IMG/VR virus record: IMGVR_UViG_3300048928_000482
Coordinates: 1-64,000 of that record
Reading direction: 5' to 3' (one strand)
DNA length: 64,000 nt
Origin: a virus
This document shows positions 1-64,000 of this stretch, piece by piece. A program made the position numbers and the translations under genes. The notes beneath the pieces are model-generated. The model ran no database searches and was not told the origin of the DNA. It was given only the letters and a program-made list of their open reading frames with translations. Every line of letters starts with the position of its first letter. Position 1 is the first letter of the stretch.

Positions 1-6
1 GTGGTG

Positions 7-42
7 CCGCCGCCCCGGGCCGTGGGGTGCCCGGGGCGGCGG
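7..42 (-). terminator. Strong stem-loop after the major tail protein gene
   Basis: A perfect 14-bp inverted repeat (7-20 paired with 29-42, 8-nt loop) starts 14 nt past the stop codon of the major tail protein gene. It has no T-tract in either direction, so it may terminate poorly or protect the 3' end of the abundant late transcript. Its position just after a highly expressed structural gene supports a transcript-end role, which is inferred. Confidence 0.6.
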
Positions 43-55
43 GTACTGGGGTGGG

Positions 56-568
56 TCAGGACGCGGCGACCGTGACGTCCTGGTGGTACTCCTGGATGTA
101 CAGGGGCCACATGCTGCGCAGCGTCGAGTTCGCCTCGACCGCCTGCCGACGCTTCTGCCCGACCTTCGCGACGATCACGTCCGTCTTCTGCGTCGTCGCC
201 GCGAACGCGGTCGTGTGAGGCAGCCCGTACCGGCGCGCGATCTTGATCGTCGCGCCCTCCACGAGCGCGTCGTTCGCGTCGTTGTAGTCCTCCGCGAGGG
301 GCGTGTTCGTGTTGTCGATCGCCGTGATCGACGACCCCGAGTACGACTTGCGGCCCGGCTGCTCAGCCGTGAACGTGTCGCACTCACGGTCGTCCGCGAT
401 CGCCGCCTGGTCCTGGCCCAGCACGAACCCGCCGGCCGTGATGTAGCAGGAGATGTCCTTGGCGGTGACCGCGGTCAGCTCGGTCACGATGGGCTCGGCA
501 CCGTCAGCGCCGATGTAGATCACCGTCTTGACGTTGCCGTCAGCCGGCGTGGAGGGGATGTTGCTCAT
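56..568 (-). CDS. Phage major tail (tube) protein
   Basis: A 170-residue protein expected to polymerise into the tail tube of a long-tailed siphovirus. Its sequence pattern (an N-terminal IGADGAEPIVTELTAVTAKD segment, an aspartate/threonine-rich centre and a basic C-terminal part) resembles actinophage tube proteins. Size and position support this: it lies last in the visible head-to-tail order, directly after the tail-completion genes, and is followed by a strong hairpin as is common for a highly expressed gene. The ATG lies 8 nt after AGGAGA and overlaps the upstream stop (ATGA). Tape-measure and other tail genes should lie left of the window. I recognise the family by pattern, not by a database search. 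Confidence 0.75.
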   Translation of the reverse strand: MSNIPSTPADGNVKTVIYIGADGAEPIVTELTAVTAKDISCYITAGGFVLGQDQAAIADDRECDTFTAEQPGRKSYSGSSITAIDNTNTPLAEDYNDANDALVEGATIKIARRYGLPHTTAFAATTQKTDVIVAKVGQKRRQAVEANSTLRSMWPLYIQEYHQDVTVAAS

Positions 569-801
569 GCGAGGTTCTCCTTCTCAGTGGCGACCTGCGG
601 CGCCTCCGGGGAGGTCGCCGACTGACGCGCCCGGATGGACGCGGGACTCATGTACGGCTTCATCGGGCGCTCGACGTGCGACGGCGGGTAGCGCTTGCTC
701 TTCACCGGGACCACGAGGCCTTTCGCGATGAGCGGGTGCTGCTCGGGCATGTCGAGTTCGTGCTTGGTCTCGGGGTCCTTGACGCGGACGTACGTGGTCA
801 C
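565..801 (-). CDS. Small phage protein before the major tail protein
   Basis: A 78-residue hydrophilic protein. The GTG at 801 was chosen because GGGAGG sits 6 nt upstream; a longer reading to 822 has no such site. It lies between the tail-terminator-like gene and the major tail gene and overlaps the latter by 4 nt. It begins VTTYVRVKDPETKHELD, resembling short proteins found beside tail tube genes in actinophages. There are no membrane segments or cysteines. The function is unknown; a neck or tail assembly role is only suggested by position. Confidence 0.6.
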   Translation of the reverse strand: MTTYVRVKDPETKHELDMPEQHPLIAKGLVVPVKSKRYPPSHVERPMKPYMSPASIRARQSATSPEAPQVATEKENLA

Positions 802-860
802 GGGCGCCTCCCTGGGCAGCACGAAGCCCCCGCAGATGGCGGGGTAGCGGTTGGGATTGG

Positions 861-1307
861 TCAGGCGGTGCGGGAGGCGGTCAGGACGAACTCACTGACC
901 GCGAAGATCGCCCGGGGGCCGTCCGTGAACGTCACGTCCGGGTCCTCATCCGGTCCGCGCGTGTTGTCCAGCAGCAGCGGGCCAGTCAGCCACCCCGCAG
1001 CGGCCGGACGAGACTGGTCCAGTGCCATCTCGGCAGCCGAAGCCAGCTCACGGGCAGCGGTCGAGGTGCGACCCACAGACGTCACACGCACACGGGTCAG
1101 ATGACCGTGAGCCGACGCACCCTCGGACCGGTCCAGCACACGAGGCAGGACCACGTGCAGCACGTAGTACGTGCTCGCCGGAGCCTTCGTGGAGCCAGTC
1201 GACGTGTCGTACGTGGTCGTGGTCACCGTTTGCGTACCGACCTGGACGGACGTGGGCAGCAGAGCCTTCACGGCAGCCGCCACATCCTGCGCGGTGCCCG
1301 CCATCAC
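861..1307 (-). CDS. Tail terminator/completion-like protein
   Basis: A 148-residue protein placed, as in other HK97-like siphophages, between the gp10-like protein and the tail tube gene. Proteins here usually cap the tail and join it to the head. The N-terminal helix (GTAQDVAAAVKALL) and the mixed alpha/beta pattern with a central arginine-rich strand fit the tail-terminator fold, but the match is loose. The start ATG overlaps the previous stop (ATGA), indicating translational coupling. Confidence rests mostly on gene order. Confidence 0.55.
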   Translation of the reverse strand: MMAGTAQDVAAAVKALLPTSVQVGTQTVTTTTYDTSTGSTKAPASTYYVLHVVLPRVLDRSEGASAHGHLTRVRVTSVGRTSTAARELASAAEMALDQSRPAAAGWLTGPLLLDNTRGPDEDPDVTFTDGPRAIFAVSEFVLTASRTA

Positions 1308-1675
1308 AGGCTCCCGAGGTAGTCATCCAGCGCCTTCATCAGCCGCGGCTCCTCGCTCTGGAGCGGGGCGTCGATGTCCAGCGTCCCGCCGCCACCGTTC
1401 GCACCACCGAAGTACGCGATGTTCGCGATCTCGCCGCCGCGGTCCTTGTCCGGGCCCACCTCGTACGCGGCCTCGCCGACCCTGTACGCCGAGTCGTACG
1501 AGATGCTGCGCGCGATCGACCGGAAGTGCCGGGACGCCTGAGCATCCGACACCATCTCGTCCTTCACCGACTGCGCGCCCTTCTTGAGGATCTTGTCGAC
1601 CTCAGGAAGCGCAGACGACGCGATCCGCCCCAGATCCGCGGACAACTCACGCAGGCCATCGATCTCGGCGACCAT
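1304..1675 (-). CDS. HK97 gp10-like head-tail/tail component
   Basis: A 123-residue protein of the HK97 gp10 type, which helps close the neck and attach the tail. The start MVAEIDGLRELSADLGRIAS and the following helix-rich region with EVDKILKKGAQSVKDEM are typical of the family, as are the length and the place before the terminator-like gene. The ATG at 1675 has GAGGAGG 6 nt upstream and overlaps the upstream stop codon (ATGA); the frame stays open further upstream but without a ribosome site. Confidence 0.7.
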   Translation of the reverse strand: MVAEIDGLRELSADLGRIASSALPEVDKILKKGAQSVKDEMVSDAQASRHFRSIARSISYDSAYRVGEAAYEVGPDKDRGGEIANIAYFGGANGGGGTLDIDAPLQSEEPRLMKALDDYLGSL

Positions 1676-1899
1676 CACGCCTCCTCGGGGGTCGGATGCG
1701 CCCACTTCCACCAGTTGCGCGCGTAGATCGCGCCGTATGCGAGCGCCGAGACGATGAACCCGTACTGGGTGGTCACGAGCGCGTAGACGATCCAGAGCAC
1801 CTGCGCTGCACAGCCGACAGCCCATCCCCACAGGGATCGGCGTCCGGCGAGCCAGATACCGAGGATCCCCACCGCTGCGAGGGAGTACGACCAGAGCAT
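1675..1899 (-). CDS. Small three-helix membrane protein inside the head-tail module
   Basis: A 74-residue protein, mostly hydrophobic, with about three predicted membrane segments (around residues 3-18, 22-42 and 45-60) and a short charged tail (WWKWAHPTPEEA). It overlaps the upstream gene by a TGATG and the downstream gene by an ATGA, so it is clearly embedded in the connector operon. It is not recognisable as a holin, and the lysis module is not in view. Candidates are a membrane factor in DNA entry or an unlinked accessory gene. No function is assigned. Confidence 0.6.
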   Translation of the reverse strand: MLWSYSLAAVGILGIWLAGRRSLWGWAVGCAAQVLWIVYALVTTQYGFIVSALAYGAIYARNWWKWAHPTPEEA

Positions 1900-2303
1900 C
1901 AGGACGGCATCCGATCGACGAACACGCGCTGAGCCGTCGCCATGGTCTTCGAGAACGGCGCAGTGATCCGCTCCTGCGTGCCGACCCGGGCCGCGTCGTA
2001 CGGGCATGCCGTCCACTCGACGACGTCACCGACCTCCGGGACGAACGCCCCGATCGGGAAGTGCACCGCGTACCGCTGCACCGTGTACTGGTGCTCACCG
2101 GCCTCCGGGGTCTGCTCGTACGCCTCGTACGTCTGGCTCTTCGCCCGACCCGCGTACACCTGCACACGCTCCCGCTGGCCTGTCACCGGGTTCTCGGGGG
2201 CGTCCGGATCCTCGCGCGTCACGGAGCACGTGTCGACCATCAGCGACTCGGCCAGGCGCCGGCCTTCCAGCAGTGCACCGGTGACGGCCTGCTGGAAGCT
2301 CAC
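1899..2303 (-). CDS. DUF6093-like phage head-tail stopper candidate
   Basis: A 134-residue protein. The start is the GTG at 2303, which overlaps the previous stop (GTGA); the longer open frame upstream runs through the neighbouring gene in another frame. Features such as the LMVDTCSVTRED segment and a beta-rich C-terminal half ending near the ITAPF segment resemble the DUF6093 group found in head-tail connector clusters of actinophages, where a head-closure or stopper function is expected. The assignment combines gene order and remembered family pattern. Confidence 0.6.
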   Translation of the reverse strand: MSFQQAVTGALLEGRRLAESLMVDTCSVTREDPDAPENPVTGQRERVQVYAGRAKSQTYEAYEQTPEAGEHQYTVQRYAVHFPIGAFVPEVGDVVEWTACPYDAARVGTQERITAPFSKTMATAQRVFVDRMPS

Positions 2304-2728
2304 AGCCACCACCACGGGTGCGGCGACGGCACGTCCGGTTCGAACCCCGGACGCGTCGAGAACGCCCCCGACGTCACCGAGGGCAGCAGATCCGACCACT
2401 CGCCGTCCGTGAGCCAGTCGTACGTGCCCGACCCCTCCCACCGGTCCGTCACCGACGCGTCATCCACCGAGCGGGTCGTCGACGTGCGGCCCGGGAGCGG
2501 CTGGTAGATCCGCCGGATGACCGCGTCCGACTCGACCCGGACCACGGTCGCGAGCGTCGGGTCGCCGAGCGCGATCTGGTCCTCGAGGATCAGACCAGCC
2601 CGGGCGAACCGCGCGACGATGATCGACTCGACGTCAGCCAGCCACGCACTGACCTGCGTGACCTCCGCCGGGTCGGAGATGGGGCGACCGAGCCGGTCGC
2701 TCACGTCCTGAACGGTTGCGTACGTCAC
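2300..2728 (-). CDS. Head-tail connector (gp6/gp15-like adaptor)
   Basis: A 142-residue adaptor expected to bind under the portal ring. The N-terminal helical part (TYATVQDVSDRLGRPI) and the following helices with VESIIVARF and VVRVESDAVIRRI are typical of small head-tail connector proteins immediately downstream of the major capsid gene. The start is a GTG with AAGGAGG a short distance upstream. The C-terminal tail is tryptophan-rich (PHPWWWL). It overlaps the next gene by 4 nt. Confidence 0.75.
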   Translation of the reverse strand: MTYATVQDVSDRLGRPISDPAEVTQVSAWLADVESIIVARFARAGLILEDQIALGDPTLATVVRVESDAVIRRIYQPLPGRTSTTRSVDDASVTDRWEGSGTYDWLTDGEWSDLLPSVTSGAFSTRPGFEPDVPSPHPWWWL

Positions 2729-2764
2729 GGCCGCCCCACCTCCTTCCCTCGGGTCAGACCGACG

Positions 2765-3985
2765 TCACGCTGCGTCGGTGTACGCGACGAAGGCACCCGC
2801 CGCGTCGGACTTCACGAAGCCGTAGTAGGCCTCGACGAGGAGGAGGACGAGGTTCTCCTGGAACGCCGAGTGCGTGACGCCGGCCTCGTCCACGTACGAC
2901 GCGGTGTCGGACACCTTGATCGTGATGTCCATGCCCTGACCCCACGCCGCCTGCGACCAGTCGCCGCCGATGGCCCGCAGGTTCGTGTCCAGCTCCGGGG
3001 TCTGCGTGACGACGACCGTCGGCGTGGTGCCACCGGTCAGACCGGAGCCGTCCGCGATGATCGGCGCCGCAGCCCCACCGAGGGCCGAGAGCGTGACCGT
3101 GTACGGGCCACCCGCCGAACCCGTGACGGTCGCCCCCGCCCACGGAGCTCCCAGTGCGCGCACCGCGGTCTGCACCGCGGAGTTCGCGGCGTTGTACGCC
3201 AGGGGGGCGGTCTTGACCCCTCCGATCTGGAGGGTGAACGTGCCACCGGTCGGGGTGCCGGTGATCGTGACGAGCTGGACGCGCGAGCCCGCACGACGGT
3301 ACGACCCGGACACGCCGCGGTTGAAGTAGGCCGGGTAGCCGATGAGGCTGCCCGTGTTGATGCCCTGCTGGGGGGCGTCGACCCACAGCGGGCGACCCTG
3401 GGTGTCCGTGGACAGCTTGAGGGTCGGGCGCAGACGCGGGTCGGCCGCGAAGCCGGTGAAGTCGAACCCGGCGTCCACGACCAGCTTCTCGCCGTTGACG
3501 AGGTCCGTGTAGGTCGAGCCAGTCGCCTGCGACGCCGTGCCGAGCTCGATCGACTGCGCGCCCTTGGTGAGGTAGTCCGCGAACGGTCCCGCGCCACCGG
3601 TGCGCAGGTCCTTGCCGTGGATCGCCGCGTAGTCGAACGCACGGGCGATGGCCACCGGGAGGTCCTGGCGGAGCTGGGCGTACAGGCCAGCCGGGTTGGA
3701 CCGGGCGACCTCGTCGGACACCGGGACGAGCAGCGCGACCTTCTTGCCGGTCATCTGCTTGATGCCGACGGCGCCGGCGCCGACGGGCTTCTGCCCGCCC
3801 TCGCTGACCCACCCGGCGGCGGGGATGTCCATGCTGACGGGGATCACCGTGTTCGCGGTGATCGACAGCGGGACTCGGCGGGCGAGCTGCTGGACCGCGG
3901 ACAGCTCCTCGGTCTTCTCGAAGATCGGGCCGGTGACGGTCGGGGGGAGGAGCGTGGGGTTCACGCTGGAGAGCAGGGTGGCCAT
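2765..3985 (-). CDS. HK97-fold major capsid protein with an inserted domain
   Basis: A 406-residue major capsid protein that assembles the icosahedral head. The N-arm and the segments GWVSEGGQKPVG, LLVPVSDEVARSNP and IGYPAYFNRGVSG, together with the C-terminal AWGQGMDITIKVSD and ENLVLLLVEAYYGFV, are typical of the HK97 fold. Between residues about 236 and 331 sits an extra beta-rich domain with GGTFTLQIGG, LAYNAANSAVQTAVRAL and GPYTVTL, a module also known as an add-on in actinophage virion proteins. It interrupts the capsid sequence between SYRRAGSRV and ELDTNLRAIGGDW and probably decorates the capsid surface. It lies directly after the scaffold gene. Confidence 0.92.
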   Translation of the reverse strand: MATLLSSVNPTLLPPTVTGPIFEKTEELSAVQQLARRVPLSITANTVIPVSMDIPAAGWVSEGGQKPVGAGAVGIKQMTGKKVALLVPVSDEVARSNPAGLYAQLRQDLPVAIARAFDYAAIHGKDLRTGGAGPFADYLTKGAQSIELGTASQATGSTYTDLVNGEKLVVDAGFDFTGFAADPRLRPTLKLSTDTQGRPLWVDAPQQGINTGSLIGYPAYFNRGVSGSYRRAGSRVQLVTITGTPTGGTFTLQIGGVKTAPLAYNAANSAVQTAVRALGAPWAGATVTGSAGGPYTVTLSALGGAAAPIIADGSGLTGGTTPTVVVTQTPELDTNLRAIGGDWSQAAWGQGMDITIKVSDTASYVDEAGVTHSAFQENLVLLLVEAYYGFVKSDAAGAFVAYTDAA

Positions 3986-4009
3986 GAGGGGCCCTTTCTG
4001 GGAGAGGGG

Positions 4010-4507
4010 CTACTTGCCCGTGAGCTGCTGGGTGAGGAAGCTGGCGAAGTCGCCCTCGGGGGTGCTGCCGGGCTGCTCGCGCCCGGATCCCTGGGTGAGG
4101 TCGGCTCGCGGTCCTGCCGGAGCGGTCTTGCCGATCGCGGCCAGGCGCTCGGCCTGGCGGGTGATCGTGTCCTCGTCGGTGCCGGTGAGGAACGTCTCGG
4201 CGTCCTCGTCGCTGATGCCGTGCTTGGCGGCGACGCGCCACCGCAGGGCCTCGGTCCGGGCGGTCTCGGCGTCCTTCTGAGCGGTCGCGAGGGCCTCGGC
4301 GGCCTTCTCGGCGTCCGTCTTCTGGGCGTCCTCGAACGCCTTCACACGCGCGGCGTACTCGGCGGCCGACTTCTCGGCGGCCTTGCGGGCCGCGCGCTCG
4401 GCGTCGAGGGCGCGCTTTCCGGCGTCGCCGAGGTCCGCGGCAGAGTCGCTCTGCTGCTCCTCGGTGGCGGTGGCCTGGGCGTCCTCAGTGGTGGTCTGCT
4501 CCGACAT
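4010..4507 (-). CDS. Phage scaffold protein
   Basis: A 165-residue, highly charged, Ala/Glu-rich protein with a long predicted coiled coil (about residues 20-95) and a short C-terminal segment (FASFLTQQLTGK). It fits the assembly scaffold that directs capsid polymerisation and then leaves the head. Position between the MuF-like gene and the major capsid gene is canonical. The ATG at 4507 (MSEQTTTED) has GGGAGA upstream; the frame extends further with no good ribosome site. Confidence 0.85.
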   Translation of the reverse strand: MSEQTTTEDAQATATEEQQSDSAADLGDAGKRALDAERAARKAAEKSAAEYAARVKAFEDAQKTDAEKAAEALATAQKDAETARTEALRWRVAAKHGISDEDAETFLTGTDEDTITRQAERLAAIGKTAPAGPRADLTQGSGREQPGSTPEGDFASFLTQQLTGK

Positions 4508-4576
4508 GGTTCTCCCAATCGCTGGGGTGTAGCCCGGCACCGCATCGCGCGGGACGGGAGTGTGTGGGCGCTGTGG

Positions 4577-5524
4577 TCAGCGCAGGTACCCGTTGACTCG
4601 CAGGAGCCGCAGGTAGTCGTCGCGATCCCGGGCGATCTGCTGGATCGTCTCCGGCATCAAGCGGGCACCACGACGGCCCGTAGCCGCACGCGACGCCGTG
4701 CCGCGCCTGGTGGTGTTCTCGGTCGTGATGAGGACGTTCCGGCCACCCACCTGGGCCGGCCGCATGCCCCGCCGAGCGTTCACGACCTGGTTCAGGTCGG
4801 CGCCGTTCCGGACCGCCTCAGCCCCGGCCTTCCCGAGCACCGCGTCCTGCTCGGCCTCCGTGAGAGAGTCGATGTACGCCTGCGGGTTCACGGTCAGGTC
4901 CGACCCGACCGACTCAGCCGCGGGGATGTGCCTGCAGTCGCAGCGCGGGTGGCGCTGGAAGCCAGCGGACTTCGGGTACCAGCGGCCCGCGAGGATCACG
5001 CACCGCGAGCACGACGGAGGGTTGAGCATCCGCACGTACCCGCCGACCGGGCGGACACCCATCCCCAGCGACTCGCCCTGACGTCCCGTGTCCGACAGAA
5101 CCGTGGACACCGCCTGAGCCAGCCACGAACCGCCCGAGTTGAGCGCCTGCGCGACTCCAGCGCCGGCCGCGACCCGCTCTCGGGAATGGGTAACCGCGCC
5201 GTACAGCAGCGAGTCGAGCGGACGTCCGTCGCCAGCGAAGCCGATCAGCGGGGCAGCGGAGGGTGTAGCGAACGCCGTCGCGGCACGCGCCTGACCCGTG
5301 TCCTCAAGAACCGCCGGGATGTACGCCAGCGCCCCCGCAGCGACACGCTCCTGCGACTCCTCCACACCAGCCAGGAGCAGGGGAGCGATCCGCAGCCACC
5401 CGGGGTCGAAGTCGGCACCGACCTGCCGCCACAGCACCAACGATCGGGCTACAGCGCGGCGCGACTCCCGCCGCTGAGCAGCCCCGTACTCACTCGCCGC
5501 CGACGGAAGCGCCTGCCGCAGCAT
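4577..5524 (-). CDS. MuF-like minor head protein
   Basis: A 315-residue protein between portal and scaffold genes, the usual place for MuF-type minor capsid proteins injected or packaged with the head. The middle contains a cysteine/histidine cluster (CSRCVILAGRWYP followed by RHPRCDCRH, about residues 172-200) shared by actinophage versions, consistent with a metal-binding fold. The C-terminal third is basic. GAGGTGA precedes the ATG, and the gene overlaps the portal gene end by 35 nt. No protease motif is clear, so a maturation-protease role is not claimed. Confidence 0.8.
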   Translation of the reverse strand: MLRQALPSAASEYGAAQRRESRRAVARSLVLWRQVGADFDPGWLRIAPLLLAGVEESQERVAAGALAYIPAVLEDTGQARAATAFATPSAAPLIGFAGDGRPLDSLLYGAVTHSRERVAAGAGVAQALNSGGSWLAQAVSTVLSDTGRQGESLGMGVRPVGGYVRMLNPPSCSRCVILAGRWYPKSAGFQRHPRCDCRHIPAAESVGSDLTVNPQAYIDSLTEAEQDAVLGKAGAEAVRNGADLNQVVNARRGMRPAQVGGRNVLITTENTTRRGTASRAATGRRGARLMPETIQQIARDRDDYLRLLRVNGYLR

Positions 5525-6866
5525 CCGTCACCTCAGACTGGTAGTAGTCGGGCAGCATCTCCCGCGCCTCGGCCCGCAGGTACTCCCGCTCCTGAGCCTT
5601 CCGGGCCTCAGACCAGCCGAGCTCGTCCCAGTACCCCTCACGGGACAGAACACCCGCCGCCCGCCGCTTCGCGAGGGCGTCCTCACGCTGCGACACCGTC
5701 GGAGTCGCCGGGTCGAACCACGTCGTCGCCACCTGCTCGCGCCGCCCGGTCGCCATCTGCAGAGCAATCGCACCAGCCCACCCGAACGTCGTCCCGACCT
5801 GCTCGTTCTGCTCCTCAACAGAGCGCGTGAGCTGGGCCTCGTCCGCCTTGATCGCACCCTCGGCCGGCGGGTTCGCCGTCTGGAGCCCGAAGTAGCGGCC
5901 CGGGAACCCGGTCACGATCGACGCCTGCGTGCCGTACATCTGCATCGACGTGTCGAAGTTCTTGAGGTCCGCCGCGGTGAGCTGACCGACCTTTGCGGTC
6001 TCCTTCGACAGGGTGTGGATCGCATCGAAGTACGCCTCGAACTGCGGGATCGGCTTGCCGTCGTCGCCGATGAAGTCACCCTTGGCGACGCCCGTCATCC
6101 ACATGCGGGGGATGCCGTGCGCCTCCTGCGCGAACTGCATGTTCGTCAGCGACCGAGCGGACGCGTCCACGAGCGGGATGACGTCGGACATCTGCGACTC
6201 GCCCGTCCACGCCCCCGACAGGCGCCGGTTCAGGTGCATCACGACCGGCACCGCACCGAGCCCGTGCGGGTCGCGGTCGACCTCGGACCAGCCGCCGACC
6301 GCGTCACGCTCGGCCCAGATCGTCTCGTTCGGCAGGTACAGCGTGACCTTCGTGGCGGACAGCGACGTCGTGGTGGTCGGTACGGCGAGTGCGTCGTCCC
6401 ACCCGTAGAACCGGCACGCCGAGGTCACCCGCTCGCGACGGACGTCGATGATCGCGTCCATCTCCCGCGGCGACTCCACCCGCACCCACGGCAGCGACGG
6501 GTCGTCCTCGTTAGCACCCACCGACATGAACGCACGCCCGTAGATCATCCGGTCCGCGTTGAACATCGCCGTGTGCGCCGACAGGTTCGACGCATCCCAG
6601 ATCGCGCGCAGCCGGCCATCATCCTGAGCCGACCCCGTCGACAGCGCGCGAACCTGCTGCCGGGAGTTGATCGTGTCCACCACGACCCGGCACCAGTTCG
6701 CGATCACCAGGAACCGGCGCATCTGCGGCGGGATCGCCATGCCGAGCTGCTCGACCCGCTGACGACCCAGGTAGTAGCGCAACAGGAGCTCGTCCTGGAA
6801 CGCGTTCGAGCCGAGGCGCAGCGAGTGCTTCTGGATCAGGGCCAGCTCTTCGGGGGACAGTGCCAC
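5490..6866 (-). CDS. Phage portal protein (SPP1 gp6-type)
   Basis: A 458-residue portal subunit; the dodecameric ring at one capsid vertex is the channel for DNA packaging and release. Recognisable blocks are RYYLGRQRVEQLGMAIPP, the VVDTINSRQQVRAL region and a C-terminal segment with PPAEGAIKADEAQL, all usual for the SPP1 gp6-like family. The start is a GTG preceded by AAGGGGG. It follows the large terminase by a 15-nt gap and overlaps the minor head gene. Confidence 0.9.
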   Translation of the reverse strand: MALSPEELALIQKHSLRLGSNAFQDELLLRYYLGRQRVEQLGMAIPPQMRRFLVIANWCRVVVDTINSRQQVRALSTGSAQDDGRLRAIWDASNLSAHTAMFNADRMIYGRAFMSVGANEDDPSLPWVRVESPREMDAIIDVRRERVTSACRFYGWDDALAVPTTTTSLSATKVTLYLPNETIWAERDAVGGWSEVDRDPHGLGAVPVVMHLNRRLSGAWTGESQMSDVIPLVDASARSLTNMQFAQEAHGIPRMWMTGVAKGDFIGDDGKPIPQFEAYFDAIHTLSKETAKVGQLTAADLKNFDTSMQMYGTQASIVTGFPGRYFGLQTANPPAEGAIKADEAQLTRSVEEQNEQVGTTFGWAGAIALQMATGRREQVATTWFDPATPTVSQREDALAKRRAAGVLSREGYWDELGWSEARKAQEREYLRAEAREMLPDYYQSEVTDAAAGASVGGE

Positions 6867-6881
6867 AGCGCCCCCTTCGGC

Positions 6882-8564
6882 TCATCTCGGCAGTCGGAAG
6901 TACGTCGGGCCCATCTCGGCCCAGCCCTCGGCGCGCTGGTCAGCGGCAGCCTCATGGGCGAGCACGTCCGTCATCAGGACGTCGATCTTCTGGTGGTCGG
7001 CCGGCTTGCCGAGGATGTACTTGTCCCCGGGCTTGGCGAGCATGATCGCGTTCGCCGCGTGCGTCGCCGCCGTCCGGTCATCGGTGTGCACCGTGGCACC
7101 CTCGGACAGGTCAGTGATGTACCGGTTCAGGGCCTGCCACATCCGGTCGATCTTGTAGGTAGGCCACTCCACGACGACGTCATCGCCGTGCGCGGTCGCC
7201 CACTCGTCGATTTCGGTGCGCCAGTCCTTCGGGTCGCAGTACATCCGCGCGACCTCGTACCGGGCGAAGATCTGCTCAACCGCGGCGCGAACCTCGGAGC
7301 GAGGAATCTTCGACCCGGGCCAGCGCTTCGGGTCCCAGATCGTCGGCCGCTCCTCGTCACCGACCGTGTAGGTCGGCGTGAACCGCAGGCCGGTCTCGTC
7401 CTCAGCGCGGATCGCCGTCCAGTCGCCCGATGTCGACCCGTCGAAGCCCAGGACGATGCGGTTCGTCGGCTCGCGGTCCACCGTCGCCGTGGTCCACAGG
7501 CCGTCGGGGATGAACGCGCCCGAGCCTTGCACTAGCCGGTTCCCGAAGAACCGCTCAGCCTGCGCGGGGTCCGTCTTGAGCAGCTCGGCGGCCTCGGCCT
7601 CGATCGAGTCGAGGTTCACCCACCACGAGCCCGCGTACACGTACTCGTGGATCTTCTGCCGGTCCACCTTGACCGTGTACCGCAGAGGCTTGCCGTCGTT
7701 GTGCCGCAGCACGTCGTCGGGGTTCCGGTAGAACACGAAGATGTCATCCGACCCGGACTCGAACACCTGCTGCGCGTAGGAGTTCGCTGCCGGGTCCCAC
7801 GCATTCGTCGTCGCGTGCGTCCGACCGCCCATGCCAGCAGCACCACGGCGTTGCGTCTCCGCGACGTTGATCATCCGGTTCTGCTTCGTGTACAGCCCGA
7901 CCTCGTCCTGCTCGGCGTCCGAGATCGGGTTGCCGAGGCGGGAGTTTGCCGACGCCGTCACCACGTCGATGCGGTCGAGGTCATCGTCGCCCGACAGCCC
8001 CAGGATCCGGATGAACCCCTCACGCACCGCCAGCAGGTCTCGCAGTGGGCCGAGCTTGATCATGGCCCGCAACGGCCGGTAGATGTTGTCCGCCTGATCT
8101 TCAGACGTCGCCGTGATCTGGATAAGCGGCGACGGGTGGCGCATCCCCATCGGCTCGCCCGGCAGGTACTCGTACTCCCAACCACACGGGCAGCCGTGGT
8201 CCTCGCACCGGTACACGTCGCCCGCAGCAGCCCACCCGGCGAACACCGACGGTCCGCACGCCTCAAACGCCACCTGCGACGCCGACCACGGACCCTTGCC
8301 GGTCTTCTGCGGCGCCACCACCAGCGTCTGCCGGTACACGAACGCCTGGTTCAGCACCGGCGGGTCATCCGGGCCCACATCGTCCGGGTGGACGAACACC
8401 GCGTCAGGGCGGATCCGGTACCGGTTCGCCGTGCACCAGAACTGCCAGTCCGACATCGACAACGGCTTTCCCCGCGTGAACCCGTCGGGCACCCGGCAGT
8501 GCTGTGTGATCCAGCCGTCAGCCAGGTCCCCGAGCGTGGGGAAGTCGACCAGGAACTCGCTCAC
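6882..8564 (-). CDS. terL: Terminase large subunit
   Basis: A 560-residue packaging motor. The ATPase domain has an atypical Walker A, APQKTGKG, at about residues 84-91, and a Walker-B-like QDEVG near 219. The C-terminal nuclease half starts around LGFDGSTSGDW (acidic residues about 375 and 381). A Cys-rich stretch, CEDHGCPCGWEYEYLPGEPM (about 120-139), is shared by a group of actinophage terminases. The GTG start overlaps the small-subunit stop (GTGA). Translocation of viral DNA into proheads and cleavage of concatemers are the expected activities. Confidence 0.92.
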   Translation of the reverse strand: MSEFLVDFPTLGDLADGWITQHCRVPDGFTRGKPLSMSDWQFWCTANRYRIRPDAVFVHPDDVGPDDPPVLNQAFVYRQTLVVAPQKTGKGPWSASQVAFEACGPSVFAGWAAAGDVYRCEDHGCPCGWEYEYLPGEPMGMRHPSPLIQITATSEDQADNIYRPLRAMIKLGPLRDLLAVREGFIRILGLSGDDDLDRIDVVTASANSRLGNPISDAEQDEVGLYTKQNRMINVAETQRRGAAGMGGRTHATTNAWDPAANSYAQQVFESGSDDIFVFYRNPDDVLRHNDGKPLRYTVKVDRQKIHEYVYAGSWWVNLDSIEAEAAELLKTDPAQAERFFGNRLVQGSGAFIPDGLWTTATVDREPTNRIVLGFDGSTSGDWTAIRAEDETGLRFTPTYTVGDEERPTIWDPKRWPGSKIPRSEVRAAVEQIFARYEVARMYCDPKDWRTEIDEWATAHGDDVVVEWPTYKIDRMWQALNRYITDLSEGATVHTDDRTAATHAANAIMLAKPGDKYILGKPADHQKIDVLMTDVLAHEAAADQRAEGWAEMGPTYFRLPR

Positions 8565-9022
8565 GCACGAAGCCGCCGCACAGGAGCGACGGGAGCCTCG
8601 GCCGCGGGGGCCGTCGGCTCAACACGCCGCGCGGCCACCTCGTCGACAGCGACCTTCCAGCCCATCTCAGCCAGCCCAGCCGTCGTCATTCCGATCTGGT
8701 CAGCGAACCGGTGAAGCTGCGCCATGAGCGAGGCGGGGGCGTCCGGGTCCTCACACCGCACCGACGTCCGCACCCACATCGCCACCGTCCGAGCCCGCCA
8801 AGCCTCAGACGGCATCGACCACGCACACGCCTGGGGCGTCCGCCACGCCGTCTCCCACACCTCGAGCTCACGCTTCGAGGCTCCAGGGATGGGGAAGTCA
8901 GGGATCTCACCCGCGTAGCCCTCAGCCGGGAGTGCCGTCAGCTTGAAGCCACGCGCCTCGGAGCGACCGGAGTCCGGATCGGCCGGGGGACCAGAACGGT
9001 TGCGAGCGCCACCACGAGTCAT
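8561..9022 (-). CDS. Terminase small subunit
   Basis: A 153-residue protein expected to bind the packaging site on viral DNA and hand it to the large subunit. The glycine/arginine-rich N-terminus (MTRGGARNRSGPPADP), the central IPDFPIPGASKRELEVWE block and the helical WRTPQACAWS region are typical for actinophage small terminases. It lies immediately upstream of terL with a 4-nt overlap. GAGGAG lies about 10 nt upstream of the ATG. Confidence 0.85.
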   Translation of the reverse strand: MTRGGARNRSGPPADPDSGRSEARGFKLTALPAEGYAGEIPDFPIPGASKRELEVWETAWRTPQACAWSMPSEAWRARTVAMWVRTSVRCEDPDAPASLMAQLHRFADQIGMTTAGLAEMGWKVAVDEVAARRVEPTAPAAEAPVAPVRRLRA

Positions 9023-9217
9023 CGGTCATCACTCCTCGCCGGCATCGCGCCGACACGGGGTCGGACCGGGCATCGCGCCAGGTCCAGCAGGTCATGCACA
9101 GGTCAAGGGCCGGGAGGTCTGAACCCTCCGCGGGGTACAGCGCCCTCCCCGGCGGTCCGCTAGGTGTGGGCTCCGGTGGCCTCCCCTGGGTGGATCGCGT
9201 CGCATCCTTGACGTTTC

Positions 9218-9235
9218 CTTGACTTTTGAGTCAAG
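9218..9235 (-). terminator. Short hairpin at the HNH gene stop codon
   Basis: CTTGACT (9218-9224) and AGTCAAG (9229-9235) form a 7-bp stem with a 4-nt loop that overlaps the HNH stop codon. CCTTGAC occurs again at 9206-9212. It may be a weak terminator or a protein-binding site between the early operon and the terminase genes. The rest of 9023-9230 shows no gene that I can support. Confidence 0.35.
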
Positions 9236-9584
9236 TCTGAGTCATGCGTCCGCGTCGTCCGCCGTCGCTGCGGTTGCACCGCGTGCACTGTGGCCCGCGG
9301 TAGGAGCGTCGGTCGTCGGTGTGCCCGAGGTCCCATGCGTTGCCGGTCAGCCGCAGTCCGCATGTGCAGCAACACACGACCGCGCCTGAGTCGATGGTCG
9401 CTTGCCATCGTGCCCGGAGCTGGTCGTGTGTGGTGTCGTATCCGCGCGCCTGCCTGGTGCCACGTCGCTGCTCGTAGGCGCGTGCGTGCCTGGTGCAGTA
9501 CCGCTCGCCACCCGTGAGGATCGTTGGGCAGGCTCGCGGGCGTCCGTCGACCTCGTCGCGGCCGGGGCATCTACGTCCGGCCAT
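9231..9584 (-). CDS. HNH endonuclease
   Basis: A 117-residue HNH nuclease. The C-terminal core (CCCTCGLRLTG, then WDLGHTDDRRSYRGPQCTRC and NRSDG) contains the zinc knuckles and the H-N-H residues. An N-terminal Cys cluster (RRCPG, RACPT, RYCTRHARAYEQ) forms a second likely zinc site. HNH proteins next to terminase genes commonly assist cleavage of packaging sites in siphophages. The ATG at 9584 was chosen because the frame further upstream lacks a ribosome site and family character. Confidence 0.8.
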   Translation of the reverse strand: MAGRRCPGRDEVDGRPRACPTILTGGERYCTRHARAYEQRRGTRQARGYDTTHDQLRARWQATIDSGAVVCCCTCGLRLTGNAWDLGHTDDRRSYRGPQCTRCNRSDGGRRGRMTQT

Positions 9585-9770
9585 CGTCTGCCCCCGCTCC
9601 GTGTCCGGCTCGCCCCGCATGCCCGCCAAGGCTTCGCCGAGGGACCAGGGACACGGGCGGGGTGTTCGTGTCGGGGGAGTGTGCTCGACCCCGGACATGC
9701 ATCAGGCCGGTCGTCGCGTGGACTGGCCGGCCTGTTTGTGGGGTGCGTGCACCACCATCGAGTTCGGACG

Positions 9771-9986
9771 TTACACGGGTGTCAAGTTGCTGGCAAGGCG
9801 TCGTGCGGCGCGTCGTCGGAGGATGGTGTCGGTGACGTCGTCGAGGTCGTAGGCGGCGTGGTGCCCGACCTTGATGCGTCGCCAGCCGTCGCGGTGGGCG
9901 ATGGTGCGGATGGCGGACGACGAGGGGATGGGCTCGCCTTCCGAGGTGAACGCGGTGATGACGTCGCGCGCGAGCAGCCAGGTCAC
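9771..9986 (-). CDS. Small putative DNA-binding protein
   Basis: A 71-residue basic protein starting with a GTG that overlaps the preceding stop (GTGA). The central part, SSAIRTIAHRDGWRRIKVG followed by YDLDDVTDTI, resembles a winged-helix or MerR-like DNA-binding segment. It ends the long early operon, so it may influence the early/late transition; this is speculation from position. Confidence 0.55.
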   Translation of the reverse strand: MTWLLARDVITAFTSEGEPIPSSSAIRTIAHRDGWRRIKVGHHAAYDLDDVTDTILRRRAARRLASNLTPV

Positions 9987-10336
9987 GCCTGCCACTCCGC
10001 GCGGTAGTCCGGGTGGTCGGCGTAGGGCAGCGCTAGCACCATGACGACCCCCGGGTAGTCGTTCTTGGCGCTCATCTGGGCGCGGGTCTGGCTGGATCCC
10101 CACTCGCTCTCGATGCGCTCGTGGTCACCCCACGCGGCTTCGATGGCGAGTCGCTTCGCCTCGCACTCGGCCAGGACACGGGTCGGCCCCCATGCTTCGA
10201 CGTGGCTCCGGGAGGGCTCGCCGATCTCAGCCCAGTCCTCTTCGTGCCACGTCATGACAGGGTCTGTCAGGCAGAGGTTCGCGCGGGATTCGTCCTCGGC
10301 GATGCGGGCAAGGAGGAAGTCGGTCAGCGTGGTCAT
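9983..10336 (-). CDS. DUF6221-like phage protein
   Basis: A 117-residue protein starting MTTLTDFLLARIAEDE, with a helix containing RVLAECEAKRLAIEAAWG and a C-terminal LALPYADHPDYRAEW. This layout is typical of DUF6221 proteins, which are common and uncharacterised in actinobacteria and their phages. The start overlaps the preceding stop (ATGA); upstream codons in the same frame belong to the neighbouring gene read in another frame. Confidence 0.7.
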   Translation of the reverse strand: MTTLTDFLLARIAEDESRANLCLTDPVMTWHEEDWAEIGEPSRSHVEAWGPTRVLAECEAKRLAIEAAWGDHERIESEWGSSQTRAQMSAKNDYPGVVMVLALPYADHPDYRAEWQA

Positions 10337-11013
10337 GCCCCAATCCTCTCGCTCCTGTGCCTCACGCGTCCGCCGTACAGCAGCGCGTCCATGTCCCGGT
10401 CGCGTGTGGGGTCGTGTCGTTGTGCGCGCTGCCATTCGAGCGGCGTCATCCGGTGCTGGGGGTTCTTGGAGCACACGAGGTCGCCGATGGTCTCGGACGG
10501 TTCGAGGACGGTGGTGTACTCGCCGGTGCACACGATGCGCTCGCCGAGGTCGCTGGTGCCGTAGTCGAGGCAGGGTGTGCCGAGTCGGATCTTGCGGCGA
10601 CCGGATGGGCGTGCGGTGTTGAGCGCGAGCTTCGCGAGCCTCTTGGCGTCGTCGGCTGTGGCTTCCCGGATGCCCTCGTCGGCGTGCTCGGTGAAGTGCC
10701 CGACGCGGTTGGTGGCGATGTCGCTCAGGATGTCTGCGGTCCGGTCGCTCGCGGGCATCCATTCGGTCTCGTCGATGAGTACGCGGGCGAGGAAGTGCAC
10801 CCAGGCGTCGATCTCGGCGATGACGTCGATGGTGTGCTCGTTGACGGGGCTGGGTGCGGCGGGGCGCTTGGTTCGCTTCCCGCCGGAGTTGCCGTCCGTG
10901 GAGCCCCCGCCGCGTCGGACGCCGGCCTGCAACTCGGGCATGAGGTCGGCGATGTCGCGCATGTGCCGCTGGACGGTGAGTGCGTCGTGCTGCTCGCGCT
11001 GGTCGGCGGTCAC
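10333..11013 (-). CDS. Hypothetical phage protein
   Basis: A 226-residue soluble protein, GTG start with a GTGA overlap. A basic low-complexity linker (GGGSTDGNSGGKRTKRP, about 36-51) separates an N-terminal helix from a helical middle and a C-terminal part with two cysteines. I do not recognise it. Proteins of this kind lie in early operons of actinophages next to DUF6221-like genes. Confidence 0.6.
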   Translation of the reverse strand: MTADQREQHDALTVQRHMRDIADLMPELQAGVRRGGGSTDGNSGGKRTKRPAAPSPVNEHTIDVIAEIDAWVHFLARVLIDETEWMPASDRTADILSDIATNRVGHFTEHADEGIREATADDAKRLAKLALNTARPSGRRKIRLGTPCLDYGTSDLGERIVCTGEYTTVLEPSETIGDLVCSKNPQHRMTPLEWQRAQRHDPTRDRDMDALLYGGRVRHRSERIGA

Positions 11014-11216
11014 GCGAGGTTGCCGTTCTGCTGATCGATCCAGTCCTGTGCGATGCGCTCACGGCGTTCGAGGACCCGGGCGTCGTTTGATCCCTGAGCC
11101 ATCCGGTCGACGGCTCCGGCCCAGCGGTTCACGTACGTGCCGTCGGACTCCTGCCAGACCGAGATGCCGTCGTAAACCTCGGGCAAGACGATCCCGAGGC
11201 GCTCCCGGGCGGTCAC
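11010..11216 (-). CDS. Small hypothetical phage protein
   Basis: A 68-residue protein starting VTARERLGIVLPEVYDG, with a helical, charged C-terminal half (RVLERRERIAQDWIDQQNG). The GTG overlaps the stop of the 47-residue upstream gene (GTGA), and its own stop overlaps the next start. The function is unknown. Confidence 0.55.
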   Translation of the reverse strand: MTARERLGIVLPEVYDGISVWQESDGTYVNRWAGAVDRMAQGSNDARVLERRERIAQDWIDQQNGNLA

Positions 11217-11356
11217 CGCGTGCTCGCGTTCGTCGTGACGCTGTACGTCGTCACGGGCTGCGCGACGTGCGTGACAGTCCAGTCGTCGTGGTACCAGGAC
11301 GAGTAGCCCATGCGGTGGATCGACCGTCCGCAGGCGGTGCACGTGCCGATCTTCAC
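11213..11356 (-). CDS. 47-residue zinc-ribbon-like miniprotein
   Basis: A short reading frame starting with GTG (MKIGTCTACGRSIHRMG) preceded by GAGGGAGAA at proper spacing. The CTACGRSIH segment gives Cys, Cys and His for a possible metal site, with YHDDW following. Its stop overlaps the next gene start, and its start overlaps the stop of a 14-codon frame at 11353-11397, continuing the coupling pattern of this operon. A DNA- or RNA-binding or anti-host role is possible but unsupported. Confidence 0.5.
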   Translation of the reverse strand: MKIGTCTACGRSIHRMGYSSWYHDDWTVTHVAQPVTTYSVTTNASTR

Positions 11357-11393
11357 GGCTTCTCCCTCTCGACGCTGGCGGGTACGTCGGGCG

Positions 11394-11600
11394 TCATCCT
11401 ATCGCACCCCTACAACTCTCGGCGTCGTCTTCCCGCGTGTCGTCACCCTCGTGTCCCCTGTGGATTGTGGATAACCCACAACCCAAGTCCACCGTGACGA
11501 CGTTCCCACGCCTCTCCCACGACACGGGCACCCCCGCAGCCCGGGCGACGTCGACCACGCGTCGACGCCACCCGGGTGCAGTGGGCAGGGTGAGGGTCAC
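11394..11600 (-). CDS. Small hypothetical phage protein
   Basis: A 68-residue protein with a GTG start overlapping the previous stop (GTGA). It begins VTLTLPTAPGWRRRVVDVAR, followed by a beta-like VPVSWERRGNVVTVDLGCG. The C-terminus is acidic. It resembles short uncharacterised actinophage proteins; no motif identifies its role. Confidence 0.5.
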   Translation of the reverse strand: MTLTLPTAPGWRRRVVDVARAAGVPVSWERRGNVVTVDLGCGLSTIHRGHEGDDTREDDAESCRGAIG

Positions 11601-11785
11601 CGGGCGTCGTCCCGGATGACGGCCACGGTGCGCGTCGTCCAGAGCCACGTCCATGCGGCGACGATCCTCGCGACGGTGAGGTAGCGGCCGTCGTAGGCCA
11701 GCCGGCCGAGCAGCGGCTTGACGGGCGAGTACACGTACACGCTGTAGCGCGCCGGTCGGTGACCCCACGTGTGCATGCGCCTCAT
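11597..11785 (-). CDS. Small basic hypothetical protein
   Basis: A 62-residue basic protein with a tyrosine-rich centre (RYSVYVYSPVKPLLGRL) and one moderately hydrophobic C-terminal stretch (VARIVAAWTWLWTTRTVAVI) that could be a membrane segment. It overlaps both neighbours by 4 nt. The function is unknown. Confidence 0.5.
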   Translation of the reverse strand: MRRMHTWGHRPARYSVYVYSPVKPLLGRLAYDGRYLTVARIVAAWTWLWTTRTVAVIRDDAR

Positions 11786-12129
11786 GCTCCCCGCCCCTCT
11801 CCCGGCCCCTCAGCCGTCCCCGCGTCCACTGACCCGCATCGACCCGTCTCAGGCGCTCCACGGGCCGCCTGCGCGTCCTGGCGGGGTGATGCGCCCACCC
11901 CGAGTGCGACCCGGATGACGTCCGGGTGCACCCCGCGAGCCCGCGCGAGGTCCAGCACCCCGGCGTCGAGCCGCCGGAGGGCGTCGTCCCGCTCGACCCG
12001 GGCCTCCTCGACCTCGGCCGTCAGGAGCAAGACCTGCTGCTCCCGGACGGCGAGCTGGGCGCGCACCGACGGGACCATCCCGAGGACCCGGCGGCAGTAC
12101 GACAGGGCCGCGTCCCGCTCGGCGCTCAT
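11782..12129 (-). CDS. Coiled-coil hypothetical protein
   Basis: A 115-residue protein. The N-terminal two thirds (from AALSYCRRVLGMVPS to the ALRRLDAGVLDLARARG region) is strongly helical and probably a coiled coil; the tail is Gly/Ala-rich. The ATG overlaps the upstream stop (ATGA). It is typical of small early phage proteins with no assigned function. Confidence 0.5.
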   Translation of the reverse strand: MSAERDAALSYCRRVLGMVPSVRAQLAVREQQVLLLTAEVEEARVERDDALRRLDAGVLDLARARGVHPDVIRVALGVGASPRQDAQAARGAPETGRCGSVDAGTAEGPGEGRGA

Positions 12130-12488
12130 GGCGTCTCCCCGGCGGCGATGCGTGCAGCGCGGGCACGGAGCCAGACCGCCGCGCGCTGGGCCATCCCGAG
12201 GATGAGCGCGGTCCGGTCGACCCCCTTGGGCATGTCGTCGGCCCAGCCTCCGTACTGCCACGCCTCGGCCGCGTCCCGGAGCATCTTCGCGTCGTGCTCG
12301 GCCGTGGCGAGCAGCCCGGCAGCAGCGAGCATGTCGGCCTGGTGCTGGGGGTGGCTGTACTCGATCCGCTGGCCGCACTGGCAGTAGCCGTACCCGCCCG
12401 GCTGCTCCCGCGTGGCGTCCTTCCAGCGGGCGTAGCGGTGACCTCCGAGCACCTCGGCGGCGGTCGGCTTCGGCTGGGCGTCAGGCAT
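12126..12488 (-). CDS. Hypothetical phage protein with Cys/His motif
   Basis: A 120-residue protein with a compact metal-binding-like motif CQCGQRIEYSHPQHQADML (about 36-54) and a helical C-terminal half. Similar Cys-x-Cys-Gly plus His-x-x-His motifs occur in the neighbouring 156-residue protein (CRCGQRI ... SWRTHQAEQ), so the two may be related. It overlaps the next upstream gene by 8 nt. Confidence 0.55.
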   Translation of the reverse strand: MPDAQPKPTAAEVLGGHRYARWKDATREQPGGYGYCQCGQRIEYSHPQHQADMLAAAGLLATAEHDAKMLRDAAEAWQYGGWADDMPKGVDRTALILGMAQRAAVWLRARAARIAAGETP

Positions 12489-12687
12489 CGGTTCGGTGTC
12501 CTCTCCGCTCGGCGTAGTCCCACAGGACGACGCCCGTGTACTCGGAGTCCTCGAAGTTCCCCGGCCGCGTGCACCCTGCGCACGCCTCGACGGTCGTCGT
12601 GGGGCAGTCGACGTCGTGGTCGCACTCGCCGTACAGGCACTCCCACGAGACGACCTCCTCGGTCACCTTCGTGTGCTCAGTCGCCAT
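12481..12687 (-). CDS. Small cysteine-rich protein
   Basis: A 68-residue acidic protein with five cysteines (WECLYGECDHDVDCP and EACAGCTRPG), probably zinc-binding. GGAGGAGA precedes the ATG. It overlaps the neighbouring genes by 11 nt and 8 nt. The function is unknown. Confidence 0.55.
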   Translation of the reverse strand: MATEHTKVTEEVVSWECLYGECDHDVDCPTTTVEACAGCTRPGNFEDSEYTGVVLWDYAERRGHRTDA

Positions 12688-12898
12688 CAGGGGTCTCCTC
12701 CCATGTCGAGCGACTCGGGTCGTAGTCGTCGCCCCGGCGGGTCCGCTCGGCCTCGTCAACGGCGGCGAGCGCCGCTCGGGCCTGAGCGCACGCGGCGTGC
12801 ACCAGGGCGCCCTCAGCGTCCGTGGCGTACTGCGCGCGGTCGAGGTGCCAGAGCGCCCACCCGTAGTTGCTGGTGCGGCTCGTCGGCTCAGCCATCAC
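12677..12898 (-). CDS. Small helical hypothetical protein
   Basis: A 73-residue protein starting MMAEPTSRTSNYGWALWHLD, helical and acidic at its end. The start overlaps the previous stop (ATGA). It resembles uncharacterised short actinophage proteins containing a GWALWHLDRAQ-type helix. Confidence 0.5.
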   Translation of the reverse strand: MMAEPTSRTSNYGWALWHLDRAQYATDAEGALVHAACAQARAALAAVDEAERTRRGDDYDPSRSTWEETPDGD

Positions 12899-13365
12899 CC
12901 CTCACCTCCCTCGTCCGTGACCTCGACCCACGGGCCGACCGTGCGGCGCATGACCGGCTGGCCGGCAGCCCAGTCCTTGGCGTTCTGGCGGGCGTTCGGG
13001 TCGAGGGACTCGGCGAAGATCGTCCAGTCGCCGTCGTCCTCCTCTACGCCCCACTCGACCCCTGCCTTCATGTCCGGCTCCTTGGCAGTCGCGCCGCAGC
13101 GAATGCACGTCTGCGGATCATCGGGGTCGTTTGGGAAGGCATGGCGCGTGCACTCGACCTCGCCGTCACCCACCCCGAGGGCGGCGACCTGCTCGGCCTG
13201 GTGGGTGCGCCAGGACGCCCTCGGGGCCGCCAGGCCTGATCCTCCGATGCGCTGACCGCACCGGCAGTAGTAGCCCATCGGCACACCTCGCCCGGACTCG
13301 ACCCACTGGAACGTCCCGCACCTCCGCAGCACCTCCGCGATCTGCTCCACGGACGGGGCGGTCAC
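12895..13365 (-). CDS. Zinc-ribbon-containing hypothetical protein
   Basis: A 156-residue protein with two Cys clusters: CRCGQRI with a following HQAEQ, and ECTRHA ... CIRCGATAKEPD. The GTG start overlaps the upstream stop (GTGA). It shares the CxCGQRI/HQ element with the 120-residue protein at 12126-12488, suggesting duplication. The role is unknown; nucleic-acid contact is plausible. Confidence 0.55.
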   Translation of the reverse strand: MTAPSVEQIAEVLRRCGTFQWVESGRGVPMGYYCRCGQRIGGSGLAAPRASWRTHQAEQVAALGVGDGEVECTRHAFPNDPDDPQTCIRCGATAKEPDMKAGVEWGVEEDDGDWTIFAESLDPNARQNAKDWAAGQPVMRRTVGPWVEVTDEGGEG

Positions 13366-14210
13366 GGGGTCACCCCCGGCAGCGCGCGCAGGTCGCGGAT
13401 GAGACGCCACCCGTCCTCCGGCTCGATCCCTAGCGGGTCGTCGCCGTCCTGGGCGTAACGGTCCACCACCTCGCGCACCTGCTCGGCGGTCACGGTCGGT
13501 GCGGCACCCCGGGCGGCGAGGGTGAACCCAGCGGCCAGGATGTCGTCCACCACGGTCGCCGTGATCGACTGCCCGTCCGGCGGGTCCGCCTCCTCGATCA
13601 CCCGCAGCAGCGCCTCCCGGTCCGCCGCCTCCCCGGCACGGGCAGCGGCGGAGGGCAGGAGCAGCGCCATGACGCGCTCCACAGCCTCCCGGTCAGCGCA
13701 GCCGCCCCACGGCTCGTCACGGCCGGTGATCGCCTGCCACACCTGCTCGTAGGTCGGCCCGGCGTACCGCGCCTCCCCAGCACGGGCAGCGGCGGAGTCC
13801 AGCACCAGCCGAACCTGCGCCCGGAAGTGGCCGCGCCGTTCCTCGCGCTCAGCCTCGTCCCACGCTGGCGTCTGCTCAGGGCTGGCCCACAGCGCTCCGG
13901 CCCCCGTGGCCTCCGCGAGAGCCCGTGCGGCCCGCTCCACGGCGTCGGCGGTCGGGGCCGGCTGCGGGGCGTCCGGGCGGAACAGGACCGTCAGGGGGCC
14001 AAGGAACGCGGTCATCTGAGCCGACTGTGTGACGGAGAAGCGGCTGTTGTCAGGCCCCCACCAGTCGGTGTCGGTCTTGGTCCACGCCCAGAGGTTCATG
14101 TACGGCGGGGCGGTGATGCTGCCCCGAGTGCGCTTCGGCAGGTCGCGACTCTGCACGACGCTCCCGACGGGCAGCGCGTCGAGCTCAGACGCCGTCTTGA
14201 TCTCGGTCAT
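13362..14210 (-). CDS. Hypothetical phage protein with repeated helical segments
   Basis: A 282-residue protein. The N-terminal domain (TEIKTASELDALPVGSVVQ, then NLWAWTKTDTDWWGP) looks like a small beta domain often encoded in actinophage early regions. The remainder is a series of helices including two near-repeats of SAAARAGEA (about residues 139-147 and 187-195). There is no catalytic motif. It lies directly downstream of the HNH gene with a 2-nt gap. Confidence 0.6.
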   Translation of the reverse strand: MTEIKTASELDALPVGSVVQSRDLPKRTRGSITAPPYMNLWAWTKTDTDWWGPDNSRFSVTQSAQMTAFLGPLTVLFRPDAPQPAPTADAVERAARALAEATGAGALWASPEQTPAWDEAEREERRGHFRAQVRLVLDSAAARAGEARYAGPTYEQVWQAITGRDEPWGGCADREAVERVMALLLPSAAARAGEAADREALLRVIEEADPPDGQSITATVVDDILAAGFTLAARGAAPTVTAEQVREVVDRYAQDGDDPLGIEPEDGWRLIRDLRALPGVTP

Positions 14211-14212
14211 GG

Positions 14213-14863
14213 TCAGGCCGCCTTTGCGTTCGTGTGGTTGGTGCAGAGCCCGTCCGGGCTCGCGGTCATGAGTTGGCAGCGGGATCCACTGCGCTTCGCG
14301 TTACCCGAGCACTGCTGTGCGTCTCGCTCGGCACGCTGGCGGGCGAGGATCGCTGCCCACTTCGCCCGGGTGCAGATCCAGCACGATCGCCGGCCATCAC
14401 CCACGACCCGGGTGTTCTCGGGCGTGAACGGGTGCCCCTTGGAGCACTTGGTCTTGCGGGAGTTGAGGGCGGAAGGCCCGATGCCTCGACGCGTGTTCTC
14501 GCCGTCAGTGACCGGCTCGAGGTGGTCCGGGCGCACGCAGTGCCGGACGCGGCACACGTGGTCGAGGACGAGCCCGTCCGGGATGGGGCCGTTGACCGCT
14601 TCCCAGGACACGCGGTGTGCGCGCTTGGTGACGCCTCGCTTCGGGGCGAACGCGCCGTAGCCGTAGCCGGTGATGTAGCCGGTCCACAGCCAGCACGTAG
14701 GCGTGCGGTCCACGTTCGCCCAGAACGAGGTCATCGGGTCGCGGGGCTGTCGCGCCGGGAGGGAGCCGCGCCGCTGGGCTGCCTTGTAGTGCGCGTTGCA
14801 GAGCCCGCGGGCCTGGACGGTGCGCTCGCACCCGTCCATGGTGCAGATTCGGGTAGCCTCCAT
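14213..14863 (-). CDS. HNH endonuclease (homing-type)
   Basis: A 216-residue HNH_3-type nuclease. An N-terminal zinc-finger-like stretch (CTMDGCERTVQARGLCNAHY) precedes the core HRVSWEAVNGPIPDGLVLDH and CVRPDHLEPVT, which carry the catalytic His-Asn-His pattern. A further Cys motif follows (CSKGHPFTPEN, RRSCWICTR). The ATG at 14863 has GAGAGGGGGC just upstream; the frame can be extended to 14986 but that would read through a stem-loop. Free-standing HNH genes of this type are often mobile. Confidence 0.85.
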   Translation of the reverse strand: MEATRICTMDGCERTVQARGLCNAHYKAAQRRGSLPARQPRDPMTSFWANVDRTPTCWLWTGYITGYGYGAFAPKRGVTKRAHRVSWEAVNGPIPDGLVLDHVCRVRHCVRPDHLEPVTDGENTRRGIGPSALNSRKTKCSKGHPFTPENTRVVGDGRRSCWICTRAKWAAILARQRAERDAQQCSGNAKRSGSRCQLMTASPDGLCTNHTNAKAA

Positions 14864-14901
14864 GGCTAGCCCCCTCTCGCCGAGATCGAGATGGTGGGTC
14901 A

Positions 14902-14936
14902 GGCCCCGCGGAGTGTTACCAGCACTCTTCGGGGCC
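14902..14936 (-). promoter_or_regulatory. Stem-loop upstream of the HNH gene
   Basis: A two-part inverted repeat: GGCCCCG (14902-14908) pairs with CGGGGCC (14930-14936), and GAGTG (14911-14915) with CACTC (14923-14927), separated by 2-nt internal bulges. It fills the only sizeable gap (14864-14985) in this stretch of the operon and sits about 40 nt before the HNH start. It could attenuate or insulate HNH expression, or mark the edge of an inserted gene. Confidence 0.5.
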
Positions 14937-14985
14937 GCTTCGATTCTACCCCCTGATGTCCGCGGAATCACGGTGATCTGCGGCA

Positions 14986-15567
14986 TCACGTCTCCTTGGT
15001 GGTGATGGGTGTGGTCGTGGTGCCAGTGGTGATGGGTGCGGGGCGCGGGATCGGCGTGCCGTAGTCTCCGAATCGCTCTTCGGGCCACTCGTCCCACGCG
15101 CAGGTGCCGCACAGGCGACGGCGGTCGTCGGGGCGGCGAGGGTTGAACGTGAACCCTCCCTGTCGGATCGCGAGGAGAAGCGACCGCGGATGCGTGCTGG
15201 TCGCCCCGCACTTCTCGCACCGGACGGTGGGTGGGGTCATGGACGTGATGCCACGCACCCAACCGCCGCGCGGCGGCTCGTCAGGGACGGCCGCGGGCAA
15301 CCTGTAACCGAGAGTTACGAGTTCGCCCTCGGCGTGGTGGCTGCACATGTCCTCGTCGGCCTGCTCGCGTGTGCCGCGGGATGGTGCGCCGTCGTAGGCA
15401 GCCCGCCAGGACTCGGGGTGCAGGACGAACCTCGATCCGGAGGGGATGACGTCGGCGTAGATGTGCACGCGCCGGCAGCGGGGGCAGGCCTCGCGGGTCG
15501 TGCGTGCGGGCTTGGTCTCGTCCTCGGCGAGGAGGTCGTAGATGTCCGGCTGGGTGTGGGCGGTCAT
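14986..15567 (-). CDS. Zinc-ribbon hypothetical protein
   Basis: A 193-residue protein with several Cys pairs: CPRCRRVHIY (about 29-38), a MCSHH element, CEKCGAT and CGTCAWDEWPEE. The pattern suggests two zinc ribbons. It begins with an ATGA overlap on the DnaB gene stop. Similar proteins accompany replication genes in actinophages. No enzymatic motif is seen. Confidence 0.6.
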   Translation of the reverse strand: MTAHTQPDIYDLLAEDETKPARTTREACPRCRRVHIYADVIPSGSRFVLHPESWRAAYDGAPSRGTREQADEDMCSHHAEGELVTLGYRLPAAVPDEPPRGGWVRGITSMTPPTVRCEKCGATSTHPRSLLLAIRQGGFTFNPRRPDDRRRLCGTCAWDEWPEERFGDYGTPIPRPAPITTGTTTTPITTKET

Positions 15568-16835
15568 GACGCCGCCTGTGTCGGCCGCCACTGCCACGGG
15601 TCGAGCCGTGCGACATCGCCGCGGAACTCGAGCTTGATCGCGTTCGTTGTCCCCTGACGGTTCTTCGCGACGAGGATGTGCATCGTCGTGGGGTCCTGCT
15701 CCAGGTCGCGGTGCAGGAGCAGGATCACGTCCGCGTCCTGCTCGATCGCACCGGACTCCCGCAGGTCCGCGATCGTGGGCCGGCGGTCCTGTCTGGCTTC
15801 GGACTGCCGGTTGAGCTGGGACAGGGCGATGACGGGGACGCCGAGGTCCTTCGCGAGGAGCTTGAGCTGCCGCGACCACTCCGCGACCTGCTCGTGCCGC
15901 GGGCGCCGGTCACCTCGGGGTGCGGTCATGAGCTGGAGGTAGTCCACGACGATCCCCGCGAGCGGCCCCCGGCGGGACAGGGTGCGCGCATGGGACCGGA
16001 TGTCCACGACACGCACCGCACCCCGGTCGTCGATCGCGAGGGGCAGCCGCCCGACACGCTCACGGACACCGGCGAGCTTCGACCAGTCCGCCTCGGTGAG
16101 TTCCCGCCGGTCCATGCGGGCCATCGGGAGGTTCGCCATCTGGGCGAGCATCCGGGTGTGGACCTCGGCGCGGGGCATCTCGAGGCTGTGGAACGCGACC
16201 GGTCCCCGCTCAGCCAACGAGAGGGCCGCTTGGAGTGCTGCCACGGACTTCCCGACACCGGGGCGTGCACCGATGACGTAGAGACCTCCGGGCCGCCATC
16301 CCTGGATCAGGTAGTCCAGGTCGGCCCAGGGTGTCGGGATCGACTGCGGGGCGGCCTCCTCCAGTGCGGCGAGGGTCTCGTCGATCTCCTCGCCGACGAG
16401 CCGCACCGTCGCGATCGCCCGGGACGACGCGTCAACCTCAGCGCGGGCGGTCTCGGCGATCTCCTGCGAGTCACCCCCTACCTCGGCGAGCTGCACGATG
16501 TGCTGACCTGCGATCCGGAGCCGGCGCAGCGTCGCGTTCTCCCGGACCATGCGCGCGTAGATGTGCGGCGGCTGGGCGATAGGTGCCGACGCGAACAGGT
16601 CGTGCACCCACAGCGTGTCAACACCGGGCAGGTCGATCCGGGACAGGTTCTGGGCGACGGCGGTCGGCTCCGGTGGGATGCGCTGGGAGTCCATCCACTG
16701 CATGAGGTTCCACAGCGCTTCGTGCTTCGGCTGGGCGAAGTCGGCCCCCTCCAGGTCCTCGATGTCCCGCAGGGTGCGGGGGCGGTCGAGGATGATGCCG
16801 AGGAGGGCCCGCTCGGGGTCGAGGTTGTCAGTCAC
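15564..16835 (-). CDS. dnaB: DnaB-like replicative helicase
   Basis: A 423-residue hexameric replicative helicase. The N-terminal helical domain starts LDPERALLGIILDRP. The RecA-like domain carries Walker A GARPGVGKS (189-197), Walker B GIVVDYLQLM (about 294-303), the ALSQLNRQSE block and the ESGAIEQDADVILLLHR motif. The length is close to standard DnaB. The GTG start overlaps the initiator gene stop (GTGA), so initiator and helicase are co-translated, as expected for an initiator-helicase loading pair. Confidence 0.95.
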   Translation of the reverse strand: MTDNLDPERALLGIILDRPRTLRDIEDLEGADFAQPKHEALWNLMQWMDSQRIPPEPTAVAQNLSRIDLPGVDTLWVHDLFASAPIAQPPHIYARMVRENATLRRLRIAGQHIVQLAEVGGDSQEIAETARAEVDASSRAIATVRLVGEEIDETLAALEEAAPQSIPTPWADLDYLIQGWRPGGLYVIGARPGVGKSVAALQAALSLAERGPVAFHSLEMPRAEVHTRMLAQMANLPMARMDRRELTEADWSKLAGVRERVGRLPLAIDDRGAVRVVDIRSHARTLSRRGPLAGIVVDYLQLMTAPRGDRRPRHEQVAEWSRQLKLLAKDLGVPVIALSQLNRQSEARQDRRPTIADLRESGAIEQDADVILLLHRDLEQDPTTMHILVAKNRQGTTNAIKLEFRGDVARLDPWQWRPTQAAS

Positions 16836-17572
16836 AGGTCACCTGCCAGTCGGAGGTCGGTCACGGTTGGTCGGTCCCAGGGGGATGTGCCGCCGCCGGT
16901 GGTGGGGGCATCGAGCTCGTCGCTCCACCGCTCACCGTTGAGCCATGTGGTCGGGAGGGCCACGTACTTGGGGTCCTTGCCGTCAACGTGGGCGGCGTAC
17001 TTCTTCGCGCCGAGGATGAGCGTCTCGGCGTCGGTCTTGCTGAGGGCCTTGGCGTAGGCAGTCCGTGCGTGGCCCCTGTCGGAGCGGCGCGGGTACGCGG
17101 CCCAGAACTCCTCGAAGCGCTCAGGTGAGGTCGTCGCGGAGCGGCGTGTAGTCCTCTCCTCTCCTCTCCTCTCCTTAGCATTGCTCGATGCACTGCCCGA
17201 TGCATTGCTAGATGCATTGCTCGGAGCATCCGCCCAGCGAGCGGCTGCGGCGCGTCGTGCCTTGTCAGAGGCGTTTTTCACGCTCTCGGCGGAGTCCTGG
17301 TGTTCGAGGTAGTCGTGGACGACGAGAGTTCGCTCGTCGCGCTGCTCAAGGAGGCCGAGATGCACGAGTTCCTGCACGTGCATTGCATCGAGCAGTGCAT
17401 GACGCATTGCCAGATGCATCGGCACGACGCCGTCGGTGGCGTGCTGGCGGGAGTAGAGGATGCACCAGAGGTGTCCGAGGATCGCGCGGGGGTGCTCGTC
17501 CATGAGGGAAGCGATCTTCGGGTTGTCGAGGTACCCGACATCGATCTTGGCGTAGTACCGGCGGTCAGCCAT
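16832..17572 (-). CDS. Phage replication initiator / helicase loader-like protein
   Basis: A 246-residue protein. The N-terminal part (RRYYAKIDVGYLDNPKIASL) resembles the winged-helix domain of phage replication initiators; the C-terminal part (FEEFWAAYPRR through KYVALPTTWLNGERW) matches the helicase-loader-like tail seen in many phage initiators. They are joined by a low-complexity linker encoded by 12-bp tandem repeats and a pentanucleotide tract (see separate entry). Adjacent to dnaB. The start lies in a TGATG overlap. Confidence 0.8.
   Translation of the reverse strand: MADRRYYAKIDVGYLDNPKIASLMDEHPRAILGHLWCILYSRQHATDGVVPMHLAMRHALLDAMHVQELVHLGLLEQRDERTLVVHDYLEHQDSAESVKNASDKARRAAAARWADAPSNASSNASGSASSNAKERRGEERTTRRSATTSPERFEEFWAAYPRRSDRGHARTAYAKALSKTDAETLILGAKKYAAHVDGKDPKYVALPTTWLNGERWSDELDAPTTGGGTSPWDRPTVTDLRLAGDL
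17152..17226. repeat. Iteron-like 12-bp repeats plus polypyrimidine tract (candidate replication origin)
   Basis: Inside the initiator gene, four near-identical 12-bp units (consensus GCATTGCTCGAT, 17179-17226) lie next to an uninterrupted 25-nt pyrimidine tract of TCCTC units (17152-17176). Scattered TGCATTGC-like words recur at about 17379-17418. Lambda-type phages place iterons and a purine/pyrimidine-skewed unwinding element within the initiator gene, so this is a good origin candidate. The repeats encode the SNAS-type linker. Confidence 0.55.
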
Positions 17573-17829
17573 CAGTGCCCGCCTTCCATCTCGACGAGGT
17601 CCTGGACCGTCGCCCCGAGGAGCGCAGCCTCGATGAGTTCGAGGCGCCTCTCTGGTCGAACGGACTCGCGCTGGCACATGGACAGGGCGATGTTCACGCG
17701 CGTCTGCGGGTCGTCCGGGGCAGTGCTGGGGGTGTGGTCGAACAGGGTGCGGTGGTCGTAGCGGCCAGCGACGTCCGGGTGGAACGTCTTGCCGCACGTG
17801 GCGCACGTCTGAACTCGGCGGTACGTCAT
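17572..17829 (-). CDS. Small zinc-finger-like protein
   Basis: An 85-residue protein with an N-terminal CATCGKTFHPDVAGRYDH element (two Cys and two His at zinc-finger spacing) and a helical C-terminal half (ERRLELIEAALLGATVQDL). Its ATG overlaps the RusA gene stop and its stop overlaps the initiator gene start. It may be a DNA-binding accessory to replication. Confidence 0.55.
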   Translation of the reverse strand: MTYRRVQTCATCGKTFHPDVAGRYDHRTLFDHTPSTAPDDPQTRVNIALSMCQRESVRPERRLELIEAALLGATVQDLVEMEGGH

Positions 17830-18239
17830 GGCGTGTCGCTTTCGATCGTGCGGACGGTGATGTTCGCGCCGGCTCGGGGGGCGTGGGTCTTCTCGGCGCG
17901 GATCCGGATGACCTGGGAGTCGTCGCGGATGATCTGGGCGTCCACGAGGGCGTCGAGGATGTTCCGCTGGTGCTTGTCGATGTCGCCGGAGGATCGGGTG
18001 ATGGGGTGCTCGTGGCGCGAGGTCTTTGGTCGTTCGATCAGCACGATCGAGACGACTTCGACGGGCCCGGTGGCGGTCTCCCATGCCATCGAGTCGCGTG
18101 CCTGCGCGGCTGCGACGACGACTTGCTCACGCCACGGACGGGAGCCCTTGACTTGCTCGACGAGCCGCCCGTTGCCGACGTGGCGGAGGCTTCCCTTCGG
18201 TGCCGGGTGTCCGTAGACGATGAACCGAAGCTCGCTCAT
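17826..18239 (-). CDS. rusA: RusA-like Holliday junction resolvase
   Basis: A 137-residue protein of RusA family length. The motif GDIDKHQRNILDALVDAQI followed by IRDDSQV (about 85-110) holds the acidic residues (D86, D88 and D106/D107) that bind catalytic metal, and FIVYGHPAPKGSLR is the usual N-terminal strand. It would resolve branched DNA made by phage recombination and replication. It overlaps both neighbours by 4 nt. Confidence 0.9.
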   Translation of the reverse strand: MSELRFIVYGHPAPKGSLRHVGNGRLVEQVKGSRPWREQVVVAAAQARDSMAWETATGPVEVVSIVLIERPKTSRHEHPITRSSGDIDKHQRNILDALVDAQIIRDDSQVIRIRAEKTHAPRAGANITVRTIESDTP

Positions 18240-18490
18240 GCCGCACCTCGCCTGCGCAGGACGCGACGGTCACGTTCTGTTGTCCCGCCCCACACGCCGA
18301 CCGTTGTCGGGTTAGCGAGCGCGGCAGCGAGGCACTGGGCGCGGACGTCGCACCCGGCGCAGACACGCTTGGCCTCGTCGGGTTTCTCGCCGGTCTCGGG
18401 GAAGAACAGCCAGTACCCGACCTCGATGCAGGCCGCGTCGTCCTGCCACGACGGCGGGTGGGTCACGGTGAAGGCGGTGATCGTGGTCAT
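18236..18490 (-). CDS. Phage WhiB-family regulator
   Basis: An 84-residue Wbl protein. Cys21, Cys44, Cys47 and Cys53 provide the C-Xn-C-X2-C-X5-C ligands of the [4Fe-4S] cluster, and the GVWGG turn (65-69) plus the basic tail (ERDRRVLRRRG) complete the family signature. Phage WhiB proteins can repress host whiB genes and affect cell division or superinfection. It is embedded between rusA and the DNA methyltransferase with 4-nt overlaps. Confidence 0.92.
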   Translation of the reverse strand: MTTITAFTVTHPPSWQDDAACIEVGYWLFFPETGEKPDEAKRVCAGCDVRAQCLAAALANPTTVGVWGGTTERDRRVLRRRGAA

Positions 18491-19515
18491 GCGATCTCCC
18501 CGAAGTCGAGGGCGCGGTCGCGCAGCCGCGTCCGCAGCGAGAGGTCGAGGTACTCGGCGTTCAGGTCGATGCCGACGTACCGGCGGCCGTGGCGCGCCGC
18601 GGCGAGCCCGGTGGTGCCGGAGCCGGAGAAGGGGTCGAGGACGACACCGCCGGCGCGACATCCGGCCTGCACGCAGAGCTCGGCGAGGGTCGCGGGCATG
18701 GTCGCGAAGTGGGCCTCGGCGAACGGCTGGGTCGCGATGACCCACACGTCACCCGGGTTGCGGCCCTTCCCGTGCGAGAGGCCGTTGCGGATCCCCTTCG
18801 GGCCGAAGTTCGTCTGCGGCGGAGCGCCGGGCGGCGTCGCGCCCGGGCGTCCAGCGCGGTGCTGGCGCATCGACTGCCCGGGGACGTCCGCCTCCTTCGA
18901 GTCGCGGTCCCAGGACAGGGCCTCGAGCCGCTCGGTCGTGATCGGCCGGCGCAGCGGGTCGAGGTCGAACCAGTACCGGGGCGACTTCGCGAGCAGGAAC
19001 ACGTGCTCGTGCCGCGTCGTCATCCGGTCCGTCACGGACTCGGGCATGCCGTTCGGCTTGGCCCAGATGATGTCGTTGCGCAGGATCCAGCCGGCGTCCT
19101 GGAGAGCGAACGCCACCCGCCAGGGCATGCCGAGCAGGCTCTTGCGCGGCAGGTCGGCGCGGCGGCCGGTGAGGTTCGGGACCATGCCTGACCTGGTGCC
19201 GACGAGTGTGCTCGTGTTGTTCGGGTCGCCGTGCCCGTTCGACGAGACGTAGGAGTCGCCGAGGTTGAGCCACAGCGTGCCGTCGTCGGCGAGCACCCGG
19301 TGCACCTCGGCGAACACGGCCGCGAGCGCCGCGACGTACTCGGACGGGCTGGCCTCGGCGCCGAGCTGGCCGGCGACGCCATAGTCCCGCAGGCCGAAGT
19401 ACGGCGGAGAGGTGACGACGCAGTCGACCGACGCCGAGGGCAGGGTGCGCAGGACCGAGAGCGCGTCGCCGTGGTGGAGGGTCACCGTGTCGTCGGTGAA
19501 GTACGGGGTGGTCAT
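18487..19515 (-). CDS. Site-specific DNA methyltransferase (beta class, N4-C or N6-A)
   Basis: A 342-residue SAM-dependent enzyme. The catalytic motif IV, TSPPYF (about 35-40), precedes the SAM-binding motif I, LDPFSGSGTTG (about 293-303), with a variable target-recognition region between, i.e. the beta arrangement. TSPPY suggests N4-cytosine or N6-adenine modification; the site cannot be read from the sequence. No restriction nuclease is adjacent, so it probably shields viral DNA or alters regulation. It overlaps its neighbours by 4 nt. Confidence 0.9.
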   Translation of the reverse strand: MTTPYFTDDTVTLHHGDALSVLRTLPSASVDCVVTSPPYFGLRDYGVAGQLGAEASPSEYVAALAAVFAEVHRVLADDGTLWLNLGDSYVSSNGHGDPNNTSTLVGTRSGMVPNLTGRRADLPRKSLLGMPWRVAFALQDAGWILRNDIIWAKPNGMPESVTDRMTTRHEHVFLLAKSPRYWFDLDPLRRPITTERLEALSWDRDSKEADVPGQSMRQHRAGRPGATPPGAPPQTNFGPKGIRNGLSHGKGRNPGDVWVIATQPFAEAHFATMPATLAELCVQAGCRAGGVVLDPFSGSGTTGLAAARHGRRYVGIDLNAEYLDLSLRTRLRDRALDFGEIA

Positions 19516-19712
19516 GCCGACACCTCCCCGTAGCGCTCGGCCAGTTCCGCCGACGTGCTCAGCGGGAACACCCGGACGCCGGTCTCGCGGGCGCGGGCCT
19601 CGTAGTCGGCGAGGTCGAACGCGGACCCGCAGCCGCAGCCGCAGCGGATCAGGTCGAGGTCGGCGAGCAGGTCGAGCAGGTCGACGTCGGGGCGCAGCAC
19701 GGGGGCGGTCAT
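19512..19712 (-). CDS. Small acidic hypothetical protein
   Basis: A 66-residue protein rich in Leu and Asp at the start (DVDLLDLLADLDLIRCGCGC), with three alternating cysteines (CGCGC). It sits between the methyltransferase and a methyltransferase-fragment gene, overlapping each by 4 nt. The function is unknown; metal binding is possible. Confidence 0.5.
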   Translation of the reverse strand: MTAPVLRPDVDLLDLLADLDLIRCGCGCGSAFDLADYEARARETGVRVFPLSTSAELAERYGEVSA

Positions 19713-20041
19713 GCAGCCACCTGCTCCCCGGTGATGGCCGCGACGACGGTCGCGATGAGGTCGCGGGCCGCGGGCGGGGTGACCGCGTTACCGGAGAGCT
19801 TGACCTGCTCGCGGCGGTTCCCGGTCATCACGTAGTCGGCGGGGAAGGCCATGGCCTGCTTGATCTCGGAGGGCTCGAGCATCCGGAAGCGGACGTCGTC
19901 GATGTTCACGGTCCGGCCGGTCAGGAGGGACTGGTGCCCGTGGGTGGTGATCGTCCGGACGGGCTCACTGGCCGGCGTTGTCATCTCCGGGCCGCCCTGG
20001 TTGTTCCGCATGATCAGGGCGTGCCGGTCGACGGTGGTCAC
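19709..20041 (-). CDS. Stand-alone C-terminal part of a C5-cytosine DNA methyltransferase
   Basis: A 110-residue protein matching only the end of Dcm-type enzymes: the [16 protein letters not shown] region, then [17 protein letters not shown] and the motif X-like [18 protein letters not shown]. The catalytic half (PC and ENV motifs) is absent here. The GTG start overlaps the upstream stop (GTGA). In the same frame upstream, [15 protein letters not shown] continues family-like sequence into the 3' end of the neighbouring gene, suggesting a truncated ancestor. It may be a remnant or a partner of a host enzyme. Confidence 0.65.
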
Positions 20042-20598
20042 CGTGGGGAGGGCGCGGTCGACGGCGTCGTCGAAGGCTGCGGCGTCGGCTCGCCGGTGCT
20101 GGTCGACTCGGGCTCGGTCGGCGTCACGGGCGTCTGCGAGGGCGGCGAGCTCGGCGAGGGCTCGGGCACGGCGGGTGTGGTCACGGTCGGGCACGGGGTC
20201 TCCTCGGCGGGCTTGCATGCCCACGGGTCGCTGCTGTTGTGCTGCCCGGACCAGTCGAACTGCACCATCACGCAGTCGGCGGTGGTCGCGAGCTGGTACG
20301 TGGTGCCGCAGGGGCGCCCGTAGTTCGAGCCGCAGAGGATCTCCTGGGTCGGCTCGATGGCCTTGATCTCCCACGCGCCGGGGTCGACGGTGACGGTCCA
20401 GTGCTCGCCGTCCCAGGCGATGGACTGGACGCCGGCTGCGGGGAGGGTGGGCTGCTGCTCGGGCGGCGGGGGAGTCCACGCGGACGCCCGGAGCGCGAGG
20501 GTCGTGCCGATCATCGCGAGGGCCATGACGGCGATGACGACGCCCTGGATGATCGCTCGGGCTGGTCGGGTGGCTAGGGTGTGCGTGCTCGTGCTCAT
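20038..20598 (-). CDS. Membrane-anchored secreted protein with Pro/Ser/Thr tail
   Basis: A 186-residue protein with a basic N-terminus, one membrane segment (about 17-35, [18 protein letters not shown]), an extracytoplasmic domain with five cysteines ([31 protein letters not shown]) and a Pro/Ser/Thr-rich end of about 50 residues. Such a protein is unusual inside a replication module and might be exposed on the host surface. The start ATG has GAGAGGA upstream and follows a strong inverted repeat. Confidence 0.65.
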
Positions 20599-20623
20599 GG
20601 CGCGAGTCCTCTCGGAGTGGAGG

Positions 20624-20669
20624 GCGCCCGGCGGTGTGGAACCTTGGCGGGAGAAGCACCGCCGGGCGC
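20624..20669 (-). promoter_or_regulatory. 13-bp perfect inverted repeat before the membrane-anchored protein gene
   Basis: GCGCCCGGCGGTG (20624-20636) pairs perfectly with 20657-20669 around a 20-nt loop. It occupies a non-coding gap in the operon, upstream of the ribosome site of the gene starting at 20598. Without a T-tract it is more likely an attenuator, RNA-stability element or protein site than a classical terminator. Confidence 0.5.
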
Positions 20670-20681
20670 GAGGGGTGTTGG

Positions 20682-20948
20682 TCAGCAGGCGAAGATGTGG
20701 TGCGTGTGCGTGTCGGGGTGCTGCTGGCAGGTGACGGGCGCGGCCTCGGGGTGAAGCGCAGCGACCTCCTCGCTCATCGGCTGCCATCCGCGAGTCGTGC
20801 CGCACGGGGGGAGCAGCAGCGCCGCGTCCTCGGGTGTGACGTCGTTGCGGATGCAGATGATCGCGTTGAAGAACCGCTCGCCGATCAGTGCGACGTCGTA
20901 CTCGCCGGACGCGATCACGTCACGGTCCTGGGTGAAGGTCAGGCTCAT
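20682..20948 (-). CDS. Hypothetical phage protein
   Basis: An 88-residue protein ([20 protein letters not shown]) with a Cys/His-rich end ([15 protein letters not shown]) and a central [18 protein letters not shown]. It overlaps the ASCH-like gene by 4 nt and precedes the inverted repeat. No family is recognised. Confidence 0.55.
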
Positions 20949-21277
20949 CGCGCACGGTCCTCGATCGCGGCGACGACCTGGATCGACAGCAGGCAGTAGT
21001 CGTCCGCGATCCCCGCGGCCTGCTTGCCGGGGAGGACGTGCGTGATTCGGGCGGTGACGACGCGGTCGCGGTTGTAGCCAGCGGTGAAGCGTGCCCGAGC
21101 GTCACGACCCTCGGGCACCCACGTGGACTTCGGGGTGCCGTACTCGTTCACCTCGATCAGCCGCAGCAGGTCCCCGACCTGGAAGTCGCGGTCGTGCTGA
21201 CGGATCTCGGCGCGCTTCTCCCCGGCAGCCACACGGTCGAACCACAGGGTGCGGGTCTTGAGGTCGTGCGTGGTCAT
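20945..21277 (-). CDS. DUF3850/ASCH-like RNA-binding domain protein
   Basis: A 110-residue protein with the DUF3850 signature: THDLKTRTLWFDRVAAGEKR, then AEIRQHDRDFQVGDLLRL and the VVTARITHVLPG strand. DUF3850 belongs to the PUA-like ASCH group, thought to bind RNA or modified nucleotides. Phages commonly carry it; the exact job is unknown. It is one of three such modules in this operon (also 23100 and 23597). Confidence 0.8.
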   Translation of the reverse strand: MTTHDLKTRTLWFDRVAAGEKRAEIRQHDRDFQVGDLLRLIEVNEYGTPKSTWVPEGRDARARFTAGYNRDRVVTARITHVLPGKQAAGIADDYCLLSIQVVAAIEDRAR

Positions 21278-21831
21278 CGCTCGTCTCCTTCGGCTGGCGG
21301 GGTCAGCTCGTCACGTCGCGCCCGGATCCGCGCACGCATTTCCGGGCTGGACGATGCCGCGTGCATCCGACCGAGCGTCTCGACGTCCGTGCACGCGGCC
21401 ACCTGTTCGGCGGTCGGCTCAGACGGGGCGGGGGCGGCGTCGGGGAGAGGCTGCACGGTGAACGGAGCGCGCTTGCCCCGCGTCGTGGTCAGCGCGATCG
21501 TCAGCGGCCTGTCGATGTCGCTCATGTGCGAGATCTGGATGCCGCCGACCTCGACCCCGCCGAACTTCACGGACGGCTCACGGAAGAGCGTCAGCCGGCG
21601 GCCCGGGTAGGTCGTCTCCACGTCGCGGCTGCCCCACGCCGCCGCCATGACCCGCCGCTGGGTCTTCGACGGCCGGTACGGGCGCCCTGGGAGTTCGACG
21701 AGGTGGAAGTTGAAGGGCTGCTCGGCGGACCCGGGAGTGACCTTCTCGATCGTGAAGGTGCGCGGGCCGGTGAGCAGGTCTTCGGCGTTGATCTGGTCGC
21801 TCTTCGGAGCGATGCTCGCGGTGAGGTCCAT
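21274..21831 (-). CDS. Conserved phage recombination-module protein
   Basis: A 185-residue protein starting MDLTASIAPKSDQINAEDL, with FNFHLVELPGRPYRPSKTQR and PLTIALTTTRGKRAPFTV. This gene always seems to accompany the RecE/Cas4-like exonuclease in actinophages and so may act as a DNA-binding or annealing partner; biochemical function is not known to me. It is linked to the exonuclease gene by a TGATG overlap. The C-terminal 45 residues are helical. Confidence 0.65.
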   Translation of the reverse strand: MDLTASIAPKSDQINAEDLLTGPRTFTIEKVTPGSAEQPFNFHLVELPGRPYRPSKTQRRVMAAAWGSRDVETTYPGRRLTLFREPSVKFGGVEVGGIQISHMSDIDRPLTIALTTTRGKRAPFTVQPLPDAAPAPSEPTAEQVAACTDVETLGRMHAASSSPEMRARIRARRDELTPPAEGDER

Positions 21832-22685
21832 CAGAGGGTCATCTCCTCGATGCCGTCGTCGTAGAGGTAGTAGCCGGGCGGGTCGATGGGCTCGATGTCG
21901 CCGGGCTGGTCGTCGTCGCCGGGCCACGTGTCGGTGGCGAGGCGGGCGGCGTAGGTGTCGATGGCCTGACGCACGGCACGTTCGCCACCGAGGACCCACA
22001 GCGGGTTCGCGAGGGACACGACGCGGACCTCGTGCGGCGGTTCCTTCTCCACGAAGATCAGGACCGTGGGCTGCGGGTCGAGGCCGTTGATGCGCAGGAG
22101 GTGCCGGTACGCCTCGGACTGGATGTCGTAGCCGTAGTCGACGATGGCGCGTGCGAGCTTGTGTCGGCGGACGTCGGTCGTGGTCTTGATGTCGACGTTC
22201 GTCGCGGTGTCGGTGAGGTAGTCGATGCGGCCGCGGAGTCGCACGCCGGTCTCGGGGTCGGTGCCGAACAGCGATACCTCGGGGCGACCCGGGAGAGCGA
22301 GCAGGGGAGACGCCTTCGGGTGGGTCAGGACAGCCTCGGCGATGGCGTCGACCTCGGCGAGCAGGCCGGACTTCACCGGGACGAGCCCGTTCGCGCGGGC
22401 GTCGGCGATGAAGTCCTTCGCGGCCTTCGTCGAGGCGGCACCGTTGGACGCCAGGTACTCGTCGGGGATGACGGCAACGTTCATGCCGACGCCGAGGATC
22501 TTCGCGTGCACGGCGTGCCCGAAGTCGAACTCGGACTTCTCGACGCGGTGGTCCATCTGCTGCCGGTAGTGCAGCGGCGAGCGGAGGATCCACTTCATGC
22601 CAGTCGCCGACAGGCCGGACATCGCGTGGTACTCGGCGTCCGGGATGCCCGAGACGATCCCGGTTGGCTCGGCGGTCGTGGTCAT
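21831..22685 (-). CDS. RecE/Cas4-like PD-(D/E)XK exonuclease
   Basis: A 284-residue nuclease. The N-terminal EYHAMSGLSATGMKWILRSP and FDFGHAVHAKIL blocks and the catalytic RGRIDYLTDTATNVDIKTTT (D155, D165, K167) are characteristic of phage RecE-type or DUF3799 exonucleases that resect double-stranded ends for recombination. The start ATG at 22685 overlaps the previous stop (ATGA); an upstream in-frame Met at 22694 is less likely. Confidence 0.88.
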   Translation of the reverse strand: MTTTAEPTGIVSGIPDAEYHAMSGLSATGMKWILRSPLHYRQQMDHRVEKSEFDFGHAVHAKILGVGMNVAVIPDEYLASNGAASTKAAKDFIADARANGLVPVKSGLLAEVDAIAEAVLTHPKASPLLALPGRPEVSLFGTDPETGVRLRGRIDYLTDTATNVDIKTTTDVRRHKLARAIVDYGYDIQSEAYRHLLRINGLDPQPTVLIFVEKEPPHEVRVVSLANPLWVLGGERAVRQAIDTYAARLATDTWPGDDDQPGDIEPIDPPGYYLYDDGIEEMTL

Positions 22686-22969
22686 GCCGACCACCCCGTC
22701 TGGTAGTCAGCGAGCGTCGCCTGGACTGCGCCGAGGAACCACTCCTCGATCCACGCGACCACGGTCGCGACGTCCTGCTCGTGGTCGAAGGGGATGCCCT
22801 TCTTCTCATCGAGCGCGTCGGCCCGGATGTCCCGCGCGATCTGCTCGCGGACGGCAGCCTCGATCAGCGGGGCGGCGGCGTCCACGATCTTCGTGACGAT
22901 CTCGTCGGGGCACGCGAACGGCGCCACCTCGATAGCGGCCTTGTGCGCCGCGCTCAGTTCGATGATCAT
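22682..22969 (-). CDS. Small hypothetical phage protein
   Basis: A 95-residue acidic helical protein (MIIELSAAHKAAIEVA ... VAWIEEWFLGAVQATLADY). It is fused by 4-nt overlaps to the exonuclease gene and a 45-residue gene. There is no recognised motif. Confidence 0.5.
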   Translation of the reverse strand: MIIELSAAHKAAIEVAPFACPDEIVTKIVDAAAPLIEAAVREQIARDIRADALDEKKGIPFDHEQDVATVVAWIEEWFLGAVQATLADYQTGWSA

Positions 22970-23103
22970 CGGTCGTTCTCCCAGTCGTCTCGGAAGTAGC
23001 CCGGCTCGTCGCTCGGGTCGTAGGGCTCGTCCGTGTCCGTGTCCATGTCCTCGGCGATCTCGGCCAGAGCGGCGCGGAACTCGCGGTCGGTCATGGCGGT
23101 CAT
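22966..23103 (-). CDS. 45-residue acidic miniprotein
   Basis: A short, very acidic peptide (EIAEDMDTDTDEPYDPSDEP) starting MTAMTDREFRAALAE. Start and stop overlap the flanking genes (ATGA both sides), which supports translation. Highly acidic phage miniproteins can mimic DNA, but nothing here demonstrates that. Confidence 0.5.
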   Translation of the reverse strand: MTAMTDREFRAALAEIAEDMDTDTDEPYDPSDEPGYFRDDWENDR

Positions 23104-23597
23104 GCGGACACCTCGATCTGCTCGCTGATCGCGGCGAGGAGTGCGTCGTCGGGGCGCCAGAGCCCGAGCCGACCGGTCGCCGGGATCGGGCGGGGCAGCG
23201 GGCGCGGGTTCGCGAGGACGAGGTGGTAGTGGTCCGGCATGGCCCACTTCGAGCAGGTCGGCGTGTGGCCGTACCCGTCGACGTGCTCGGTGCAGTCGGC
23301 GTGCACGTCGACGAGGTCGACGATGCCGATCACCTGTCCGAAGGCCGTGAGACCGTCGACCCACGACCAGTCGTCGAGGGCACGCATGCCGTCCGGGTCC
23401 GGTCCCCACATGCTCATCCAGAGCTGGTACGCCGCCTCGACGTTTGGGTCGGCGTAGGAGTCTCGATCGGGTGTCTTCGACACGTGGATGGCGACGGGTC
23501 CGCGGTACGGGCCGAGGGGCCGGACGCGGTTCTCGACGTCCTTGCCGCCGTGGACGATCGCCCACGCCCAGGGCTGGCGGACGGTCAGCACCCTCAT
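23100..23597 (-). CDS. ASCH domain protein
   Basis: A 165-residue protein with the ASCH fold signature: MRVLTVRQPWAWAIVHGGKD then VENRVRPLGPYRGPVAIHVS, and the later AFGQVIGIVDLVDV strand. ASCH domains bind RNA or process modified nucleosides. A central insertion (YQLWMSMWGPDPDG) and a Cys/His stretch (DCTEHVDGYGHTPTCSKW) are extra. It begins in a TGATG overlap. Confidence 0.82.
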   Translation of the reverse strand: MRVLTVRQPWAWAIVHGGKDVENRVRPLGPYRGPVAIHVSKTPDRDSYADPNVEAAYQLWMSMWGPDPDGMRALDDWSWVDGLTAFGQVIGIVDLVDVHADCTEHVDGYGHTPTCSKWAMPDHYHLVLANPRPLPRPIPATGRLGLWRPDDALLAAISEQIEVSA

Positions 23598-23977
23598 CAC
23601 GCCACCTCCGCGTTCGCGAGCTCGAGCAGCACGTCGGCGTGGCACGGCTGGTCGAGCGGGCACCAGCACGCCAGGTCACGGCCACGCAGCGCCGCGACGT
23701 CGAGGGTCGGGGCGACTTCACGCTCGAACGCCTCGACGGCGACGGAGAACGCCAGGTACTCGGGCTCATCGGATCGCCCCTGACCGAACGCCGCGAGCGT
23801 GCTCCGGCCGGGGTCGCGCGTGTCGTCGACGAACCACACGAGCACGCCGTCGACCGCGTCTCGCATGCGTGTGACCTTGAAGGGGTTGCCCCACTTCGTC
23901 GGCCTCGCGACAACCACGGCGTCGGGGTTGTCCGCCCGCCAGGGGTGCTGCCGGGTCATCTGGATGCGCTTCGGCAT
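23597..23977 (-). CDS. DUF4326 protein
   Basis: A 126-residue DUF4326 protein. The signature blocks VVVARPTKWGNPFKV and LRGRDLACWCPLDQPCHADV are both present, the second with conserved Cys/His residues. The family is widespread in phages, often near nucleotide- or recombination-related genes; activity is not established. It is linked to the ASCH gene by TGATG. Confidence 0.85.
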   Translation of the reverse strand: MPKRIQMTRQHPWRADNPDAVVVARPTKWGNPFKVTRMRDAVDGVLVWFVDDTRDPGRSTLAAFGQGRSDEPEYLAFSVAVEAFEREVAPTLDVAALRGRDLACWCPLDQPCHADVLLELANAEVA

Positions 23978-24258
23978 CACGCCACCCCCAGGTACCGGTC
24001 GATGGCGTCTGCGAGCTGCTGCTGCGCGATCTGTGCCGCGTAGTAGTCGCCCTCCTTCCGCCACCTGACAGCGGCGGCGATCAGGGAGTCCCGGCGCACG
24101 TCGTGGATGGCGGGCACGAAGCTCGCCCGGGTCTCGTGCAGCCGGTCGATGGCCTTGTGCAGCACGTCCACCGCAGCAGCCGGCGGAACCTCACCGAGGC
24201 CGTCCGGCGCGTACTCGATGACCGTGTCAGGGCCGTCTGGGAATGTGTGGCGGCTCAT
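23977..24258 (-). CDS. Small hypothetical phage protein
   Basis: A 93-residue protein starting MSRHTFPDGPDTVIEYAPDG with a helical remainder ending ADAIDRYLGVA. It overlaps the DUF4326 start by TGATG and the upstream miniprotein by ATGA. The function is unknown. Confidence 0.5.
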   Translation of the reverse strand: MSRHTFPDGPDTVIEYAPDGLGEVPPAAAVDVLHKAIDRLHETRASFVPAIHDVRRDSLIAAAVRWRKEGDYYAAQIAQQQLADAIDRYLGVA

Positions 24259-24362
24259 GCGACACCGTCCCTGTCGTCGTGCTCGTCCCAGCACGTCGCG
24301 CAGACACACGCGCACCGATGCTGCCCGAGGCAGAGATGCGCCTCGTGCGGGATCGTCCTCAT
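24255..24362 (-). CDS. 35-residue Cys/His miniprotein
   Basis: A tiny protein (MRTIPHEAHLCLGQHRCACV and CATCWDEHDD) with six to eight potential zinc ligands in 35 residues. Both ends overlap neighbouring genes by 4 nt, the main argument that it is translated. Comparable tiny Cys/His proteins lie in early operons of actinophages. Confidence 0.5.
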   Translation of the reverse strand: MRTIPHEAHLCLGQHRCACVCATCWDEHDDRDGVA

Positions 24363-24769
24363 GCGGCACCTCGCTCGGCTGCGGTGCCCTCGTGCGGGCG
24401 CGACGGCGCGAGATCCATGTGCGCGGTCAGCCCCAGCAGGTCCTCGTCGCTGAGCCACTCGTTCGCGACCCGCAGCGCCGAGTCCACGTGCGCATCCCAC
24501 GAGTCCGACTGGCAGTCACGCTCCTGCGGCGTCAGACACCCGACCAGACCCAGCTCGTGGTAGCCGGGGACGCACTTGCCAACGACGCGCTCCTCCGGGT
24601 CACGTGGGAGGAACCCGCACGACCGGCACGCACGCTGCTCACGATCAGCAGCACGACTCGCGATCGCCAGGACCTCAGCTGCCGGGACACGCTCCGGAAG
24701 GCCCAGATCCAGCGGGGCCGGGAACAGGGACTCCCACACCCGCGCGATACGGGCACGCAGGGCGGTCAC
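24359..24769 (-). CDS. Hypothetical phage protein with Cys motif
   Basis: A 136-residue protein with a GTG start overlapping the previous stop. It has a CRSCGFLPRDPEERVVGKC element (48-66) plus two further cysteines, possibly zinc-binding, and a helical end. No family is recognised. Confidence 0.5.
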   Translation of the reverse strand: MTALRARIARVWESLFPAPLDLGLPERVPAAEVLAIASRAADREQRACRSCGFLPRDPEERVVGKCVPGYHELGLVGCLTPQERDCQSDSWDAHVDSALRVANEWLSDEDLLGLTAHMDLAPSRPHEGTAAERGAA

Positions 24770-25002
24770 CGGGACACCTCGACAGGCTTGCCGTCGACCA
24801 GGGAGTACTTCTCGTCGGCCTCCCACTGGCCGGTGTCGATGCTGTACGCCTGGCCCCAGCCTGAGCACTGGGCGCAGATGAAGTTGTCGCTCGGCATGGC
24901 GTCGCTTACGTATGCCTTGTCGATGGCCTCGTCGAAGTCGTCCGCCTCGACCTCCACGCTGGTCGAGACGACCTGCGTGAAGACGATCTGGTAGGTGCTC
25001 AT
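24766..25002 (-). CDS. Small hypothetical protein, first gene of the long early operon
   Basis: A 78-residue acidic protein (MSTYQIVFTQVVSTSVEVEA) with one CAQCSGWG motif. The ATG at 25002 is chosen because AGGAG lies 8 nt upstream; the GTG 9 nt earlier would be too close. It is the first gene after a terminator-like hairpin, so a promoter should lie within about 25,003-25,080. Confidence 0.55.
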   Translation of the reverse strand: MSTYQIVFTQVVSTSVEVEADDFDEAIDKAYVSDAMPSDNFICAQCSGWGQAYSIDTGQWEADEKYSLVDGKPVEVSR

Positions 25003-25031
25003 CTCGTACACTCCTGTCTGAGTGATTCGGT

Positions 25032-25065
25032 GCGACCCCGCGGCTGACAGGCTGAGCGGGGTCGC
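25032..25065 (-). terminator. Terminator-like hairpin between switch genes and early operon
   Basis: A perfect 10-bp stem (25032-25041 with 25056-25065, loop 14 nt) after the stop of the excisionase-like gene. It lacks a clear U-tract. Its location separates the antirepressor transcript from the long downstream operon. Confidence 0.6.
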
Positions 25066-25080
25066 GCTGTGTGTGGGGGC

Positions 25081-25293
25081 TCAGGCGGACGAACCGCGCT
25101 TCTCCCAGTCCGGGAGGTTGCGGGCGAACTCGTCGAGGTCGTCGCGGAGGAAGCCGCGCTTGCCGCCGAGTGCCCGCGGGATGATCAGCGACTCGGCCTG
25201 GTAGCGGGCGAGCTGGCGGGGGCTGATCGAGAGGTAGAACGCGGCCTCCTCGTCGCCCATGAGGATCGGCGCGTAGGCCGGGCGGATGCTCAC
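25081..25293 (-). CDS. Excisionase-like / helix-turn-helix protein
   Basis: A 70-residue protein with a MerR/excisionase-type HTH: DEEAAFYLSISPRQLARYQA followed by IIPRALGGKRGFLRDDLDEF. Such proteins bend DNA at attachment sites or regulate early promoters. The GTG start overlaps the antirepressor gene stop (GTGA). Xis identity is plausible because the integrase is within 4 kb, but a regulator is equally possible. Confidence 0.65.
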   Translation of the reverse strand: MSIRPAYAPILMGDEEAAFYLSISPRQLARYQAESLIIPRALGGKRGFLRDDLDEFARNLPDWEKRGSSA

Positions 25294-26039
25294 GCCGGCA
25301 CCGCCGTCCGGGCCGCGTACCGGTTGACGAAGTAGATGCGTCCCTTGCCGGTGACCAGGGGCGTCGTCTTCTCGGAGATCTGGCCGTCCGAGTGGGTGAT
25401 CACGGTGTCGACGGGCTTGAAGAGCCCGAGGTCCATCGCGTTCTGGGTGGGGCGGTTCCAGTCGCGACCCTTGCGGGAGCAGAGGTAGCCGTCGCGGCGA
25501 AGCCACTCGAACAGCCGGTTGGTGCCGATGTCGACCCCGTTCGCACGGAGGACGACGGCGAGGTGGCTGACGAGCATCGTGGTGTCGGACCTCGCCACGG
25601 AGTCCGCGAACAGCACCTTGGGGGCATCCTGCTCGACCTTCTCGGCGAGAGCGGCACGGGACTCGGCTTCCGCGGCGAGCGCACGGAGCGCCGACGGGTA
25701 GTCCTTCGGCATCCCGTAGCCGCCGGTCCGACGCACCTCGGGGAGCAGCTCGTGCGTGACCCAGCGCTTGAAGGCTCGGGCCCCGTCGATCTGGCTGCCG
25801 AGGATTGCGGCGTACAGGCCCGACTCGGTGATCACCGTCATCTGCTGCACGCCACCAGGGGTATGCAGCGGACGCATACCCTTCTCGTCCTCGTCGAGAC
25901 GGCGCGTCATCGCCGGCGTGATGCTGTAGCCGAGGATCGAGGCGACATCGGCAGCGACGAACCACGGGTCTCCGTGCTCGTCAGTGACGATGCGCACGGC
26001 CTGGCCGTGAAAAGCGCGCTGGATCAGGTCGGTGGTCAT
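25290..26039 (-). CDS. Phage antirepressor (BRO-N / KilAC)
   Basis: A 249-residue protein. The BRO-N domain is clear (WFVAADVASILGY, ITESGLYAAILGSQIDGAR and FKRWVTHELLPEVRRTGGYG, to about residue 109). The C-terminal part (LAVVLRANGVDIGTNRLFEW, then DGYLCSRKGRDWNRPTQNAM) is a KilAC DNA-binding domain. Proteins of this type antagonise prophage repressors. It overlaps the XRE regulator gene by 4 nt in a leftward operon, divergent from the repressor candidate at 26526. Confidence 0.9.
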   Translation of the reverse strand: MTTDLIQRAFHGQAVRIVTDEHGDPWFVAADVASILGYSITPAMTRRLDEDEKGMRPLHTPGGVQQMTVITESGLYAAILGSQIDGARAFKRWVTHELLPEVRRTGGYGMPKDYPSALRALAAEAESRAALAEKVEQDAPKVLFADSVARSDTTMLVSHLAVVLRANGVDIGTNRLFEWLRRDGYLCSRKGRDWNRPTQNAMDLGLFKPVDTVITHSDGQISEKTTPLVTGKGRIYFVNRYAARTAVPA

Positions 26040-26356
26040 GCCGGGACCTTTTCTCTCGTCCGGGTGGAGCCTGCCGCGTTTGTCACTCGGTGCACTCGAG
26101 ATCCGTCGTGTCGCTCGAAGATCTCGTCCACGTCGCGGTCGATCCACTTGCAGATCGTGGCGGCGAGGTCCTCCGAGCAGCCACGCATCGTCCCCGTCTC
26201 GAGGGCGGAGATCGTGGCCTGCGTGCACCGACTGAGCGCGGCGAGGTCGTACTGGGTGAAGCCGGCACGGCGTCGGGCTGACGCGATGCGCTGGCCGTCG
26301 ATGACCTTCATCCACACCTCCCTCAGGTACCTGACCTTGGGTCGTCGTGCGGCCAT
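26036..26356 (-). CDS. XRE-family HTH regulator (Cro-like candidate)
   Basis: A 106-residue protein whose HTH is IDGQRIASARRRAGFTQYDL followed by SRCTQATISALETG. It heads the leftward operon with the antirepressor, as a Cro-like regulator would. Two starts are possible: ATG at 26356 (GGGAG upstream) or ATG at 26311 (GAGGGAGG upstream, 91 residues). A 12-bp palindrome, TCAGGTACCTGA, lies just before the second start. Confidence 0.8.
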   Translation of the reverse strand: MAARRPKVRYLREVWMKVIDGQRIASARRRAGFTQYDLAALSRCTQATISALETGTMRGCSEDLAATICKWIDRDVDEIFERHDGSRVHRVTNAAGSTRTREKVPA

Positions 26357-26377
26357 CTTGCTCCCTTTCGTTCGGCG

Positions 26378-26478
26378 TGACAAGTGAAGGTTGCCGCACA
26401 TGTCTGCGACTTGTCAACACCTGAGGGTGGACACGCAGGTCAGGTGCGCCTAATCGCGGTTTACTTGTCTGCGATTTG
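26378..26478. promoter_or_regulatory. Divergent switch region with repeated operator-like sites
   Basis: The gap between the leftward regulator operon and the rightward repressor gene contains a 13-bp direct repeat, TGTCTGCGAYTTG, at 26401-26413 and 26466-26478, and an inverted repeat TGACAAGT (26378-26385) / ACTTGTCA (26409-26416). On the minus strand TTGACA (26412-26417) is a perfect -35 hexamer, though no strong -10 follows. The layout is that of a prophage genetic switch. Confidence 0.6.
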
Positions 26479-26525
26479 GCCGCAAGCGGTGGCATCAGCG
26501 GGACTAGCACCGGGAGGCTGTGGGC

Positions 26526-27101
26526 ATGACACCCGATACCCCGACCACGCTGCGAGACGTCGCCATCGCGGCGTCGCAGCGCGTGGGTGGCCTGCAAGGC
26601 CGCGCCCTCGATCGCGAGGCCAAGCGGCGCGGGCTGACGTTGTCGTACACGACCGTCGACAAGATCATCGCCGGGACGTACAACTCTCGACCCAAAGCGA
26701 CCACGCTCCGGGCTCTAGCCGAGCTCTCGGGCATCGCGCTCGCCCAGGTGTACCAAGCGGCAGGGGAGCCGATGCCATCGGTCCCGCTGTCCGAGATGTT
26801 GCCGCCCGACGCCGATCTCCTGTCTCCCGATCAGCGCCGCGTCGTCATCGACGTGGTGCGCCAGTTCGCCAAGCAGAACCGCGAGCTGGTCGAGGTGCGA
26901 AAGGAGGTGGCGGCCAGTGCTGAGCACCCCGCCCCCATAGCCGACACATCGAAGAACACCCTCACGGTGCGAGGCGAGCCGCTGACAGACCTAGAAGGTG
27001 GTCCGCGGCCGCCGACAGATGGACCTCGTGCTGACGAGGGGTCGACCCCCCATCAAGAACGAGAAGAGGGCCGAGAGCGCCGGACTCCACCGCCGGCGTG
27101 A
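26526..27101 (+). CDS. Prophage immunity repressor candidate
   Basis: A 191-residue protein with an N-terminal HTH-like region (LRDVAIAASQRVGGLQGRAL, then LSYTTVDKIIAGTYNSRPK and ALAELSGIALAQVYQAAGEP). The rest is a helix with KQNRELVEVRKEV and a charged, disordered tail. Divergent orientation to the Cro-like/antirepressor operon and being the first rightward gene suggest that it maintains lysogeny. ATG at 26526 is preferred over GTG 26520 because GGGAGG lies 8 nt before it. There is no protease domain, consistent with antirepressor-based induction. Confidence 0.75.
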   Translation: MTPDTPTTLRDVAIAASQRVGGLQGRALDREAKRRGLTLSYTTVDKIIAGTYNSRPKATTLRALAELSGIALAQVYQAAGEPMPSVPLSEMLPPDADLLSPDQRRVVIDVVRQFAKQNRELVEVRKEVAASAEHPAPIADTSKNTLTVRGEPLTDLEGGPRPPTDGPRADEGSTPHQEREEGRERRTPPPA

Positions 27102-27216
27102 GGAGCACTCGAATCAGTGCATGATGACCGGGAGGGGCGGCCACGATCACGCATCCGATCGCGCTCAACGTGATGGTCAGTGCTACGACGCTGTTCTGTT
27201 CCGTGGTGCGCTCCAC
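26962..27216 (-). CDS. Possible small membrane protein antisense to the repressor gene end
   Basis: An 84-residue frame starting with GTG (GAGGG 5 nt before) and a hydrophobic stretch NSVVALTITLSAIGCVIVAA. Its second half is antisense to the low-complexity 3' end of the repressor gene. Third-position GC is moderately high. It could be a real single-helix protein or a chance frame; support is weak. Confidence 0.3.
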   Translation of the reverse strand: MERTTEQNSVVALTITLSAIGCVIVAAPPGHHALIRVLLTPAVESGALGPLLVLDGGSTPRQHEVHLSAAADHLLGLSAARLAP

Positions 27217-27543
27217 GTGGCCCTCGCCCTCGAGGTCACGCCGGGCAGGGGGCCGCTCGGCTGGGGGAAAGGCATCGTCACATCGGCCACTGACACGGGT
27301 ACATGGCCTCACGGCAAGCCGGGCGGTTCGTCCTGGTTTGTCGCGCCCATATGGGTGGTTTGCGTAGCGAGGCCTTCCCGAACCCTCACGTTCGGCATCT
27401 CGCATCCGGGTGACGCGATGCGCTCGCATGCACCGAAACTTGAGGCTGGCGCCTCAACTCGCACTCCCCAGAGGCCGATGGCTGGGGGAAGCACGCCCGC
27501 GCGGGCCGTGCGGATCCACGAAGACCAGACCCAGGAGGACGCC
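27102..27543. other. 442-nt stretch without a confident plus-strand gene
   Basis: Between the repressor and the first lipoprotein gene I see no plus-strand gene. It holds the 5' part of the weak minus-strand frame above (to 27216) and a short hairpin TTGAGGC-TGGC-GCCTCAA (27440-27457) about 85 nt before the lipoprotein start. The promoter for the two lysogen-expressed lipoprotein genes should be here; no convincing hexamer pair was found. Confidence 0.4.
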
Positions 27544-28215
27544 ATGAAGAAGCAGGGGGCTGCGGCCCTGGTCGCAATCGTGCTAGCACTCGCCGGCTGC
27601 GGCGCGGCCGATGCTGGTGCGGAGAGCACGGAGGCGCCGAAGGAGACGAAGGCATCCGTCGAGCGCGTCACCGTACCGGATGTCGTGGGCATGTCGATCG
27701 ATGATGCGACGTCTAGCCTGACCGCAGAGGGCTTCCCCGTCGAGACGATCGGTGACGTCGGCGAGGTCGAATCGCAGTCGCCGTCTGGCGGAGTCGAGGT
27801 GGATCCCGGGACTTCGGTGATGCTCACCGTGGTGGACAAGGTCGCACAGGAGGCCGCCGCCGCCGAGGCTGCTGCCGCTGAGACTGCGCGAGTCGGCTCG
27901 GTGTCGCAACAGAACGCGTACAAGTCCGCGGTGTCCTACCTGAGTCACTCGGCCTTCTCACGGGCCGGGATCATAGGGCAGCTCACCAGCGAGTACGGCG
28001 AGGGGTACCCGCCGGAAGACGCTGAATTCGCCGTCGCTCGGCTTGAGGCCGAGGGTGGTGTCGACTGGAACGCTGAGGCGGCCGAGTCGGCTCAGTCGTA
28101 CCTCAGCCACAGTGCGTTCTCACGGCAGGGACTCCTCGATCAACTCTCGAGCGAGTACGGCGAGCAGTTCACGCCGGAGCAGGCGGAGTACGGCGTCAGC
28201 ACCACGGGCCTGTAG
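27544..28215 (+). CDS. PASTA-Ltp superinfection-exclusion-type lipoprotein
   Basis: A 223-residue lipoprotein. Signal peptide with lipobox LAGC (Cys19); a PASTA domain follows (VTVPDVVGMSIDDATSSL to VMLTVVD, about 43-97), then an Ala/Glu linker and two copies of the Ltp repeat (SYLSHSAFSRAGIIGQLTSE and SYLSHSAFSRQGLLDQLSSE). Ltp repeats from Streptococcus phage TP-J34 block DNA injection by incoming phages, so a superinfection-exclusion role is likely. AGGAGG precedes the ATG. It is encoded opposite to the lytic genes, between repressor and integrase, as lysogen-expressed genes usually are. Confidence 0.85.
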   Translation: MKKQGAAALVAIVLALAGCGAADAGAESTEAPKETKASVERVTVPDVVGMSIDDATSSLTAEGFPVETIGDVGEVESQSPSGGVEVDPGTSVMLTVVDKVAQEAAAAEAAAAETARVGSVSQQNAYKSAVSYLSHSAFSRAGIIGQLTSEYGEGYPPEDAEFAVARLEAEGGVDWNAEAAESAQSYLSHSAFSRQGLLDQLSSEYGEQFTPEQAEYGVSTTGL

Positions 28216-28299
28216 GCCGCGCGACGGCCGCCGCGCCGGTGGCGACGCCAGGGTCCGACAGGGACGGCCAAACGACCCGAATCGACACAGGAGGACAGC

Positions 28300-28731
28300 A
28301 TGAACAAGCAGGGGGTAGCCGCTCTGGCGGCGGTCGCGATGATCGCACTCGCAGGCTGCTCTGCCGGCGGAGATGGGGGTAGCGGCGACGCACCTCCGAC
28401 GCCTGAGACGAAGGACGTGTCATACGCGACGATTGACGAGTTCCGCGATGCTGTCGTAGACGCCGGTGTGGACTGCTCGGGCTTCTCCGAGCGCACAGGC
28501 ATGGCGCACGCTGCCGCCGGCGCCGACTGTAGTTCGGCGACAGTCATCATGATCTTCTCGTCCGAGTCGCAGCGCGACGAACAGGTCGCGACGCTCAAGT
28601 CCTTCGCGGTCGACGACGAGGGTCGGCCGCTGCTCGTCGGCCCGAACTGGGTCGTGAACGGCGGCATCGGAGACCTGGAGAAACTCCAGGCGGCGATCGG
28701 CGGGATGATCGACACGTCGATGCCGAACTGA
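28300..28731 (+). CDS. Prophage lipoprotein, second lysogeny-module gene
   Basis: A 143-residue lipoprotein with lipobox LAGC and a signal peptide and leader nearly duplicated from the preceding gene (MNKQGVAALAAVAMIALAGC; identical CAGGAGGAC ribosome site). The mature domain (YATIDEFRDAVVDAGVDCSG ... AAAGADCSSATVIMIFSS) has two cysteines and resembles small extracytoplasmic proteins of unknown role. Probably expressed with the Ltp-like gene in the lysogen. Confidence 0.8.
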   Translation: MNKQGVAALAAVAMIALAGCSAGGDGGSGDAPPTPETKDVSYATIDEFRDAVVDAGVDCSGFSERTGMAHAAAGADCSSATVIMIFSSESQRDEQVATLKSFAVDDEGRPLLVGPNWVVNGGIGDLEKLQAAIGGMIDTSMPN

Positions 28732-28736
28732 CGCCT

Positions 28737-30053
28737 CTACGACCTCACATCCTCCTCCTCGCCCTTCTTCTTCGGCGCCGGTCCGATCGCATCGACCCAC
28801 GCACCACCCAGGGCGGTGACCGCGGCACGCTTCTCGGCCTCCTGCGCGTGCCGGTACATCTGCGTGACCTGGGCGCTGGAGTGTCCGACGATCTCGCCGA
28901 TGACCTGGAAGTCCACCTTGAGCGACGCGAGGATCGTCACCGTGGTGTGCCGCGCCCAGTGCCCAGTCATCGACGTGCCACCGGGGATCGCCTCGGCCTT
29001 GGTGATGACGCCGGCGGTGTGCAGCAGGTCGCGCCACTCCTGGGCGTCGTCCTTCGGGAGGATCGGTGCACCGGTGCCGTCGTGCCAGATGAGCCCGTGA
29101 GGGTTCGGCAGGTGCGCGGTTGCCGCGAGGTGACGACGGATCGCCTCGACGAGCTGGGGGACGAGCGGGATGACGCGCCCGGTCCGGGACTTCGGGCGCG
29201 TGAGGTGCCAGGCACCGGTGAGGCGGATCATCTCGAAGTCGTCAGGGATGATCCATCGCGCCTGCGGGCAGCGAGCGCCCTGCTTGAAGCCGCAGGGGTC
29301 GTCGCCGCAGCCGTGCTGGCGGCGGAGCTCCTCGAGCTTCCACGACACGGTGTAGAGCCCGGCATCGAGATCAAGGTCGGCGAGGGTGGCGCCGAGGATC
29401 TCACCCTGCCGCTGCCCGACGAGGAGCTTGAACCACCAGCGCGACCCGGCGGAGTCGGGCATCTCGGCGGCGGCCTTGAGGATGGCGACGGCCTGGGCCG
29501 TGGTGAGGGACCCGCGGTCCTTGACGACGACGGCGCCGCGCGCGCCGGGCTTGCGGACGTCGTGCGCGACGTTGGTCCGGACGATCTTCTCCGCCACGGC
29601 GGCGTCGAGGATCATCGACAGGACGATGTGCGCTTGGCGAACGGTGGAGGTGGCTCGTCCGGCGTCGGTCATCTTGACGCGCAGGGCCCGCACGTCGGAG
29701 GGCTTGAGCGCGGAGACCTTCCTGTGCCCGAGGGTGGGGACGATCCACTTGCGGACGAGGCTGGCGTACCCGGCGTAGGTCTTGGGGTCGATGTCAGGCT
29801 TGGCGACGGTCTCCAGCCAGTGCGGCGCCCACTGCTCGACCTTGACGCTCTTGGCGAGCGGGGAGCCGTGCTCGGTGACCTCGGCGCGCAGGCGGTTGAG
29901 TCGGCGGGCGCACTCGGCCTTGGTCTTGGCGGTGACGTACCACTGCTGGCGGGCTCCGGTGGCGTCGAGCCCGCCGTCGACGACGCCACGCCAGAGCTTG
30001 CCGCCGCGGATCTCGTACAGGGCTCCGTCACCGTGAGAGCGGGTCTTGGGCAT
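28737..30053 (-). CDS. int: Tyrosine-family phage integrase
   Basis: A 438-residue tyrosine recombinase. An arm-binding N-terminus (GDGALYEIRGGKLWRGVVDG), a core-binding domain (VEQWAPHWLETV) and the catalytic domain with Arg215 (GQRQGEILG), Lys288 (RPKSRTGR), His365-x-x-Arg368 (GHWARHTTV), His391 (GHSS) and Tyr400 (QMYRHA) are all present. A Cys-rich insert (GCGDDPCGFKQGARCPQ) between the first Arg and Lys is common in actinophage integrases. It lies next to the attachment junction in tRNA-Asn and is convergent with the lipoprotein genes. Confidence 0.95.
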   Translation of the reverse strand: MPKTRSHGDGALYEIRGGKLWRGVVDGGLDATGARQQWYVTAKTKAECARRLNRLRAEVTEHGSPLAKSVKVEQWAPHWLETVAKPDIDPKTYAGYASLVRKWIVPTLGHRKVSALKPSDVRALRVKMTDAGRATSTVRQAHIVLSMILDAAVAEKIVRTNVAHDVRKPGARGAVVVKDRGSLTTAQAVAILKAAAEMPDSAGSRWWFKLLVGQRQGEILGATLADLDLDAGLYTVSWKLEELRRQHGCGDDPCGFKQGARCPQARWIIPDDFEMIRLTGAWHLTRPKSRTGRVIPLVPQLVEAIRRHLAATAHLPNPHGLIWHDGTGAPILPKDDAQEWRDLLHTAGVITKAEAIPGGTSMTGHWARHTTVTILASLKVDFQVIGEIVGHSSAQVTQMYRHAQEAEKRAAVTALGGAWVDAIGPAPKKKGEEEDVRS

Positions 30054-30065
30054 CGCTCACCTCCG

Positions 30066-30133
30066 GTGCACACATTAGTGCACACATGACTTGACTGGAC
30101 ATGGGTATGACATGACACCCCACACGATGGGGT
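30066..30133. promoter_or_regulatory. Integrase-proximal attachment arm region
   Basis: Two direct copies of GTGCACACAT (30066-30075 and 30078-30087, 12-bp period) and a hairpin ACCCCA-CACGA-TGGGGT (30117-30133, followed by CGTTTT) lie between the integrase start and the tRNA fragment. Paired 10-bp repeats here could be integrase arm-type sites, and the hairpin a small terminator toward the attachment site. Confidence 0.5.
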
Positions 30134-30200
30134 CGTTTTGGACCTGACCTGCGGTTTCGCGAGGTGAGAGGTCTGCCAGCCATGTCCACAGCATAGCGTT

Positions 30201-30250
30201 TCGTCCGACTGTTAATCGGACGGTTGCTGGTTCGAGTCCAGCCGAGGGAG
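30201..30250 (+). tRNA. Truncated tRNA-Asn(GTT), prophage attR junction
   Basis: The 3' part of a tRNA: anticodon arm TCCGA-CTGTTAA-TCGGA (30204-30220, anticodon GTT at 30211-30213), variable region, T-arm GCTGG-TTCGAGT-CCAGC (30226-30242) and acceptor strand CGAGGGA (30243-30249). The D-arm and 5' acceptor strand are missing, and the sequence to the left does not supply TCCCTCG. This is what remains on the right when a phage integrates into a tRNA gene; the intact, reconstituted gene should be at the left junction outside the window. Confidence 0.88.
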
Positions 30251-30520
30251 CACAGAACCCCCATCTGACGTCGTCAGGTGGGGGTTGTGCTTTTCCGGGA
30301 GCAGTGCGGTCACTTCGACGCCGAGCGCGTCCGCCGCCGCGATGAGGTCGGCGATGGTCCACGGCACCTGTCCGCGGAGTTTCTTCGACACGCCCGACTG
30401 GCCGATCCCGAGGGCGGCACCGAGTGCTCCCTGCTTGATGCGCTGGCGCCACATGATCTGGTGGACGCGCTCGCCAACCTCGGCGTCGACGCTGATCTCG
30501 GGTCCGATCGGCAGGCTCAT
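30212..30520 (-). CDS. XRE-family regulator whose 3' end reads into the tRNA
   Basis: A 102-residue protein: HTH from GERVHQIMWRQRIKQGALGA to IGQSGVSKKLRGQVPW, then the DALGVEVTALLPEK end typical of small XRE regulators. After about residue 77 the frame translates the terminator and tRNA antisense (ending PRLDSNQQPSD), so the tail is not family sequence. ATG at 30520 is preferred: a minus-strand promoter TTGACT (30552-30557), 18-nt spacer, TAGCCT (30528-30533) puts transcription start at or next to that ATG (leaderless). Divergent from the MerR-like gene. Confidence 0.75.
   Translation of the reverse strand: MSLPIGPEISVDAEVGERVHQIMWRQRIKQGALGAALGIGQSGVSKKLRGQVPWTIADLIAAADALGVEVTALLPEKHNPHLTTSDGGSVLPRLDSNQQPSD
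30256..30294 (+). terminator. Rho-independent terminator of the tRNA-Asn gene
   Basis: AACCCCCATCTGACG (30256-30270) pairs with 30272-30286 with a single G-T wobble and is followed by TTGTGCTTTT. It directly follows the tRNA fragment and is the natural terminator of the chromosomal tRNA gene, thus host sequence to the right of the attachment core. It also lies within the 3' part of the opposite-strand HTH gene. Confidence 0.85.
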
Positions 30521-30527
30521 GAGCATG

Positions 30528-30644
30528 AGGCTAGGGCTTGCCCATCGAGGTAGTCAACGACCAAAAGGGGCATATCGCCTCTGTGAGACTGGCAAGTCCT
30601 GACAAGACTTGACCGGGCAACTCGCCCCCTCTACGTTCGATGCA
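30528..30644. promoter_or_regulatory. Divergent leaderless promoters with a shared operator
   Basis: Plus strand: TTGACC (30609-30614), 17-nt spacer, TACGTT (30632-30637), ATG at 30644, so the transcript starts at the start codon. Minus strand: TTGACT, 18-nt spacer, TAGCCT, ATG at 30520. An inverted repeat CAAGTC (30593-30598) / GACTTG (30606-30611) overlaps the rightward -35 and is a good operator for the XRE regulator. Confidence 0.7.
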
Positions 30645-30874
30645 TGCCCACCAGGACTGAAGTGCACTCGGAGTACCGGCTGACGACTGGTCAGGCTGCA
30701 GGGCTCCTCGGCGTCAGCGTCCGAACCGTCCTACGTCTCGAGGAACGGGGAGACCTGTGCCCTCGCAGGCTTCCAAGCGGGCATCGGCGGTTCAGTGAGC
30801 ACGAGGTCACTTCTCTCATGACTCCCGGCTACTCCGTAGGCGAGCGTCCCAGCGACTTGGTAGACCCGCGATGA
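30644..30874 (+). CDS. MerR/excisionase-like HTH protein
   Basis: A 76-residue protein with a helix-turn-helix_17 type domain: YRLTTGQAAGLLGVSVRTVL, then RLEERGDLCPRRLPSGHRRF. It opens the rightward gene cluster and appears to be made from a leaderless mRNA. It could be the excisionase of the element or a transcriptional regulator of the downstream genes. It overlaps the next gene (ATGA). Confidence 0.75.
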   Translation: MPTRTEVHSEYRLTTGQAAGLLGVSVRTVLRLEERGDLCPRRLPSGHRRFSEHEVTSLMTPGYSVGERPSDLVDPR

Positions 30875-31056
30875 GCCCCCAGGCCGATACGCGCGCCACG
30901 GCGGTCTATGCGGGCACCTGCGAGTTCTGCGCCAGCGACGTCACGGTGACCGTGCGCCTCTCGCGTGCCTGCTCGGGACGTGAGGAGGGCTTCGACATGA
31001 GTTCGTGCCCGGGCTGCGGGGCGCTGTTCCCGGTCGAGCTGGTCCGGGTCTCGTGA
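30871..31056 (+). CDS. Small zinc-ribbon protein
   Basis: A 61-residue protein with two Cys pairs, CEFCASDVTV and CPGCGALFPV, the classic zinc-ribbon layout. It starts in an ATGA overlap with the MerR-like gene and ends in a GTGA overlap with the three-HTH gene, so the three are one translational unit. Probably a DNA-binding accessory; otherwise unknown. Confidence 0.65.
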   Translation: MSPQADTRATAVYAGTCEFCASDVTVTVRLSRACSGREEGFDMSSCPGCGALFPVELVRVS

Positions 31057-32135
31057 GCGCGATCGCTCCGTCCCGGACCGCTTCGGTGCCCACCCTGTCT
31101 GTGGACTCCGCTCGGGAGCTGACGGAGCAGATCCGCGCCTGCGTGGTGCGCACGATCGACGTGCTCGGGGAGATCGACGCGCTGGTGGTCCGGGCGTACG
31201 AGGGCCGGGCGTGGGTGGTCCTGGGTCACGACTCGTGGGAGGCGTACTGCGCTGCTGAGTTCTCGGACTCGCGGCTGTGGCAGAGCGTCGCTCAGCGGCA
31301 GGCAGCGACGCTGCGCCTGCGAGAGGCCGGGCTGTCGGAGCGAGCCGTCGCGGCAGTCCTGGGCGTCGGGAAGGGGACGGTCGGGCGCGACGTCGAGTCG
31401 GTATCGACTGCCCCGACCGGGGCAGTCGATACCGCTGTGGGGCTGGATGGTCGTGAGCGGCCGGCCCGTCGTCAGGACTCGGCGCAGGTGCGGCGGCGTT
31501 CGGCGACGGTCGTGGCGCTGCGGTCTCAGGGTTGCACGCAGGTGGAGATCGCCGCGCAGCTCGGGATCGCCCAGTCCACGGTGAGCACCTGCCTCGCGAT
31601 GGCCACCGCCCGGGGCGAGCTGGATCCGGTCGCGGTGCTGGGCGTGCCCGAGCCCCGGCCGCCCGTCGACGACACCTCGGTCGAGACGTCGACGGTGCCA
31701 GCGCCGTCGCGTGCTGGGGCGCTGATCGCAGAGGCGGCGGCGCGCGCTGCTGCTCTGTCGACGCACGTGCGTGCGCTGCGCGAGACGGTCGTCGACGCCG
31801 ACGAGTGGACGAGCGACGTGCTGCTCGCGGCGGATGTCGCCGACGTCGTGAGCACGCCTCTCGCCGAGGTGGCAGGCGAGCTCGAGTACGTCCTGGCGCA
31901 CCTCGACGAGTCGCCGTCGCGGCTCCATGTGCCGCCGTCGGCGCGCTCGCACGTCCTGCGTGCCCGGCGGGTGCGGCAGATCGCCCGGGCGCTCGCGTCG
32001 GGGCAGAGCACGCCCCAGGTCGCGGCGGGCCTGGGGATCGATGTCGACGTCGTGGTCCGTGTGGACAGCGAGGTCGCGGCGCTACCGGCTGACCGCCGCC
32101 CGGGCGCCGGCGGACATCAGGTCTCGGGCGGCTGA
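31053..32135 (+). CDS. Three-HTH DNA-binding protein (plasmid/ICE maintenance-like)
   Basis: A 360-residue protein with three helix-turn-helix segments: SERAVAAVLGVGKGTVGRDV, TQVEIAAQLGIAQSTVSTCL and STPQVAAGLGIDVDVVVRVD. The N-terminal part (HDSWEAYCAAEF ... SVAQRQAATLRLREAGLS) resembles regions of actinobacterial ParB-like or replication-associated proteins. The coding sequence contains a 14-bp palindrome (31401-31432) that may be its own binding site. The GTG start overlaps the zinc-ribbon stop. Expected role: partition, replication or regulation of the element. Confidence 0.65.
   Translation: MSAIAPSRTASVPTLSVDSARELTEQIRACVVRTIDVLGEIDALVVRAYEGRAWVVLGHDSWEAYCAAEFSDSRLWQSVAQRQAATLRLREAGLSERAVAAVLGVGKGTVGRDVESVSTAPTGAVDTAVGLDGRERPARRQDSAQVRRRSATVVALRSQGCTQVEIAAQLGIAQSTVSTCLAMATARGELDPVAVLGVPEPRPPVDDTSVETSTVPAPSRAGALIAEAAARAAALSTHVRALRETVVDADEWTSDVLLAADVADVVSTPLAEVAGELEYVLAHLDESPSRLHVPPSARSHVLRARRVRQIARALASGQSTPQVAAGLGIDVDVVVRVDSEVAALPADRRPGAGGHQVSGG
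31401..31432. repeat. Perfect 14-bp inverted repeat inside the three-HTH gene
   Basis: GTATCGACTGCCCC (31401-31414), spacer GACC, and its perfect complement (31419-31432). It lies between the first and second HTH segments, encoding a non-conserved linker (VSTAPTGAVDTAV). Such symmetry is far beyond chance and not required for coding; a protein-binding or maintenance site is the simplest reading. Confidence 0.7.
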
Positions 32136-32149
32136 GCCCGGACACGACG

Positions 32150-32181
32150 AAGGCCGGCTCCCTTGGCCCGGCGCCGGCCTT
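32150..32181 (+). terminator. Terminator-like hairpin after the three-HTH gene
   Basis: AAGGCCGGC (32150-32158) pairs with GCCGGCCTT (32173-32181) around a 14-nt loop, 15 nt past the stop codon. There is no run of T, but it separates the regulatory genes from the following membrane and transfer genes. Confidence 0.6.
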
Positions 32182-32217
32182 GTCGCTCTCGAAGAGAACC
32201 AACGAAGGGATCCTCAC

Positions 32218-32295
32218 ATGGACGCCGTGCTGGTGCCTAGACCGACGCCGGGTGGATTCGGTCCTGTCGAACTGCGATGCGGGGTCGGCCGATGA
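32218..32295 (+). CDS. Possible 25-residue leader peptide
   Basis: A short frame (MDAVLVPRPTPGGFGPVELR ending CGVGR) with GAAGGG upstream and a stop overlapping the next start (ATGA). It could be a coupling leader for the membrane protein gene. No similarity is recognised, and the evidence is mainly the overlap. Confidence 0.35.
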   Translation: MDAVLVPRPTPGGFGPVELRCGVGR

Positions 32296-32717
32296 CCGGG
32301 CCGGAGGTCGGCGTGCGCCGGCGCGACCGTCTGGTGCCCCGCCAGCTGCTGGTGCTGCTGTGGGCATGGGCTGCGGTGATCACGCTGGTCTGGGCCGCGG
32401 GGGCACTCGCGGGTGGGTTGCCGGCTCGGTTGGTGCCGTGGACGGTCACCGGCTCGGCGCTGATCGGGTTGTCCGCAGCACGCTCGGGTGCCCGTCGTCT
32501 GTGGTGGGCGGTTCTCCACGCCGGCGTTCATCTTCCGTTGCTCGCCGTCCAGGTCAGCGGTGGGTGGCTCGTGCTCGGGGCGTTCGCGGCGGTCGCCGCG
32601 ACGGTCGGCACGCACGTCGCGATGCGGCCTTCGGTCGGGGCGGCGTGGTTCGCGTGGACGGCGACAGCGCTGGTGCTGCTGGCGGCCGCGAGTCGGTTGT
32701 TCGGCGGTGCGTCGTGA
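32292..32717 (+). CDS. Four-helix membrane protein
   Basis: A 141-residue integral membrane protein with about four hydrophobic segments (VLLWAWAAVITLVWAAGALA, WTVTGSALIGLSAA, WLVLGAFAAVAATVG and AWTATALVLLAAASRL). It overlaps the WhiB-like gene by GTGA. Similar small membrane proteins occur near the start of actinobacterial conjugation clusters. The function is unknown. Confidence 0.65.
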   Translation: MTGPEVGVRRRDRLVPRQLLVLLWAWAAVITLVWAAGALAGGLPARLVPWTVTGSALIGLSAARSGARRLWWAVLHAGVHLPLLAVQVSGGWLVLGAFAAVAATVGTHVAMRPSVGAAWFAWTATALVLLAAASRLFGGAS

Positions 32718-33049
32718 CTCGGCGCACGGCGGGGAGACCGGTCGGCGACGCGGCGTGGATGGCGGACGCCTGGTGCGCGTCGCCGGAGGGAGTCGCGTCG
32801 GGGTTGTCGTGGCTCGACGAGGAGCCGTCTGCCGGTGCCCGGGCGAAGGTGGCGTGCCGTGAGCACTGTCCGGTCATCGGGCAGTGCCTGGTCTGGGCTC
32901 TGGGTGCGGAAGCGCGCATGGGGGTGGCGGGCCGCGGCGGGGTCTGGGGTGGTCTGGGCCCCACGGAGCGTGAGGACGCGTCGCGTGCGGCTCATCTGCA
33001 GCAGCGCCGGGACCGGGGTCGATCGAAGCGGATCGGGGGCGCAGCGTGA
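32714..33049 (+). CDS. WhiB-like regulator with CX3C spacing
   Basis: A 111-residue Wbl protein. Cysteines 21, 48, 52 and 58 are the probable [4Fe-4S] ligands, and GVWGG (76-80) is the family turn, followed by ERED and a basic tail. The central ligands read CREHCPVIGQC, i.e. C-X3-C-X5-C rather than the usual C-X2-C-X5-C. The GTG start overlaps the upstream stop. Probably regulates the element's transfer or maintenance genes. Confidence 0.82.
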   Translation: MTRRTAGRPVGDAAWMADAWCASPEGVASGLSWLDEEPSAGARAKVACREHCPVIGQCLVWALGAEARMGVAGRGGVWGGLGPTEREDASRAAHLQQRRDRGRSKRIGGAA

Positions 33050-33528
33050 TGGCGCCGGGTCGGGGTCGGTGGGCGCAGGTCGGCGGCTCGGCCTGGACGG
33101 TGGTCGTCCATCCGGACGCGGGGTGGTGGCCGCGGGCGGTCACCCGCATCGCGGCGACTGCCGTGTGCCGCCTCGTCGGGCTCGCGGGTGGGTCGCGGTG
33201 GCTGCCGCAAGCCGTCGTGAGACTCGCGGGTGGGCGTCTGGTGGAGCCGGTGCGGTTGTGCGACCCCGACGAGGACGACCTGGGGATGCCATCGCGCTTC
33301 TTCGTGCTCAGTGCGGATGCCGCTGACCGCACGGTTGAGCACGACCCGTCGACGGCGGGGCTGGTGCACGAGCTGCTGTGGCACGCGGGGCGGCCGGCGA
33401 CGAGCGCAACCGGCGACTGGGCGAGCGCCGCGCACGAGCGTGACGCGGACGAGGCAGATGTTCCCTGTCAGGCCTGGGTGCAGTTCGTGCTCCGTGTCTT
33501 GTCGCTGCGCGCCGGGCAGGTGCGATGA
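33049..33528 (+). CDS. Hypothetical protein of the element
   Basis: A 159-residue protein with an N-terminal domain containing WTVVVHPDAGWWPRAVTRIA and an acidic C-terminal part. The sequence GTGATG allows either GTG 33046 or ATG 33049. It is coupled to WhiB upstream and to the DUF2637 gene downstream (ATGA). No recognised domain. Confidence 0.5.
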   Translation: MAPGRGRWAQVGGSAWTVVVHPDAGWWPRAVTRIAATAVCRLVGLAGGSRWLPQAVVRLAGGRLVEPVRLCDPDEDDLGMPSRFFVLSADAADRTVEHDPSTAGLVHELLWHAGRPATSATGDWASAAHERDADEADVPCQAWVQFVLRVLSLRAGQVR

Positions 33529-34508
33529 GCTCGCCGGTAACGCATGGTGGTGGCGCCTTCGCCGCGGCGATGTGGCCGGGCCTGTGGCTCTCGGGTGTCT
33601 TGGCCGTCCTGGCGTTCGCGCTCTCGTTCTCCGCGCTGTCGGCCGTCGGTGTCGCCTCGGGGATCGACCCGCGGCTCGGTTGGGCGTTCCCGTTGATCAT
33701 CGACGGGTTCATCCTGCTCGCGACCTGGGCCGCGTGGCGGTTCCGTGCTCAGGGGTTGCGGGGCGCCTGGTACCCGTGGGCCGCGTTCGTGGTGTTCTCG
33801 GCGGTCTCGATGACGGGCAACGCATTGCACGCTCACCCGGTCGAGGTGAACGGTCTGCTGCTGGCCGGGTGGGCGGCGACGGCGTTCTCGACGGTGCCCT
33901 CCATCGCCCTGCTCGTGGCCTCGCACATGCTGCTGATGATCGCCACGGCTCGGGTCGCGCCGCGGAACTCAGGTGCGCACGCCGTCCATGGCGAGCGCGT
34001 CGTCGAGTCCGCTGGGGAACGCGACGGGGCGGCGTCGTCGGACCCGGTCCAGGTGTCCCCGATGACCGATCCCGCGCCTGCGGGTGTCCCACCGCGGCCC
34101 AGCGGTCGTCCGGTGCGGGCGAGTTCGTCAGTTCCGTCTGGTCAGGGTCGACCGACGGAGGGCGACCGGGTGCCGACACCGGCACGGAACGGTCACGAGG
34201 CACTCCGGGCGGGCGTCGAGGTGGCCGTTCGTCCTCGGGCTCTGACCCTCGTTCGGCAGTCCGCTGCTCTCGCGACGGCTCCGGACCTCGTGGTTCTCGA
34301 ACAGCCGCAGGTCCCCACTGCCTCGACAGTCTCGGCGGCGGGGTCGCCGGTCGCTGACTGGGTGGCCGCGCGCGTCGCGGATGGCCTGCCGGTGACGGGA
34401 CGAGAGCTCGTGTCGGCGGGGCTGGCGACCTCGGAGTCGACGGCGCGGCGGTGGCTGCGCGAGCTGCGCGCTGTCGACCCCGGAGTCTTCGTCGGGCAGC
34501 GCCGATGA
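33525..34508 (+). CDS. DUF2637 (Spd-like) membrane protein with HTH tail
   Basis: A 327-residue protein. The N-terminal 145 residues form a four-helix DUF2637 domain (LAFALSFSALSAVGVASGID, FPLIIDGFILLATWAAWRFR, WAAFVVFSAVSMTGNALHAH and a final VPSIALLVASHMLLMI). A long disordered linker leads to a C-terminal HTH-like segment (GRELVSAGLATSESTARRWL). DUF2637 proteins are typical of Streptomyces conjugative plasmids and AICEs and are linked to plasmid spread through mycelium. ATGA overlaps on both sides. Confidence 0.82.
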   Translation: MSSPVTHGGGAFAAAMWPGLWLSGVLAVLAFALSFSALSAVGVASGIDPRLGWAFPLIIDGFILLATWAAWRFRAQGLRGAWYPWAAFVVFSAVSMTGNALHAHPVEVNGLLLAGWAATAFSTVPSIALLVASHMLLMIATARVAPRNSGAHAVHGERVVESAGERDGAASSDPVQVSPMTDPAPAGVPPRPSGRPVRASSSVPSGQGRPTEGDRVPTPARNGHEALRAGVEVAVRPRALTLVRQSAALATAPDLVVLEQPQVPTASTVSAAGSPVADWVAARVADGLPVTGRELVSAGLATSESTARRWLRELRAVDPGVFVGQRR

Positions 34509-35215
34509 CCGGCAGGAGACCGCGTGCGGGCATGCGCGGGGCGTCGAGCGTGCGCCTCTGGGTAGTCGGCATGACCTGCGGTGTCGTCGTGCTCGCGGCG
34601 ATCTGGTGGGGATCAGCGGTCGTGAACGCGCCGCGCGTGGTGGTCGGCGACCCGATGACGTCAACGGTCGAGGTGGGCGAGTCGGCTCCGTTGAGGTGGA
34701 CGGCTCGCGGACCGGGCACATGCAGGGTCGAGGTGACGACCTCTCCCGCCGACGGGGACCTGTTCCTGGTGACCGGACGGGTCGAGTGCGTCGACGAGCG
34801 GTCCGCGGTGCGCCGGCTCCAGGACGCGGTCTCGGCGTGGGTGTTCGCCAGTGGCGGGCGGTTGCCCTGGGTCTACTGGCTCTGGGACGTGCGGGTCACC
34901 GGCGTTGGCGCACTGGCCTGGGCGCTGGTCGCCCGGAAGTGCTGCTCGGCGAATCGGGTGGTGGGCGCGGTCGGGGCGCTGTGCGCGATGGCGGCCGGGC
35001 TCTGGGTGTCGGTGGCGGCTGCCGGCGCCAGCGTGGTCGTCGGACCGGCTGGTTCTGTGCGGGAGAACGTCTTCGTCCTGGTCGGGGCAGGTGTGCGGTG
35101 CGCCGTCGCGATGTGGCTCGTGGCGCTGGCCGGGGTGTGGGTGGGGAGAAGGGTGCACGGGCGAGGTGCCGGTGCACCGCTGGACTCGAAGGGTGATCCC
35201 GGTGTTCCGGGCTGA
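34505..35215 (+). CDS. Multi-pass membrane protein
   Basis: A 236-residue protein with a first hydrophobic segment (LWVVGMTCGVVVLAAIWWGS), an extracytoplasmic loop with two cysteines (TCRVEV, VECVDE), and several later membrane segments (GVGALAWALVARKC, VVGAVGALCAMAAGLWVSV, VAMWLVALAGVWVG). The start overlaps the DUF2637 stop (ATGA). No family is recognised; an envelope component of the element is likely. Confidence 0.6.
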   Translation: MTGRRPRAGMRGASSVRLWVVGMTCGVVVLAAIWWGSAVVNAPRVVVGDPMTSTVEVGESAPLRWTARGPGTCRVEVTTSPADGDLFLVTGRVECVDERSAVRRLQDAVSAWVFASGGRLPWVYWLWDVRVTGVGALAWALVARKCCSANRVVGAVGALCAMAAGLWVSVAAAGASVVVGPAGSVRENVFVLVGAGVRCAVAMWLVALAGVWVGRRVHGRGAGAPLDSKGDPGVPG

Positions 35216-35275
35216 CGGGGGCCTGGGCGCCGACATCCGGTCGTGGCATTCGGCCTGCTCGTATGGAGTGTCTGG

Positions 35276-35308
35276 CGCCGAGGGCGGCCCTGCGGGGCCC
35301 CCTCGGCG
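35276..35308 (+). terminator. Intergenic hairpin before the sigma-like gene
   Basis: CGCCGAGGG (35276-35284) pairs with CCCTCGGCG (35300-35308); the inner GGCC/GGCC part can extend it. It lies in the 111-nt gap between two genes of the cluster and could act as a terminator or attenuator for the downstream gene. Confidence 0.5.
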
Positions 35309-35326
35309 TGCCAGGGCGAGGCCCTG

Positions 35327-36211
35327 GTGAGTGCCGAGCTGGAGCACGCTGCGCTCTGGGCGGGGCTGCACGGGGAACTGACGGTGTTCGCGCGGCGTGG
35401 TCTGGCGCGTGCGGTCGCGTCCTCGCCGACGGCTCGGGCTGGGGTCGGGGACCTGACGGGGGCGGCCGAGGACGTGGCGGCGGAGGTGCTCCTGCAGTTG
35501 TGGGAGCGCCGGGAGCGGTGGCACGGGCTGCGGGATCCGCGCGGGTGGGCGTTCGGCATGGCTCGGGTCCAGGTGGCCCGGCACGTGCGGGCGGCTCGGT
35601 CCCTCGCCGCGCTCGAGGTGCATCTGCCCGATGACGGGATCGAGCTTCTCGCCGATCGCTGTCCCGAAGTCGACGCAGCGGCCGATCGTGACATCGTCGA
35701 GTCGCACGCGCGGGCGTGGGCGCTGGCCAGGGTGCGAGCCGCGGTCGTCGACCGGCTCGGCGCGGATGCGTGGGACCAGGTGGTGATGGTGACCTGCGGG
35801 TCGGGGCCGTCCCGGGCTCGGGCCGCGAGGGCGGTGCTGGCCGAACAGGTCCGCCGCGTGGGGTCCGGTGCGGGCGTGGACGTCGCGAGCGTTGCTTGCA
35901 CGACCGGTCTCTCGATCGGGGTGTGGGCGACGGGCCAGGTCGCGGCGCGTCGAGGGCTGAACCCCGCCAGGGCGGTCGCCGACGGCGTGGCGACGTCGGT
36001 GGGACGGGCCCGGCGGGCGCTGGCCCGGTGGCGGGCCGAGCAGGCGGCCCTGGTCGATGACCGCACGGATGCCGACCTGCTCGTCGCCTCAGGAGTGGTG
36101 GACGACCTGCCGAATGACCGCCGGGCCGATGCGGCGCGGTCCCTGGTCGGCTGGCTGGCCTGGGCTCATCCGCACCTGGTGCGCGACGCACAGCTGACCA
36201 GGACGTCGTGA
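35327..36211 (+). CDS. Sigma-70 region 2-like protein
   Basis: A 294-residue protein. The segment AEDVAAEVLLQLWERRERWH then LRDPRGWAFGMARVQVARHV (about 46-90) follows the ECF sigma region 2 pattern for core polymerase and -10 binding. Region 4 is not obvious: a helix-rich C-terminal half contains SVGRARRALARWR. The end, VASGVVDDLPNDRRADAARS, recurs in the next large gene. The GTG start at 35327 follows a hairpin. It may be a diverged sigma factor controlling the element, or another DNA-binding protein. Confidence 0.6.
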   Translation: MSAELEHAALWAGLHGELTVFARRGLARAVASSPTARAGVGDLTGAAEDVAAEVLLQLWERRERWHGLRDPRGWAFGMARVQVARHVRAARSLAALEVHLPDDGIELLADRCPEVDAAADRDIVESHARAWALARVRAAVVDRLGADAWDQVVMVTCGSGPSRARAARAVLAEQVRRVGSGAGVDVASVACTTGLSIGVWATGQVAARRGLNPARAVADGVATSVGRARRALARWRAEQAALVDDRTDADLLVASGVVDDLPNDRRADAARSLVGWLAWAHPHLVRDAQLTRTS

Positions 36212-36369
36212 TGCGCCCCAGCACGCTGCGCGTGCTTCCAGGTCTCCGCGCCAGCGCCCGGCGCCTGAACGCCGGTTGCGGTGCCTCCTGGCTGCGCGGC
36301 GCCGGCGCACAGGCTGCTGCCCGTCCCGGTGGCCTGCGTGCGGCCCTTCGACTCCGACAGGCCGGGTGA
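36211..36369 (+). CDS. Possible small basic protein
   Basis: A 52-residue Arg/Ala/Gly-rich frame starting in a TGATG overlap and ending in GTGA overlap with the next gene. Composition is what any GC-rich frame would give, so the overlaps are the only real support. Confidence 0.3.
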   Translation: MRPSTLRVLPGLRASARRLNAGCGASWLRGAGAQAAARPGGLRAALRLRQAG

Positions 36370-38063
36370 CGCCGGCCCGCCTGGCCCCAGAACCTCAGAT
36401 CGACCTACCCCGCGACGGCGGGGCCGTCGGCGCGCCCAGAACCGGACCGCACGGCGACCCGGTGATGGTGGCCGACCTCCTGGCCGGGCTGGACCTGCGT
36501 GACCTGGGAGTCCCGGCATCCGGCGGGGCGCCGGCGGGCGGCGCTATGAGCGCGCCGAGACGTTCGCGCAGCGCGACGCGGGGGGGCTCACGGCTGTGCG
36601 GGTGGGCGGTGGACCGGTGGGCGCACGCGGCGCGTCTGGATCCGCAGGAGGCGGTGCGCGCCGGCGCAGCCGGAACCCCGGTGGGTGCGGCACTGGGGCT
36701 GACGCGGTGGCTGGTGCGCCAGCTGCGCGCGCACGCGGTGCGCGCCGGGGTCGCTGACGTGCTGGCGGCGGGCGTCGTGGACCACCTGCCGCCCGCGGAG
36801 CGTGAGCGGCAGGCCGGGTGGCTGCTGAGTCTGGTCCGCGAGGAGAGCGGGCCCGCGGTGGGCGAGGCGCGTCACCCAGGAGGCAGGGCGGCCAGCCCCG
36901 GAGCTGGGACCCAGCCGTTCGCGCCGGCCCGCGAGGCGAGGCGACGGCGAGGGCAGCACGCGGACGGCCAGGCGCGCGCGGTCCTGCCGTTCACCCCCAC
37001 GACCGCGCAGGAGACGTCCGACCTGTACGTGGCGGCGGCGATCCCCCCGGGCGCGGAGCGGGTCTCTCAGGCGGTGTGGCGAGGGGTCGTCGCCTCGACG
37101 GTGACGAACGCGAAGCTGCGTGTCGACGCTGTGCCGACCGTGCTGCGGGTCGCCCACGAACTCATGGTGTGCGCGGACTGGGTGACCTGTGCGGCGCGGC
37201 CGGGCTGGGCGCGCCTGGCGGCCGCGGCCGGCGTGTGCGAACGCACGGTGGGGCGGGTGCTGGCTCGGTTGCGGGCCTGGCGGCTTCTGGGGGGCGTCGT
37301 GGGTGGACGTTCGGCGCCGTTCGCGCGCACGGTGGCCGACACCGGCACCAACCGCTGTGCCCTGTACGTCCTGACCGCCCCGACTCGCGACGAATCCGCT
37401 GGTCAGGGCCAAAGTGTCAGCCCTTCACCGGTGTCGGTGATCGTGGTGCGTGACCCCGTTCCCACGCGCGAGGAACGACCCCGGGCGGGACCGCTGCGCG
37501 GTGCTGCAACCTCTGATTGCGCCGCTGCGCGGCGCGGGCCGGGGACGAGCCCCGGTACCCGGCTCGACCTGCCACGTCCAGCGGTCGCATGGCCTGCGCA
37601 CCGGGTGCCGGTGACGAAGGCGGAGCGCCTGGAGGCTGCGCTGGATCTGCGGTGGCGGGTGCCGGTGCTGCGGGCCGCGTCCAGCGCCGGGGTGGCCTCG
37701 GTGCTGCGGGAGTTCCACCTGGCCGGGTGGACGGTCGCGGACGTCGTCGCGGCGATCGAGCACACCGTGGACGGCGTCCGTCGTCCGCACTCGGGAGCGG
37801 ATGGTGTGCGGTGTCCGCGAGGGTGGCTCGCCGCGCGACTGGCGTCCTGGCGGGACGCCGCCGGCCGGCCGCTGCTCTCGCGTGCGCAGCGGGCCGAGGC
37901 CGCCCGGACCGCGGCGATCCTTCGGGCCCGCGACCGGCGCCGCCAGGACGCGGCCACGTCCCGGACCGAGGCCGACAGCGTGCCGTCGTCGGGCTACCTG
38001 GCGTGCAAAGCCGCGCTGGAGGCAGCGTCCCGTGCCCACCCGTCATCGATATCTCCGCGGTAG
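36366..38063 (+). CDS. Rep-like winged-helix protein of the element
   Basis: A 565-residue protein. The central region (VSQAVWRGVVASTVTNAKLR through WARLAAAAGVCERTVGRVLA and LRAWRLLGGVV, about 230-320) is a winged-helix of the kind seen in actinobacterial plasmid/ICE replication or transfer proteins. A C-terminal helical domain contains VLREFHLAGWTVADVVAAIE. The linkers are long and Arg/Ala-rich. No relaxase (HUH) motif is visible. The start is uncertain: GTG 36366 gives a GTGA overlap, and an internal ATG near 36465 is possible. Confidence 0.55.
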   Translation: MTPARLAPEPQIDLPRDGGAVGAPRTGPHGDPVMVADLLAGLDLRDLGVPASGGAPAGGAMSAPRRSRSATRGGSRLCGWAVDRWAHAARLDPQEAVRAGAAGTPVGAALGLTRWLVRQLRAHAVRAGVADVLAAGVVDHLPPAERERQAGWLLSLVREESGPAVGEARHPGGRAASPGAGTQPFAPAREARRRRGQHADGQARAVLPFTPTTAQETSDLYVAAAIPPGAERVSQAVWRGVVASTVTNAKLRVDAVPTVLRVAHELMVCADWVTCAARPGWARLAAAAGVCERTVGRVLARLRAWRLLGGVVGGRSAPFARTVADTGTNRCALYVLTAPTRDESAGQGQSVSPSPVSVIVVRDPVPTREERPRAGPLRGAATSDCAAARRGPGTSPGTRLDLPRPAVAWPAHRVPVTKAERLEAALDLRWRVPVLRAASSAGVASVLREFHLAGWTVADVVAAIEHTVDGVRRPHSGADGVRCPRGWLAARLASWRDAAGRPLLSRAQRAEAARTAAILRARDRRRQDAATSRTEADSVPSSGYLACKAALEAASRAHPSSISPR

Positions 38064-38120
38064 CTCGCCGCGAGCTGAGCGGGAGACGCGGTGTCCACGC
38101 CGCGACCGCTTGAGGATCTG

Positions 38121-38207
38121 ATGACCGACCTGCGCACCCCGAGCACGAGCGGCCCTCGCCGCGCCGGCACCCGAGCTCGCGGCGCGCGCCCCCGCGCGGG
38201 GCGCTGA
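38121..38207 (+). CDS. Possible 28-residue basic peptide
   Basis: A short Arg-rich frame (MTDLRTPSTSGPRRAGTRAR) with TGAGG 5 nt upstream and a TGATG overlap with the peptidase gene. It may serve translational coupling of that gene. Weak evidence. Confidence 0.3.
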   Translation: MTDLRTPSTSGPRRAGTRARGARPRAGR

Positions 38208-38941
38208 TGGCCACGCCCGTCGTGGTCGCGGCGACCGCGAAGGCCGCGCTCTCGAAGAAGCTGCGGCGCCGGATCGGGTGCGGGTGCCTGCTCGCCGTGA
38301 CCGTCCCCGTGCTGTGCGTGTTCCTGGTCCTGGTCGGTGTGCTCGGTGGGGCGCAGATGGTCCTGGGCGGGTTCGACGAGGCCGAGGGCCTGGCCACCGC
38401 GGCACCCGCCGCCGGTGGCGGGTACCCCGGCGGGGAGGTCTCCTACGACGCTGACGGGTCCATATTCGTCGACCGCGGCGGATCGGCGAACGCCTGGGGC
38501 GGGCACTCCAACGGGCGCATCCCCGACGGCGCGCTGTGCTCGCTGAGCATGCGCCCGGCGCTGCGCGCCCGGTGCGACGCCGCGGACGCCCTGGACCGGC
38601 TGAACGCCGCCTACGTCGCGGAGTTCGGGGTCAGCATCGCCGTCACCGACGCCTACCGGGACCACGCCGGGCAGGTCGCGATCAAGAAGTCCTGGTGCGA
38701 CCGGGGCCGCTGCGCCATGGCCGCCACCCCAGGGACATCGAACCACGGGTGGGCGATCGCGTTCGACCTCGGCGGCGGGATCAACACCTACGGGTCCGCG
38801 CCGTACGCCTGGATGAAGAACAACGCCGCCGCCTTCGGGTTCTACCACCCGACCTGGGCCGAACCCGGTCACCCCGACTACGCCAAGCCCGAGCCGTGGC
38901 ACTGGCAGTACCTGTCCGGCGCCGATCCCTCGGCCCGCTGA
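38207..38941 (+). CDS. Membrane-anchored M15/VanY-type peptidoglycan peptidase
   Basis: A 244-residue protein with a basic N-terminus, a membrane anchor (about 25-50, GCLLAVTVPVLCVFLVLVGV) and an extracellular M15B domain. The zinc motif is SNHGWAIAFDLGGG (His/Asp near residues 178-185), with EPWHWQY near 228 for the third ligand, and AYRDHAGQVAIK for the usual Arg. It would trim peptide cross-links, probably opening the cell wall for the secretion apparatus encoded downstream (VirB1-like function). Confidence 0.88.
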   Translation: MATPVVVAATAKAALSKKLRRRIGCGCLLAVTVPVLCVFLVLVGVLGGAQMVLGGFDEAEGLATAAPAAGGGYPGGEVSYDADGSIFVDRGGSANAWGGHSNGRIPDGALCSLSMRPALRARCDAADALDRLNAAYVAEFGVSIAVTDAYRDHAGQVAIKKSWCDRGRCAMAATPGTSNHGWAIAFDLGGGINTYGSAPYAWMKNNAAAFGFYHPTWAEPGHPDYAKPEPWHWQYLSGADPSAR

Positions 38942-38982
38942 CCCCGCACCCCGACCGTCGCCGACCACCCTTGGAGCACGCC

Positions 38983-39702
38983 GTGACCGACACACCGCCC
39001 ACGCCCCGCACGAGCCGCCCCGCCGACGACGGGACCGCGACGACGAGGCCCGTCCCCGAGATCAACCGGCGGCGTCTGGTCGGGATCGGCGTCAGCGCGC
39101 TGGTGGTGTGCGCCGCGGTCGCTGTCGCTGCCGTCTGGGTGCTGGTGACCCCGGACACCGATGCCGCTGCCGAACCCGCGGCCGCCGCCTCGACGAGCCA
39201 CGCGGTCGCGCCGACCACGCCGGCGAGCACACCGACGCCCGAGCCCGATGCCGACACCATCGACGCCGACGTCGGTGGGCCGGTCAGCGAGGACCACGAC
39301 GTCGCGGGCGACACGGACGCGGCCCTGGCCGAGAGCTGGGTGCGGACCCTGCTCGGGTGGACACCGCAGGAGCGCGACGCCCGCGGCGCCGACGCCCGAG
39401 CGCGTGAGGCCGCCCCCGGCGCGGACATCGAGGTCGTCGCCGGGGCCGTGCTCGACCATGCCGCCGCCCTGGCCGCCGGCTCCCCGCTGGCCCCGCTGGT
39501 CGAGGTCCTCGACGTGACGGACCCCGAGGTGTGGACCCCGGACTGGGTCGTGCTCGACGTGCAGGTCATCACCGGTGCGGCCCCGGAGGTCGGGGTCCCC
39601 GGGTTCGTCCTGCACGTGGTCTGCGAGGTCCAGGTGATCGAGGGGCAGGTCACGGGCGCGCTCATCGGGGACGGTGCGGCCTGGATCGAGTACGACGCGT
39701 GA
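38983..39702 (+). CDS. Single-pass protein, VirB8/TcpC-like candidate
   Basis: A 239-residue protein: Pro/Thr-rich cytoplasmic start, one membrane helix (32-56, GVSALVVCAAVAVAAVWVLV), a Pro/Thr linker and an extracellular domain ending in strands (WTPDWVVLDVQVITGA, FVLHVVCEVQVIEGQVTGAL). Topology and gene position match the VirB8/TcpC role (NTF2-like periplasmic domain), but sequence similarity is not decisive. GTG with GGAG 7 nt upstream. Confidence 0.6.
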   Translation: MTDTPPTPRTSRPADDGTATTRPVPEINRRRLVGIGVSALVVCAAVAVAAVWVLVTPDTDAAAEPAAAASTSHAVAPTTPASTPTPEPDADTIDADVGGPVSEDHDVAGDTDAALAESWVRTLLGWTPQERDARGADARAREAAPGADIEVVAGAVLDHAAALAAGSPLAPLVEVLDVTDPEVWTPDWVVLDVQVITGAAPEVGVPGFVLHVVCEVQVIEGQVTGALIGDGAAWIEYDA

Positions 39703-40001
39703 GCGGCCGGCCTGCCCAGCTCGACGGGTTCGGGCTCGACTTCGCCTGGCTCGGTCAGGACACCGGGGACCGGTTGCGTGAGCTCGCCGGTGGGCTGCTC
39801 GCCGCCGGGCTCGTGGCGTGCGGGATCGCGGTGCTGCTCGGCGTCGCGACGGTCGTGGCGGGCAAGGCGGGGATGCAGGTCAGCGAGAAGGCGACCTCGT
39901 TCGCCTCCGGTGCGGTCACCATCGGGTTCGTCGGCGCGGCGGTCCTGGGGTGCGTGTCGGCGGCTGTCGCGCACTACGCCGACATCACCGTCGGCTGGTG
40001 A
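39699..40001 (+). CDS. Small two-helix membrane protein (pilin-like candidate)
   Basis: A 100-residue protein with two hydrophobic segments (ELAGGLLAAGLVACGIAVLL and AVTIGFVGAAVLGCVSAAVA). Size and topology resemble VirB2/TrbC-type small proteins that lie before the channel genes in T4SS operons. The GTG start overlaps the previous stop. Pilin identity is inferred. Confidence 0.6.
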   Translation: MSGRPAQLDGFGLDFAWLGQDTGDRLRELAGGLLAAGLVACGIAVLLGVATVVAGKAGMQVSEKATSFASGAVTIGFVGAAVLGCVSAAVAHYADITVGW

Positions 40002-40110
40002 GCGTCCCGCGCGGCGCGCCGATATCTGCAGGCCCACGGGTGCGCGTGCGTGCGGGGTCCGCAGCGAGCGGGCCCGCCGGTGGTCCGACACGCAAAGACA
40101 GGAGGACGGT

Positions 40111-40437
40111 GTGAGCACACCCCTGGCGGGCCTCATGCCCGCGGACGGTGACATCCCCGACAACATGGGCGTGAAGATCGACTTCGACGCGTTCCCGTGG
40201 ATGGCCCAGCTGCAGGAGTGGGCCGGTGGCCTGCAGGCCACGTTCCTGATCCTGGTCGGGATCTTCGTGGTGGTGGGCGTGGGCATGTGGGTCGCGGGGC
40301 GGCTGTCGTCCTCCCAGCAGGTCCAGAAGGTCTCGGCGACGGTCGTGCTGATCGCGTTCGTCGCCGCGATCGTGATCGCCGCGGCGTTCGCGATGCTCGT
40401 GTGGGCGACCGGGTTCAACATGGGCTTCGGGTCGTGA
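40111..40437 (+). CDS. Second small two-helix membrane protein
   Basis: A 108-residue protein with two membrane helices (ATFLILVGIFVVVGVGMWVA and VVLIAFVAAIVIAAAFAMLV) and a short N-terminal amphipathic part. A strong ribosome site (AGGAGG) precedes the GTG, suggesting high expression. It is the same general design as the preceding gene; the two may be pilin-like subunits or part of the inner-membrane complex. Confidence 0.62.
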   Translation: MSTPLAGLMPADGDIPDNMGVKIDFDAFPWMAQLQEWAGGLQATFLILVGIFVVVGVGMWVAGRLSSSQQVQKVSATVVLIAFVAAIVIAAAFAMLVWATGFNMGFGS

Positions 40438-42353
40438 CCACGGCCACCACCCCCAGCATGCTCACCCCGGCCGACCGCGCGCGGGTCGGCGTGCAGCGCC
40501 TCGGGCTGGAGCTGACCACGGTTCCGGCCCTGGCGGGCTCGTGGTGGGCCGGCAAGCGCGCCGCGTCCCGGCGCCGCCTGCGTGCCGTCGCGACGGCCGG
40601 GCTGCTGGTGGGGGTGGTGGCTCTGTGCACCGCCGGGTGGTGGGATCCGGCGATCGACGCGGTGTTCGGCGCGATCGGCGGATGGATCGTCAACGCCGCC
40701 GTCGACGCGATCGCGGAGGCCTCGACGCAGTTCATGTCGTTGGCGTTCAACAACCCGCTCACCGAGATCTCCGAGGGGGAGTGGGCGGTCGCGATCCGGC
40801 AGGCCTCCCGCTGGGGTGCGGTGTTCGCGGTCGTGGCGGTCGGGGCGTGTGCGGTCGAGGTCGTCGCCTCCCTCATCGCTCGCGACGCCGCCCGGGCGCT
40901 GCGTGCCGGGATCATCGCGGCCACCGCCTGGCCGATGACGGTCGCCGCGATCCTGGCCCTGGCCGAGCTCGTCGCGATCACTGACGGGCTGTCCGGGCAG
41001 ATGTTCGACAACGTCGCCGGTGACGGCGCCACCGGGTCCGCGGCCGCCGCCTCCGCGATGGGCGCCGCGATGGGCGGGCTGACCGCCGCGACCCTCGGGG
41101 TGTCCGCGTGGCCACTGGTCGTGATCGGCGCGCTGGTGTGCATCGTCGGGCTGCTGATGATCGCCATGGTGATGTCGGCGCGCGCGTTCGGGCTGCTGGT
41201 GGCCACCGGCATGGCCCCGATCGCGCTGATGCTCGTGGGCTTCAAGGGCACCCGCGGGATGGCCCGCAAGTGGGTCGAGGTCGTCGCCGGGCTGCTGCTC
41301 GCCAAGCCCCTGGCCGCCGGGATCATCGTGCTGTGCCTCGAACTGGCCGGTGAGGGCTCGCTGGACTCGTTCATCATGGGCACCGTCGGGCTCTGGGTCG
41401 CGGTGTTCTCACCTGCCATGGCGATGTCCCTGGTGTCGTTCGCGGGCGCACACCTCGGCGCAGCGATGACCGCGCACGCCTCCGCGTTCAAGAACCTGGC
41501 CGCCCAAGCCACGCAAGCCGCAGCCACCCGGCTCGCGCTGGAGGGACCGAACAGCGAGGGGCTGTCCAAGCTCGCCCACGACACCGCCGGACTGGTCAAG
41601 GCCGGCATCGGCGGCCTGGACACGATGGTCAGCTCCCTGGGGTCGAAGCTGAACACCACACCCGCCCGCGACGACGAGGGCTCCGATGACGGCGCACCGG
41701 ACCCGGCCTACGGTAGCGACGACCCGACGACGACACCGCAGGACGGCCCGGGCGACACCGAGGACACCAGCACGGGCGACGGCACCGAGGAAGATGGCGA
41801 CCTCGCCTCGACCGACCACCCGGACACCGGCCCCGACGACCCGACCCCTGACTCCGGCGACCCGGCCCGTGAACCCGTGACCGACCCCGAGCCCAGCAGT
41901 GAGTCCGGCCCCGACGACGGCGACGACCATCGAGCTCCGGCTCCCGTCGAGGAGCCCAGCAGCGATGTGGACGAACCGGCGCCGGGCTCGGGGAGTGGTG
42001 GGGGCGCCGCCGACGGACCGTCGCCGGGTCCCGAGGGGTCGACGGCGCCCGGTACAGCGCCAGCGAGCCCCGCTGGTGCGGGGCCTAGGAGCGGCCCCGG
42101 TGCCCCGGGATCGGCCGGCACGTCGTCGGTGACCGACCCTGGCGCGCCCCCGGCGTCGTCCAGCGGCACCGGCGCAGGAGGTCCGGGCGGCCCCGGGGTC
42201 GACGATGCCGCTGCCGCGCCGCAGGAGCAGCGCGGCCCGACGCCCGTCTCGGCGCCCGCTCCCGGACCGGCTCCCGCCCCACCTGGTCCCGCGCCCGCAC
42301 CGGGTCAGGGCGCGGGTGGCTCGGGTGGCCCGAACCCGTTCGGCAGCAGGTGA
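40434..42353 (+). CDS. VirB6/TrbL-like polytopic channel protein
   Basis: A 639-residue protein: six or more membrane helices in residues about 40-340 (e.g. VVIGALVCIVGLLMIAMVMS, LLVATGMAPIALMLVGFKGT), typical of TrbL/VirB6 inner-membrane channel components, with the AMAMSLVSFAGAHLGAAM block near the end of the core. The last 230 residues are disordered and rich in Pro, Gly, Ser and Asp. The GTG start overlaps the previous stop. Confidence 0.8.
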   Translation: MTTATTPSMLTPADRARVGVQRLGLELTTVPALAGSWWAGKRAASRRRLRAVATAGLLVGVVALCTAGWWDPAIDAVFGAIGGWIVNAAVDAIAEASTQFMSLAFNNPLTEISEGEWAVAIRQASRWGAVFAVVAVGACAVEVVASLIARDAARALRAGIIAATAWPMTVAAILALAELVAITDGLSGQMFDNVAGDGATGSAAAASAMGAAMGGLTAATLGVSAWPLVVIGALVCIVGLLMIAMVMSARAFGLLVATGMAPIALMLVGFKGTRGMARKWVEVVAGLLLAKPLAAGIIVLCLELAGEGSLDSFIMGTVGLWVAVFSPAMAMSLVSFAGAHLGAAMTAHASAFKNLAAQATQAAATRLALEGPNSEGLSKLAHDTAGLVKAGIGGLDTMVSSLGSKLNTTPARDDEGSDDGAPDPAYGSDDPTTTPQDGPGDTEDTSTGDGTEEDGDLASTDHPDTGPDDPTPDSGDPAREPVTDPEPSSESGPDDGDDHRAPAPVEEPSSDVDEPAPGSGSGGGAADGPSPGPEGSTAPGTAPASPAGAGPRSGPGAPGSAGTSSVTDPGAPPASSSGTGAGGPGGPGVDDAAAAPQEQRGPTPVSAPAPGPAPAPPGPAPAPGQGAGGSGGPNPFGSR

Positions 42354-43804
42354 GCGGGATGAGCGCAGAGCTGCCGGAGGCCGTGTTCGCGCGGGTCTCC
42401 CGCACCGGGGTGATCGCCGGGCTGTCCGGTCCGCAGCTGGCCCTGGCCGCCCTCGGTCTGGCCCGTCCGATGTGGGAGCTCGTGGCCAGCTCGAACCTGC
42501 CCGGCGCGCTGGGTGCGTTGCTGTGGTGGACGACGCCGCTGGTGGTGCTCGCGTGCGGGTCGTGGAGGGGCAGGTCGTTCCTGGAGAGGGTGAACGTGAT
42601 GGGGTTGTTCTCGCTGCGACAGGTCCTGGGCCAGACGCGCGCCGTCGTGCGGGTGGGCGCCCAGCACCGGGCCGGAGCGATCGCGGTCCCCGGTGCCCTG
42701 GGTGACCGGCTCACGACCCTGGACATGGTCGGCACCGCGTTCGGCGGGGCGTTCCTGTGGGACCAGGTCACCCAGGAGGCGACCGTCGTGCTGCGCGTCA
42801 CCACCGAGGGCTGGCCACTGGCAGCGCCGGCCCAGCAGAGCGGCCGAGCCCGCGGGCTGTCGGACCTGTGCCAGCGCCTGGCGTCCGTGGAAGGGATCTG
42901 CCGGGTCGTCAAGCACTCCCGGACCTATCCCGTCCCGCCGCTGTCCGCCCCCGTCGGAGCAGCCGGCGCCCTGGTGCGGGTCGACGCCGAGGAGCTCGCC
43001 GAGCACCCCGCGATGCAGACCCTGCGCGGCCGGGACGAGGTCATCACGATGACGCTGGACGCGCGCGCCGTCGCCGCGGAGATCGACGCGGCCGGCGGGG
43101 GGATCGAGGGGCTGTCCTGGGCGCTCGGCGACCGGGTCGGGCAGGTCGTCCTCGGACTGCCCGAGTGCGGCGTGCGCACCCAGGACGCCACCTGGTGGTC
43201 CGCCGGGCAGATCCGGGCCGCCGTACGCCTGGCGTTCGACCCGGACGCCGCCGGGCTGCTCGCGGAGTCGGGGTGGAGCCTGGACGACGGGGCGGTGATC
43301 GCCTCGGTCGCCGACGAACGCTACGACCACCTGGTCACCGACACCGCGGTGCATCGGACCCTGTGGGTCGAGACGTGGCCGTCGATCCCCGCACGGGCCG
43401 GGTTCCTGTCGAACCTCGTCGCGACCGGGACCATCACCCGCACGTTCACCCAGATGTGGTGCCCGGGGCAGGTGTACTCCGCGGAGAAGCGCCTGCTGAA
43501 CGCCGAGGCGTCGCACAACTCGGCCACCGCCGTGAACACCAAGCTCGGACGCCCCGCACCGATCGCGCACACCACCGAGGGCAAGGAGCTGCGCCGCCGG
43601 CGTCGCGAGCTCGAGGCCGGGTACGCCGACGTGCGGCACTCCGGATGGATCACGTTGACGGCGGCGGACGTCGAGGAGCTGCGCGCCGCGGAGATGTGGG
43701 TGCGCAGCACCGCGCGGGGGTTGGGGCTCAAGACGCTGCGCGGAGACCAGTGGGCGGCGTTCTGCACCGCGGCGCTGCCGCTGGGGATCGGACCGCGCGC
43801 ATGA
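42350..43804 (+). CDS. SCO6880-family conjugation-associated protein
   Basis: A 484-residue protein with two N-terminal hydrophobic segments (PRG-I-like: LALAALGLARPMWELV and LGALLWWTTPLVVLACG) and a soluble remainder including LDMVGTAFGGAFLWDQVT and GQVYSAEKRLLNAEASHN. It matches the SCO6880 family found directly upstream of VirB4-like ATPases in actinobacterial transfer clusters. It probably forms part of the membrane complex. The start overlaps the previous stop. Confidence 0.8.
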   Translation: MSGMSAELPEAVFARVSRTGVIAGLSGPQLALAALGLARPMWELVASSNLPGALGALLWWTTPLVVLACGSWRGRSFLERVNVMGLFSLRQVLGQTRAVVRVGAQHRAGAIAVPGALGDRLTTLDMVGTAFGGAFLWDQVTQEATVVLRVTTEGWPLAAPAQQSGRARGLSDLCQRLASVEGICRVVKHSRTYPVPPLSAPVGAAGALVRVDAEELAEHPAMQTLRGRDEVITMTLDARAVAAEIDAAGGGIEGLSWALGDRVGQVVLGLPECGVRTQDATWWSAGQIRAAVRLAFDPDAAGLLAESGWSLDDGAVIASVADERYDHLVTDTAVHRTLWVETWPSIPARAGFLSNLVATGTITRTFTQMWCPGQVYSAEKRLLNAEASHNSATAVNTKLGRPAPIAHTTEGKELRRRRRELEAGYADVRHSGWITLTAADVEELRAAEMWVRSTARGLGLKTLRGDQWAAFCTAALPLGIGPRA

Positions 43805-45414
43805 GCCCCCGTCTCGGGCGCGACCGCCGCGACGAGCCCCGCGACCCGGCCCCGGCGACGCCCGACGCCGAGCGCGACGCCCAGACGTCGCCGGAGCGGT
43901 CGCCGGTGCCCGTCCCGGCCAGGGGACGGCGCGGCGGCGGGTCCGACCCGGTCTCGACCCACGCCCTGACCGCGACCGACGGGCGGACCTCACGGCGCGA
44001 GCGGCGGCGGGCGGTGCGTGCCGCACGGTCGGCCGTGCAGGCCCGCACCCGCGCCCGGCACACCGCGGCGACCAGCGACCTGCCGGTGGTCGGCGGGCGG
44101 CTCGCGCGACGCCTCGCCCGGTGGGGCAGGCTGCGACGCGGGGCGATGTGGGGGCCGGTCGGGGTCGCCACGCCGGCGCACGTGACCTCCGCCGCGCGCA
44201 TCGGGGTCCTGACGAGCTTCTGCGTGCCGCAGGCCTCGGCGATCCCCGGCCCGGTGATCGGGTGCGAGGTCACGACCGGTGCGCCATTCACGTTCGACCC
44301 GTGGGGCGTGTACCCGCAGCTGGCGACCAGCCCGTGCATGCTGATCTGCGGGCTGCAGGGCTCGGGCAAGTCCTACGGCACCAAGGTCACGATGCAGCGC
44401 CTGGTCCACTGGGGTCGTCAGGTCATCGTCTCCAGCGACCCCAACGGCGAGTGGTCGGACCTGGCCGAGGCCCTCGACGGGCAGGTCATCTACCTCGGCC
44501 CGGGCACCGGCACGGTCATCTGCCCCCTGGACGAGGGCACCCGGCCCCCGACCGCCAGCGCCCAGGAGTGGCGTCGCGCCGTCGACCTGCGCCGCGGTCA
44601 GGCTCTGGCGTCCATCGTGTCCATCCTGCGGGGCTCCGGGCGCCTGGACGACGAGGAGCAGACCGTCCTGGACACCGCGGTCGAGCACATGGCCACCGGT
44701 GCACTGGATCCGACGATCGCCGCCCTCGCAGTGTGGCTCGACGAGCCACCGGTCGAGCTCACCGAACGGTCCGGCCCCGACGCCGCCCGCCGGCTGTCGT
44801 TGGTGTTCACCCGCCTGACCCGCGGACCGATGGCCGGGATGTTCGACGGCACCTCGACCACCGCGCTCGACCCGGGCGCACCCATGATCACGATCAACAC
44901 CGCCGGGCTCGGCGGCGCCGGGGACACCGTGCGGCAGATCGCCGCGGCGTGCACCTCGGCGTGGATCGACACCACGCTGCGCGGACGCGACGGCCGCTGG
45001 CGGGTCGTGGTCTGCGAGGAGGGCTGGGACGAGCTGCGCAACCCCGCCCAGGCCCAGGCGATGGACGAACGCATCCGGCTGGCCGGGCACCTGCGCTGCT
45101 CGACCGTCCTGATCATCCACGAGCTCAAGGACGTCGACATCTTCGGGTCCGCCGGCTCCGCGCACCGCGGCCTGGTCGAACGGGTCCTGTCCAAGTGCGC
45201 GATCAAGGTGCTGTACCGGCAGTCCAGCGACTGCATGCAGGCCGTGATGCGTATCGCCAAGCCCACCGCCCCGGCAGCGGGCCAGCTCGAGTCCCTGCCC
45301 CAGGGGCAGGGCATCTGGTGCATCGGGACGACCACCCCGATCTGGGTGCACCCCGTCGCCGGCCCCACCCTCGACGCCCTCATCGACACCAACGCAGGAA
45401 GGACCGGCCGATGA
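43801..45414 (+). CDS. VirB4/TraC-like conjugation ATPase
   Basis: A 537-residue ATPase. After a basic disordered N-terminus, Walker A is GLQGSGKSYGTK (about 183-194), followed by VIVSSDPNGEWSDLAEALDG; Walker B is VVVCEEGWDEL near 402; IHELKDVD follows as motif III-like. Such proteins power pilus or channel assembly in T4SS. The order SCO6880-VirB4-2TM protein-VirD4 is a conserved actinobacterial arrangement. ATGA overlaps at both ends. Confidence 0.88.
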   Translation: MSPRLGRDRRDEPRDPAPATPDAERDAQTSPERSPVPVPARGRRGGGSDPVSTHALTATDGRTSRRERRRAVRAARSAVQARTRARHTAATSDLPVVGGRLARRLARWGRLRRGAMWGPVGVATPAHVTSAARIGVLTSFCVPQASAIPGPVIGCEVTTGAPFTFDPWGVYPQLATSPCMLICGLQGSGKSYGTKVTMQRLVHWGRQVIVSSDPNGEWSDLAEALDGQVIYLGPGTGTVICPLDEGTRPPTASAQEWRRAVDLRRGQALASIVSILRGSGRLDDEEQTVLDTAVEHMATGALDPTIAALAVWLDEPPVELTERSGPDAARRLSLVFTRLTRGPMAGMFDGTSTTALDPGAPMITINTAGLGGAGDTVRQIAAACTSAWIDTTLRGRDGRWRVVVCEEGWDELRNPAQAQAMDERIRLAGHLRCSTVLIIHELKDVDIFGSAGSAHRGLVERVLSKCAIKVLYRQSSDCMQAVMRIAKPTAPAAGQLESLPQGQGIWCIGTTTPIWVHPVAGPTLDALIDTNAGRTGR

Positions 45415-46073
45415 CCCACCCCACCACCCACGGGGACGACGCCCCGCCGGGCACCGACCACCGAGTGCGGCTGCTGCCAGCGGGCACCGAACGGGTGACG
45501 GGCCTGAGCGTCGATGCCGTGGCGTCGCGGATCGGGTCCGCGGGCGGCTGGCCCGCCGCGGTGCACCACTCCCGGGCGTGGGCCGGTGCTCGCCGGTACC
45601 TGCCGGTCTACCGGTGGGCAGCCGGGCTGGATGATCGGACCATCGCGGCGACCGTCGCTGCGGGATGGGGCGCGTGGCTGCTCGGCGGTCTGCTCGCCCA
45701 CCTGCTCGGCGGCCCGGGCGCCGTCGTCCCGGGCGTGGTCCTGGCGGTCGTGCTCGCCGTGGTCGACGTCGCGGTGGTGTCCTGGTGGATGGGGTACCGG
45801 CGGTCCCCGGCGCGTCTGCGGCACGCGATCTTGGCCCGCGAGCAGATCGCGGCCGGGCGCGAGCTCGCGGACTCCTCGCTGGGCGGCCGTCAGGTCGCGG
45901 GTGCGGGCGCTCAGGTGCGCCCGTCCCTCGCAGCCGGGCAGCTCGACTCCGGTCCGACGCGGCGTCGGGTGACCGCGATCGGCCCCGAAGGACGGCACCG
46001 CGCCTGCCACCCTGGAACGCTGCCGACCTGCGCGTTCACGCACTCCGACCTAAATGCGGGTGCGCCGCGATGA
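45411..46073 (+). CDS. Two-helix membrane protein before the coupling ATPase
   Basis: A 220-residue protein with two membrane helices (about 83-120, GAWLLGGLLAHLLGG and VVPGVVLAVVLAVVDVAVVS), then a soluble tail containing RLRHAILAREQIAAGRELAD. It ends in an ATGA overlap with the coupling ATPase, which lacks its own N-terminal membrane anchor, so this protein may supply the missing membrane part. Confidence 0.65.
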   Translation: MTHPTTHGDDAPPGTDHRVRLLPAGTERVTGLSVDAVASRIGSAGGWPAAVHHSRAWAGARRYLPVYRWAAGLDDRTIAATVAAGWGAWLLGGLLAHLLGGPGAVVPGVVLAVVLAVVDVAVVSWWMGYRRSPARLRHAILAREQIAAGRELADSSLGGRQVAGAGAQVRPSLAAGQLDSGPTRRRVTAIGPEGRHRACHPGTLPTCAFTHSDLNAGAPR

Positions 46074-47452
46074 CGGCGAGGTTGCTTCCCGGGCAGGTGG
46101 CGCTGCCGCTGGGGCACAGCCGCAGCGTGCCGCTGTGGGTCTCGCTGGAGCGGCCCGTGTACGTGCTGGGCGCGGCCCGGTCGGGCAAGGGCACGCTGAT
46201 CGTGGTCCCGTTCATCCTGGCCGCCCCCGGTGCGGTGGTCACGACCAGCACCCGGACCGACAACCTGCGCCTGTCCGCGGCGTGCCGGGCGGCCCTGGGA
46301 CCGGTCGAGGTGTTCAACCTCGACGGCGTCGGAGGGTTGCCGCACACCATGGACTGGTCCCCGCTGGAAGGCTGCCAGGACCCGGCCGTCGCCCAGCGTC
46401 GCGCCCGCACGCTGGTGGCCGCGACCGGGATGTCCGGGGAGAACGCCCCGTGGGCGACCACCAGCGGGGGGATCGTGCAGGCGCTGCTGCACGCCGCGGC
46501 GCTCGAGGGCCGCACGATCGCGGACGTCTACACCTGGTCGAGGTCCCCGGCCCGCGCGGACGAGGCGATGCGGATCCTGGAGACCCGGGGGCTGGGTGAC
46601 GCCTGGCACCTGACGATCGCGCAGGTCCGGGAGGAGGACGCCCGGATGCGCGCGAACAAGTGGTTCGGCGTCGACAACGCGTTCGCCGGCCTGGCGGTCA
46701 AGGCGGTGCGTGAGCGGCTCGTCCCGCGCCGCGGGCCCGCCTCGTTCAGCACCGAGGAGTTCTTGGCGGGTGCCGGCACCTGCTACATGATCGCCCGCGG
46801 CGCGAACGTCACCGAGGGCTCCACGACCGCGGGGACCGTGGGCGGGTTCTACTCGCTGTTCCTGGACCACGTCACCGACACCGCCCGCCGGCTGTCCCAG
46901 GGCGCGGTCGGCGGGCGCCTGGACCCGCCGCTGACGATCGTGGCCGACGAGCTCGCGCACATCGACCCGTGGCCCGCGGCACCGCGCATGTCGGCGGCCG
47001 GCGGGGGAGAGGGCATCCAGCTCGTGACCGTGTTCCAGTCCCGCGATCAGGCTGCCGCCGCGTACGGCGAGCACGCCGAGGCGACGATGTGGGACAACTC
47101 CACGAACGTGATCCTCGGTGGCGGGAAGTCCGAGGACTACCTCGGGGCGATCTCGCGCACCCTCGGGGAGGTCGAGCACACCCGCACCCGGTCCTCGTTC
47201 AGCACCCGCGACATCTGGTCCAGGGACACCTCCGTGGACTCCGAGTGGCGGCCGGCGATCACCGTCGACGAGCTGCGACGCCTACCCGTGGGGACCGCGC
47301 TGGTCGTGCAGGACCGCATCCGCCCGGTCCTGGCCGACCTGGTCCCGTACTGGGACGGCCCGCACGGTGCGTGCTGCGCCGCGTCGGTGGCCTGGCACGA
47401 GTCGAACCCCGGTCACGTCCTGACCTCACGCCCGGTCCCGGCGGCGGCATGA
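46070..47452 (+). CDS. VirD4/TraG-like type IV coupling ATPase
   Basis: A 460-residue P-loop ATPase. Walker A is GAARSGKGT (34-42), Walker B IVADELAHI near 290, and the family block VTVFQSRDQAAAAYGEHAEA follows. It has no transmembrane segment at the N-terminus, unlike VirD4; the preceding gene encodes a two-helix protein. It would bring substrate (DNA or protein) to the secretion channel. The start overlaps upstream (ATGA). Confidence 0.88.
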   Translation: MTARLLPGQVALPLGHSRSVPLWVSLERPVYVLGAARSGKGTLIVVPFILAAPGAVVTTSTRTDNLRLSAACRAALGPVEVFNLDGVGGLPHTMDWSPLEGCQDPAVAQRRARTLVAATGMSGENAPWATTSGGIVQALLHAAALEGRTIADVYTWSRSPARADEAMRILETRGLGDAWHLTIAQVREEDARMRANKWFGVDNAFAGLAVKAVRERLVPRRGPASFSTEEFLAGAGTCYMIARGANVTEGSTTAGTVGGFYSLFLDHVTDTARRLSQGAVGGRLDPPLTIVADELAHIDPWPAAPRMSAAGGGEGIQLVTVFQSRDQAAAAYGEHAEATMWDNSTNVILGGGKSEDYLGAISRTLGEVEHTRTRSSFSTRDIWSRDTSVDSEWRPAITVDELRRLPVGTALVVQDRIRPVLADLVPYWDGPHGACCAASVAWHESNPGHVLTSRPVPAAA

Positions 47453-48057
47453 GCAGCGAACCCGACGCGCCCGGCGACGATATCGACGAGCTCCTGGCCG
47501 CAGGACCCGCGCAGGGCGAGGGTGCAGCACGTGGCCGCGGGGGCAAGGACGCGCTCCAGCGACGCCTCGCGGTGCTGGACGACTTCTGGGGGCACGCCGA
47601 CCCCGGGGTGTTCGCCTGGGCCGACGCGCCGCCCGCGACCCGGTATGCGGCACTGGTGCGCACCCAGCGGTTCGTCGAGTGGCTGATCGCGACCTTCGAC
47701 GTCCGCGAGATCAAGCCCTGCTGGACCTTGCACCCCGCGGTCGTGGCCGAGCTGTGGGCCCTGGAACGCCTGCACCACGCCACCCATACCCTGGCCGCCG
47801 ACGACCCGGGCGCGCCCGTCGTCTTCTACAACCAGGTCCCCACCACGCGTGCCCGGCTGCGGACCGACACCGGCATGGACTCCTGCACCGCGATCGAGCA
47901 CACCGTCACCGTCCGCGAGCTGCCCGACCGGGTCGCCGCTCGGCGCGCGACCTACGAGACGACCGAACGCTGGACCGCGGTGTGGGCGTGGCCGGACGTC
48001 GACGACGCCGGCGAGAGCGTCACACCACCCGTGCATGCACGAAGGACACTCCGATGA
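47449..48057 (+). CDS. DUF4913-like protein
   Basis: A 202-residue protein: N-terminal acidic linker, then WTLHPAVVAELWALERLHHA and VVFYNQVPTTRARLRTDTGM, resembling DUF4913 proteins frequently found with TraG-like ATPases in actinobacterial elements. It is fused by 4-nt overlaps to the ATPase and the following gene. The function is unknown. Confidence 0.65.
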   Translation: MSSEPDAPGDDIDELLAAGPAQGEGAARGRGGKDALQRRLAVLDDFWGHADPGVFAWADAPPATRYAALVRTQRFVEWLIATFDVREIKPCWTLHPAVVAELWALERLHHATHTLAADDPGAPVVFYNQVPTTRARLRTDTGMDSCTAIEHTVTVRELPDRVAARRATYETTERWTAVWAWPDVDDAGESVTPPVHARRTLR

Positions 48058-49304
48058 TCCCAGACGCCCCAATGCCGCGGGGCGCCGACGACCGGCACGA
48101 GCCCAAGGCCGACGAGGTCGAAGGCCTGGCGGCGCAGCTCGCTGCCGGCCGTTCCGCGCTGACAGCCGCTCGCGACCAAGGCAAGCCCGCGAAGCGACGT
48201 CCGCTGCGCCGCACGCGACCGTCCCCGTCGAACGTTGCGGTCGTCGTCGAGTCGGACGTCGGCGGTGCCGGCCGCGCGGGTGAGGAACCCTCAGACGCGC
48301 CGGCGCGGGCAGTGGCGCCACCCGATCCGGCTGCGACCCCGCCGCATCGCACGTCGTTCCATGATGCGATCCAGCAGGGCGTGGTCGACGACGAGGGGCG
48401 AGCGAGCGACCTCGACCACTGGCGCGACCCGGAGATCGCGTGTCCGGCACACCCCCAGGATGCTGATGCCGACGAGGTCTTGGCACTCGTGGCGAGTCTC
48501 GTCGCTCGTGCTCGAGTCGGGGAGGTCGCCGCCGAACGGGCCCGACTCGCCGAAGCCGAGGCGGAGCAAGCACGTGCCCGGCTCGCGGAACTGACTTCGA
48601 CCATCGCTGCGATGACCAGCGCCACCGCCACCTCTCCCACCGTCCCAGGCGAGGACATCGAGGAGGCGACGCCCCCCACCGCCAGGCCGATCACTCACCG
48701 ACGTGCCGTCGCAATCCGCACCGCAGCGACGGTGGCCGGCATCACGGGAGCGCTTTTCCTCGCCTGGCCGAGCGGCACGAGCCCGAGGACCGGCACTGCC
48801 GTCCAGCCGACCGCGGCCCCGTCGAGGACCTCGGCAATTCCGACCGTCACGACCGAGCCCGAGCCGAGCGCCGAGTCAGATCAAGCACACGAGCGCGAAC
48901 CCGAGCTGCTGGGAGAGAACGCGGCGCCACCCGATACGGCCTCACCACAGACAGGCCCGCGCGAGAGCACGCAGTTACCGGGACGTGAAGGTGCCGTGCA
49001 AGAGGGCGCGTCGGAGGACACCCGCACGGCGGCCGTTGCTGGACCGGTACCGGCGCCCGAACCGGTCGCGGTTCGCGTCACCGTCCAGCAGAGCGTGACC
49101 TGTACAGCCGCCGCGACGGTCACATTCACCGCCACCGGAGGAGGCCAGGTCGACCTCTCGGCCGCGGGGGAACGTGCAAGCGGCGCGGGGGCGGCGTCCC
49201 TGACCCTGGACGTCGACGCCAGCACCACCTCCGCGACAGCAACCGCTGACGACTCGGCCCAGATCCTCTACACCTGGACCGCCCCAGGGGGCTCGTGCAG
49301 CTGA
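48054..49304 (+). CDS. Single-pass surface protein with coiled coil
   Basis: A 416-residue protein: a basic disordered start, a coiled coil (RARVGEVAAERARLAEAEAE, about 155-195), one membrane helix (AVAIRTAATVAGITGALFLA, about 219-238), a long Pro/Thr/Glu-rich extracellular stretch and a small beta domain with two cysteines (QSVTCTAAATVTFTATGGGQ to GGSCS). It ends the transfer cluster and overlaps the DUF4913-like gene. It might contact the recipient cell or the wall. Confidence 0.6.
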   Translation: MIPDAPMPRGADDRHEPKADEVEGLAAQLAAGRSALTAARDQGKPAKRRPLRRTRPSPSNVAVVVESDVGGAGRAGEEPSDAPARAVAPPDPAATPPHRTSFHDAIQQGVVDDEGRASDLDHWRDPEIACPAHPQDADADEVLALVASLVARARVGEVAAERARLAEAEAEQARARLAELTSTIAAMTSATATSPTVPGEDIEEATPPTARPITHRRAVAIRTAATVAGITGALFLAWPSGTSPRTGTAVQPTAAPSRTSAIPTVTTEPEPSAESDQAHEREPELLGENAAPPDTASPQTGPRESTQLPGREGAVQEGASEDTRTAAVAGPVPAPEPVAVRVTVQQSVTCTAAATVTFTATGGGQVDLSAAGERASGAGAASLTLDVDASTTSATATADDSAQILYTWTAPGGSCS

Positions 49305-49489
49305 TCCGTCCCATGAGCCGTCAGAGGCCTGAGCGCTCATCGCGGCACGGCGTGGCCGATGGGCTGTGGCACGGCAGCGCACAGCGTGCAGCGAGCATCT
49401 GACTCGGAGTCGTCGACCTCGCGCAGAGCATTCGCGATGCGCGCGGATCGCTCGGGAGGACCTGTGACTCGAGGCTACGGACGGGAGTA

Positions 49490-50026
49490 CTACCGGTCGA
49501 TCTCGATGAACTCTGCCGGGACGCGGTCGGCTAACCAGACCTTCTCGTTCCCGACGTAGAACGCCACGGCGGCCTCGGCTGCCGCACGGGCGGCGACGAC
49601 CACGATTGCCGGCTCTGACGCCTTGCGTGCGCCCACCGCTTCCGCCGCAGCGCGATTGACCGATAGGTGCACGAACTGCCGACCCATCGCCCGGAGCCCA
49701 TCGACCCGGATCATCTCGGCAGCGGTCGGTGAAGTCCCGTGGAACAGCTCAGCCGGCGGGGTCGCGGGCACCCGCTCGATCCGGCCGGGCAGCGAGTGCC
49801 CGTAGAGCGCGCGGATGCGCCCATCCCGGATCTCGTGACGCTGCTTGCTCGCGCCGGCCACCATCGCCTCGATGTCGGCGACCGTCAACGACGACCAGTC
49901 ACGCTCGCACCGCAATGCGTCGACCAGCGACTGCAGCGACACCCAACCTGCCTCGTCGAGCTCCAGCTCGTAGAGCCACGGCTCGTGACGAAGCGCGTGA
50001 GACACCGCTCGACTCAGTTCAGTCAA
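49490..50026 (-). CDS. kptA: KptA/Tpt1 RNA 2'-phosphotransferase
   Basis: A 178-residue enzyme of the Tpt1/KptA family, which moves an internal RNA 2'-phosphate to NAD+. Signature pieces are SHALRHEP (Arg13-His14), GRIRALYGHS, AELFHGTSP and the FVHLSVNRAAAEAVG region, giving the expected RNA- and NAD-binding residues. The start is TTG, overlapping the immunity-gene stop by 8 nt (TTGACTGA), so it is probably translated by coupling. Its place behind an Rhs toxin/immunity pair is unusual; see findings. Confidence 0.9.
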   Translation of the reverse strand: MTELSRAVSHALRHEPWLYELELDEAGWVSLQSLVDALRCERDWSSLTVADIEAMVAGASKQRHEIRDGRIRALYGHSLPGRIERVPATPPAELFHGTSPTAAEMIRVDGLRAMGRQFVHLSVNRAAAEAVGARKASEPAIVVVAARAAAEAAVAFYVGNEKVWLADRVPAEFIEIDR

Positions 50027-50387
50027 AGTCGATCAGGTCCTCAACAGCCTGGCGCAACCAGGCATAGAAGTCGGGATACTCATCGCGGTTCTCCCAGCCA
50101 GGAGCGGCGAAGTCGTGGATGACGACGACTCGATCCCCGCCGTGAACCAGGTCCCAGCAGGCGACATCGTCGTTGTCCTGGCGCGACGCAAAGGGGACCA
50201 GTTCGCGAGCCGGGAACCGCTCGGACAAGCCGTCCTTTCGCTCGCGCAGCGCTGCACCCTCCAAGACGTGCCATGGCTCGAGGTGTGTCAGCCCCAGCTC
50301 GACGACCCTCACGAACGACGGCGGGTACCAAAAGCCGCGAGGCAGATCCTCCACCGGCAGAAGATCAGCCACTAGTTGCCGCTCCAT
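50019..50387 (-). CDS. SUKH/SMI1-family immunity protein
   Basis: A 122-residue acidic protein with the SUKH pattern: LLPVEDLPRGFWYPPSFVRV, a central ASRQDNDDVACWD block, VVVIHDFAAPGWENRDEYP and a C-terminal FYAWLRQAVEDLI helix. SUKH proteins neutralise toxins of Rhs and contact-dependent systems. It overlaps the Rhs gene end by 16 nt (a GTG at 50399 would add 4 residues) and the KptA start by 8 nt. It is the expected cognate immunity gene. Confidence 0.85.
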   Translation of the reverse strand: MERQLVADLLPVEDLPRGFWYPPSFVRVVELGLTHLEPWHVLEGAALRERKDGLSERFPARELVPFASRQDNDDVACWDLVHGGDRVVVIHDFAAPGWENRDEYPDFYAWLRQAVEDLIDFD

Positions 50388-53300
50388 CCCGTGAGCCACG
50401 AACCGAAGGGGTTCGCCGTGCGGTAGCCCCTGTTCTGGTTGCCGATCCTGTTTATCACAGCGTCGCCCCAGGTCGAAGGAACGCCGCCCTTCGTCGTTGC
50501 GAACCTCTCGGCCGCCGAGGAGGGAAGCGTGTCGTCGAAACCTCGGATGCTCGCTCGGACATCGATCCCCGCGCGGTTAGCCGCGAGCAGCCTGGTGTTG
50601 TCCAACGAGGTCAAGCCGCCATCGGGCATCCGGACGACATCGATCGCATCACCCATCCAGCCGTTGGCGCGCATGCTCGCCTCGATCGCGTCCGCACCGT
50701 TCACCGAGCTCTGGCTGAACCGCACAGTCGACGCGGGAATGCTGTTCGCCGCGCCCCTCATGTGGTTGAGGGTGGCGATTCTGCTGGTGAGCGCTCCGCC
50801 GAGGGTTCCGGTCGCGCATCCGGCGAGTGCTGATCCGCCGACTCCGCCCCATCCCCAGTTGACTTTACGTCCGGACAGCCTCTGTGTCACATAGCTGATC
50901 GCACCTTCGGAGAGTCCTCCGACGAGGCATCCGGCGATGAGGGGGTTGTTGCCGCTGGGGTCGGTGTAGTTGGTGGGTGCGCCGGCGGCGTACTGGTAGA
51001 GGTTGGTGCCGCCGCCGATTCCGATGGGGTCGCGGGAGATGAACCGGCCCAGCGTGGGGTCGTAGTACCGGGCCCGGTAGTACATCAGCCCGGTGCCGTC
51101 GTCCTCGCGGCCGGTGAAGCCGATCGAGTCGCCGCCGGTCGTGCCGGTCTGGGTCCGGACGCCGTAGGGGTCGTAGGTGTACTGGGTGCTCAGCTGTCCG
51201 TCGGCGCCGCCGATCGCCAGGGGAGAGCCGAGGGCGTCGGTCAGGTAGGTCGTCGTGGTGGTGCCGGTCGTGCGGGAGAACCACTCGTCGGTCCCGCCGG
51301 ACAGGAGCGTGGCGCTCGGGTTCGAGCCCTCGGTCTCCTTGGTGACGTTCAGGCCGAGGGAGAACAGTTCGGTGGTCACGGAGTCGACGGTCTTGGTGCT
51401 GCGGCGCCCGAAGCCGTCGTAGTCGAAGTCGGCCGTCGTGGCGGCGGTACCGGTGATGGTTTCCAGCTCGCCGCGTGCGTTCCAGGTCAGGGTGCTGGTC
51501 TGGGCGGCGCGGGTCTGCTCGACGAGGAACCCGTCCGGGTCGTAGCTGAACACATCGGGCCCGGCGGCGGTGAGCTGGTTCGCCTGGTCGTAGCTGCTCG
51601 AGGCTCGTGCTTGGGGAAGGTCGATGTTCGCGAAGCTGCCGCCCACGCTGGTGCGGTGGCCCGCGGCGTCGTAGGTGTAGGTCAGGTCGCCGGCGCTCAC
51701 GCCGCCGTGCGTGTAGCTGATCGCGGTCGTCTGGCCGGTGGCGTCCAGCGAGTAGCTCTGCTGCCATCCTCCGGGTAGGGAGGTGGAGGTCCGGCGTCCG
51801 GCGGGGTCGTACCCGTGCGTGACGACCGCTGCTCCCTGGGTGATGGTGATCGGGAGGCTGGTGTCGTCGTAGGTGTACTGCGTGGGTGTCCCGGCGTCGA
51901 GGGTCGTGCTCGTGACCCGTCCGAGGGTGTCGTAGGTGTACTCGATCTCACCGTCGGGCTGCGTGGCGGTCTGCACATGGTCGTAGGTGTCGTACGTGAA
52001 GGTGCTGACGCCGCTGGCCGAGTCGGTGATCTTCGACACCAGGCCGTTACCCGCGTACTCGTAGCTGATGTTCGAGCTCGTCGCCTGGGGTGTGGTGAAC
52101 GCGACCTGCACGACCCGGCCGAGCAGGTCGTAGGTGGTGGTGGTCGCCCTCCCGGCCGGTGTGTCCTGCTGGACCGGTCGTCCTGCGGTGTCGTACGCAC
52201 CGGTCGTGGTGTTGCCCAGGGGGTCGGTGCTGGAGACCGCCTGGTCGTTGTCGTCGTAGGACCACGTGGTGAGGTTGCCTCGACCGTCCTCGAGGGTGAG
52301 CAGGTTGCCGTTCTCGTCGTAGCTGAACGTGGTCGGCGTCCCGTTGCCGTCGGTGGAAGCGAGGATCTGGTTGAGGGCGTCGTAGCTGACCGACGTCGTG
52401 ACCCCGAGCGGGTTGGTGGTGGACACGACTCGGCCGGCGGCGTCGACGAACTGGTGGGTGCTCGCTCCGGTGCCGTCGTGCGCCTCGACGAGATCGCCGG
52501 CGACGTACGTGGCGGTGGTGACCAGCCCGGAGGGGTCGGTCGTGGTCAGGATCTGACCGGCCTGGTTGTGGGTGTAGGTCCAGGTGCGGTTCTCCGCGTC
52601 GGTGACCGTGGTGAGGCGGCCAGCGGTGTCGTACCCGTACGTGGTGGTGTTCCCGGCCGCGTCGGTGATCGTGGTGGGCAGGTCGAACGCCCCGTAGGTC
52701 ACCGTTCTGGCCGAGCGCGCCTCGGGGGTGCCGGCGAGCTCGACGATGTTGGTGGGCCGGCCCTGGGTGTCCCGGGTGATCTCCGTTCGCCGTCCCAGCG
52801 GGTCGACCACGGCCGTGATCTCGTCGCTGGCACCGCGCTCGTAGGTCACCGTGCGGGCAAGCCCCGTGCCGGAGGCTCGGATCTCCTTGGTCACGGCGCC
52901 GGTGGTGGAGAACTCGTAGCGGTGGACCGCCCCGGCCCCGTCGGTGACCTCGGTGGCCGTGATCCGACCGTCGGTGCCGGTGGTGTAGTCGAAGTCGAAG
53001 GTGATGCCCTCGGGCAGCTCCTGGTGGGCGACGCGGCCGTTGGTGTCGTAGGTGTTGGTGAGGTACTCGATGCCGCGTGCGTCCGTGGCGGTCAGGATGC
53101 GGCCGTCTTGGTCGTAGGTGTAGGAGGACACCTCTCCGGCGGGGTCGGTCACGCTGGACAGGCGACCCTGGGCGTCGTAGGCGTAGGAGACGGTCCGCCC
53201 GGCGTTGTCCGAGGCGCCTGTGACGCGGCCCTGGCTGTCGCTGGTCAACCGGATCCACCGCCCGCTCGGGGAGGTGATCTGGGTCAGTGCCCCTCTATTA

Positions 53301-56300
53301 CCTCCGGAGTAGGTCAGGTGGATCTCGTTGCCGGAACGGTCTCTGATCACCTGGAGGGGGCCGAACATCGGGAAGACGTACTCAGTACCGTCGCGCGTCT
53401 CGAGCGTCCATCCAGTCCCCTCGAACGCGACCGTCGATCCCTGGAACGGACCCGGCGTATCGACGGCTGTGAAGACCGACTGGTAGTACCCGGTGCCTGG
53501 AGAGGTGCGGGTGTAGTGGACGGTGGCGCCGCCGGGGAGGTAGAGGTCGACCTCTTGGTACTGGTTCTGGGAGTGCAGGAACATGCCGTAGGTCGAGGAC
53601 CAACCCTGACCGAAGCTACGCTCGCGCCCGTCGCCCTGCCAGTACGAGCGGGTCAGCTCGATCGGCATGACGTCGTCCAGGGCCAGGTCGGTCTTGGTCT
53701 CGACCATGTGGCCGCTCGAGACCTCGACGGGGTCGCCGGAGAGCCAGTCGACGACGTCGCTCAGGCGTGTGGTGTCGAAGGGCAGCAGGTCCCTGGAGTT
53801 GAACATCGACCCGTGGAACGCCCACACGCGCGTGTCGTCGTCGGGCACGACCTGGGTGGCGTCGGCGCTGACCGAGCCGGAGCCGTAGACGTACCAGCCG
53901 CGGTCCTCGGGGTCGTAGTCCCAGAAGTCCACCTCGGTGCCCGGGGGCAGCTGGGTGTAGTTGGGGTAGATGACCTGGGCACCCTCGGGGAAGACGTAGC
54001 TGCCGCCGGGCTGCACCGTGAAGAACACCGGGACGATCTCGTTGTCCTCGGGCAGGGGGAACGGGGGTCGGTCGATCGGGACGGCGGTGATTCCCAGCTC
54101 GTCCACCACGTCGCCGTGCTCGTCACGCACGGTGGAACCTGCCGGCAGCCGCACCTCCAGCCCGGGGATGTCCGGGGTTCGCAGCACGACCTCGGAAGTC
54201 GTGGGGTAGGTGAGCTGGACGGTGTGGGTGGTGTCGAGCTGGGTCAGCCAGATCGTGTAGGGCAGCACCGTGGTGGTGGACTTCTCGATGTCCACCAGCA
54301 CCTGGTGGACGGGGTACTGCGCGCCGGGTTCGTCGGCGGAGCGGCCGTCGACCTCGAGCGTGCTCGCCCCTGCTTCCAGGTCGCTGAGCAGGAACCGTCC
54401 TTGGTCGTCGGTGAGTGCCTGGTGGTCCTCGATGGTCACGGTGACCCCGGCGAGGGGTGCACCGGAGACCGTCAGCACGCGACCGGACAGCGCGGTACGG
54501 CCATCGGGCGCGAGCAGGGGGTCGAACGACGGTGCGGGCTCGCCGCGGGTGTTCCAGTCCACGCCGGCGAGGTTGTCCTCGTCGGGGACCCAGGTCGGCT
54601 CGGAGGCGAGGGACGCGTCCCCGCCCTCGAGCGGCGCCGCGTTCGAGGTTGGTGCCGCGATGGTTCGGGAGACCGCCTGAGCGCTTCCCGCCGGTCCGGC
54701 GGGGGCGCTGGTGGTCCCGGGAACAGGTGTGATGGCCAGCGTGATCGATCCGGTGCGTGTCTGGGCGTCGATCTCGGCTCGATAGGTGCCGCTCTGGGTG
54801 AGCGCGGTCAGGTCGTAGGTCCCCGACGCCCCGCTGAGGAACCGCCGGTTGACGTGCACCGAGCCGTCGGGGCGGCGGACCGTGAGGTAGGCGCCGGCCA
54901 GGGTGCTCGCGGAGTAGGAGACGCGCAGCCTCTGACCGGTGTCTGCGGCGAACGAGCTGTGGACGTTCTGCCCCGCGCGGGCGATGCTCATCACGGTTCC
55001 CGCGCTGCCGAGGGGGCTGGCGGATGCTGCCGTCGACAAGGTGACCAGGGTGCTGCCCGTGACTGGCAGCTGGGGCGCGACCAGGAACGTGTAGGTCCCC
55101 GCCGTCAGATCGACGGCGTCCGCGTCGCCTGCGCCCTTGGAGGACACGACCGAAGAGGTGGTGTCGACGCTGCCGTCGGGGCGCAGCAGGGAGATGTCGC
55201 TGGTCGAGGCGATGGTGTTGGAGGTCACCGCCAGGCTCACGTGGGCACCGGCAGGGACCGTGACGGGCACGATGAGCTGCTCTCCCGGCAGGCTCGTGCT
55301 CACGGTGGATGCCGGTCCGTCGAGGACCACGGTGGATGCCTGCGAGGCCACAGCCCTGACGGAGGACGTGATCGGCGCAGCGGCCTGCGGGATGATCTCG
55401 AGGACGTAGGTGCCGGCCGAGGTCAGTCCCCTGGCGTGGATCGCGCGCTGGACGGTGGAGGCCGAGAGCAGGCGGTCGTCAGCGGCCGGCGTGCCGTCGG
55501 GGCCCAGGACGCGCGCGTTCGCCGAACCGCCGAGGGACATGCCCGTCAACGAGAACGTCGCTCCCTGTCCTGCGGGAAGCGGGGTCGAGACCCGCAGGAC
55601 CTGACCGGGGCGGCTCGTGGCGCCCGGGATCGCCGCCTGTCCGGGGGTCACCGCGATGTCCACCGGCGCGGACAGGGTCAGTGTCATCGAGCCGGTCGCC
55701 GCGGAGCGGGGTGAGACCACGACGCTGTAGTCGCCCTGCTGCGCAAGGGCCGGCAGGCGCAGAACGGCATCGCGACCCGACGAGACCGTCGTCCGCGCGA
55801 CCTCCGTCCCGTCGGGCGCGGTGACCACGAGGGTGGTGTTCGCCTGCACCGTGTTGCCAGAGACGGCCACGGTGAGGTCCTCACCGATCTGCCCGGGGTA
55901 CACCAGGCGCGCCTCCTGGCCGGGCCGGGAGATCACCACCGGGGAGCCGGCGGCGGTCGTGCTCAGCGTCCCCCCGTCGACGGCCTCGGCCACGGTCAGG
56001 GTGACGGTGCCGGTCGCGTTCACACCCGGGTCGAGGACGAAGGTGTAGCGACCCGCAGTCGTGGCGTGGAACCGGTGGGCGTCCGCGGTGGTGGCCGCGA
56101 TCGTGATGTTGTCCTGGAGCATGGCGCCGTTCGGGTCCAGGACCGTCAGCTTGCTCGCACCGCTCATCGCGATCTCGCTCCACCCGAGCGAGACCCAACC
56201 GGGCTCGAGATCGGCGACGACACGCAGGTCCTGCCCGGGGCGGTCGAACACCGCCGGGAAGCTGTCCTGGTCGGTCGTGAGCTCCGCGAACAGCGGTTCG

Positions 56301-57520
56301 GAGATCGTCACCTGGACCTGGCCGGTGGCGTTCGCCCCGGCGGGGTCCAGGACGAGGGAGTAGGTCTGTCCCGCGTGCAGCGTCGTCAGGTCCAGGTCCC
56401 CGCCAGAGGACGCGAACGTCCCCGACCCCACGACGTCGCCCGCGGGTGAGTACACGCGTGCCGCGAGGCTGCCGGAGAAGGTGGAGCTGACGAGCCCGAT
56501 GTTCACCATTCCCGAGGCGGGCGCGTCGAACAGTGCGACCGACACCTTGCCTGGAACCTGCATGCTCACCGGCGTCGACACGGCGCCTGGCTCCAGGCGG
56601 ATCAGCGAGTCCACGGACGCCGGATCGACCCCCGGCAGCGGGACGGCGAAGTCGGTCGGGCTCGACGCCGCGCCCGCAGGCGTCGCCACCTGCACCGGGC
56701 CGCTGCCCGCACGGTAGGGCACCACCGTCGTCAAGGACGTCGCGCTGGCGGCGACGACCTCGGCGCGGACCCCGCCGAACGACACCGCGTTCAAGGTGGC
56801 GTCGCTGCTGAACCCGGAGCCGGAGATCACCACCTGCGTCGTCGGGCTCCCGGAGGCCGGGGTCAGCCCGGTGATCACCGGCGGGGCAGCCGAGACCGTG
56901 AACTGCCCTGCAGTCAGCGAGGAGGCGCCGGACGACAGCACCACATCACCCGAGACGGCACCAGCAGGCACCTCGAGCGTCAACGCCGTCGGGGCGGCAC
57001 TGGCGATGGCCGCGCTCGCGCCGCCCACCGTCGCCGCCGTGACCTGCTCCAGGCCGGTCCCATGGACGGTCAGCACATCACCGGGACGGCCTGCGACCGG
57101 GACGATGGAGAAGGCGGCGAGCTCGCCGCCCGGACGCCTCTCGACGCTGGTGACGTTCCCGGCCCCGTCCAGGACGTAGCGCGCACTCTCCCCGTCGGCA
57201 GCGACGACCCCGACGAGCCTGCCGGCGGCGTCGTACACGTACTCGGCCGGACCGGCCACCGTCGAGAGCTCCGTCACCTCAGGTTCGACGTCCACACCAG
57301 GGAGGTCCGCCGGATCGCCGGTCGGCTCGCCCGTGGGAACGACCTGCTCGGGGGCCGCCTCCTCTGCAGCCTCCGCAGAGCCCAGGCTCTCGGTCGGGGC
57401 AGGAGCCGGCTCGGTGGGATCTGGTGTCGGCAGCTCCCCGCTCGCTGATGCCGGGGGAGTCCCCACGAGGAGCAGTCCCGCAACGACGACAGCGACTACC
57501 GAACGAGCGTTGCCCAACAT
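50372..57520 (-). CDS. Secreted Rhs/YD-repeat polymorphic toxin (WapA-like)
   Basis: A 2,382-residue protein with a Sec signal peptide (SVVAVVVAGLLLVGTPPASA), a Pro-rich linker, two IPT/TIG domains (about 135-305), about six pre-peptidase-C-like beta repeats (about 317-935), a carboxypeptidase-regulatory-like domain (from about 1005), a start-of-cage region (VEVSSGHMVETKTDLAL, about 1263) and a long array of YD repeats to the core RARYYDPTLGRFISRDPIG (about 2145). The variable C-terminus after residue about 2190 begins with glycine-rich hydrophobic segments and ends in a ParB/sulfiredoxin-like domain (IDVVRMPDGGLTSLDNTRLL) that is the likely toxin. AGGGGG precedes the ATG. The immunity gene overlaps its 3' end. 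Confidence 0.88.
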   Translation of the reverse strand: MLGNARSVVAVVVAGLLLVGTPPASASGELPTPDPTEPAPAPTESLGSAEAAEEAAPEQVVPTGEPTGDPADLPGVDVEPEVTELSTVAGPAEYVYDAAGRLVGVVAADGESARYVLDGAGNVTSVERRPGGELAAFSIVPVAGRPGDVLTVHGTGLEQVTAATVGGASAAIASAAPTALTLEVPAGAVSGDVVLSSGASSLTAGQFTVSAAPPVITGLTPASGSPTTQVVISGSGFSSDATLNAVSFGGVRAEVVAASATSLTTVVPYRAGSGPVQVATPAGAASSPTDFAVPLPGVDPASVDSLIRLEPGAVSTPVSMQVPGKVSVALFDAPASGMVNIGLVSSTFSGSLAARVYSPAGDVVGSGTFASSGGDLDLTTLHAGQTYSLVLDPAGANATGQVQVTISEPLFAELTTDQDSFPAVFDRPGQDLRVVADLEPGWVSLGWSEIAMSGASKLTVLDPNGAMLQDNITIAATTADAHRFHATTAGRYTFVLDPGVNATGTVTLTVAEAVDGGTLSTTAAGSPVVISRPGQEARLVYPGQIGEDLTVAVSGNTVQANTTLVVTAPDGTEVARTTVSSGRDAVLRLPALAQQGDYSVVVSPRSAATGSMTLTLSAPVDIAVTPGQAAIPGATSRPGQVLRVSTPLPAGQGATFSLTGMSLGGSANARVLGPDGTPAADDRLLSASTVQRAIHARGLTSAGTYVLEIIPQAAAPITSSVRAVASQASTVVLDGPASTVSTSLPGEQLIVPVTVPAGAHVSLAVTSNTIASTSDISLLRPDGSVDTTSSVVSSKGAGDADAVDLTAGTYTFLVAPQLPVTGSTLVTLSTAASASPLGSAGTVMSIARAGQNVHSSFAADTGQRLRVSYSASTLAGAYLTVRRPDGSVHVNRRFLSGASGTYDLTALTQSGTYRAEIDAQTRTGSITLAITPVPGTTSAPAGPAGSAQAVSRTIAAPTSNAAPLEGGDASLASEPTWVPDEDNLAGVDWNTRGEPAPSFDPLLAPDGRTALSGRVLTVSGAPLAGVTVTIEDHQALTDDQGRFLLSDLEAGASTLEVDGRSADEPGAQYPVHQVLVDIEKSTTTVLPYTIWLTQLDTTHTVQLTYPTTSEVVLRTPDIPGLEVRLPAGSTVRDEHGDVVDELGITAVPIDRPPFPLPEDNEIVPVFFTVQPGGSYVFPEGAQVIYPNYTQLPPGTEVDFWDYDPEDRGWYVYGSGSVSADATQVVPDDDTRVWAFHGSMFNSRDLLPFDTTRLSDVVDWLSGDPVEVSSGHMVETKTDLALDDVMPIELTRSYWQGDGRERSFGQGWSSTYGMFLHSQNQYQEVDLYLPGGATVHYTRTSPGTGYYQSVFTAVDTPGPFQGSTVAFEGTGWTLETRDGTEYVFPMFGPLQVIRDRSGNEIHLTYSGGNRGALTQITSPSGRWIRLTSDSQGRVTGASDNAGRTVSYAYDAQGRLSSVTDPAGEVSSYTYDQDGRILTATDARGIEYLTNTYDTNGRVAHQELPEGITFDFDYTTGTDGRITATEVTDGAGAVHRYEFSTTGAVTKEIRASGTGLARTVTYERGASDEITAVVDPLGRRTEITRDTQGRPTNIVELAGTPEARSARTVTYGAFDLPTTITDAAGNTTTYGYDTAGRLTTVTDAENRTWTYTHNQAGQILTTTDPSGLVTTATYVAGDLVEAHDGTGASTHQFVDAAGRVVSTTNPLGVTTSVSYDALNQILASTDGNGTPTTFSYDENGNLLTLEDGRGNLTTWSYDDNDQAVSSTDPLGNTTTGAYDTAGRPVQQDTPAGRATTTTYDLLGRVVQVAFTTPQATSSNISYEYAGNGLVSKITDSASGVSTFTYDTYDHVQTATQPDGEIEYTYDTLGRVTSTTLDAGTPTQYTYDDTSLPITITQGAAVVTHGYDPAGRRTSTSLPGGWQQSYSLDATGQTTAISYTHGGVSAGDLTYTYDAAGHRTSVGGSFANIDLPQARASSSYDQANQLTAAGPDVFSYDPDGFLVEQTRAAQTSTLTWNARGELETITGTAATTADFDYDGFGRRSTKTVDSVTTELFSLGLNVTKETEGSNPSATLLSGGTDEWFSRTTGTTTTTYLTDALGSPLAIGGADGQLSTQYTYDPYGVRTQTGTTGGDSIGFTGREDDGTGLMYYRARYYDPTLGRFISRDPIGIGGGTNLYQYAAGAPTNYTDPSGNNPLIAGCLVGGLSEGAISYVTQRLSGRKVNWGWGGVGGSALAGCATGTLGGALTSRIATLNHMRGAANSIPASTVRFSQSSVNGADAIEASMRANGWMGDAIDVVRMPDGGLTSLDNTRLLAANRAGIDVRASIRGFDDTLPSSAAERFATTKGGVPSTWGDAVINRIGNQNRGYRTANPFGSWLTGWSGN

Positions 57521-57620
57521 CCAGCCCCCTGGGTGTGCGACCCCGCGGTCACTCCCCGGGGTACAGCCGGGACCTTAGGCCCACAGCAGACCACCAGAGA
57601 AGACCTATAAGCCGTTCAGG

Positions 57621-58817
57621 TCACTCACCCAGGACGTCCAGCCAATGCTCGGTCGCCCGATCGGGGGAAGGTGGCACGAAGTAGTAGCCGCCACCCGTCG
57701 TCAGCAGGTAACGATCCAGGTCCTGGCCTGCGAGCCGCCGTTGCACGCCCGCGAACCCGGCCCCCAGGTCGGCCTGGAACGACATGAACACGAGCCCGTC
57801 CTCGACTCCGCCGCTCGGCAGGTCCATCGAGTAGTTCCACGAACGCCGCAGCATCCGCGGCTCGAAGGACCCGTCCCGAGGGTTGGCTCGACGCACATGG
57901 GACGCCAACGGGGTGATGACTCCTTCGGGGTCACCAGCGAAGTCGGGCTCCTCGAACGCCTCCGACCCATCGAGCCACCCCCCGTCGCGACGACGCCCGA
58001 TGATGCGCTCCTGCTCGACCACGGGATCCGCGTCCCACAGCCGGGTAGCGAGCTGGATCACCCTCACCGCCATGAAGCTCCCGCCCGCCACCCAGCCCTG
58101 CTCGCCCGCTGAACCGATCAAGATCCCCTCGTCCGGATCCGCCGCCCGCGACATCTCCGCGTTGCCGTGCCCTTCGACGAACCCGAACCCGTTGCGCATC
58201 AACGCACGCCCGGACGTAACCGTGTTCTCCGGCCGGGACACCGGTACCCGCCATCTCGTGACGAGCCCCTCCACCGACTCGAGTCCGTCCGCGACCCGCG
58301 CAGCCACCGCCGCGTCATCACTCCCGACCTGCACCAGGAGATCACCACCGGTGCGCTCGGCCCGCAGCACATCACCGGGAAAGCTCTCCATCACACTCAG
58401 GCCGCGAGGCGTCAGCCGCTCCTTGCCCAACCGCGCGAACAGGGATCCCCCCAGCGCGATCGTGACAGAAGCACCCGTCGGAGGATCGTCCACCAGACGC
58501 ACGAGCGTGCGCAGCGTCCCCAGAGCGTCCTGCGACTCGGCCAGGTCGAGCATGACCACCACGCCGAACGCCTCAGGAACCGTCAGCGCCGGGTGCGAGC
58601 TGCGCGCAACGTCACCTCGCCAGGGACACCCCGCCAGCACGAACGGCAGAGACAGCGCCGCGACCCCTGCCCCCACCAGAACCGCACGCCGACGAACTCC
58701 GCGATCCCCCTGGTCCTGCACCGCTCCCCCTGGATCTCCCGAATCGCGACTGCCCGTGCAGGAGAGGGTACGAGCGTCCGAGCCGAGAGCGCATGGACCA
58801 TATGGGGGTTCGGTCAC
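57621..58817 (-). CDS. Tat-exported Dyp-type heme peroxidase with altered distal residue
   Basis: A 398-residue DyP protein. A twin-arginine signal (VRRRAVLVGAGVAALSLPFV) ends in a lipobox LAGC (Cys64), so it is exported folded and lipid-anchored. The proximal heme His (SHVRRANPRD, about His307) and the conserved RRSWNY arginine are present. The distal motif is GFVEGHGN (Glu215) instead of the usual GFxDG, which may change activity. The start is uncertain: GTG 58817 or later GTGs before the Tat motif. It ends 100 nt upstream of the Rhs gene start, in the same orientation. No EfeU/EfeO iron-transport partners are adjacent. Confidence 0.85.
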   Translation of the reverse strand: MTEPPYGPCALGSDARTLSCTGSRDSGDPGGAVQDQGDRGVRRRAVLVGAGVAALSLPFVLAGCPWRGDVARSSHPALTVPEAFGVVVMLDLAESQDALGTLRTLVRLVDDPPTGASVTIALGGSLFARLGKERLTPRGLSVMESFPGDVLRAERTGGDLLVQVGSDDAAVAARVADGLESVEGLVTRWRVPVSRPENTVTSGRALMRNGFGFVEGHGNAEMSRAADPDEGILIGSAGEQGWVAGGSFMAVRVIQLATRLWDADPVVEQERIIGRRRDGGWLDGSEAFEEPDFAGDPEGVITPLASHVRRANPRDGSFEPRMLRRSWNYSMDLPSGGVEDGLVFMSFQADLGAGFAGVQRRLAGQDLDRYLLTTGGGYYFVPPSPDRATEHWLDVLGE

Positions 58818-59434
58818 GTCTCAACCGTGGGTCGGGCACGGCCGATCCGGTCAGCGCATCGCTCGTCGCAATCGGCGTGTGAACTCGTGGTCGCGCGGCT
58901 GTCGCTCACGCTGCGGTCGCTCCAGACAGCCCGTCGCTAGTTCGGGCTAATGGCGGTCAGCACGGTCCCGACCACGATGTACCGCAGCTTCCGGGGCCCG
59001 TGGGCAACGGTGCAGCGGACATCCGCCTGTCCGCGTCGCTTGGCGCGGCCAGCGAGGCTGTCCTCGCGCGTTACGTTCCCGCGCCGAGCGCGAGCGGAGC
59101 AGCCCACGACAAGGGTGACGTGCACGAGAACGACAACACCACCCCGTCCACGCGGACCGATGCGTCTCAGGCCCACCTCGTGCCAGCCCCCTTCGTCGTC
59201 TGTCGCACGGACCGCGGTGCGACAGGTCGAAGGCCTAGCCGGAGAAGCACCCGTTCGGCCCAGTGGGACGTCTCGGGACACAAGCGCCCAGATCAGGCAT
59301 TCGTAGGCCGCGTCGCTGCTGGTGGCTCGTAGGTTCTCGGCGTAACGCCCGCAACGTGTCGGCGATTCGCGCTACCGTGCGGACGACGAAAGTCTCACCC
59401 GATCAGGTGATCCGCGACGGCGAAGGGAACGCAC
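58818..59434. other. 617-nt region without a supported gene
   Basis: Lower GC and no frame with convincing coding character. Frames of 110-118 codons exist on both strands (e.g. minus strand 58937-59281) but overlap each other, lack ribosome sites and resemble no family. The promoters of the divergent Dyp and 59435 genes should be here. Confidence 0.4.
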
Positions 59435-60499
59435 GTGGCCATCGACATGTCGCACGCGCCTGACACCACCACCCACGACCACACCAGCTCGGGCGCGGGA
59501 CCCGCGCGAACGCGGGTGCGCCGGCGCGCGCTCCTCGCGGGTGCCATCGTGGTCGTCCTCGCGGCCGCCAGCCTGGTCAGTGCCCGAGTCGCCGCCGATC
59601 GCGCCCATCAGGGTGCGCTCGGGGACTTCGAGCAGGCTGTGGCGGCCCTGACGGAGGCTCGTGGCGACCTCGCCGCGGTTGCGGGCGACGCGGGCGCCCT
59701 GGCCGGGCTGGGCGAAGAGGTGAGGGACCCGGCGACGGTCTCCGATCTGGTTGCGGCTCTGGACGACGTCGACGCGCTGGACGAGGTGCCCGGTGAGGGT
59801 CCGGACGTGCCGTGGCGGTCCTGGTCGACCGCCGAGCTGCGAGCCGGAGCGGTCGACCTGGACGCGGCACTTGCCCGAACCCGGACGGTGCACGAGGACC
59901 TGGCCGCGGAGGTGGCCGCGGTCGAGGTGTCGCACCAGGGGTGGCTGGTCGAGCAGGCCGTCGCGGCCCTGGACGCCGCGCGGGCCGAGCTGGACGCCGC
60001 AATGAGCCACGGCGAGGACGTCCTGGCTGCATCGGAGGGCAAGGTCACCGACAACCAGGTCCGTGAACACCTGCGCGCGGCCCTCGACGACGCGATCAGC
60101 GCCCGGCAGGCCGCCGGCGAGGTCCCCGCCGAGGTCGCGCTGCTGAGCGCTGCGGCCGAGGCGCTGCGCTCGCATCTCGACCCCCTGGACGCTGCACGGC
60201 ACGGCGTCACCGACGCCCAGGCCGCCTGGGAGAGCGAGCAGGCCCGCCTTGCCGCCGAACAGGCCGCAGCCGCCGCGGCGGCAGCGCAGCGCGCCACCGC
60301 CGCCCCCCGACCCGGGACCGGATCGACCAGCACAAGCGCCGGGAGCAGCGCCTCCCGCCCGCGCGCCGGGACGACGGGGAACCCACCCGCTACCAGCACA
60401 CCCGCGGCTCCTCAGCAGGACGACCGGAGCGCCGCTGAGATACTCGGAGGCAGCAACCGCATCTGCGGCGACGCATTCGGGAACAGCTGGGACTGCTGA
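59435..60499 (+). CDS. Secreted Ala-rich coiled-coil protein
   Basis: A 354-residue protein: basic N-terminus, one signal/membrane segment (RALLAGAIVVVLAAASLVSA, about 31-50), a long helical Ala/Asp/Glu-rich body (about 55-285) predicted as coiled coils, a Thr/Ser/Pro-rich linker and a short end with two cysteines (RICGDAFGNSWDC). GTG preceded by AAGGG. The short Cys-bounded tail recurs at the end of several actinobacterial surface proteins. A cell-wall or surface role is likely; the partner is unknown. Confidence 0.65.
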   Translation: MAIDMSHAPDTTTHDHTSSGAGPARTRVRRRALLAGAIVVVLAAASLVSARVAADRAHQGALGDFEQAVAALTEARGDLAAVAGDAGALAGLGEEVRDPATVSDLVAALDDVDALDEVPGEGPDVPWRSWSTAELRAGAVDLDAALARTRTVHEDLAAEVAAVEVSHQGWLVEQAVAALDAARAELDAAMSHGEDVLAASEGKVTDNQVREHLRAALDDAISARQAAGEVPAEVALLSAAAEALRSHLDPLDAARHGVTDAQAAWESEQARLAAEQAAAAAAAAQRATAAPRPGTGSTSTSAGSSASRPRAGTTGNPPATSTPAAPQQDDRSAAEILGGSNRICGDAFGNSWDC

Positions 60500-60514
60500 G
60501 TTCGGGTCCGCATC

Positions 60515-60546
60515 CAGCGCCCTCGGCCTTCGGGTCGGGGGCGCTG
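60515..60546 (+). terminator. Terminator hairpin after the coiled-coil protein gene
   Basis: CAGCGCCC (60515-60522) pairs with GGGCGCTG (60539-60546), loop 16 nt, followed by TCGTGT. It lies 15 nt after the stop codon. No strong U-tract. Confidence 0.65.
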
Positions 60547-60653
60547 TCGTGTGCTGCCCCGATATCGGAGCAGTTGCCGGTCGGGCCCGGGTGTGGGTGA
60601 GGGGGCAGTGCCGTCGTGTGGCGGCGCGTCCCTGAGCGTGCGTGGAGGTTGCG

Positions 60654-63600
60654 ATGCGGGTGTGGTCGTGGTGGCCGGGTTGGAAGGCCCGAGCCGTGGG
60701 GTCGAGTTCTGGCGGGGGTGAACGCCCCGGTCGGTCGTCGCGACCGGGTCCGGGCAGGATGCGCCGAGTCGTGGCCGCCGGTGCAACGATCGCGCTGGCC
60801 GGTGGTCTGCTGCTGGCCGGGTCGGGGTCGGCGACGGCTGGCGACGGCGGCCGGGTGTCCGCGGGCGGGGCCATCGCGGGGGGCAGGGCCGCCGGCGACG
60901 GGTGGCTGATCACCGGGGTCACGGCCTCGGGATCGGCGTTCCTGGGCCCGCTGCCCGACCCGACCGGCACCGGGGACTGGGTGTGGTGCATCAACTTCGG
61001 ACTGGCCCTGCCCGCGGGCACGGTGTCCGTGGTGCGGGTCGAGGACGCGAACTCCTCGGCGATGGCCTGGCTGCTGGGGCGCCTGCAGCACGACCCGGCC
61101 TCGCTGGGTGTGGCCGACCGGGGCCTGTCGAACGCGGCGGGGTCCTACCTGGTGCACATGAACTACGAGGAGGGCAACAAGGCCGCGGTGTCCGCCGAGG
61201 CCCGCAAGGCCGCTCTGGCCGCAGCGGCCTGGCCCGCGCTGCGCGCCGAGGCCGACCGGTTGTGGGAGCTCGCTGTGGCGAGCGCGAACCCGTCGGCGCA
61301 GACCGAGGTGCAGACCTACGTGTCGAACCAGCGCACCGGGGTGATCTCGAACATCGGGATCCAGAACGGGCGTGGTGAGTGGATCGGCGGGATCGACTTC
61401 ACCTCCACCCTGACCGAGGGCGCGGTGTTCGACACCAACGGCAACGGCCAGGTCGACCCGGGCGAGTCCGGCACCTCCGCCGGAACCACGGGCAGTGAGC
61501 CGGTCAGCCTGAACTGGGTCGCCACCCCCGGCATCCACGACGTGAACTTCGATACGACGTACGCGACGACAAGGGCCGGTCTGGAAGTTCTGCGTGCAGG
61601 TGCGGGGGTTCAGGATGGCCTTCGCAAGGCTGGTGACGATCCGCAGGTGTTGGCGTCGGCGGGGGTGCGGTTCCGTGCGGTCGGCTCGTTCCAGCCGGTC
61701 GTGTCCACGCAGGTCGCGAACGCGGTGGTGGACGCCGGGGAGGCGGTCCCGGACCGGGTGACGTTCGCCGCGGCGCCAGGCGAGACGTGGATCCCGGGGA
61801 CGCGGGTGTGCGCGGCGGGGACGTTCTACGCCCCGTTCGCCTCGGAGCAGCCGGCGGCGAACCTGGTGCCTGCGGGTGCGCCGGTCGCGGGTACGGCGAC
61901 GGCGTGCGTCGACGGGCCGGGCACGGTGACCGCTGGCGGTGACGTCGTCGCGCAGGCTTCCGGGTTCGGGACGTGGGTGTGGACGATCACGAAGGCGGAG
62001 CAGGCGAACCCGGATCTGATCACCGGGGACTACTCCGACGGGTTCTTCACCCCCGGGGAGACCGCGACGGCGCGCCTGCGGATGGACCTGTCCTCGCAGG
62101 TCGCTGCGGCGACGCGGGTGATCTCCAAGGGGCAGTCGGTCGTGGACTCCTTCACGATCGCCCCGGCCGGAACGGGCGACCTGTGGCTGGCGCCCGAGGG
62201 CGACCCGCTGCGGGTGCCGATGGTCGCGGAGATCTCCGCGCCGGTGTCCGAGGCGGGGCTGGCGGTGGAGTCGGTGACGCAGCAGATCCGGTTCGTCGCG
62301 GACTCGTTCGGGACCTACACCACGGGCACCGAGGGGGTTCCGGCCTTCGAGTCGGTGACGGCTTCGGGGGTGTACTCGGTGCGGTTGAGCGTGGACACCG
62401 CAGCGCTGGACGACCGGGCGCGGTACTGGCTCCAGGAGTCCTACCACGCGGCGACGGACGGCTGGTGGGCGCCCGAGGAGACGTTCACCGTGCGGATGGC
62501 CCCGGTCATGGAGACGCAGGTCGCGCAGCGGGTCTTCGATCAGGAGTCCTGGGATGTGCCGGCGAGCTTCACCGTGGTCGACCAGGTGACCGCCGCCCTG
62601 CGTGACCCGGGCGACGTGTGGCTGACCGTCGATGGTGCCCCGGTGGAGATCGGCGCGGACAACTCGTTCTGGGGGATGTTCGACCAGCCGATGGCTCCGA
62701 CGTCGCTCAGCGCGGCGCCGGCGGACAAGCTGATCGGCACCGAGCGGGTCGTGTTCACCGGCCCGGGCACCCTGGCCACCGGCGGGCAGACCCAGACCAC
62801 GGGTGTGGGGTTCGGGACGTGGACGACCGTCGTGCAGGCGGACCCGCTGTGGTTCGACGGGTACGAGTCGCGGTTCTTCGAGGAGTCCGAGACGGTCAGC
62901 GTGCGGCGGGCGATCAAGCACGACTCGATCGCCCGCGAGTACAGCGTGGACGCCGGAGACCGAGCCTTCGACCAGGTGACCCTGGCCAGGCTGTCGCCGA
63001 CGTCGGGGCGGTTCGAGGGCCTGGGCGGCTGGGCCGGTGATGCGACCGAGGCGACGTTGAGCCTGTACGCCTACCCGCAGGAGCCCAGGACGGTCGAGGT
63101 CCCGGACGACGCGGTGCTGGTGTGGACGCGCCCGTACGCCGACCTGGTGTCGAACGGGGTCTGGCAGATCGGGTGGGGCGACTATGGCGACGGGGACGCG
63201 GTGTACACCCCGGACCCGCTGGGCCCGGAGGGCACCTGGTACGTGTTCGTGTACGACCACCCCGGTGACGACCGGCACGCACCGTTCACGTCGGCGTTCA
63301 ACGACGTGCGCGAGCGGATGTTCGACCGGACCGGGACCATCGCCCCGGAGGTCGTCACCCGCGCGCAGGTTCGCGCTGGCGTGGGGGAGTCGTTCACGGA
63401 CGAGGCGATCGTCATCAACGCACCGCAGGGTGCGTGGCTGACCTGGAAGGCCTACGGTCCGCAGGACGCCGGCTGGATGGGCCCGGACGGTCGGGAGGAC
63501 ACCGCGGACGACGTCCCGGTGTGCACCGAGGAGAACCTGATCCTGGACACCGCGGCGACCGGTGACATGGTGTTCGTGCACGGGAACGGGATCTACACCT

Positions 63601-64000
63601 CGCCCGCCGCGGTCACCGCCGCGTCCGGGGACGTGCTGTGGGTGGAGACCCTGCACGGGCCGGGCGCAGACGGCGAGCCGGGAACGGCGGACGACCGGGT
63701 GCTCGCGCAGGGCAGGTGCGGTCAGGCCGGGGAGACCACCCGGGTCGTCGACGAACCGTGGGTGTCCACCCAGGCCGTGGTCACGCTCGACACCACCGGT
63801 GAGGTGACCTCGATCCCGGTCGCCGGTGACCGGGTGGCCGACCAGATCACCTACGGCGGCGACCACGCGGCCGGGTCGGTCACGGTCGTCGACGCGTACT
63901 TCGCACCGGTCGGGCAGCCGCTGTCGTGCACGGCGGACCAGCACGTCGCAGCCTCGGCACCGGTCGAGCTCGACCTCGGTCTTCAGGCCGAGGAACGGGT
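60654..64000 (+). CDS. Large secreted surface/adhesin-like protein (3' end outside the window)
   Basis: A frame open from 60654 to the window end (more than 1,115 codons). GGAGG lies 5 nt before ATG 60654; an in-frame ATG at 60759 is an alternative. Signal peptide VVAAGATIALAGGLLLAGSG. The first domain (about 85-300) has WVWCINFGLALPAG (Cys112), a helix-rich SSAMAWLLGRL part and a calcium-loop-like DTNGNGQVDPGE (about 260-271). Modules then repeat, each opening with a TQ-type strand: VSTQVANAVVDAG (about 350), METQVAQRVFDQE (about 619), VSTQAVVTLDTTG (about 1037). It resembles Gram-positive adhesins built from cross-linked modules; family assignment is inference. Confidence 0.8.
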   Translation, partial: MRVWSWWPGWKARAVGSSSGGGERPGRSSRPGPGRMRRVVAAGATIALAGGLLLAGSGSATAGDGGRVSAGGAIAGGRAAGDGWLITGVTASGSAFLGPLPDPTGTGDWVWCINFGLALPAGTVSVVRVEDANSSAMAWLLGRLQHDPASLGVADRGLSNAAGSYLVHMNYEEGNKAAVSAEARKAALAAAAWPALRAEADRLWELAVASANPSAQTEVQTYVSNQRTGVISNIGIQNGRGEWIGGIDFTSTLTEGAVFDTNGNGQVDPGESGTSAGTTGSEPVSLNWVATPGIHDVNFDTTYATTRAGLEVLRAGAGVQDGLRKAGDDPQVLASAGVRFRAVGSFQPVVSTQVANAVVDAGEAVPDRVTFAAAPGETWIPGTRVCAAGTFYAPFASEQPAANLVPAGAPVAGTATACVDGPGTVTAGGDVVAQASGFGTWVWTITKAEQANPDLITGDYSDGFFTPGETATARLRMDLSSQVAAATRVISKGQSVVDSFTIAPAGTGDLWLAPEGDPLRVPMVAEISAPVSEAGLAVESVTQQIRFVADSFGTYTTGTEGVPAFESVTASGVYSVRLSVDTAALDDRARYWLQESYHAATDGWWAPEETFTVRMAPVMETQVAQRVFDQESWDVPASFTVVDQVTAALRDPGDVWLTVDGAPVEIGADNSFWGMFDQPMAPTSLSAAPADKLIGTERVVFTGPGTLATGGQTQTTGVGFGTWTTVVQADPLWFDGYESRFFEESETVSVRRAIKHDSIAREYSVDAGDRAFDQVTLARLSPTSGRFEGLGGWAGDATEATLSLYAYPQEPRTVEVPDDAVLVWTRPYADLVSNGVWQIGWGDYGDGDAVYTPDPLGPEGTWYVFVYDHPGDDRHAPFTSAFNDVRERMFDRTGTIAPEVVTRAQVRAGVGESFTDEAIVINAPQGAWLTWKAYGPQDAGWMGPDGREDTADDVPVCTEENLILDTAATGDMVFVHGNGIYTSPAAVTAASGDVLWVETLHGPGADGEPGTADDRVLAQGRCGQAGETTRVVDEPWVSTQAVVTLDTTGEVTSIPVAGDRVADQITYGGDHAAGSVTVVDAYFAPVGQPLSCTADQHVAASAPVELDLGLQAEER

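What the first reader, a model, noticed from the sequence alone, without database searches (positions are those of the whole stretch)
31401..31432. 14-bp perfect palindrome in a three-HTH DNA-binding gene
GTATCGACTGCCCC and its exact complement flank a 4-nt centre. It lies in the coding sequence between two HTH segments, in a non-conserved linker. A self-encoded binding site (parS-like, replication or termination site) is attractive for a maintenance protein of a mobile element.
Basis: seen in the sequence. Interest (0 to 1): 0.55.

Follow-up and report, generated by a model that had tools for sequence, protein, structure and literature searches.

The report
DNA-binding gene carrying its own target
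A DNA-binding gene of a bacterial mobile element seems to carry, spelled into its own coding sequence, the DNA site that its protein recognises, and across relatives the site and the recognising part of the protein have changed together, so the genes themselves hint at a protein-to-DNA reading code.

Summary
The palindrome is real and longer than reported: 31399-31434, 17-bp perfect arms around 2 nt, the longest in the window. It lies in the linker codons just after the first helix-turn-helix (HTH1) of a 360-aa gene (31053-32135). It is a family trait: 51 of 70 actinobacterial relatives have a palindrome there (score >=8), against 2-4 in same-length control stretches of these genes. The layout is constant (CArSTG-NNN-N6/7-mirror) but the inner triplet varies, most strongly with the first recognition-helix residues: x1 with b2/b1 (z 6.2, 5.6), x0 with b3 (z 5.0). 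Helix residues predict 2.2 of 3 triplet letters, against 0.9 expected. Sites found by DNA pattern alone sat behind the predicted helix in 7 of 8 new genes. Four genes that look StrR-like by inspection carry the published StrR site, GTTCGACTG-N11-CAGTCGAAC, at the same place. What the site does (roadblock autoregulation, or parS-like loading) is inferred; no binding was measured.

The parts
31399..31434 (.). self-encoded palindrome: 17-bp perfect arms, 2-nt centre
   Evidence: longest perfect inverted repeat in the window
31405..31410 (.). left outer box CGACTG (family consensus CArSTG; same box as in the StrR site)
   Evidence: StrR consensus from PMC8406272 passages
31411..31413 (.). left specificity triplet CCC (b1-b3), co-varies with helix residues x0x1x2
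31414..31419 (.). 6-nt spacer between the two triplets
   Evidence: gap 6 in 39 of 50 sites, 7 in 8, 5 in 2, 4 in 1
31420..31428 (.). right half-site GGG + CAGTCG, mirror of the left
31053..32135 (+). HTH gene (P0001, 360 aa, GTG start) that encodes and probably binds the palindrome
   Evidence: Pfam HTH hits; PHROG 29861 (unknown function) E 1.5e-12
31284..31406 (+). HTH1 (residues about 78-118)
   Evidence: Pfam HTH_23 81-110, RepB 78-123 below its cut-off; helices 96-103 and 107-118 in the model
31368..31376 (+). x0x1x2 = Gly106-Lys107-Gly108 at the start of the recognition helix, the residues coupled to the triplet
   Evidence: MI scan; K-G goes with CCC in 4 of 4 genes
31476..31610 (+). 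HTH2 (residues about 142-186)
   Evidence: Pfam GerE/HTH hits 149-179
31938..32081 (+). possible HTH3 (residues about 296-343)
   Evidence: helices 295-315, 320-327, 331-342 in a low-confidence model
30644..30874 (+). small excisionase-like HTH ORF upstream in the same direction
   Evidence: ORF; naming by inspection and by synteny with prophiGD43A-5 'excise'
28737..30053 (-). tyrosine integrase of the element
   Evidence: Pfam Phage_integrase 3e-16

Best explanation
The palindrome is the cognate DNA site of the protein that encodes it. A symmetric pair of HTH1 domains probably sits on the two half-sites (CGACTG-CCC and its mirror): the outer box is read by conserved parts of the HTH, and the inner triplet by the first residues of the recognition helix (Gly-Lys-Gly reads CCC). 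The site is stored in the codons of the probably flexible linker just after that helix, so HTH and target are inherited and evolve as one cassette. Because the site lies about 350 nt inside the transcribed gene, the most likely effect is self-limiting expression: bound protein blocks RNA polymerase or nucleates a complex over its own operon. Supported by comparison: the site identity and the residue-to-base code. Inferred only: dimer binding, the roadblock effect (about even odds by itself), and any role in maintaining the conjugative element.
For: Linker palindrome score >=8 in 51 of 70 family members, all 51 with a TG..CA anchor (L084 at an odd gap of 2); control stretches of equal length in the same genes 3/70, 2/69 and 4/69. 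44 of the 51 exceed all 60 dinucleotide shuffles of their own linker. Layout: gap 6 in 39 of 50, 7 in 8. Pairs of genes with the same x1x2 share 2.50 of 3 triplet letters against 0.86 for other pairs (n=37 dereplicated at 80%, 14 such pairs, p=2e-4). MI scan over 22 HTH columns x 7 site positions: best couplings x1-b2 (z 6.2), x1-b1 (5.6), x0-b3 (5.0). Rules in 50 sites, not dereplicated: x1=K then [TC]C 14/14; x1=Q then b1=A 14/15; x0=D then b3=G 7/7; x2=G then b3=C 12/12. Leave-one-out prediction from x0x1x2: 2.22/3 against 0.91; allowing only genes under 55% identical in the rest of the HTH still 1.73 (z 6.4), where HTH columns -16 to -5 predict nothing (z -0.6). Pattern-first test: 7 of 8 new genes had the predicted helix. 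L114, L103, L199 and L200, StrR-like by inspection, encode GTTCGACTG-N11-CAGTCGAAC behind the HTH, the published StrR target (passages of PMC8406272, PMC8306873). The motif is read in two frames (41 and 9 genes), so the constraint is on DNA. Precedent for the effect: C.Kpn2I binds inside its own ORF and blocks elongation (PMC6237814, passages).
Against: No binding data for this protein. 19 of 70 family members lack a linker palindrome of score >=8, though some show degenerate versions (e.g. L067, L121). Extra linker copies do not always fit the code: L161 third copy ATG, L172 second copy AGT, L196 second copy AGC/AAT, L287 second copy AGG. One of 8 new genes was mispredicted (L342/L390: helix APA with TTC). 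QR, QS and RG each go with two different triplets. Column +2 also couples to b1 (z 3.8), and close relatives share some signal in other columns (z 3.1 without an identity limit). At stricter dereplication few same-helix pairs remain (2 at the 70% cut, none at 60%). The published site of the StrR-like regulators Bbr and Dbv4, GTCCAR-N17-TTGGAC (PMC6022936, passages), has a spacing that does not fit this layout. The profile that collected the relatives covers part of the linker, so 51/70 may be inflated. The roadblock effect is untested here.
Confidence: 0.85

Rival explanations
1. parS-like role: the site is the nucleation or partition site of the element, and its protein works with a segregation or transfer machine rather than as a regulator.
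For: Often a single site: in 10 genomes scanned for AGGTGAKK-N6/7-MMTCACCT, 7 have a match and 6 of these exactly one, the gene's own linker site (the other 3 genomes carry sites with a different outer box). Some relatives look by inspection as if they had a ParB-like N domain (L187; L064, TIGR00180 E 0.003, below its cut-off). Mycobacterial prophage relatives sit beside or near a gene annotated ParB-like nuclease. The HTH has a RepB match below cut-off.
Against: No ParB-domain match in P0001. No ParA among the 19 other window ORFs scanned with Pfam that I read for this (20 ORFs, not exhaustive). StrR and CmlR, with a site of the same outer box, are transcription activators. L187 has imperfect extra copies before its ORF, which looks like an operator.
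Confidence: 0.3
2. The palindrome acts as an RNA (or single-stranded DNA) hairpin in the mRNA: attenuator, RNase site or translation brake.
For: Perfect or near-perfect arms of about 8-18 bp in the sense strand; compensatory changes would also be expected of a hairpin.
Against: The triplet follows recognition-helix residues of the protein, which a hairpin does not explain. Of 20 imperfect positions in 450 arm pairs only 2 are G-T. Spacing is mostly 6-7 nt and outer-box letters are conserved. No Rfam match in the window at gathering score. The hairpin itself was not folded.
Confidence: 0.04
3. The palindrome follows from a conserved peptide or from chance.
For: The linker often encodes similar short peptides (e.g. 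VPNGTP, SNESP); synonymous shuffles reach the observed score in some genes (e.g. 8 of 60 in L177, 5 of 60 in L191 and L040).
Against: The peptide varies while pairing holds, and the motif is read in two frames. Mean palindrome score 10.1 against 5.2-5.5 in control stretches. The window palindrome exceeds all 60 dinucleotide and all 60 synonymous shuffles of its own linker.
Confidence: 0.02
4. A small palindromic insertion element that settled in frame in this linker and spread by duplication.
For: Several genes hold 2-3 copies in one linker. In G1159 two further copies lie in another ORF; the same arrangement is on one 33,974-bp viral contig.
Against: It does not explain the helix-triplet code. 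In 7 matching genomes the site lies outside the family's own linker only in G1159.
Confidence: 0.05

Closest known systems
StrR-type pathway regulators (StrR, CmlR) and their site GTTCGACTG-N11-CAGTCGAAC
   Same: The CGACTG/CAGTCG outer box occurs in the window. L114, L103, L199 and L200, StrR-like by inspection and recall (no StrR sequence was compared in a call), carry this exact site just after their own HTH.
   Different: The window has other flanks and 12, not 11, bases between the boxes, and no ParB-domain match. StrR activates several promoters; here no second convincing site was found in the 64-kb window (best off-site hits have 3 mismatches). Bbr/Dbv4 are reported with a much longer spacing.
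C.Kpn2I controller protein, roadblock autoregulation (PMC6237814)
   Same: Binding site inside the ORF of the binding protein, blocking elongating RNA polymerase (passages).
   Different: An XRE-type protein of a restriction-modification system, called unique among known C-proteins there. Here another HTH type, with the site in a fixed place after the helix, in many genes.
ParB-parS / Noc-NBS (PMC7383237)
   Same: Palindromic sites read by an HTH. ParB G170, K171, S172 and R173 contact parS; Gln at 173 prefers adenine (passages), as x1=Q goes with b1=A here.
   Different: There two family-wide sites (parS and NBS), here a triplet that differs from gene to gene; no ParB-domain match in P0001. 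That B. subtilis parS lies inside spo0J is recalled, from no call.
PHROG 29861 (Propionibacterium phage PFR2 Orf30)
   Same: Sequence relative of P0001 (1.5e-12); PFR1 and PFR2 genes also have the linker palindrome, triplet ATG with helix DQS.
   Different: Listed as unknown function; no site is given in the PHROG entry or the records seen.

Membership tests
Self-site HTH family described here | HTH followed within about 5-19 codons by a CArSTG-NNN-N6/7 palindrome in the linker | tested here: met
   window score 17, gap 6; distances
Self-site HTH family described here | triplet matches the recognition helix code | tested here: met
   K-G with CCC in 4 of 4 genes (window, L158, L168, L185); the window is one of the genes from which the rule was read
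StrR-like regulators | ParB-like N-terminal domain | tested here: inconclusive
   no ParB-domain match in P0001 and no strand in residues 1-118 of a low-confidence model; but Pfam also gave none for StrR-like L114 and L103, so the test is insensitive
StrR-like regulators | site GTTCGACTG-N11-CAGTCGAAC | tested here: not met
   window has TATCGACTG-N12-CAGTCGATA: same inner box, other flank and spacing
ParB/Noc partition proteins | ParB-type N-terminal CTPase domain plus HTH | tested here: inconclusive
   only HTH matches and RepB below cut-off; no ParB model above cut-off
ParB/Noc partition proteins | ParA partner nearby | tested here: inconclusive
   none among the 20 window ORFs scanned; not exhaustive
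ParB/Noc partition proteins | binding to the palindrome | not testable with these tools
   needs EMSA or footprinting
C-protein-like roadblock autoregulators | site inside own ORF | tested here: met
   the site is taken from co-variation, not from binding
C-protein-like roadblock autoregulators | bound protein stalls RNA polymerase | not testable with these tools
   needs in vitro transcription

The most novel reading that the evidence does not exclude
An actinobacterial HTH family in phages, plasmids, conjugative elements and some StrR-like regulators stores its own DNA target in the codons right after its recognition helix. HTH and target then move and co-evolve as one cassette, and each such gene is a readable protein-DNA recognition pair, giving a natural recognition code.
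Probability: 0.65. Interest if true: 0.88.

Novelty: new variant of a known kind. Interest (0 to 1): 0.78.

Why it matters
Predicting which DNA an HTH reads is a long-standing open problem. It would also give mobile elements a way to keep target and reader together through transfer, and suggests an intragenic autoregulation that annotation misses. Ten literature searches in an open-access library did not list a paper on this family-wide arrangement; I read passages of six papers only, and two papers I asked for, one of them on strR, were not held, so a StrR site inside strR may already be in print.

Tried and rejected
Searching viral contigs for the palindrome alone (ATCGACTGC-N4-12-GCAGTCGAT) gave 14 loci, none with a relative of the protein. 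Protein searches of viral contigs with two relatives found nothing; with P0001 one. The plasmid search with a relative (L065) found nothing. PDB sequence search: four weak hits. A phylum-wide search matched 4 of 315 genomes, one of them not seen before (G1563), which I did not analyse. RNA-hairpin and peptide-conservation readings were set aside on co-variation, reading frames and mismatch types. Rows dropped before the statistics: of 70 family genes, 61 score >=6; 8 of these had no symmetric anchor, leaving 53; 3 more were dropped (L084 gap 2, L148 gap 19 and score 7, L075 score 6), leaving 50 for the code and 37 after 80% dereplication. Cut-offs were set after seeing the first cases. In each genome search only part of the candidates was scored (e.g. 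5 to 30 per genome), so relatives were missed.

Full report
The observation. The window is part of a 64,797-base virus-classed record. It carries an integrase (28737-30053) and a TraG/TraD-type coupling protein (45665-47452), so it looks like an integrative conjugative element rather than a phage (inference). The palindrome is longer than reported: CGGTATCGACTGCCCCG-AC-CGGGGCAGTCGATACCG at 31399-31434, 17-bp perfect arms and a 2-nt centre. It is the longest in the window; 40 order-2 Markov copies reached at most 13. It lies in the coding sequence of P0001 (31053-32135, 360 aa), right after HTH1. Residues 119-131 of the structure model are below pLDDT 50, which fits a flexible linker.

It is a family trait. 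Two relatives found first (L003, L004) also have a palindrome in this linker, one nearly the same and one different. Relatives were then collected from 396 genomes of one order, 394 of the class, 397 of a second order, 35 of a third, 200 of a family (draws overlap), and phage and plasmid records. I defined the family by HTH profile score plus the downstream xDGK motif, or by a high score alone (70 genes), and scored the best linker palindrome without regard to sequence. 51 of 70 score >=8 and 41 score >=10; 44 of the 51 exceed all 60 dinucleotide shuffles of their linker. Same-length stretches upstream and at +250 and +500 nt in the same genes give 3/70, 2/69 and 4/69 at >=8. All 51 have a TG..CA anchor, against 1, 1 and 0 in the controls. 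Caveats: the profile (A2) includes part of the linker, cut-offs were chosen after the first cases, some genes are close relatives, and some of the 70 may not be true relatives.

Architecture. The site is CArSTG-NNN-N6-N'N'N'-CASyTG; the gap between triplets is 6 in 39 of 50 sites, 7 in 8, 5 in 2 and 4 in 1. In the window it is CGACTG-CCC-N6-GGG-CAGTCG. The motif is read in one frame in 41 genes and in another in 9, so DNA rather than peptide is conserved. In the window gene and three near relatives the outer ATCGACTGC/GCAGTCGAT is invariant while the middle differs. Of 450 paired positions 20 are imperfect, and only 2 of these are G-T, which speaks against RNA pairing as the constraint.

The code. 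The inner triplet follows x0x1x2, the three residues before the conserved Thr of the recognition helix. Examples: GKG/SKG with CCC (window, L158, L168, L185); KS with TCC; DQK with AGG; DQA with ATG; SQP with ATT; SVG/GVG with TTC; DA/EA with CGT; GAG with CTC. Among 37 genes dereplicated at 80% HTH identity, pairs with equal x1x2 share 2.50 of 3 letters, other pairs 0.86 (p=2e-4, 5000 permutations; 14 equal pairs). At the 70% cut only 2 equal pairs remain, and none at 60%. Of 22 HTH columns by 7 site positions, the strongest couplings are x1-b2 (z 6.2), x1-b1 (5.6) and x0-b3 (5.0), then +2-b1 (3.8) and x2-b3 (3.6); all others are at or below 3.1. Leave-one-out prediction by nearest x0x1x2 gives 2.22 of 3 letters, permuted 0.91. 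Allowing only genes under 55% identical in the rest of the HTH still gives 1.73 (z 6.4). Columns -16 to -5 give z 3.1 without an identity limit, 1.1 under 80%, and nothing below (z -1.2, -0.6), so relatedness alone does not explain the code.

Pattern-first test. Four viral-contig scans used a DNA pattern only, with the expected helix noted beforehand (notes; scans 95-98). Of 186 sites, 13 lay behind a family HTH. Removing three genes already in the set (L270, L283, L305) and counting L342/L390 once leaves 8 new genes. Seven had the predicted helix (L218, L290, L309, L312, L348, L378, L287 first site) and one did not (L342/L390, APA). A second site in L287 does not fit its helix. The AACTGCGT scan gave no site in an HTH gene (0 of 10). 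The L348 HTH match is weak (21.5 bits).

External anchor. StrR has the published target GTTCGACTG-N11-CAGTCGAAC (PMC8406272 and PMC8306873, passages read), CmlR bound a site of this type in EMSA, and StrR is described as a ParB-like N domain plus tri-helical HTH (PMC10886168, passages). Genes L114 and L103, which I call StrR-like from inspection and recall (no StrR sequence was compared), encode exactly this site in the linker after their HTH. An exact-pattern scan of 245 genomes found 7 places in 6 genomes; 2 of the 7 (L199, L200) are linkers of such genes (L200 has a disturbed frame), the other 5 are not visibly so. This links the linker palindrome to a known HTH target independently of the co-variation. 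Against it, the reported Bbr/Dbv4 consensus GTCCAR-N17-TTGGAC (PMC6022936, passages) has another spacing.

Where else the site occurs. Of 46 loci of 4 kb or more, 32 show no other copy within 3 mismatches, and only L176 and L165 have another with at most one mismatch, in the same linker. In 10 whole genomes scanned for AGGTGAKK-N6/7-MMTCACCT, 7 match and 6 of these have one copy, the gene's own; the other 3 carry sites with a different outer box. G1159 has three; the two extra copies lie in one 469-aa ORF, and the same arrangement is on one 33,974-bp viral contig. L187 has imperfect further copies 499 and 325 nt before its linker site, the latter just before its open frame. These favour a regulatory use but do not prove it.

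Mechanism. A site inside the transcribed gene can limit expression by blocking RNA polymerase; C.Kpn2I does this from a site in its own ORF (PMC6237814, passages). A ParB-like loading role is the main rival: ParB G170, K171, S172 and R173 contact parS and Gln173 prefers adenine (PMC7383237, passages), which resembles x1=Q with b1=A here (14 of 15). That ParB G170-S172 align with x0-x2 is my reading from recall of the ParB sequence, not a computed alignment.

Results against. 19 of 70 lack the palindrome. Extra linker copies deviate in L161, L172, L196 and L287. QR, QS and RG each pair with two triplets. No binding experiment for P0001 was found or made.

Verdict. A self-encoded cognate site is very likely; its physiological role is open.

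Noticed in passing
window 30190-30252: Sequence resembling the 3' part of a tRNA gene, beside the integrase and overlapping the end of the BetR-like HTH ORF 30212-30526; likely an attachment site (inspection). ARAGORN found no whole tRNA and no second copy of its core lies in the window.
   Followed up: partly
L172, L196, L161, L287 linkers: Second or third linker palindromes whose triplet does not match the gene's own helix; possibly targets of another family protein.
   Followed up: partly
L206 (G1159:C12:808394 and 808895): Two identical extra sites, both encoding AGEETSSP in one 469-aa ORF with a hydrophobic start and no Pfam or PHROG match.
   Followed up: partly
L187 around 9530-10050: Relative that looks ParB-like at its N terminus, with several palindromes upstream of and at its ORF start.
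   Followed up: partly
L197, L198, L201: Three places with the exact StrR consensus and mutually similar surroundings that do not look like StrR genes.
   Followed up: no
L121 692-2490; L124 2929-4684; L122 3962-5535: In two mycobacterial prophages the family gene is followed by a gene annotated ParB-like nuclease; the gene after it in L121 and in Propionibacterium phage L122 matches PHROG 5931.
   Followed up: no
L005 near 5747-6001: A Cellulomonas triticagri relative whose N-terminal half is missing next to transposase-like sequence (inspection).
   Followed up: no
window 49490-50026 and 50372-57520: KptA/Tpt1 RNA 2'-phosphotransferase gene beside a large RHS-repeat gene.
   Followed up: no
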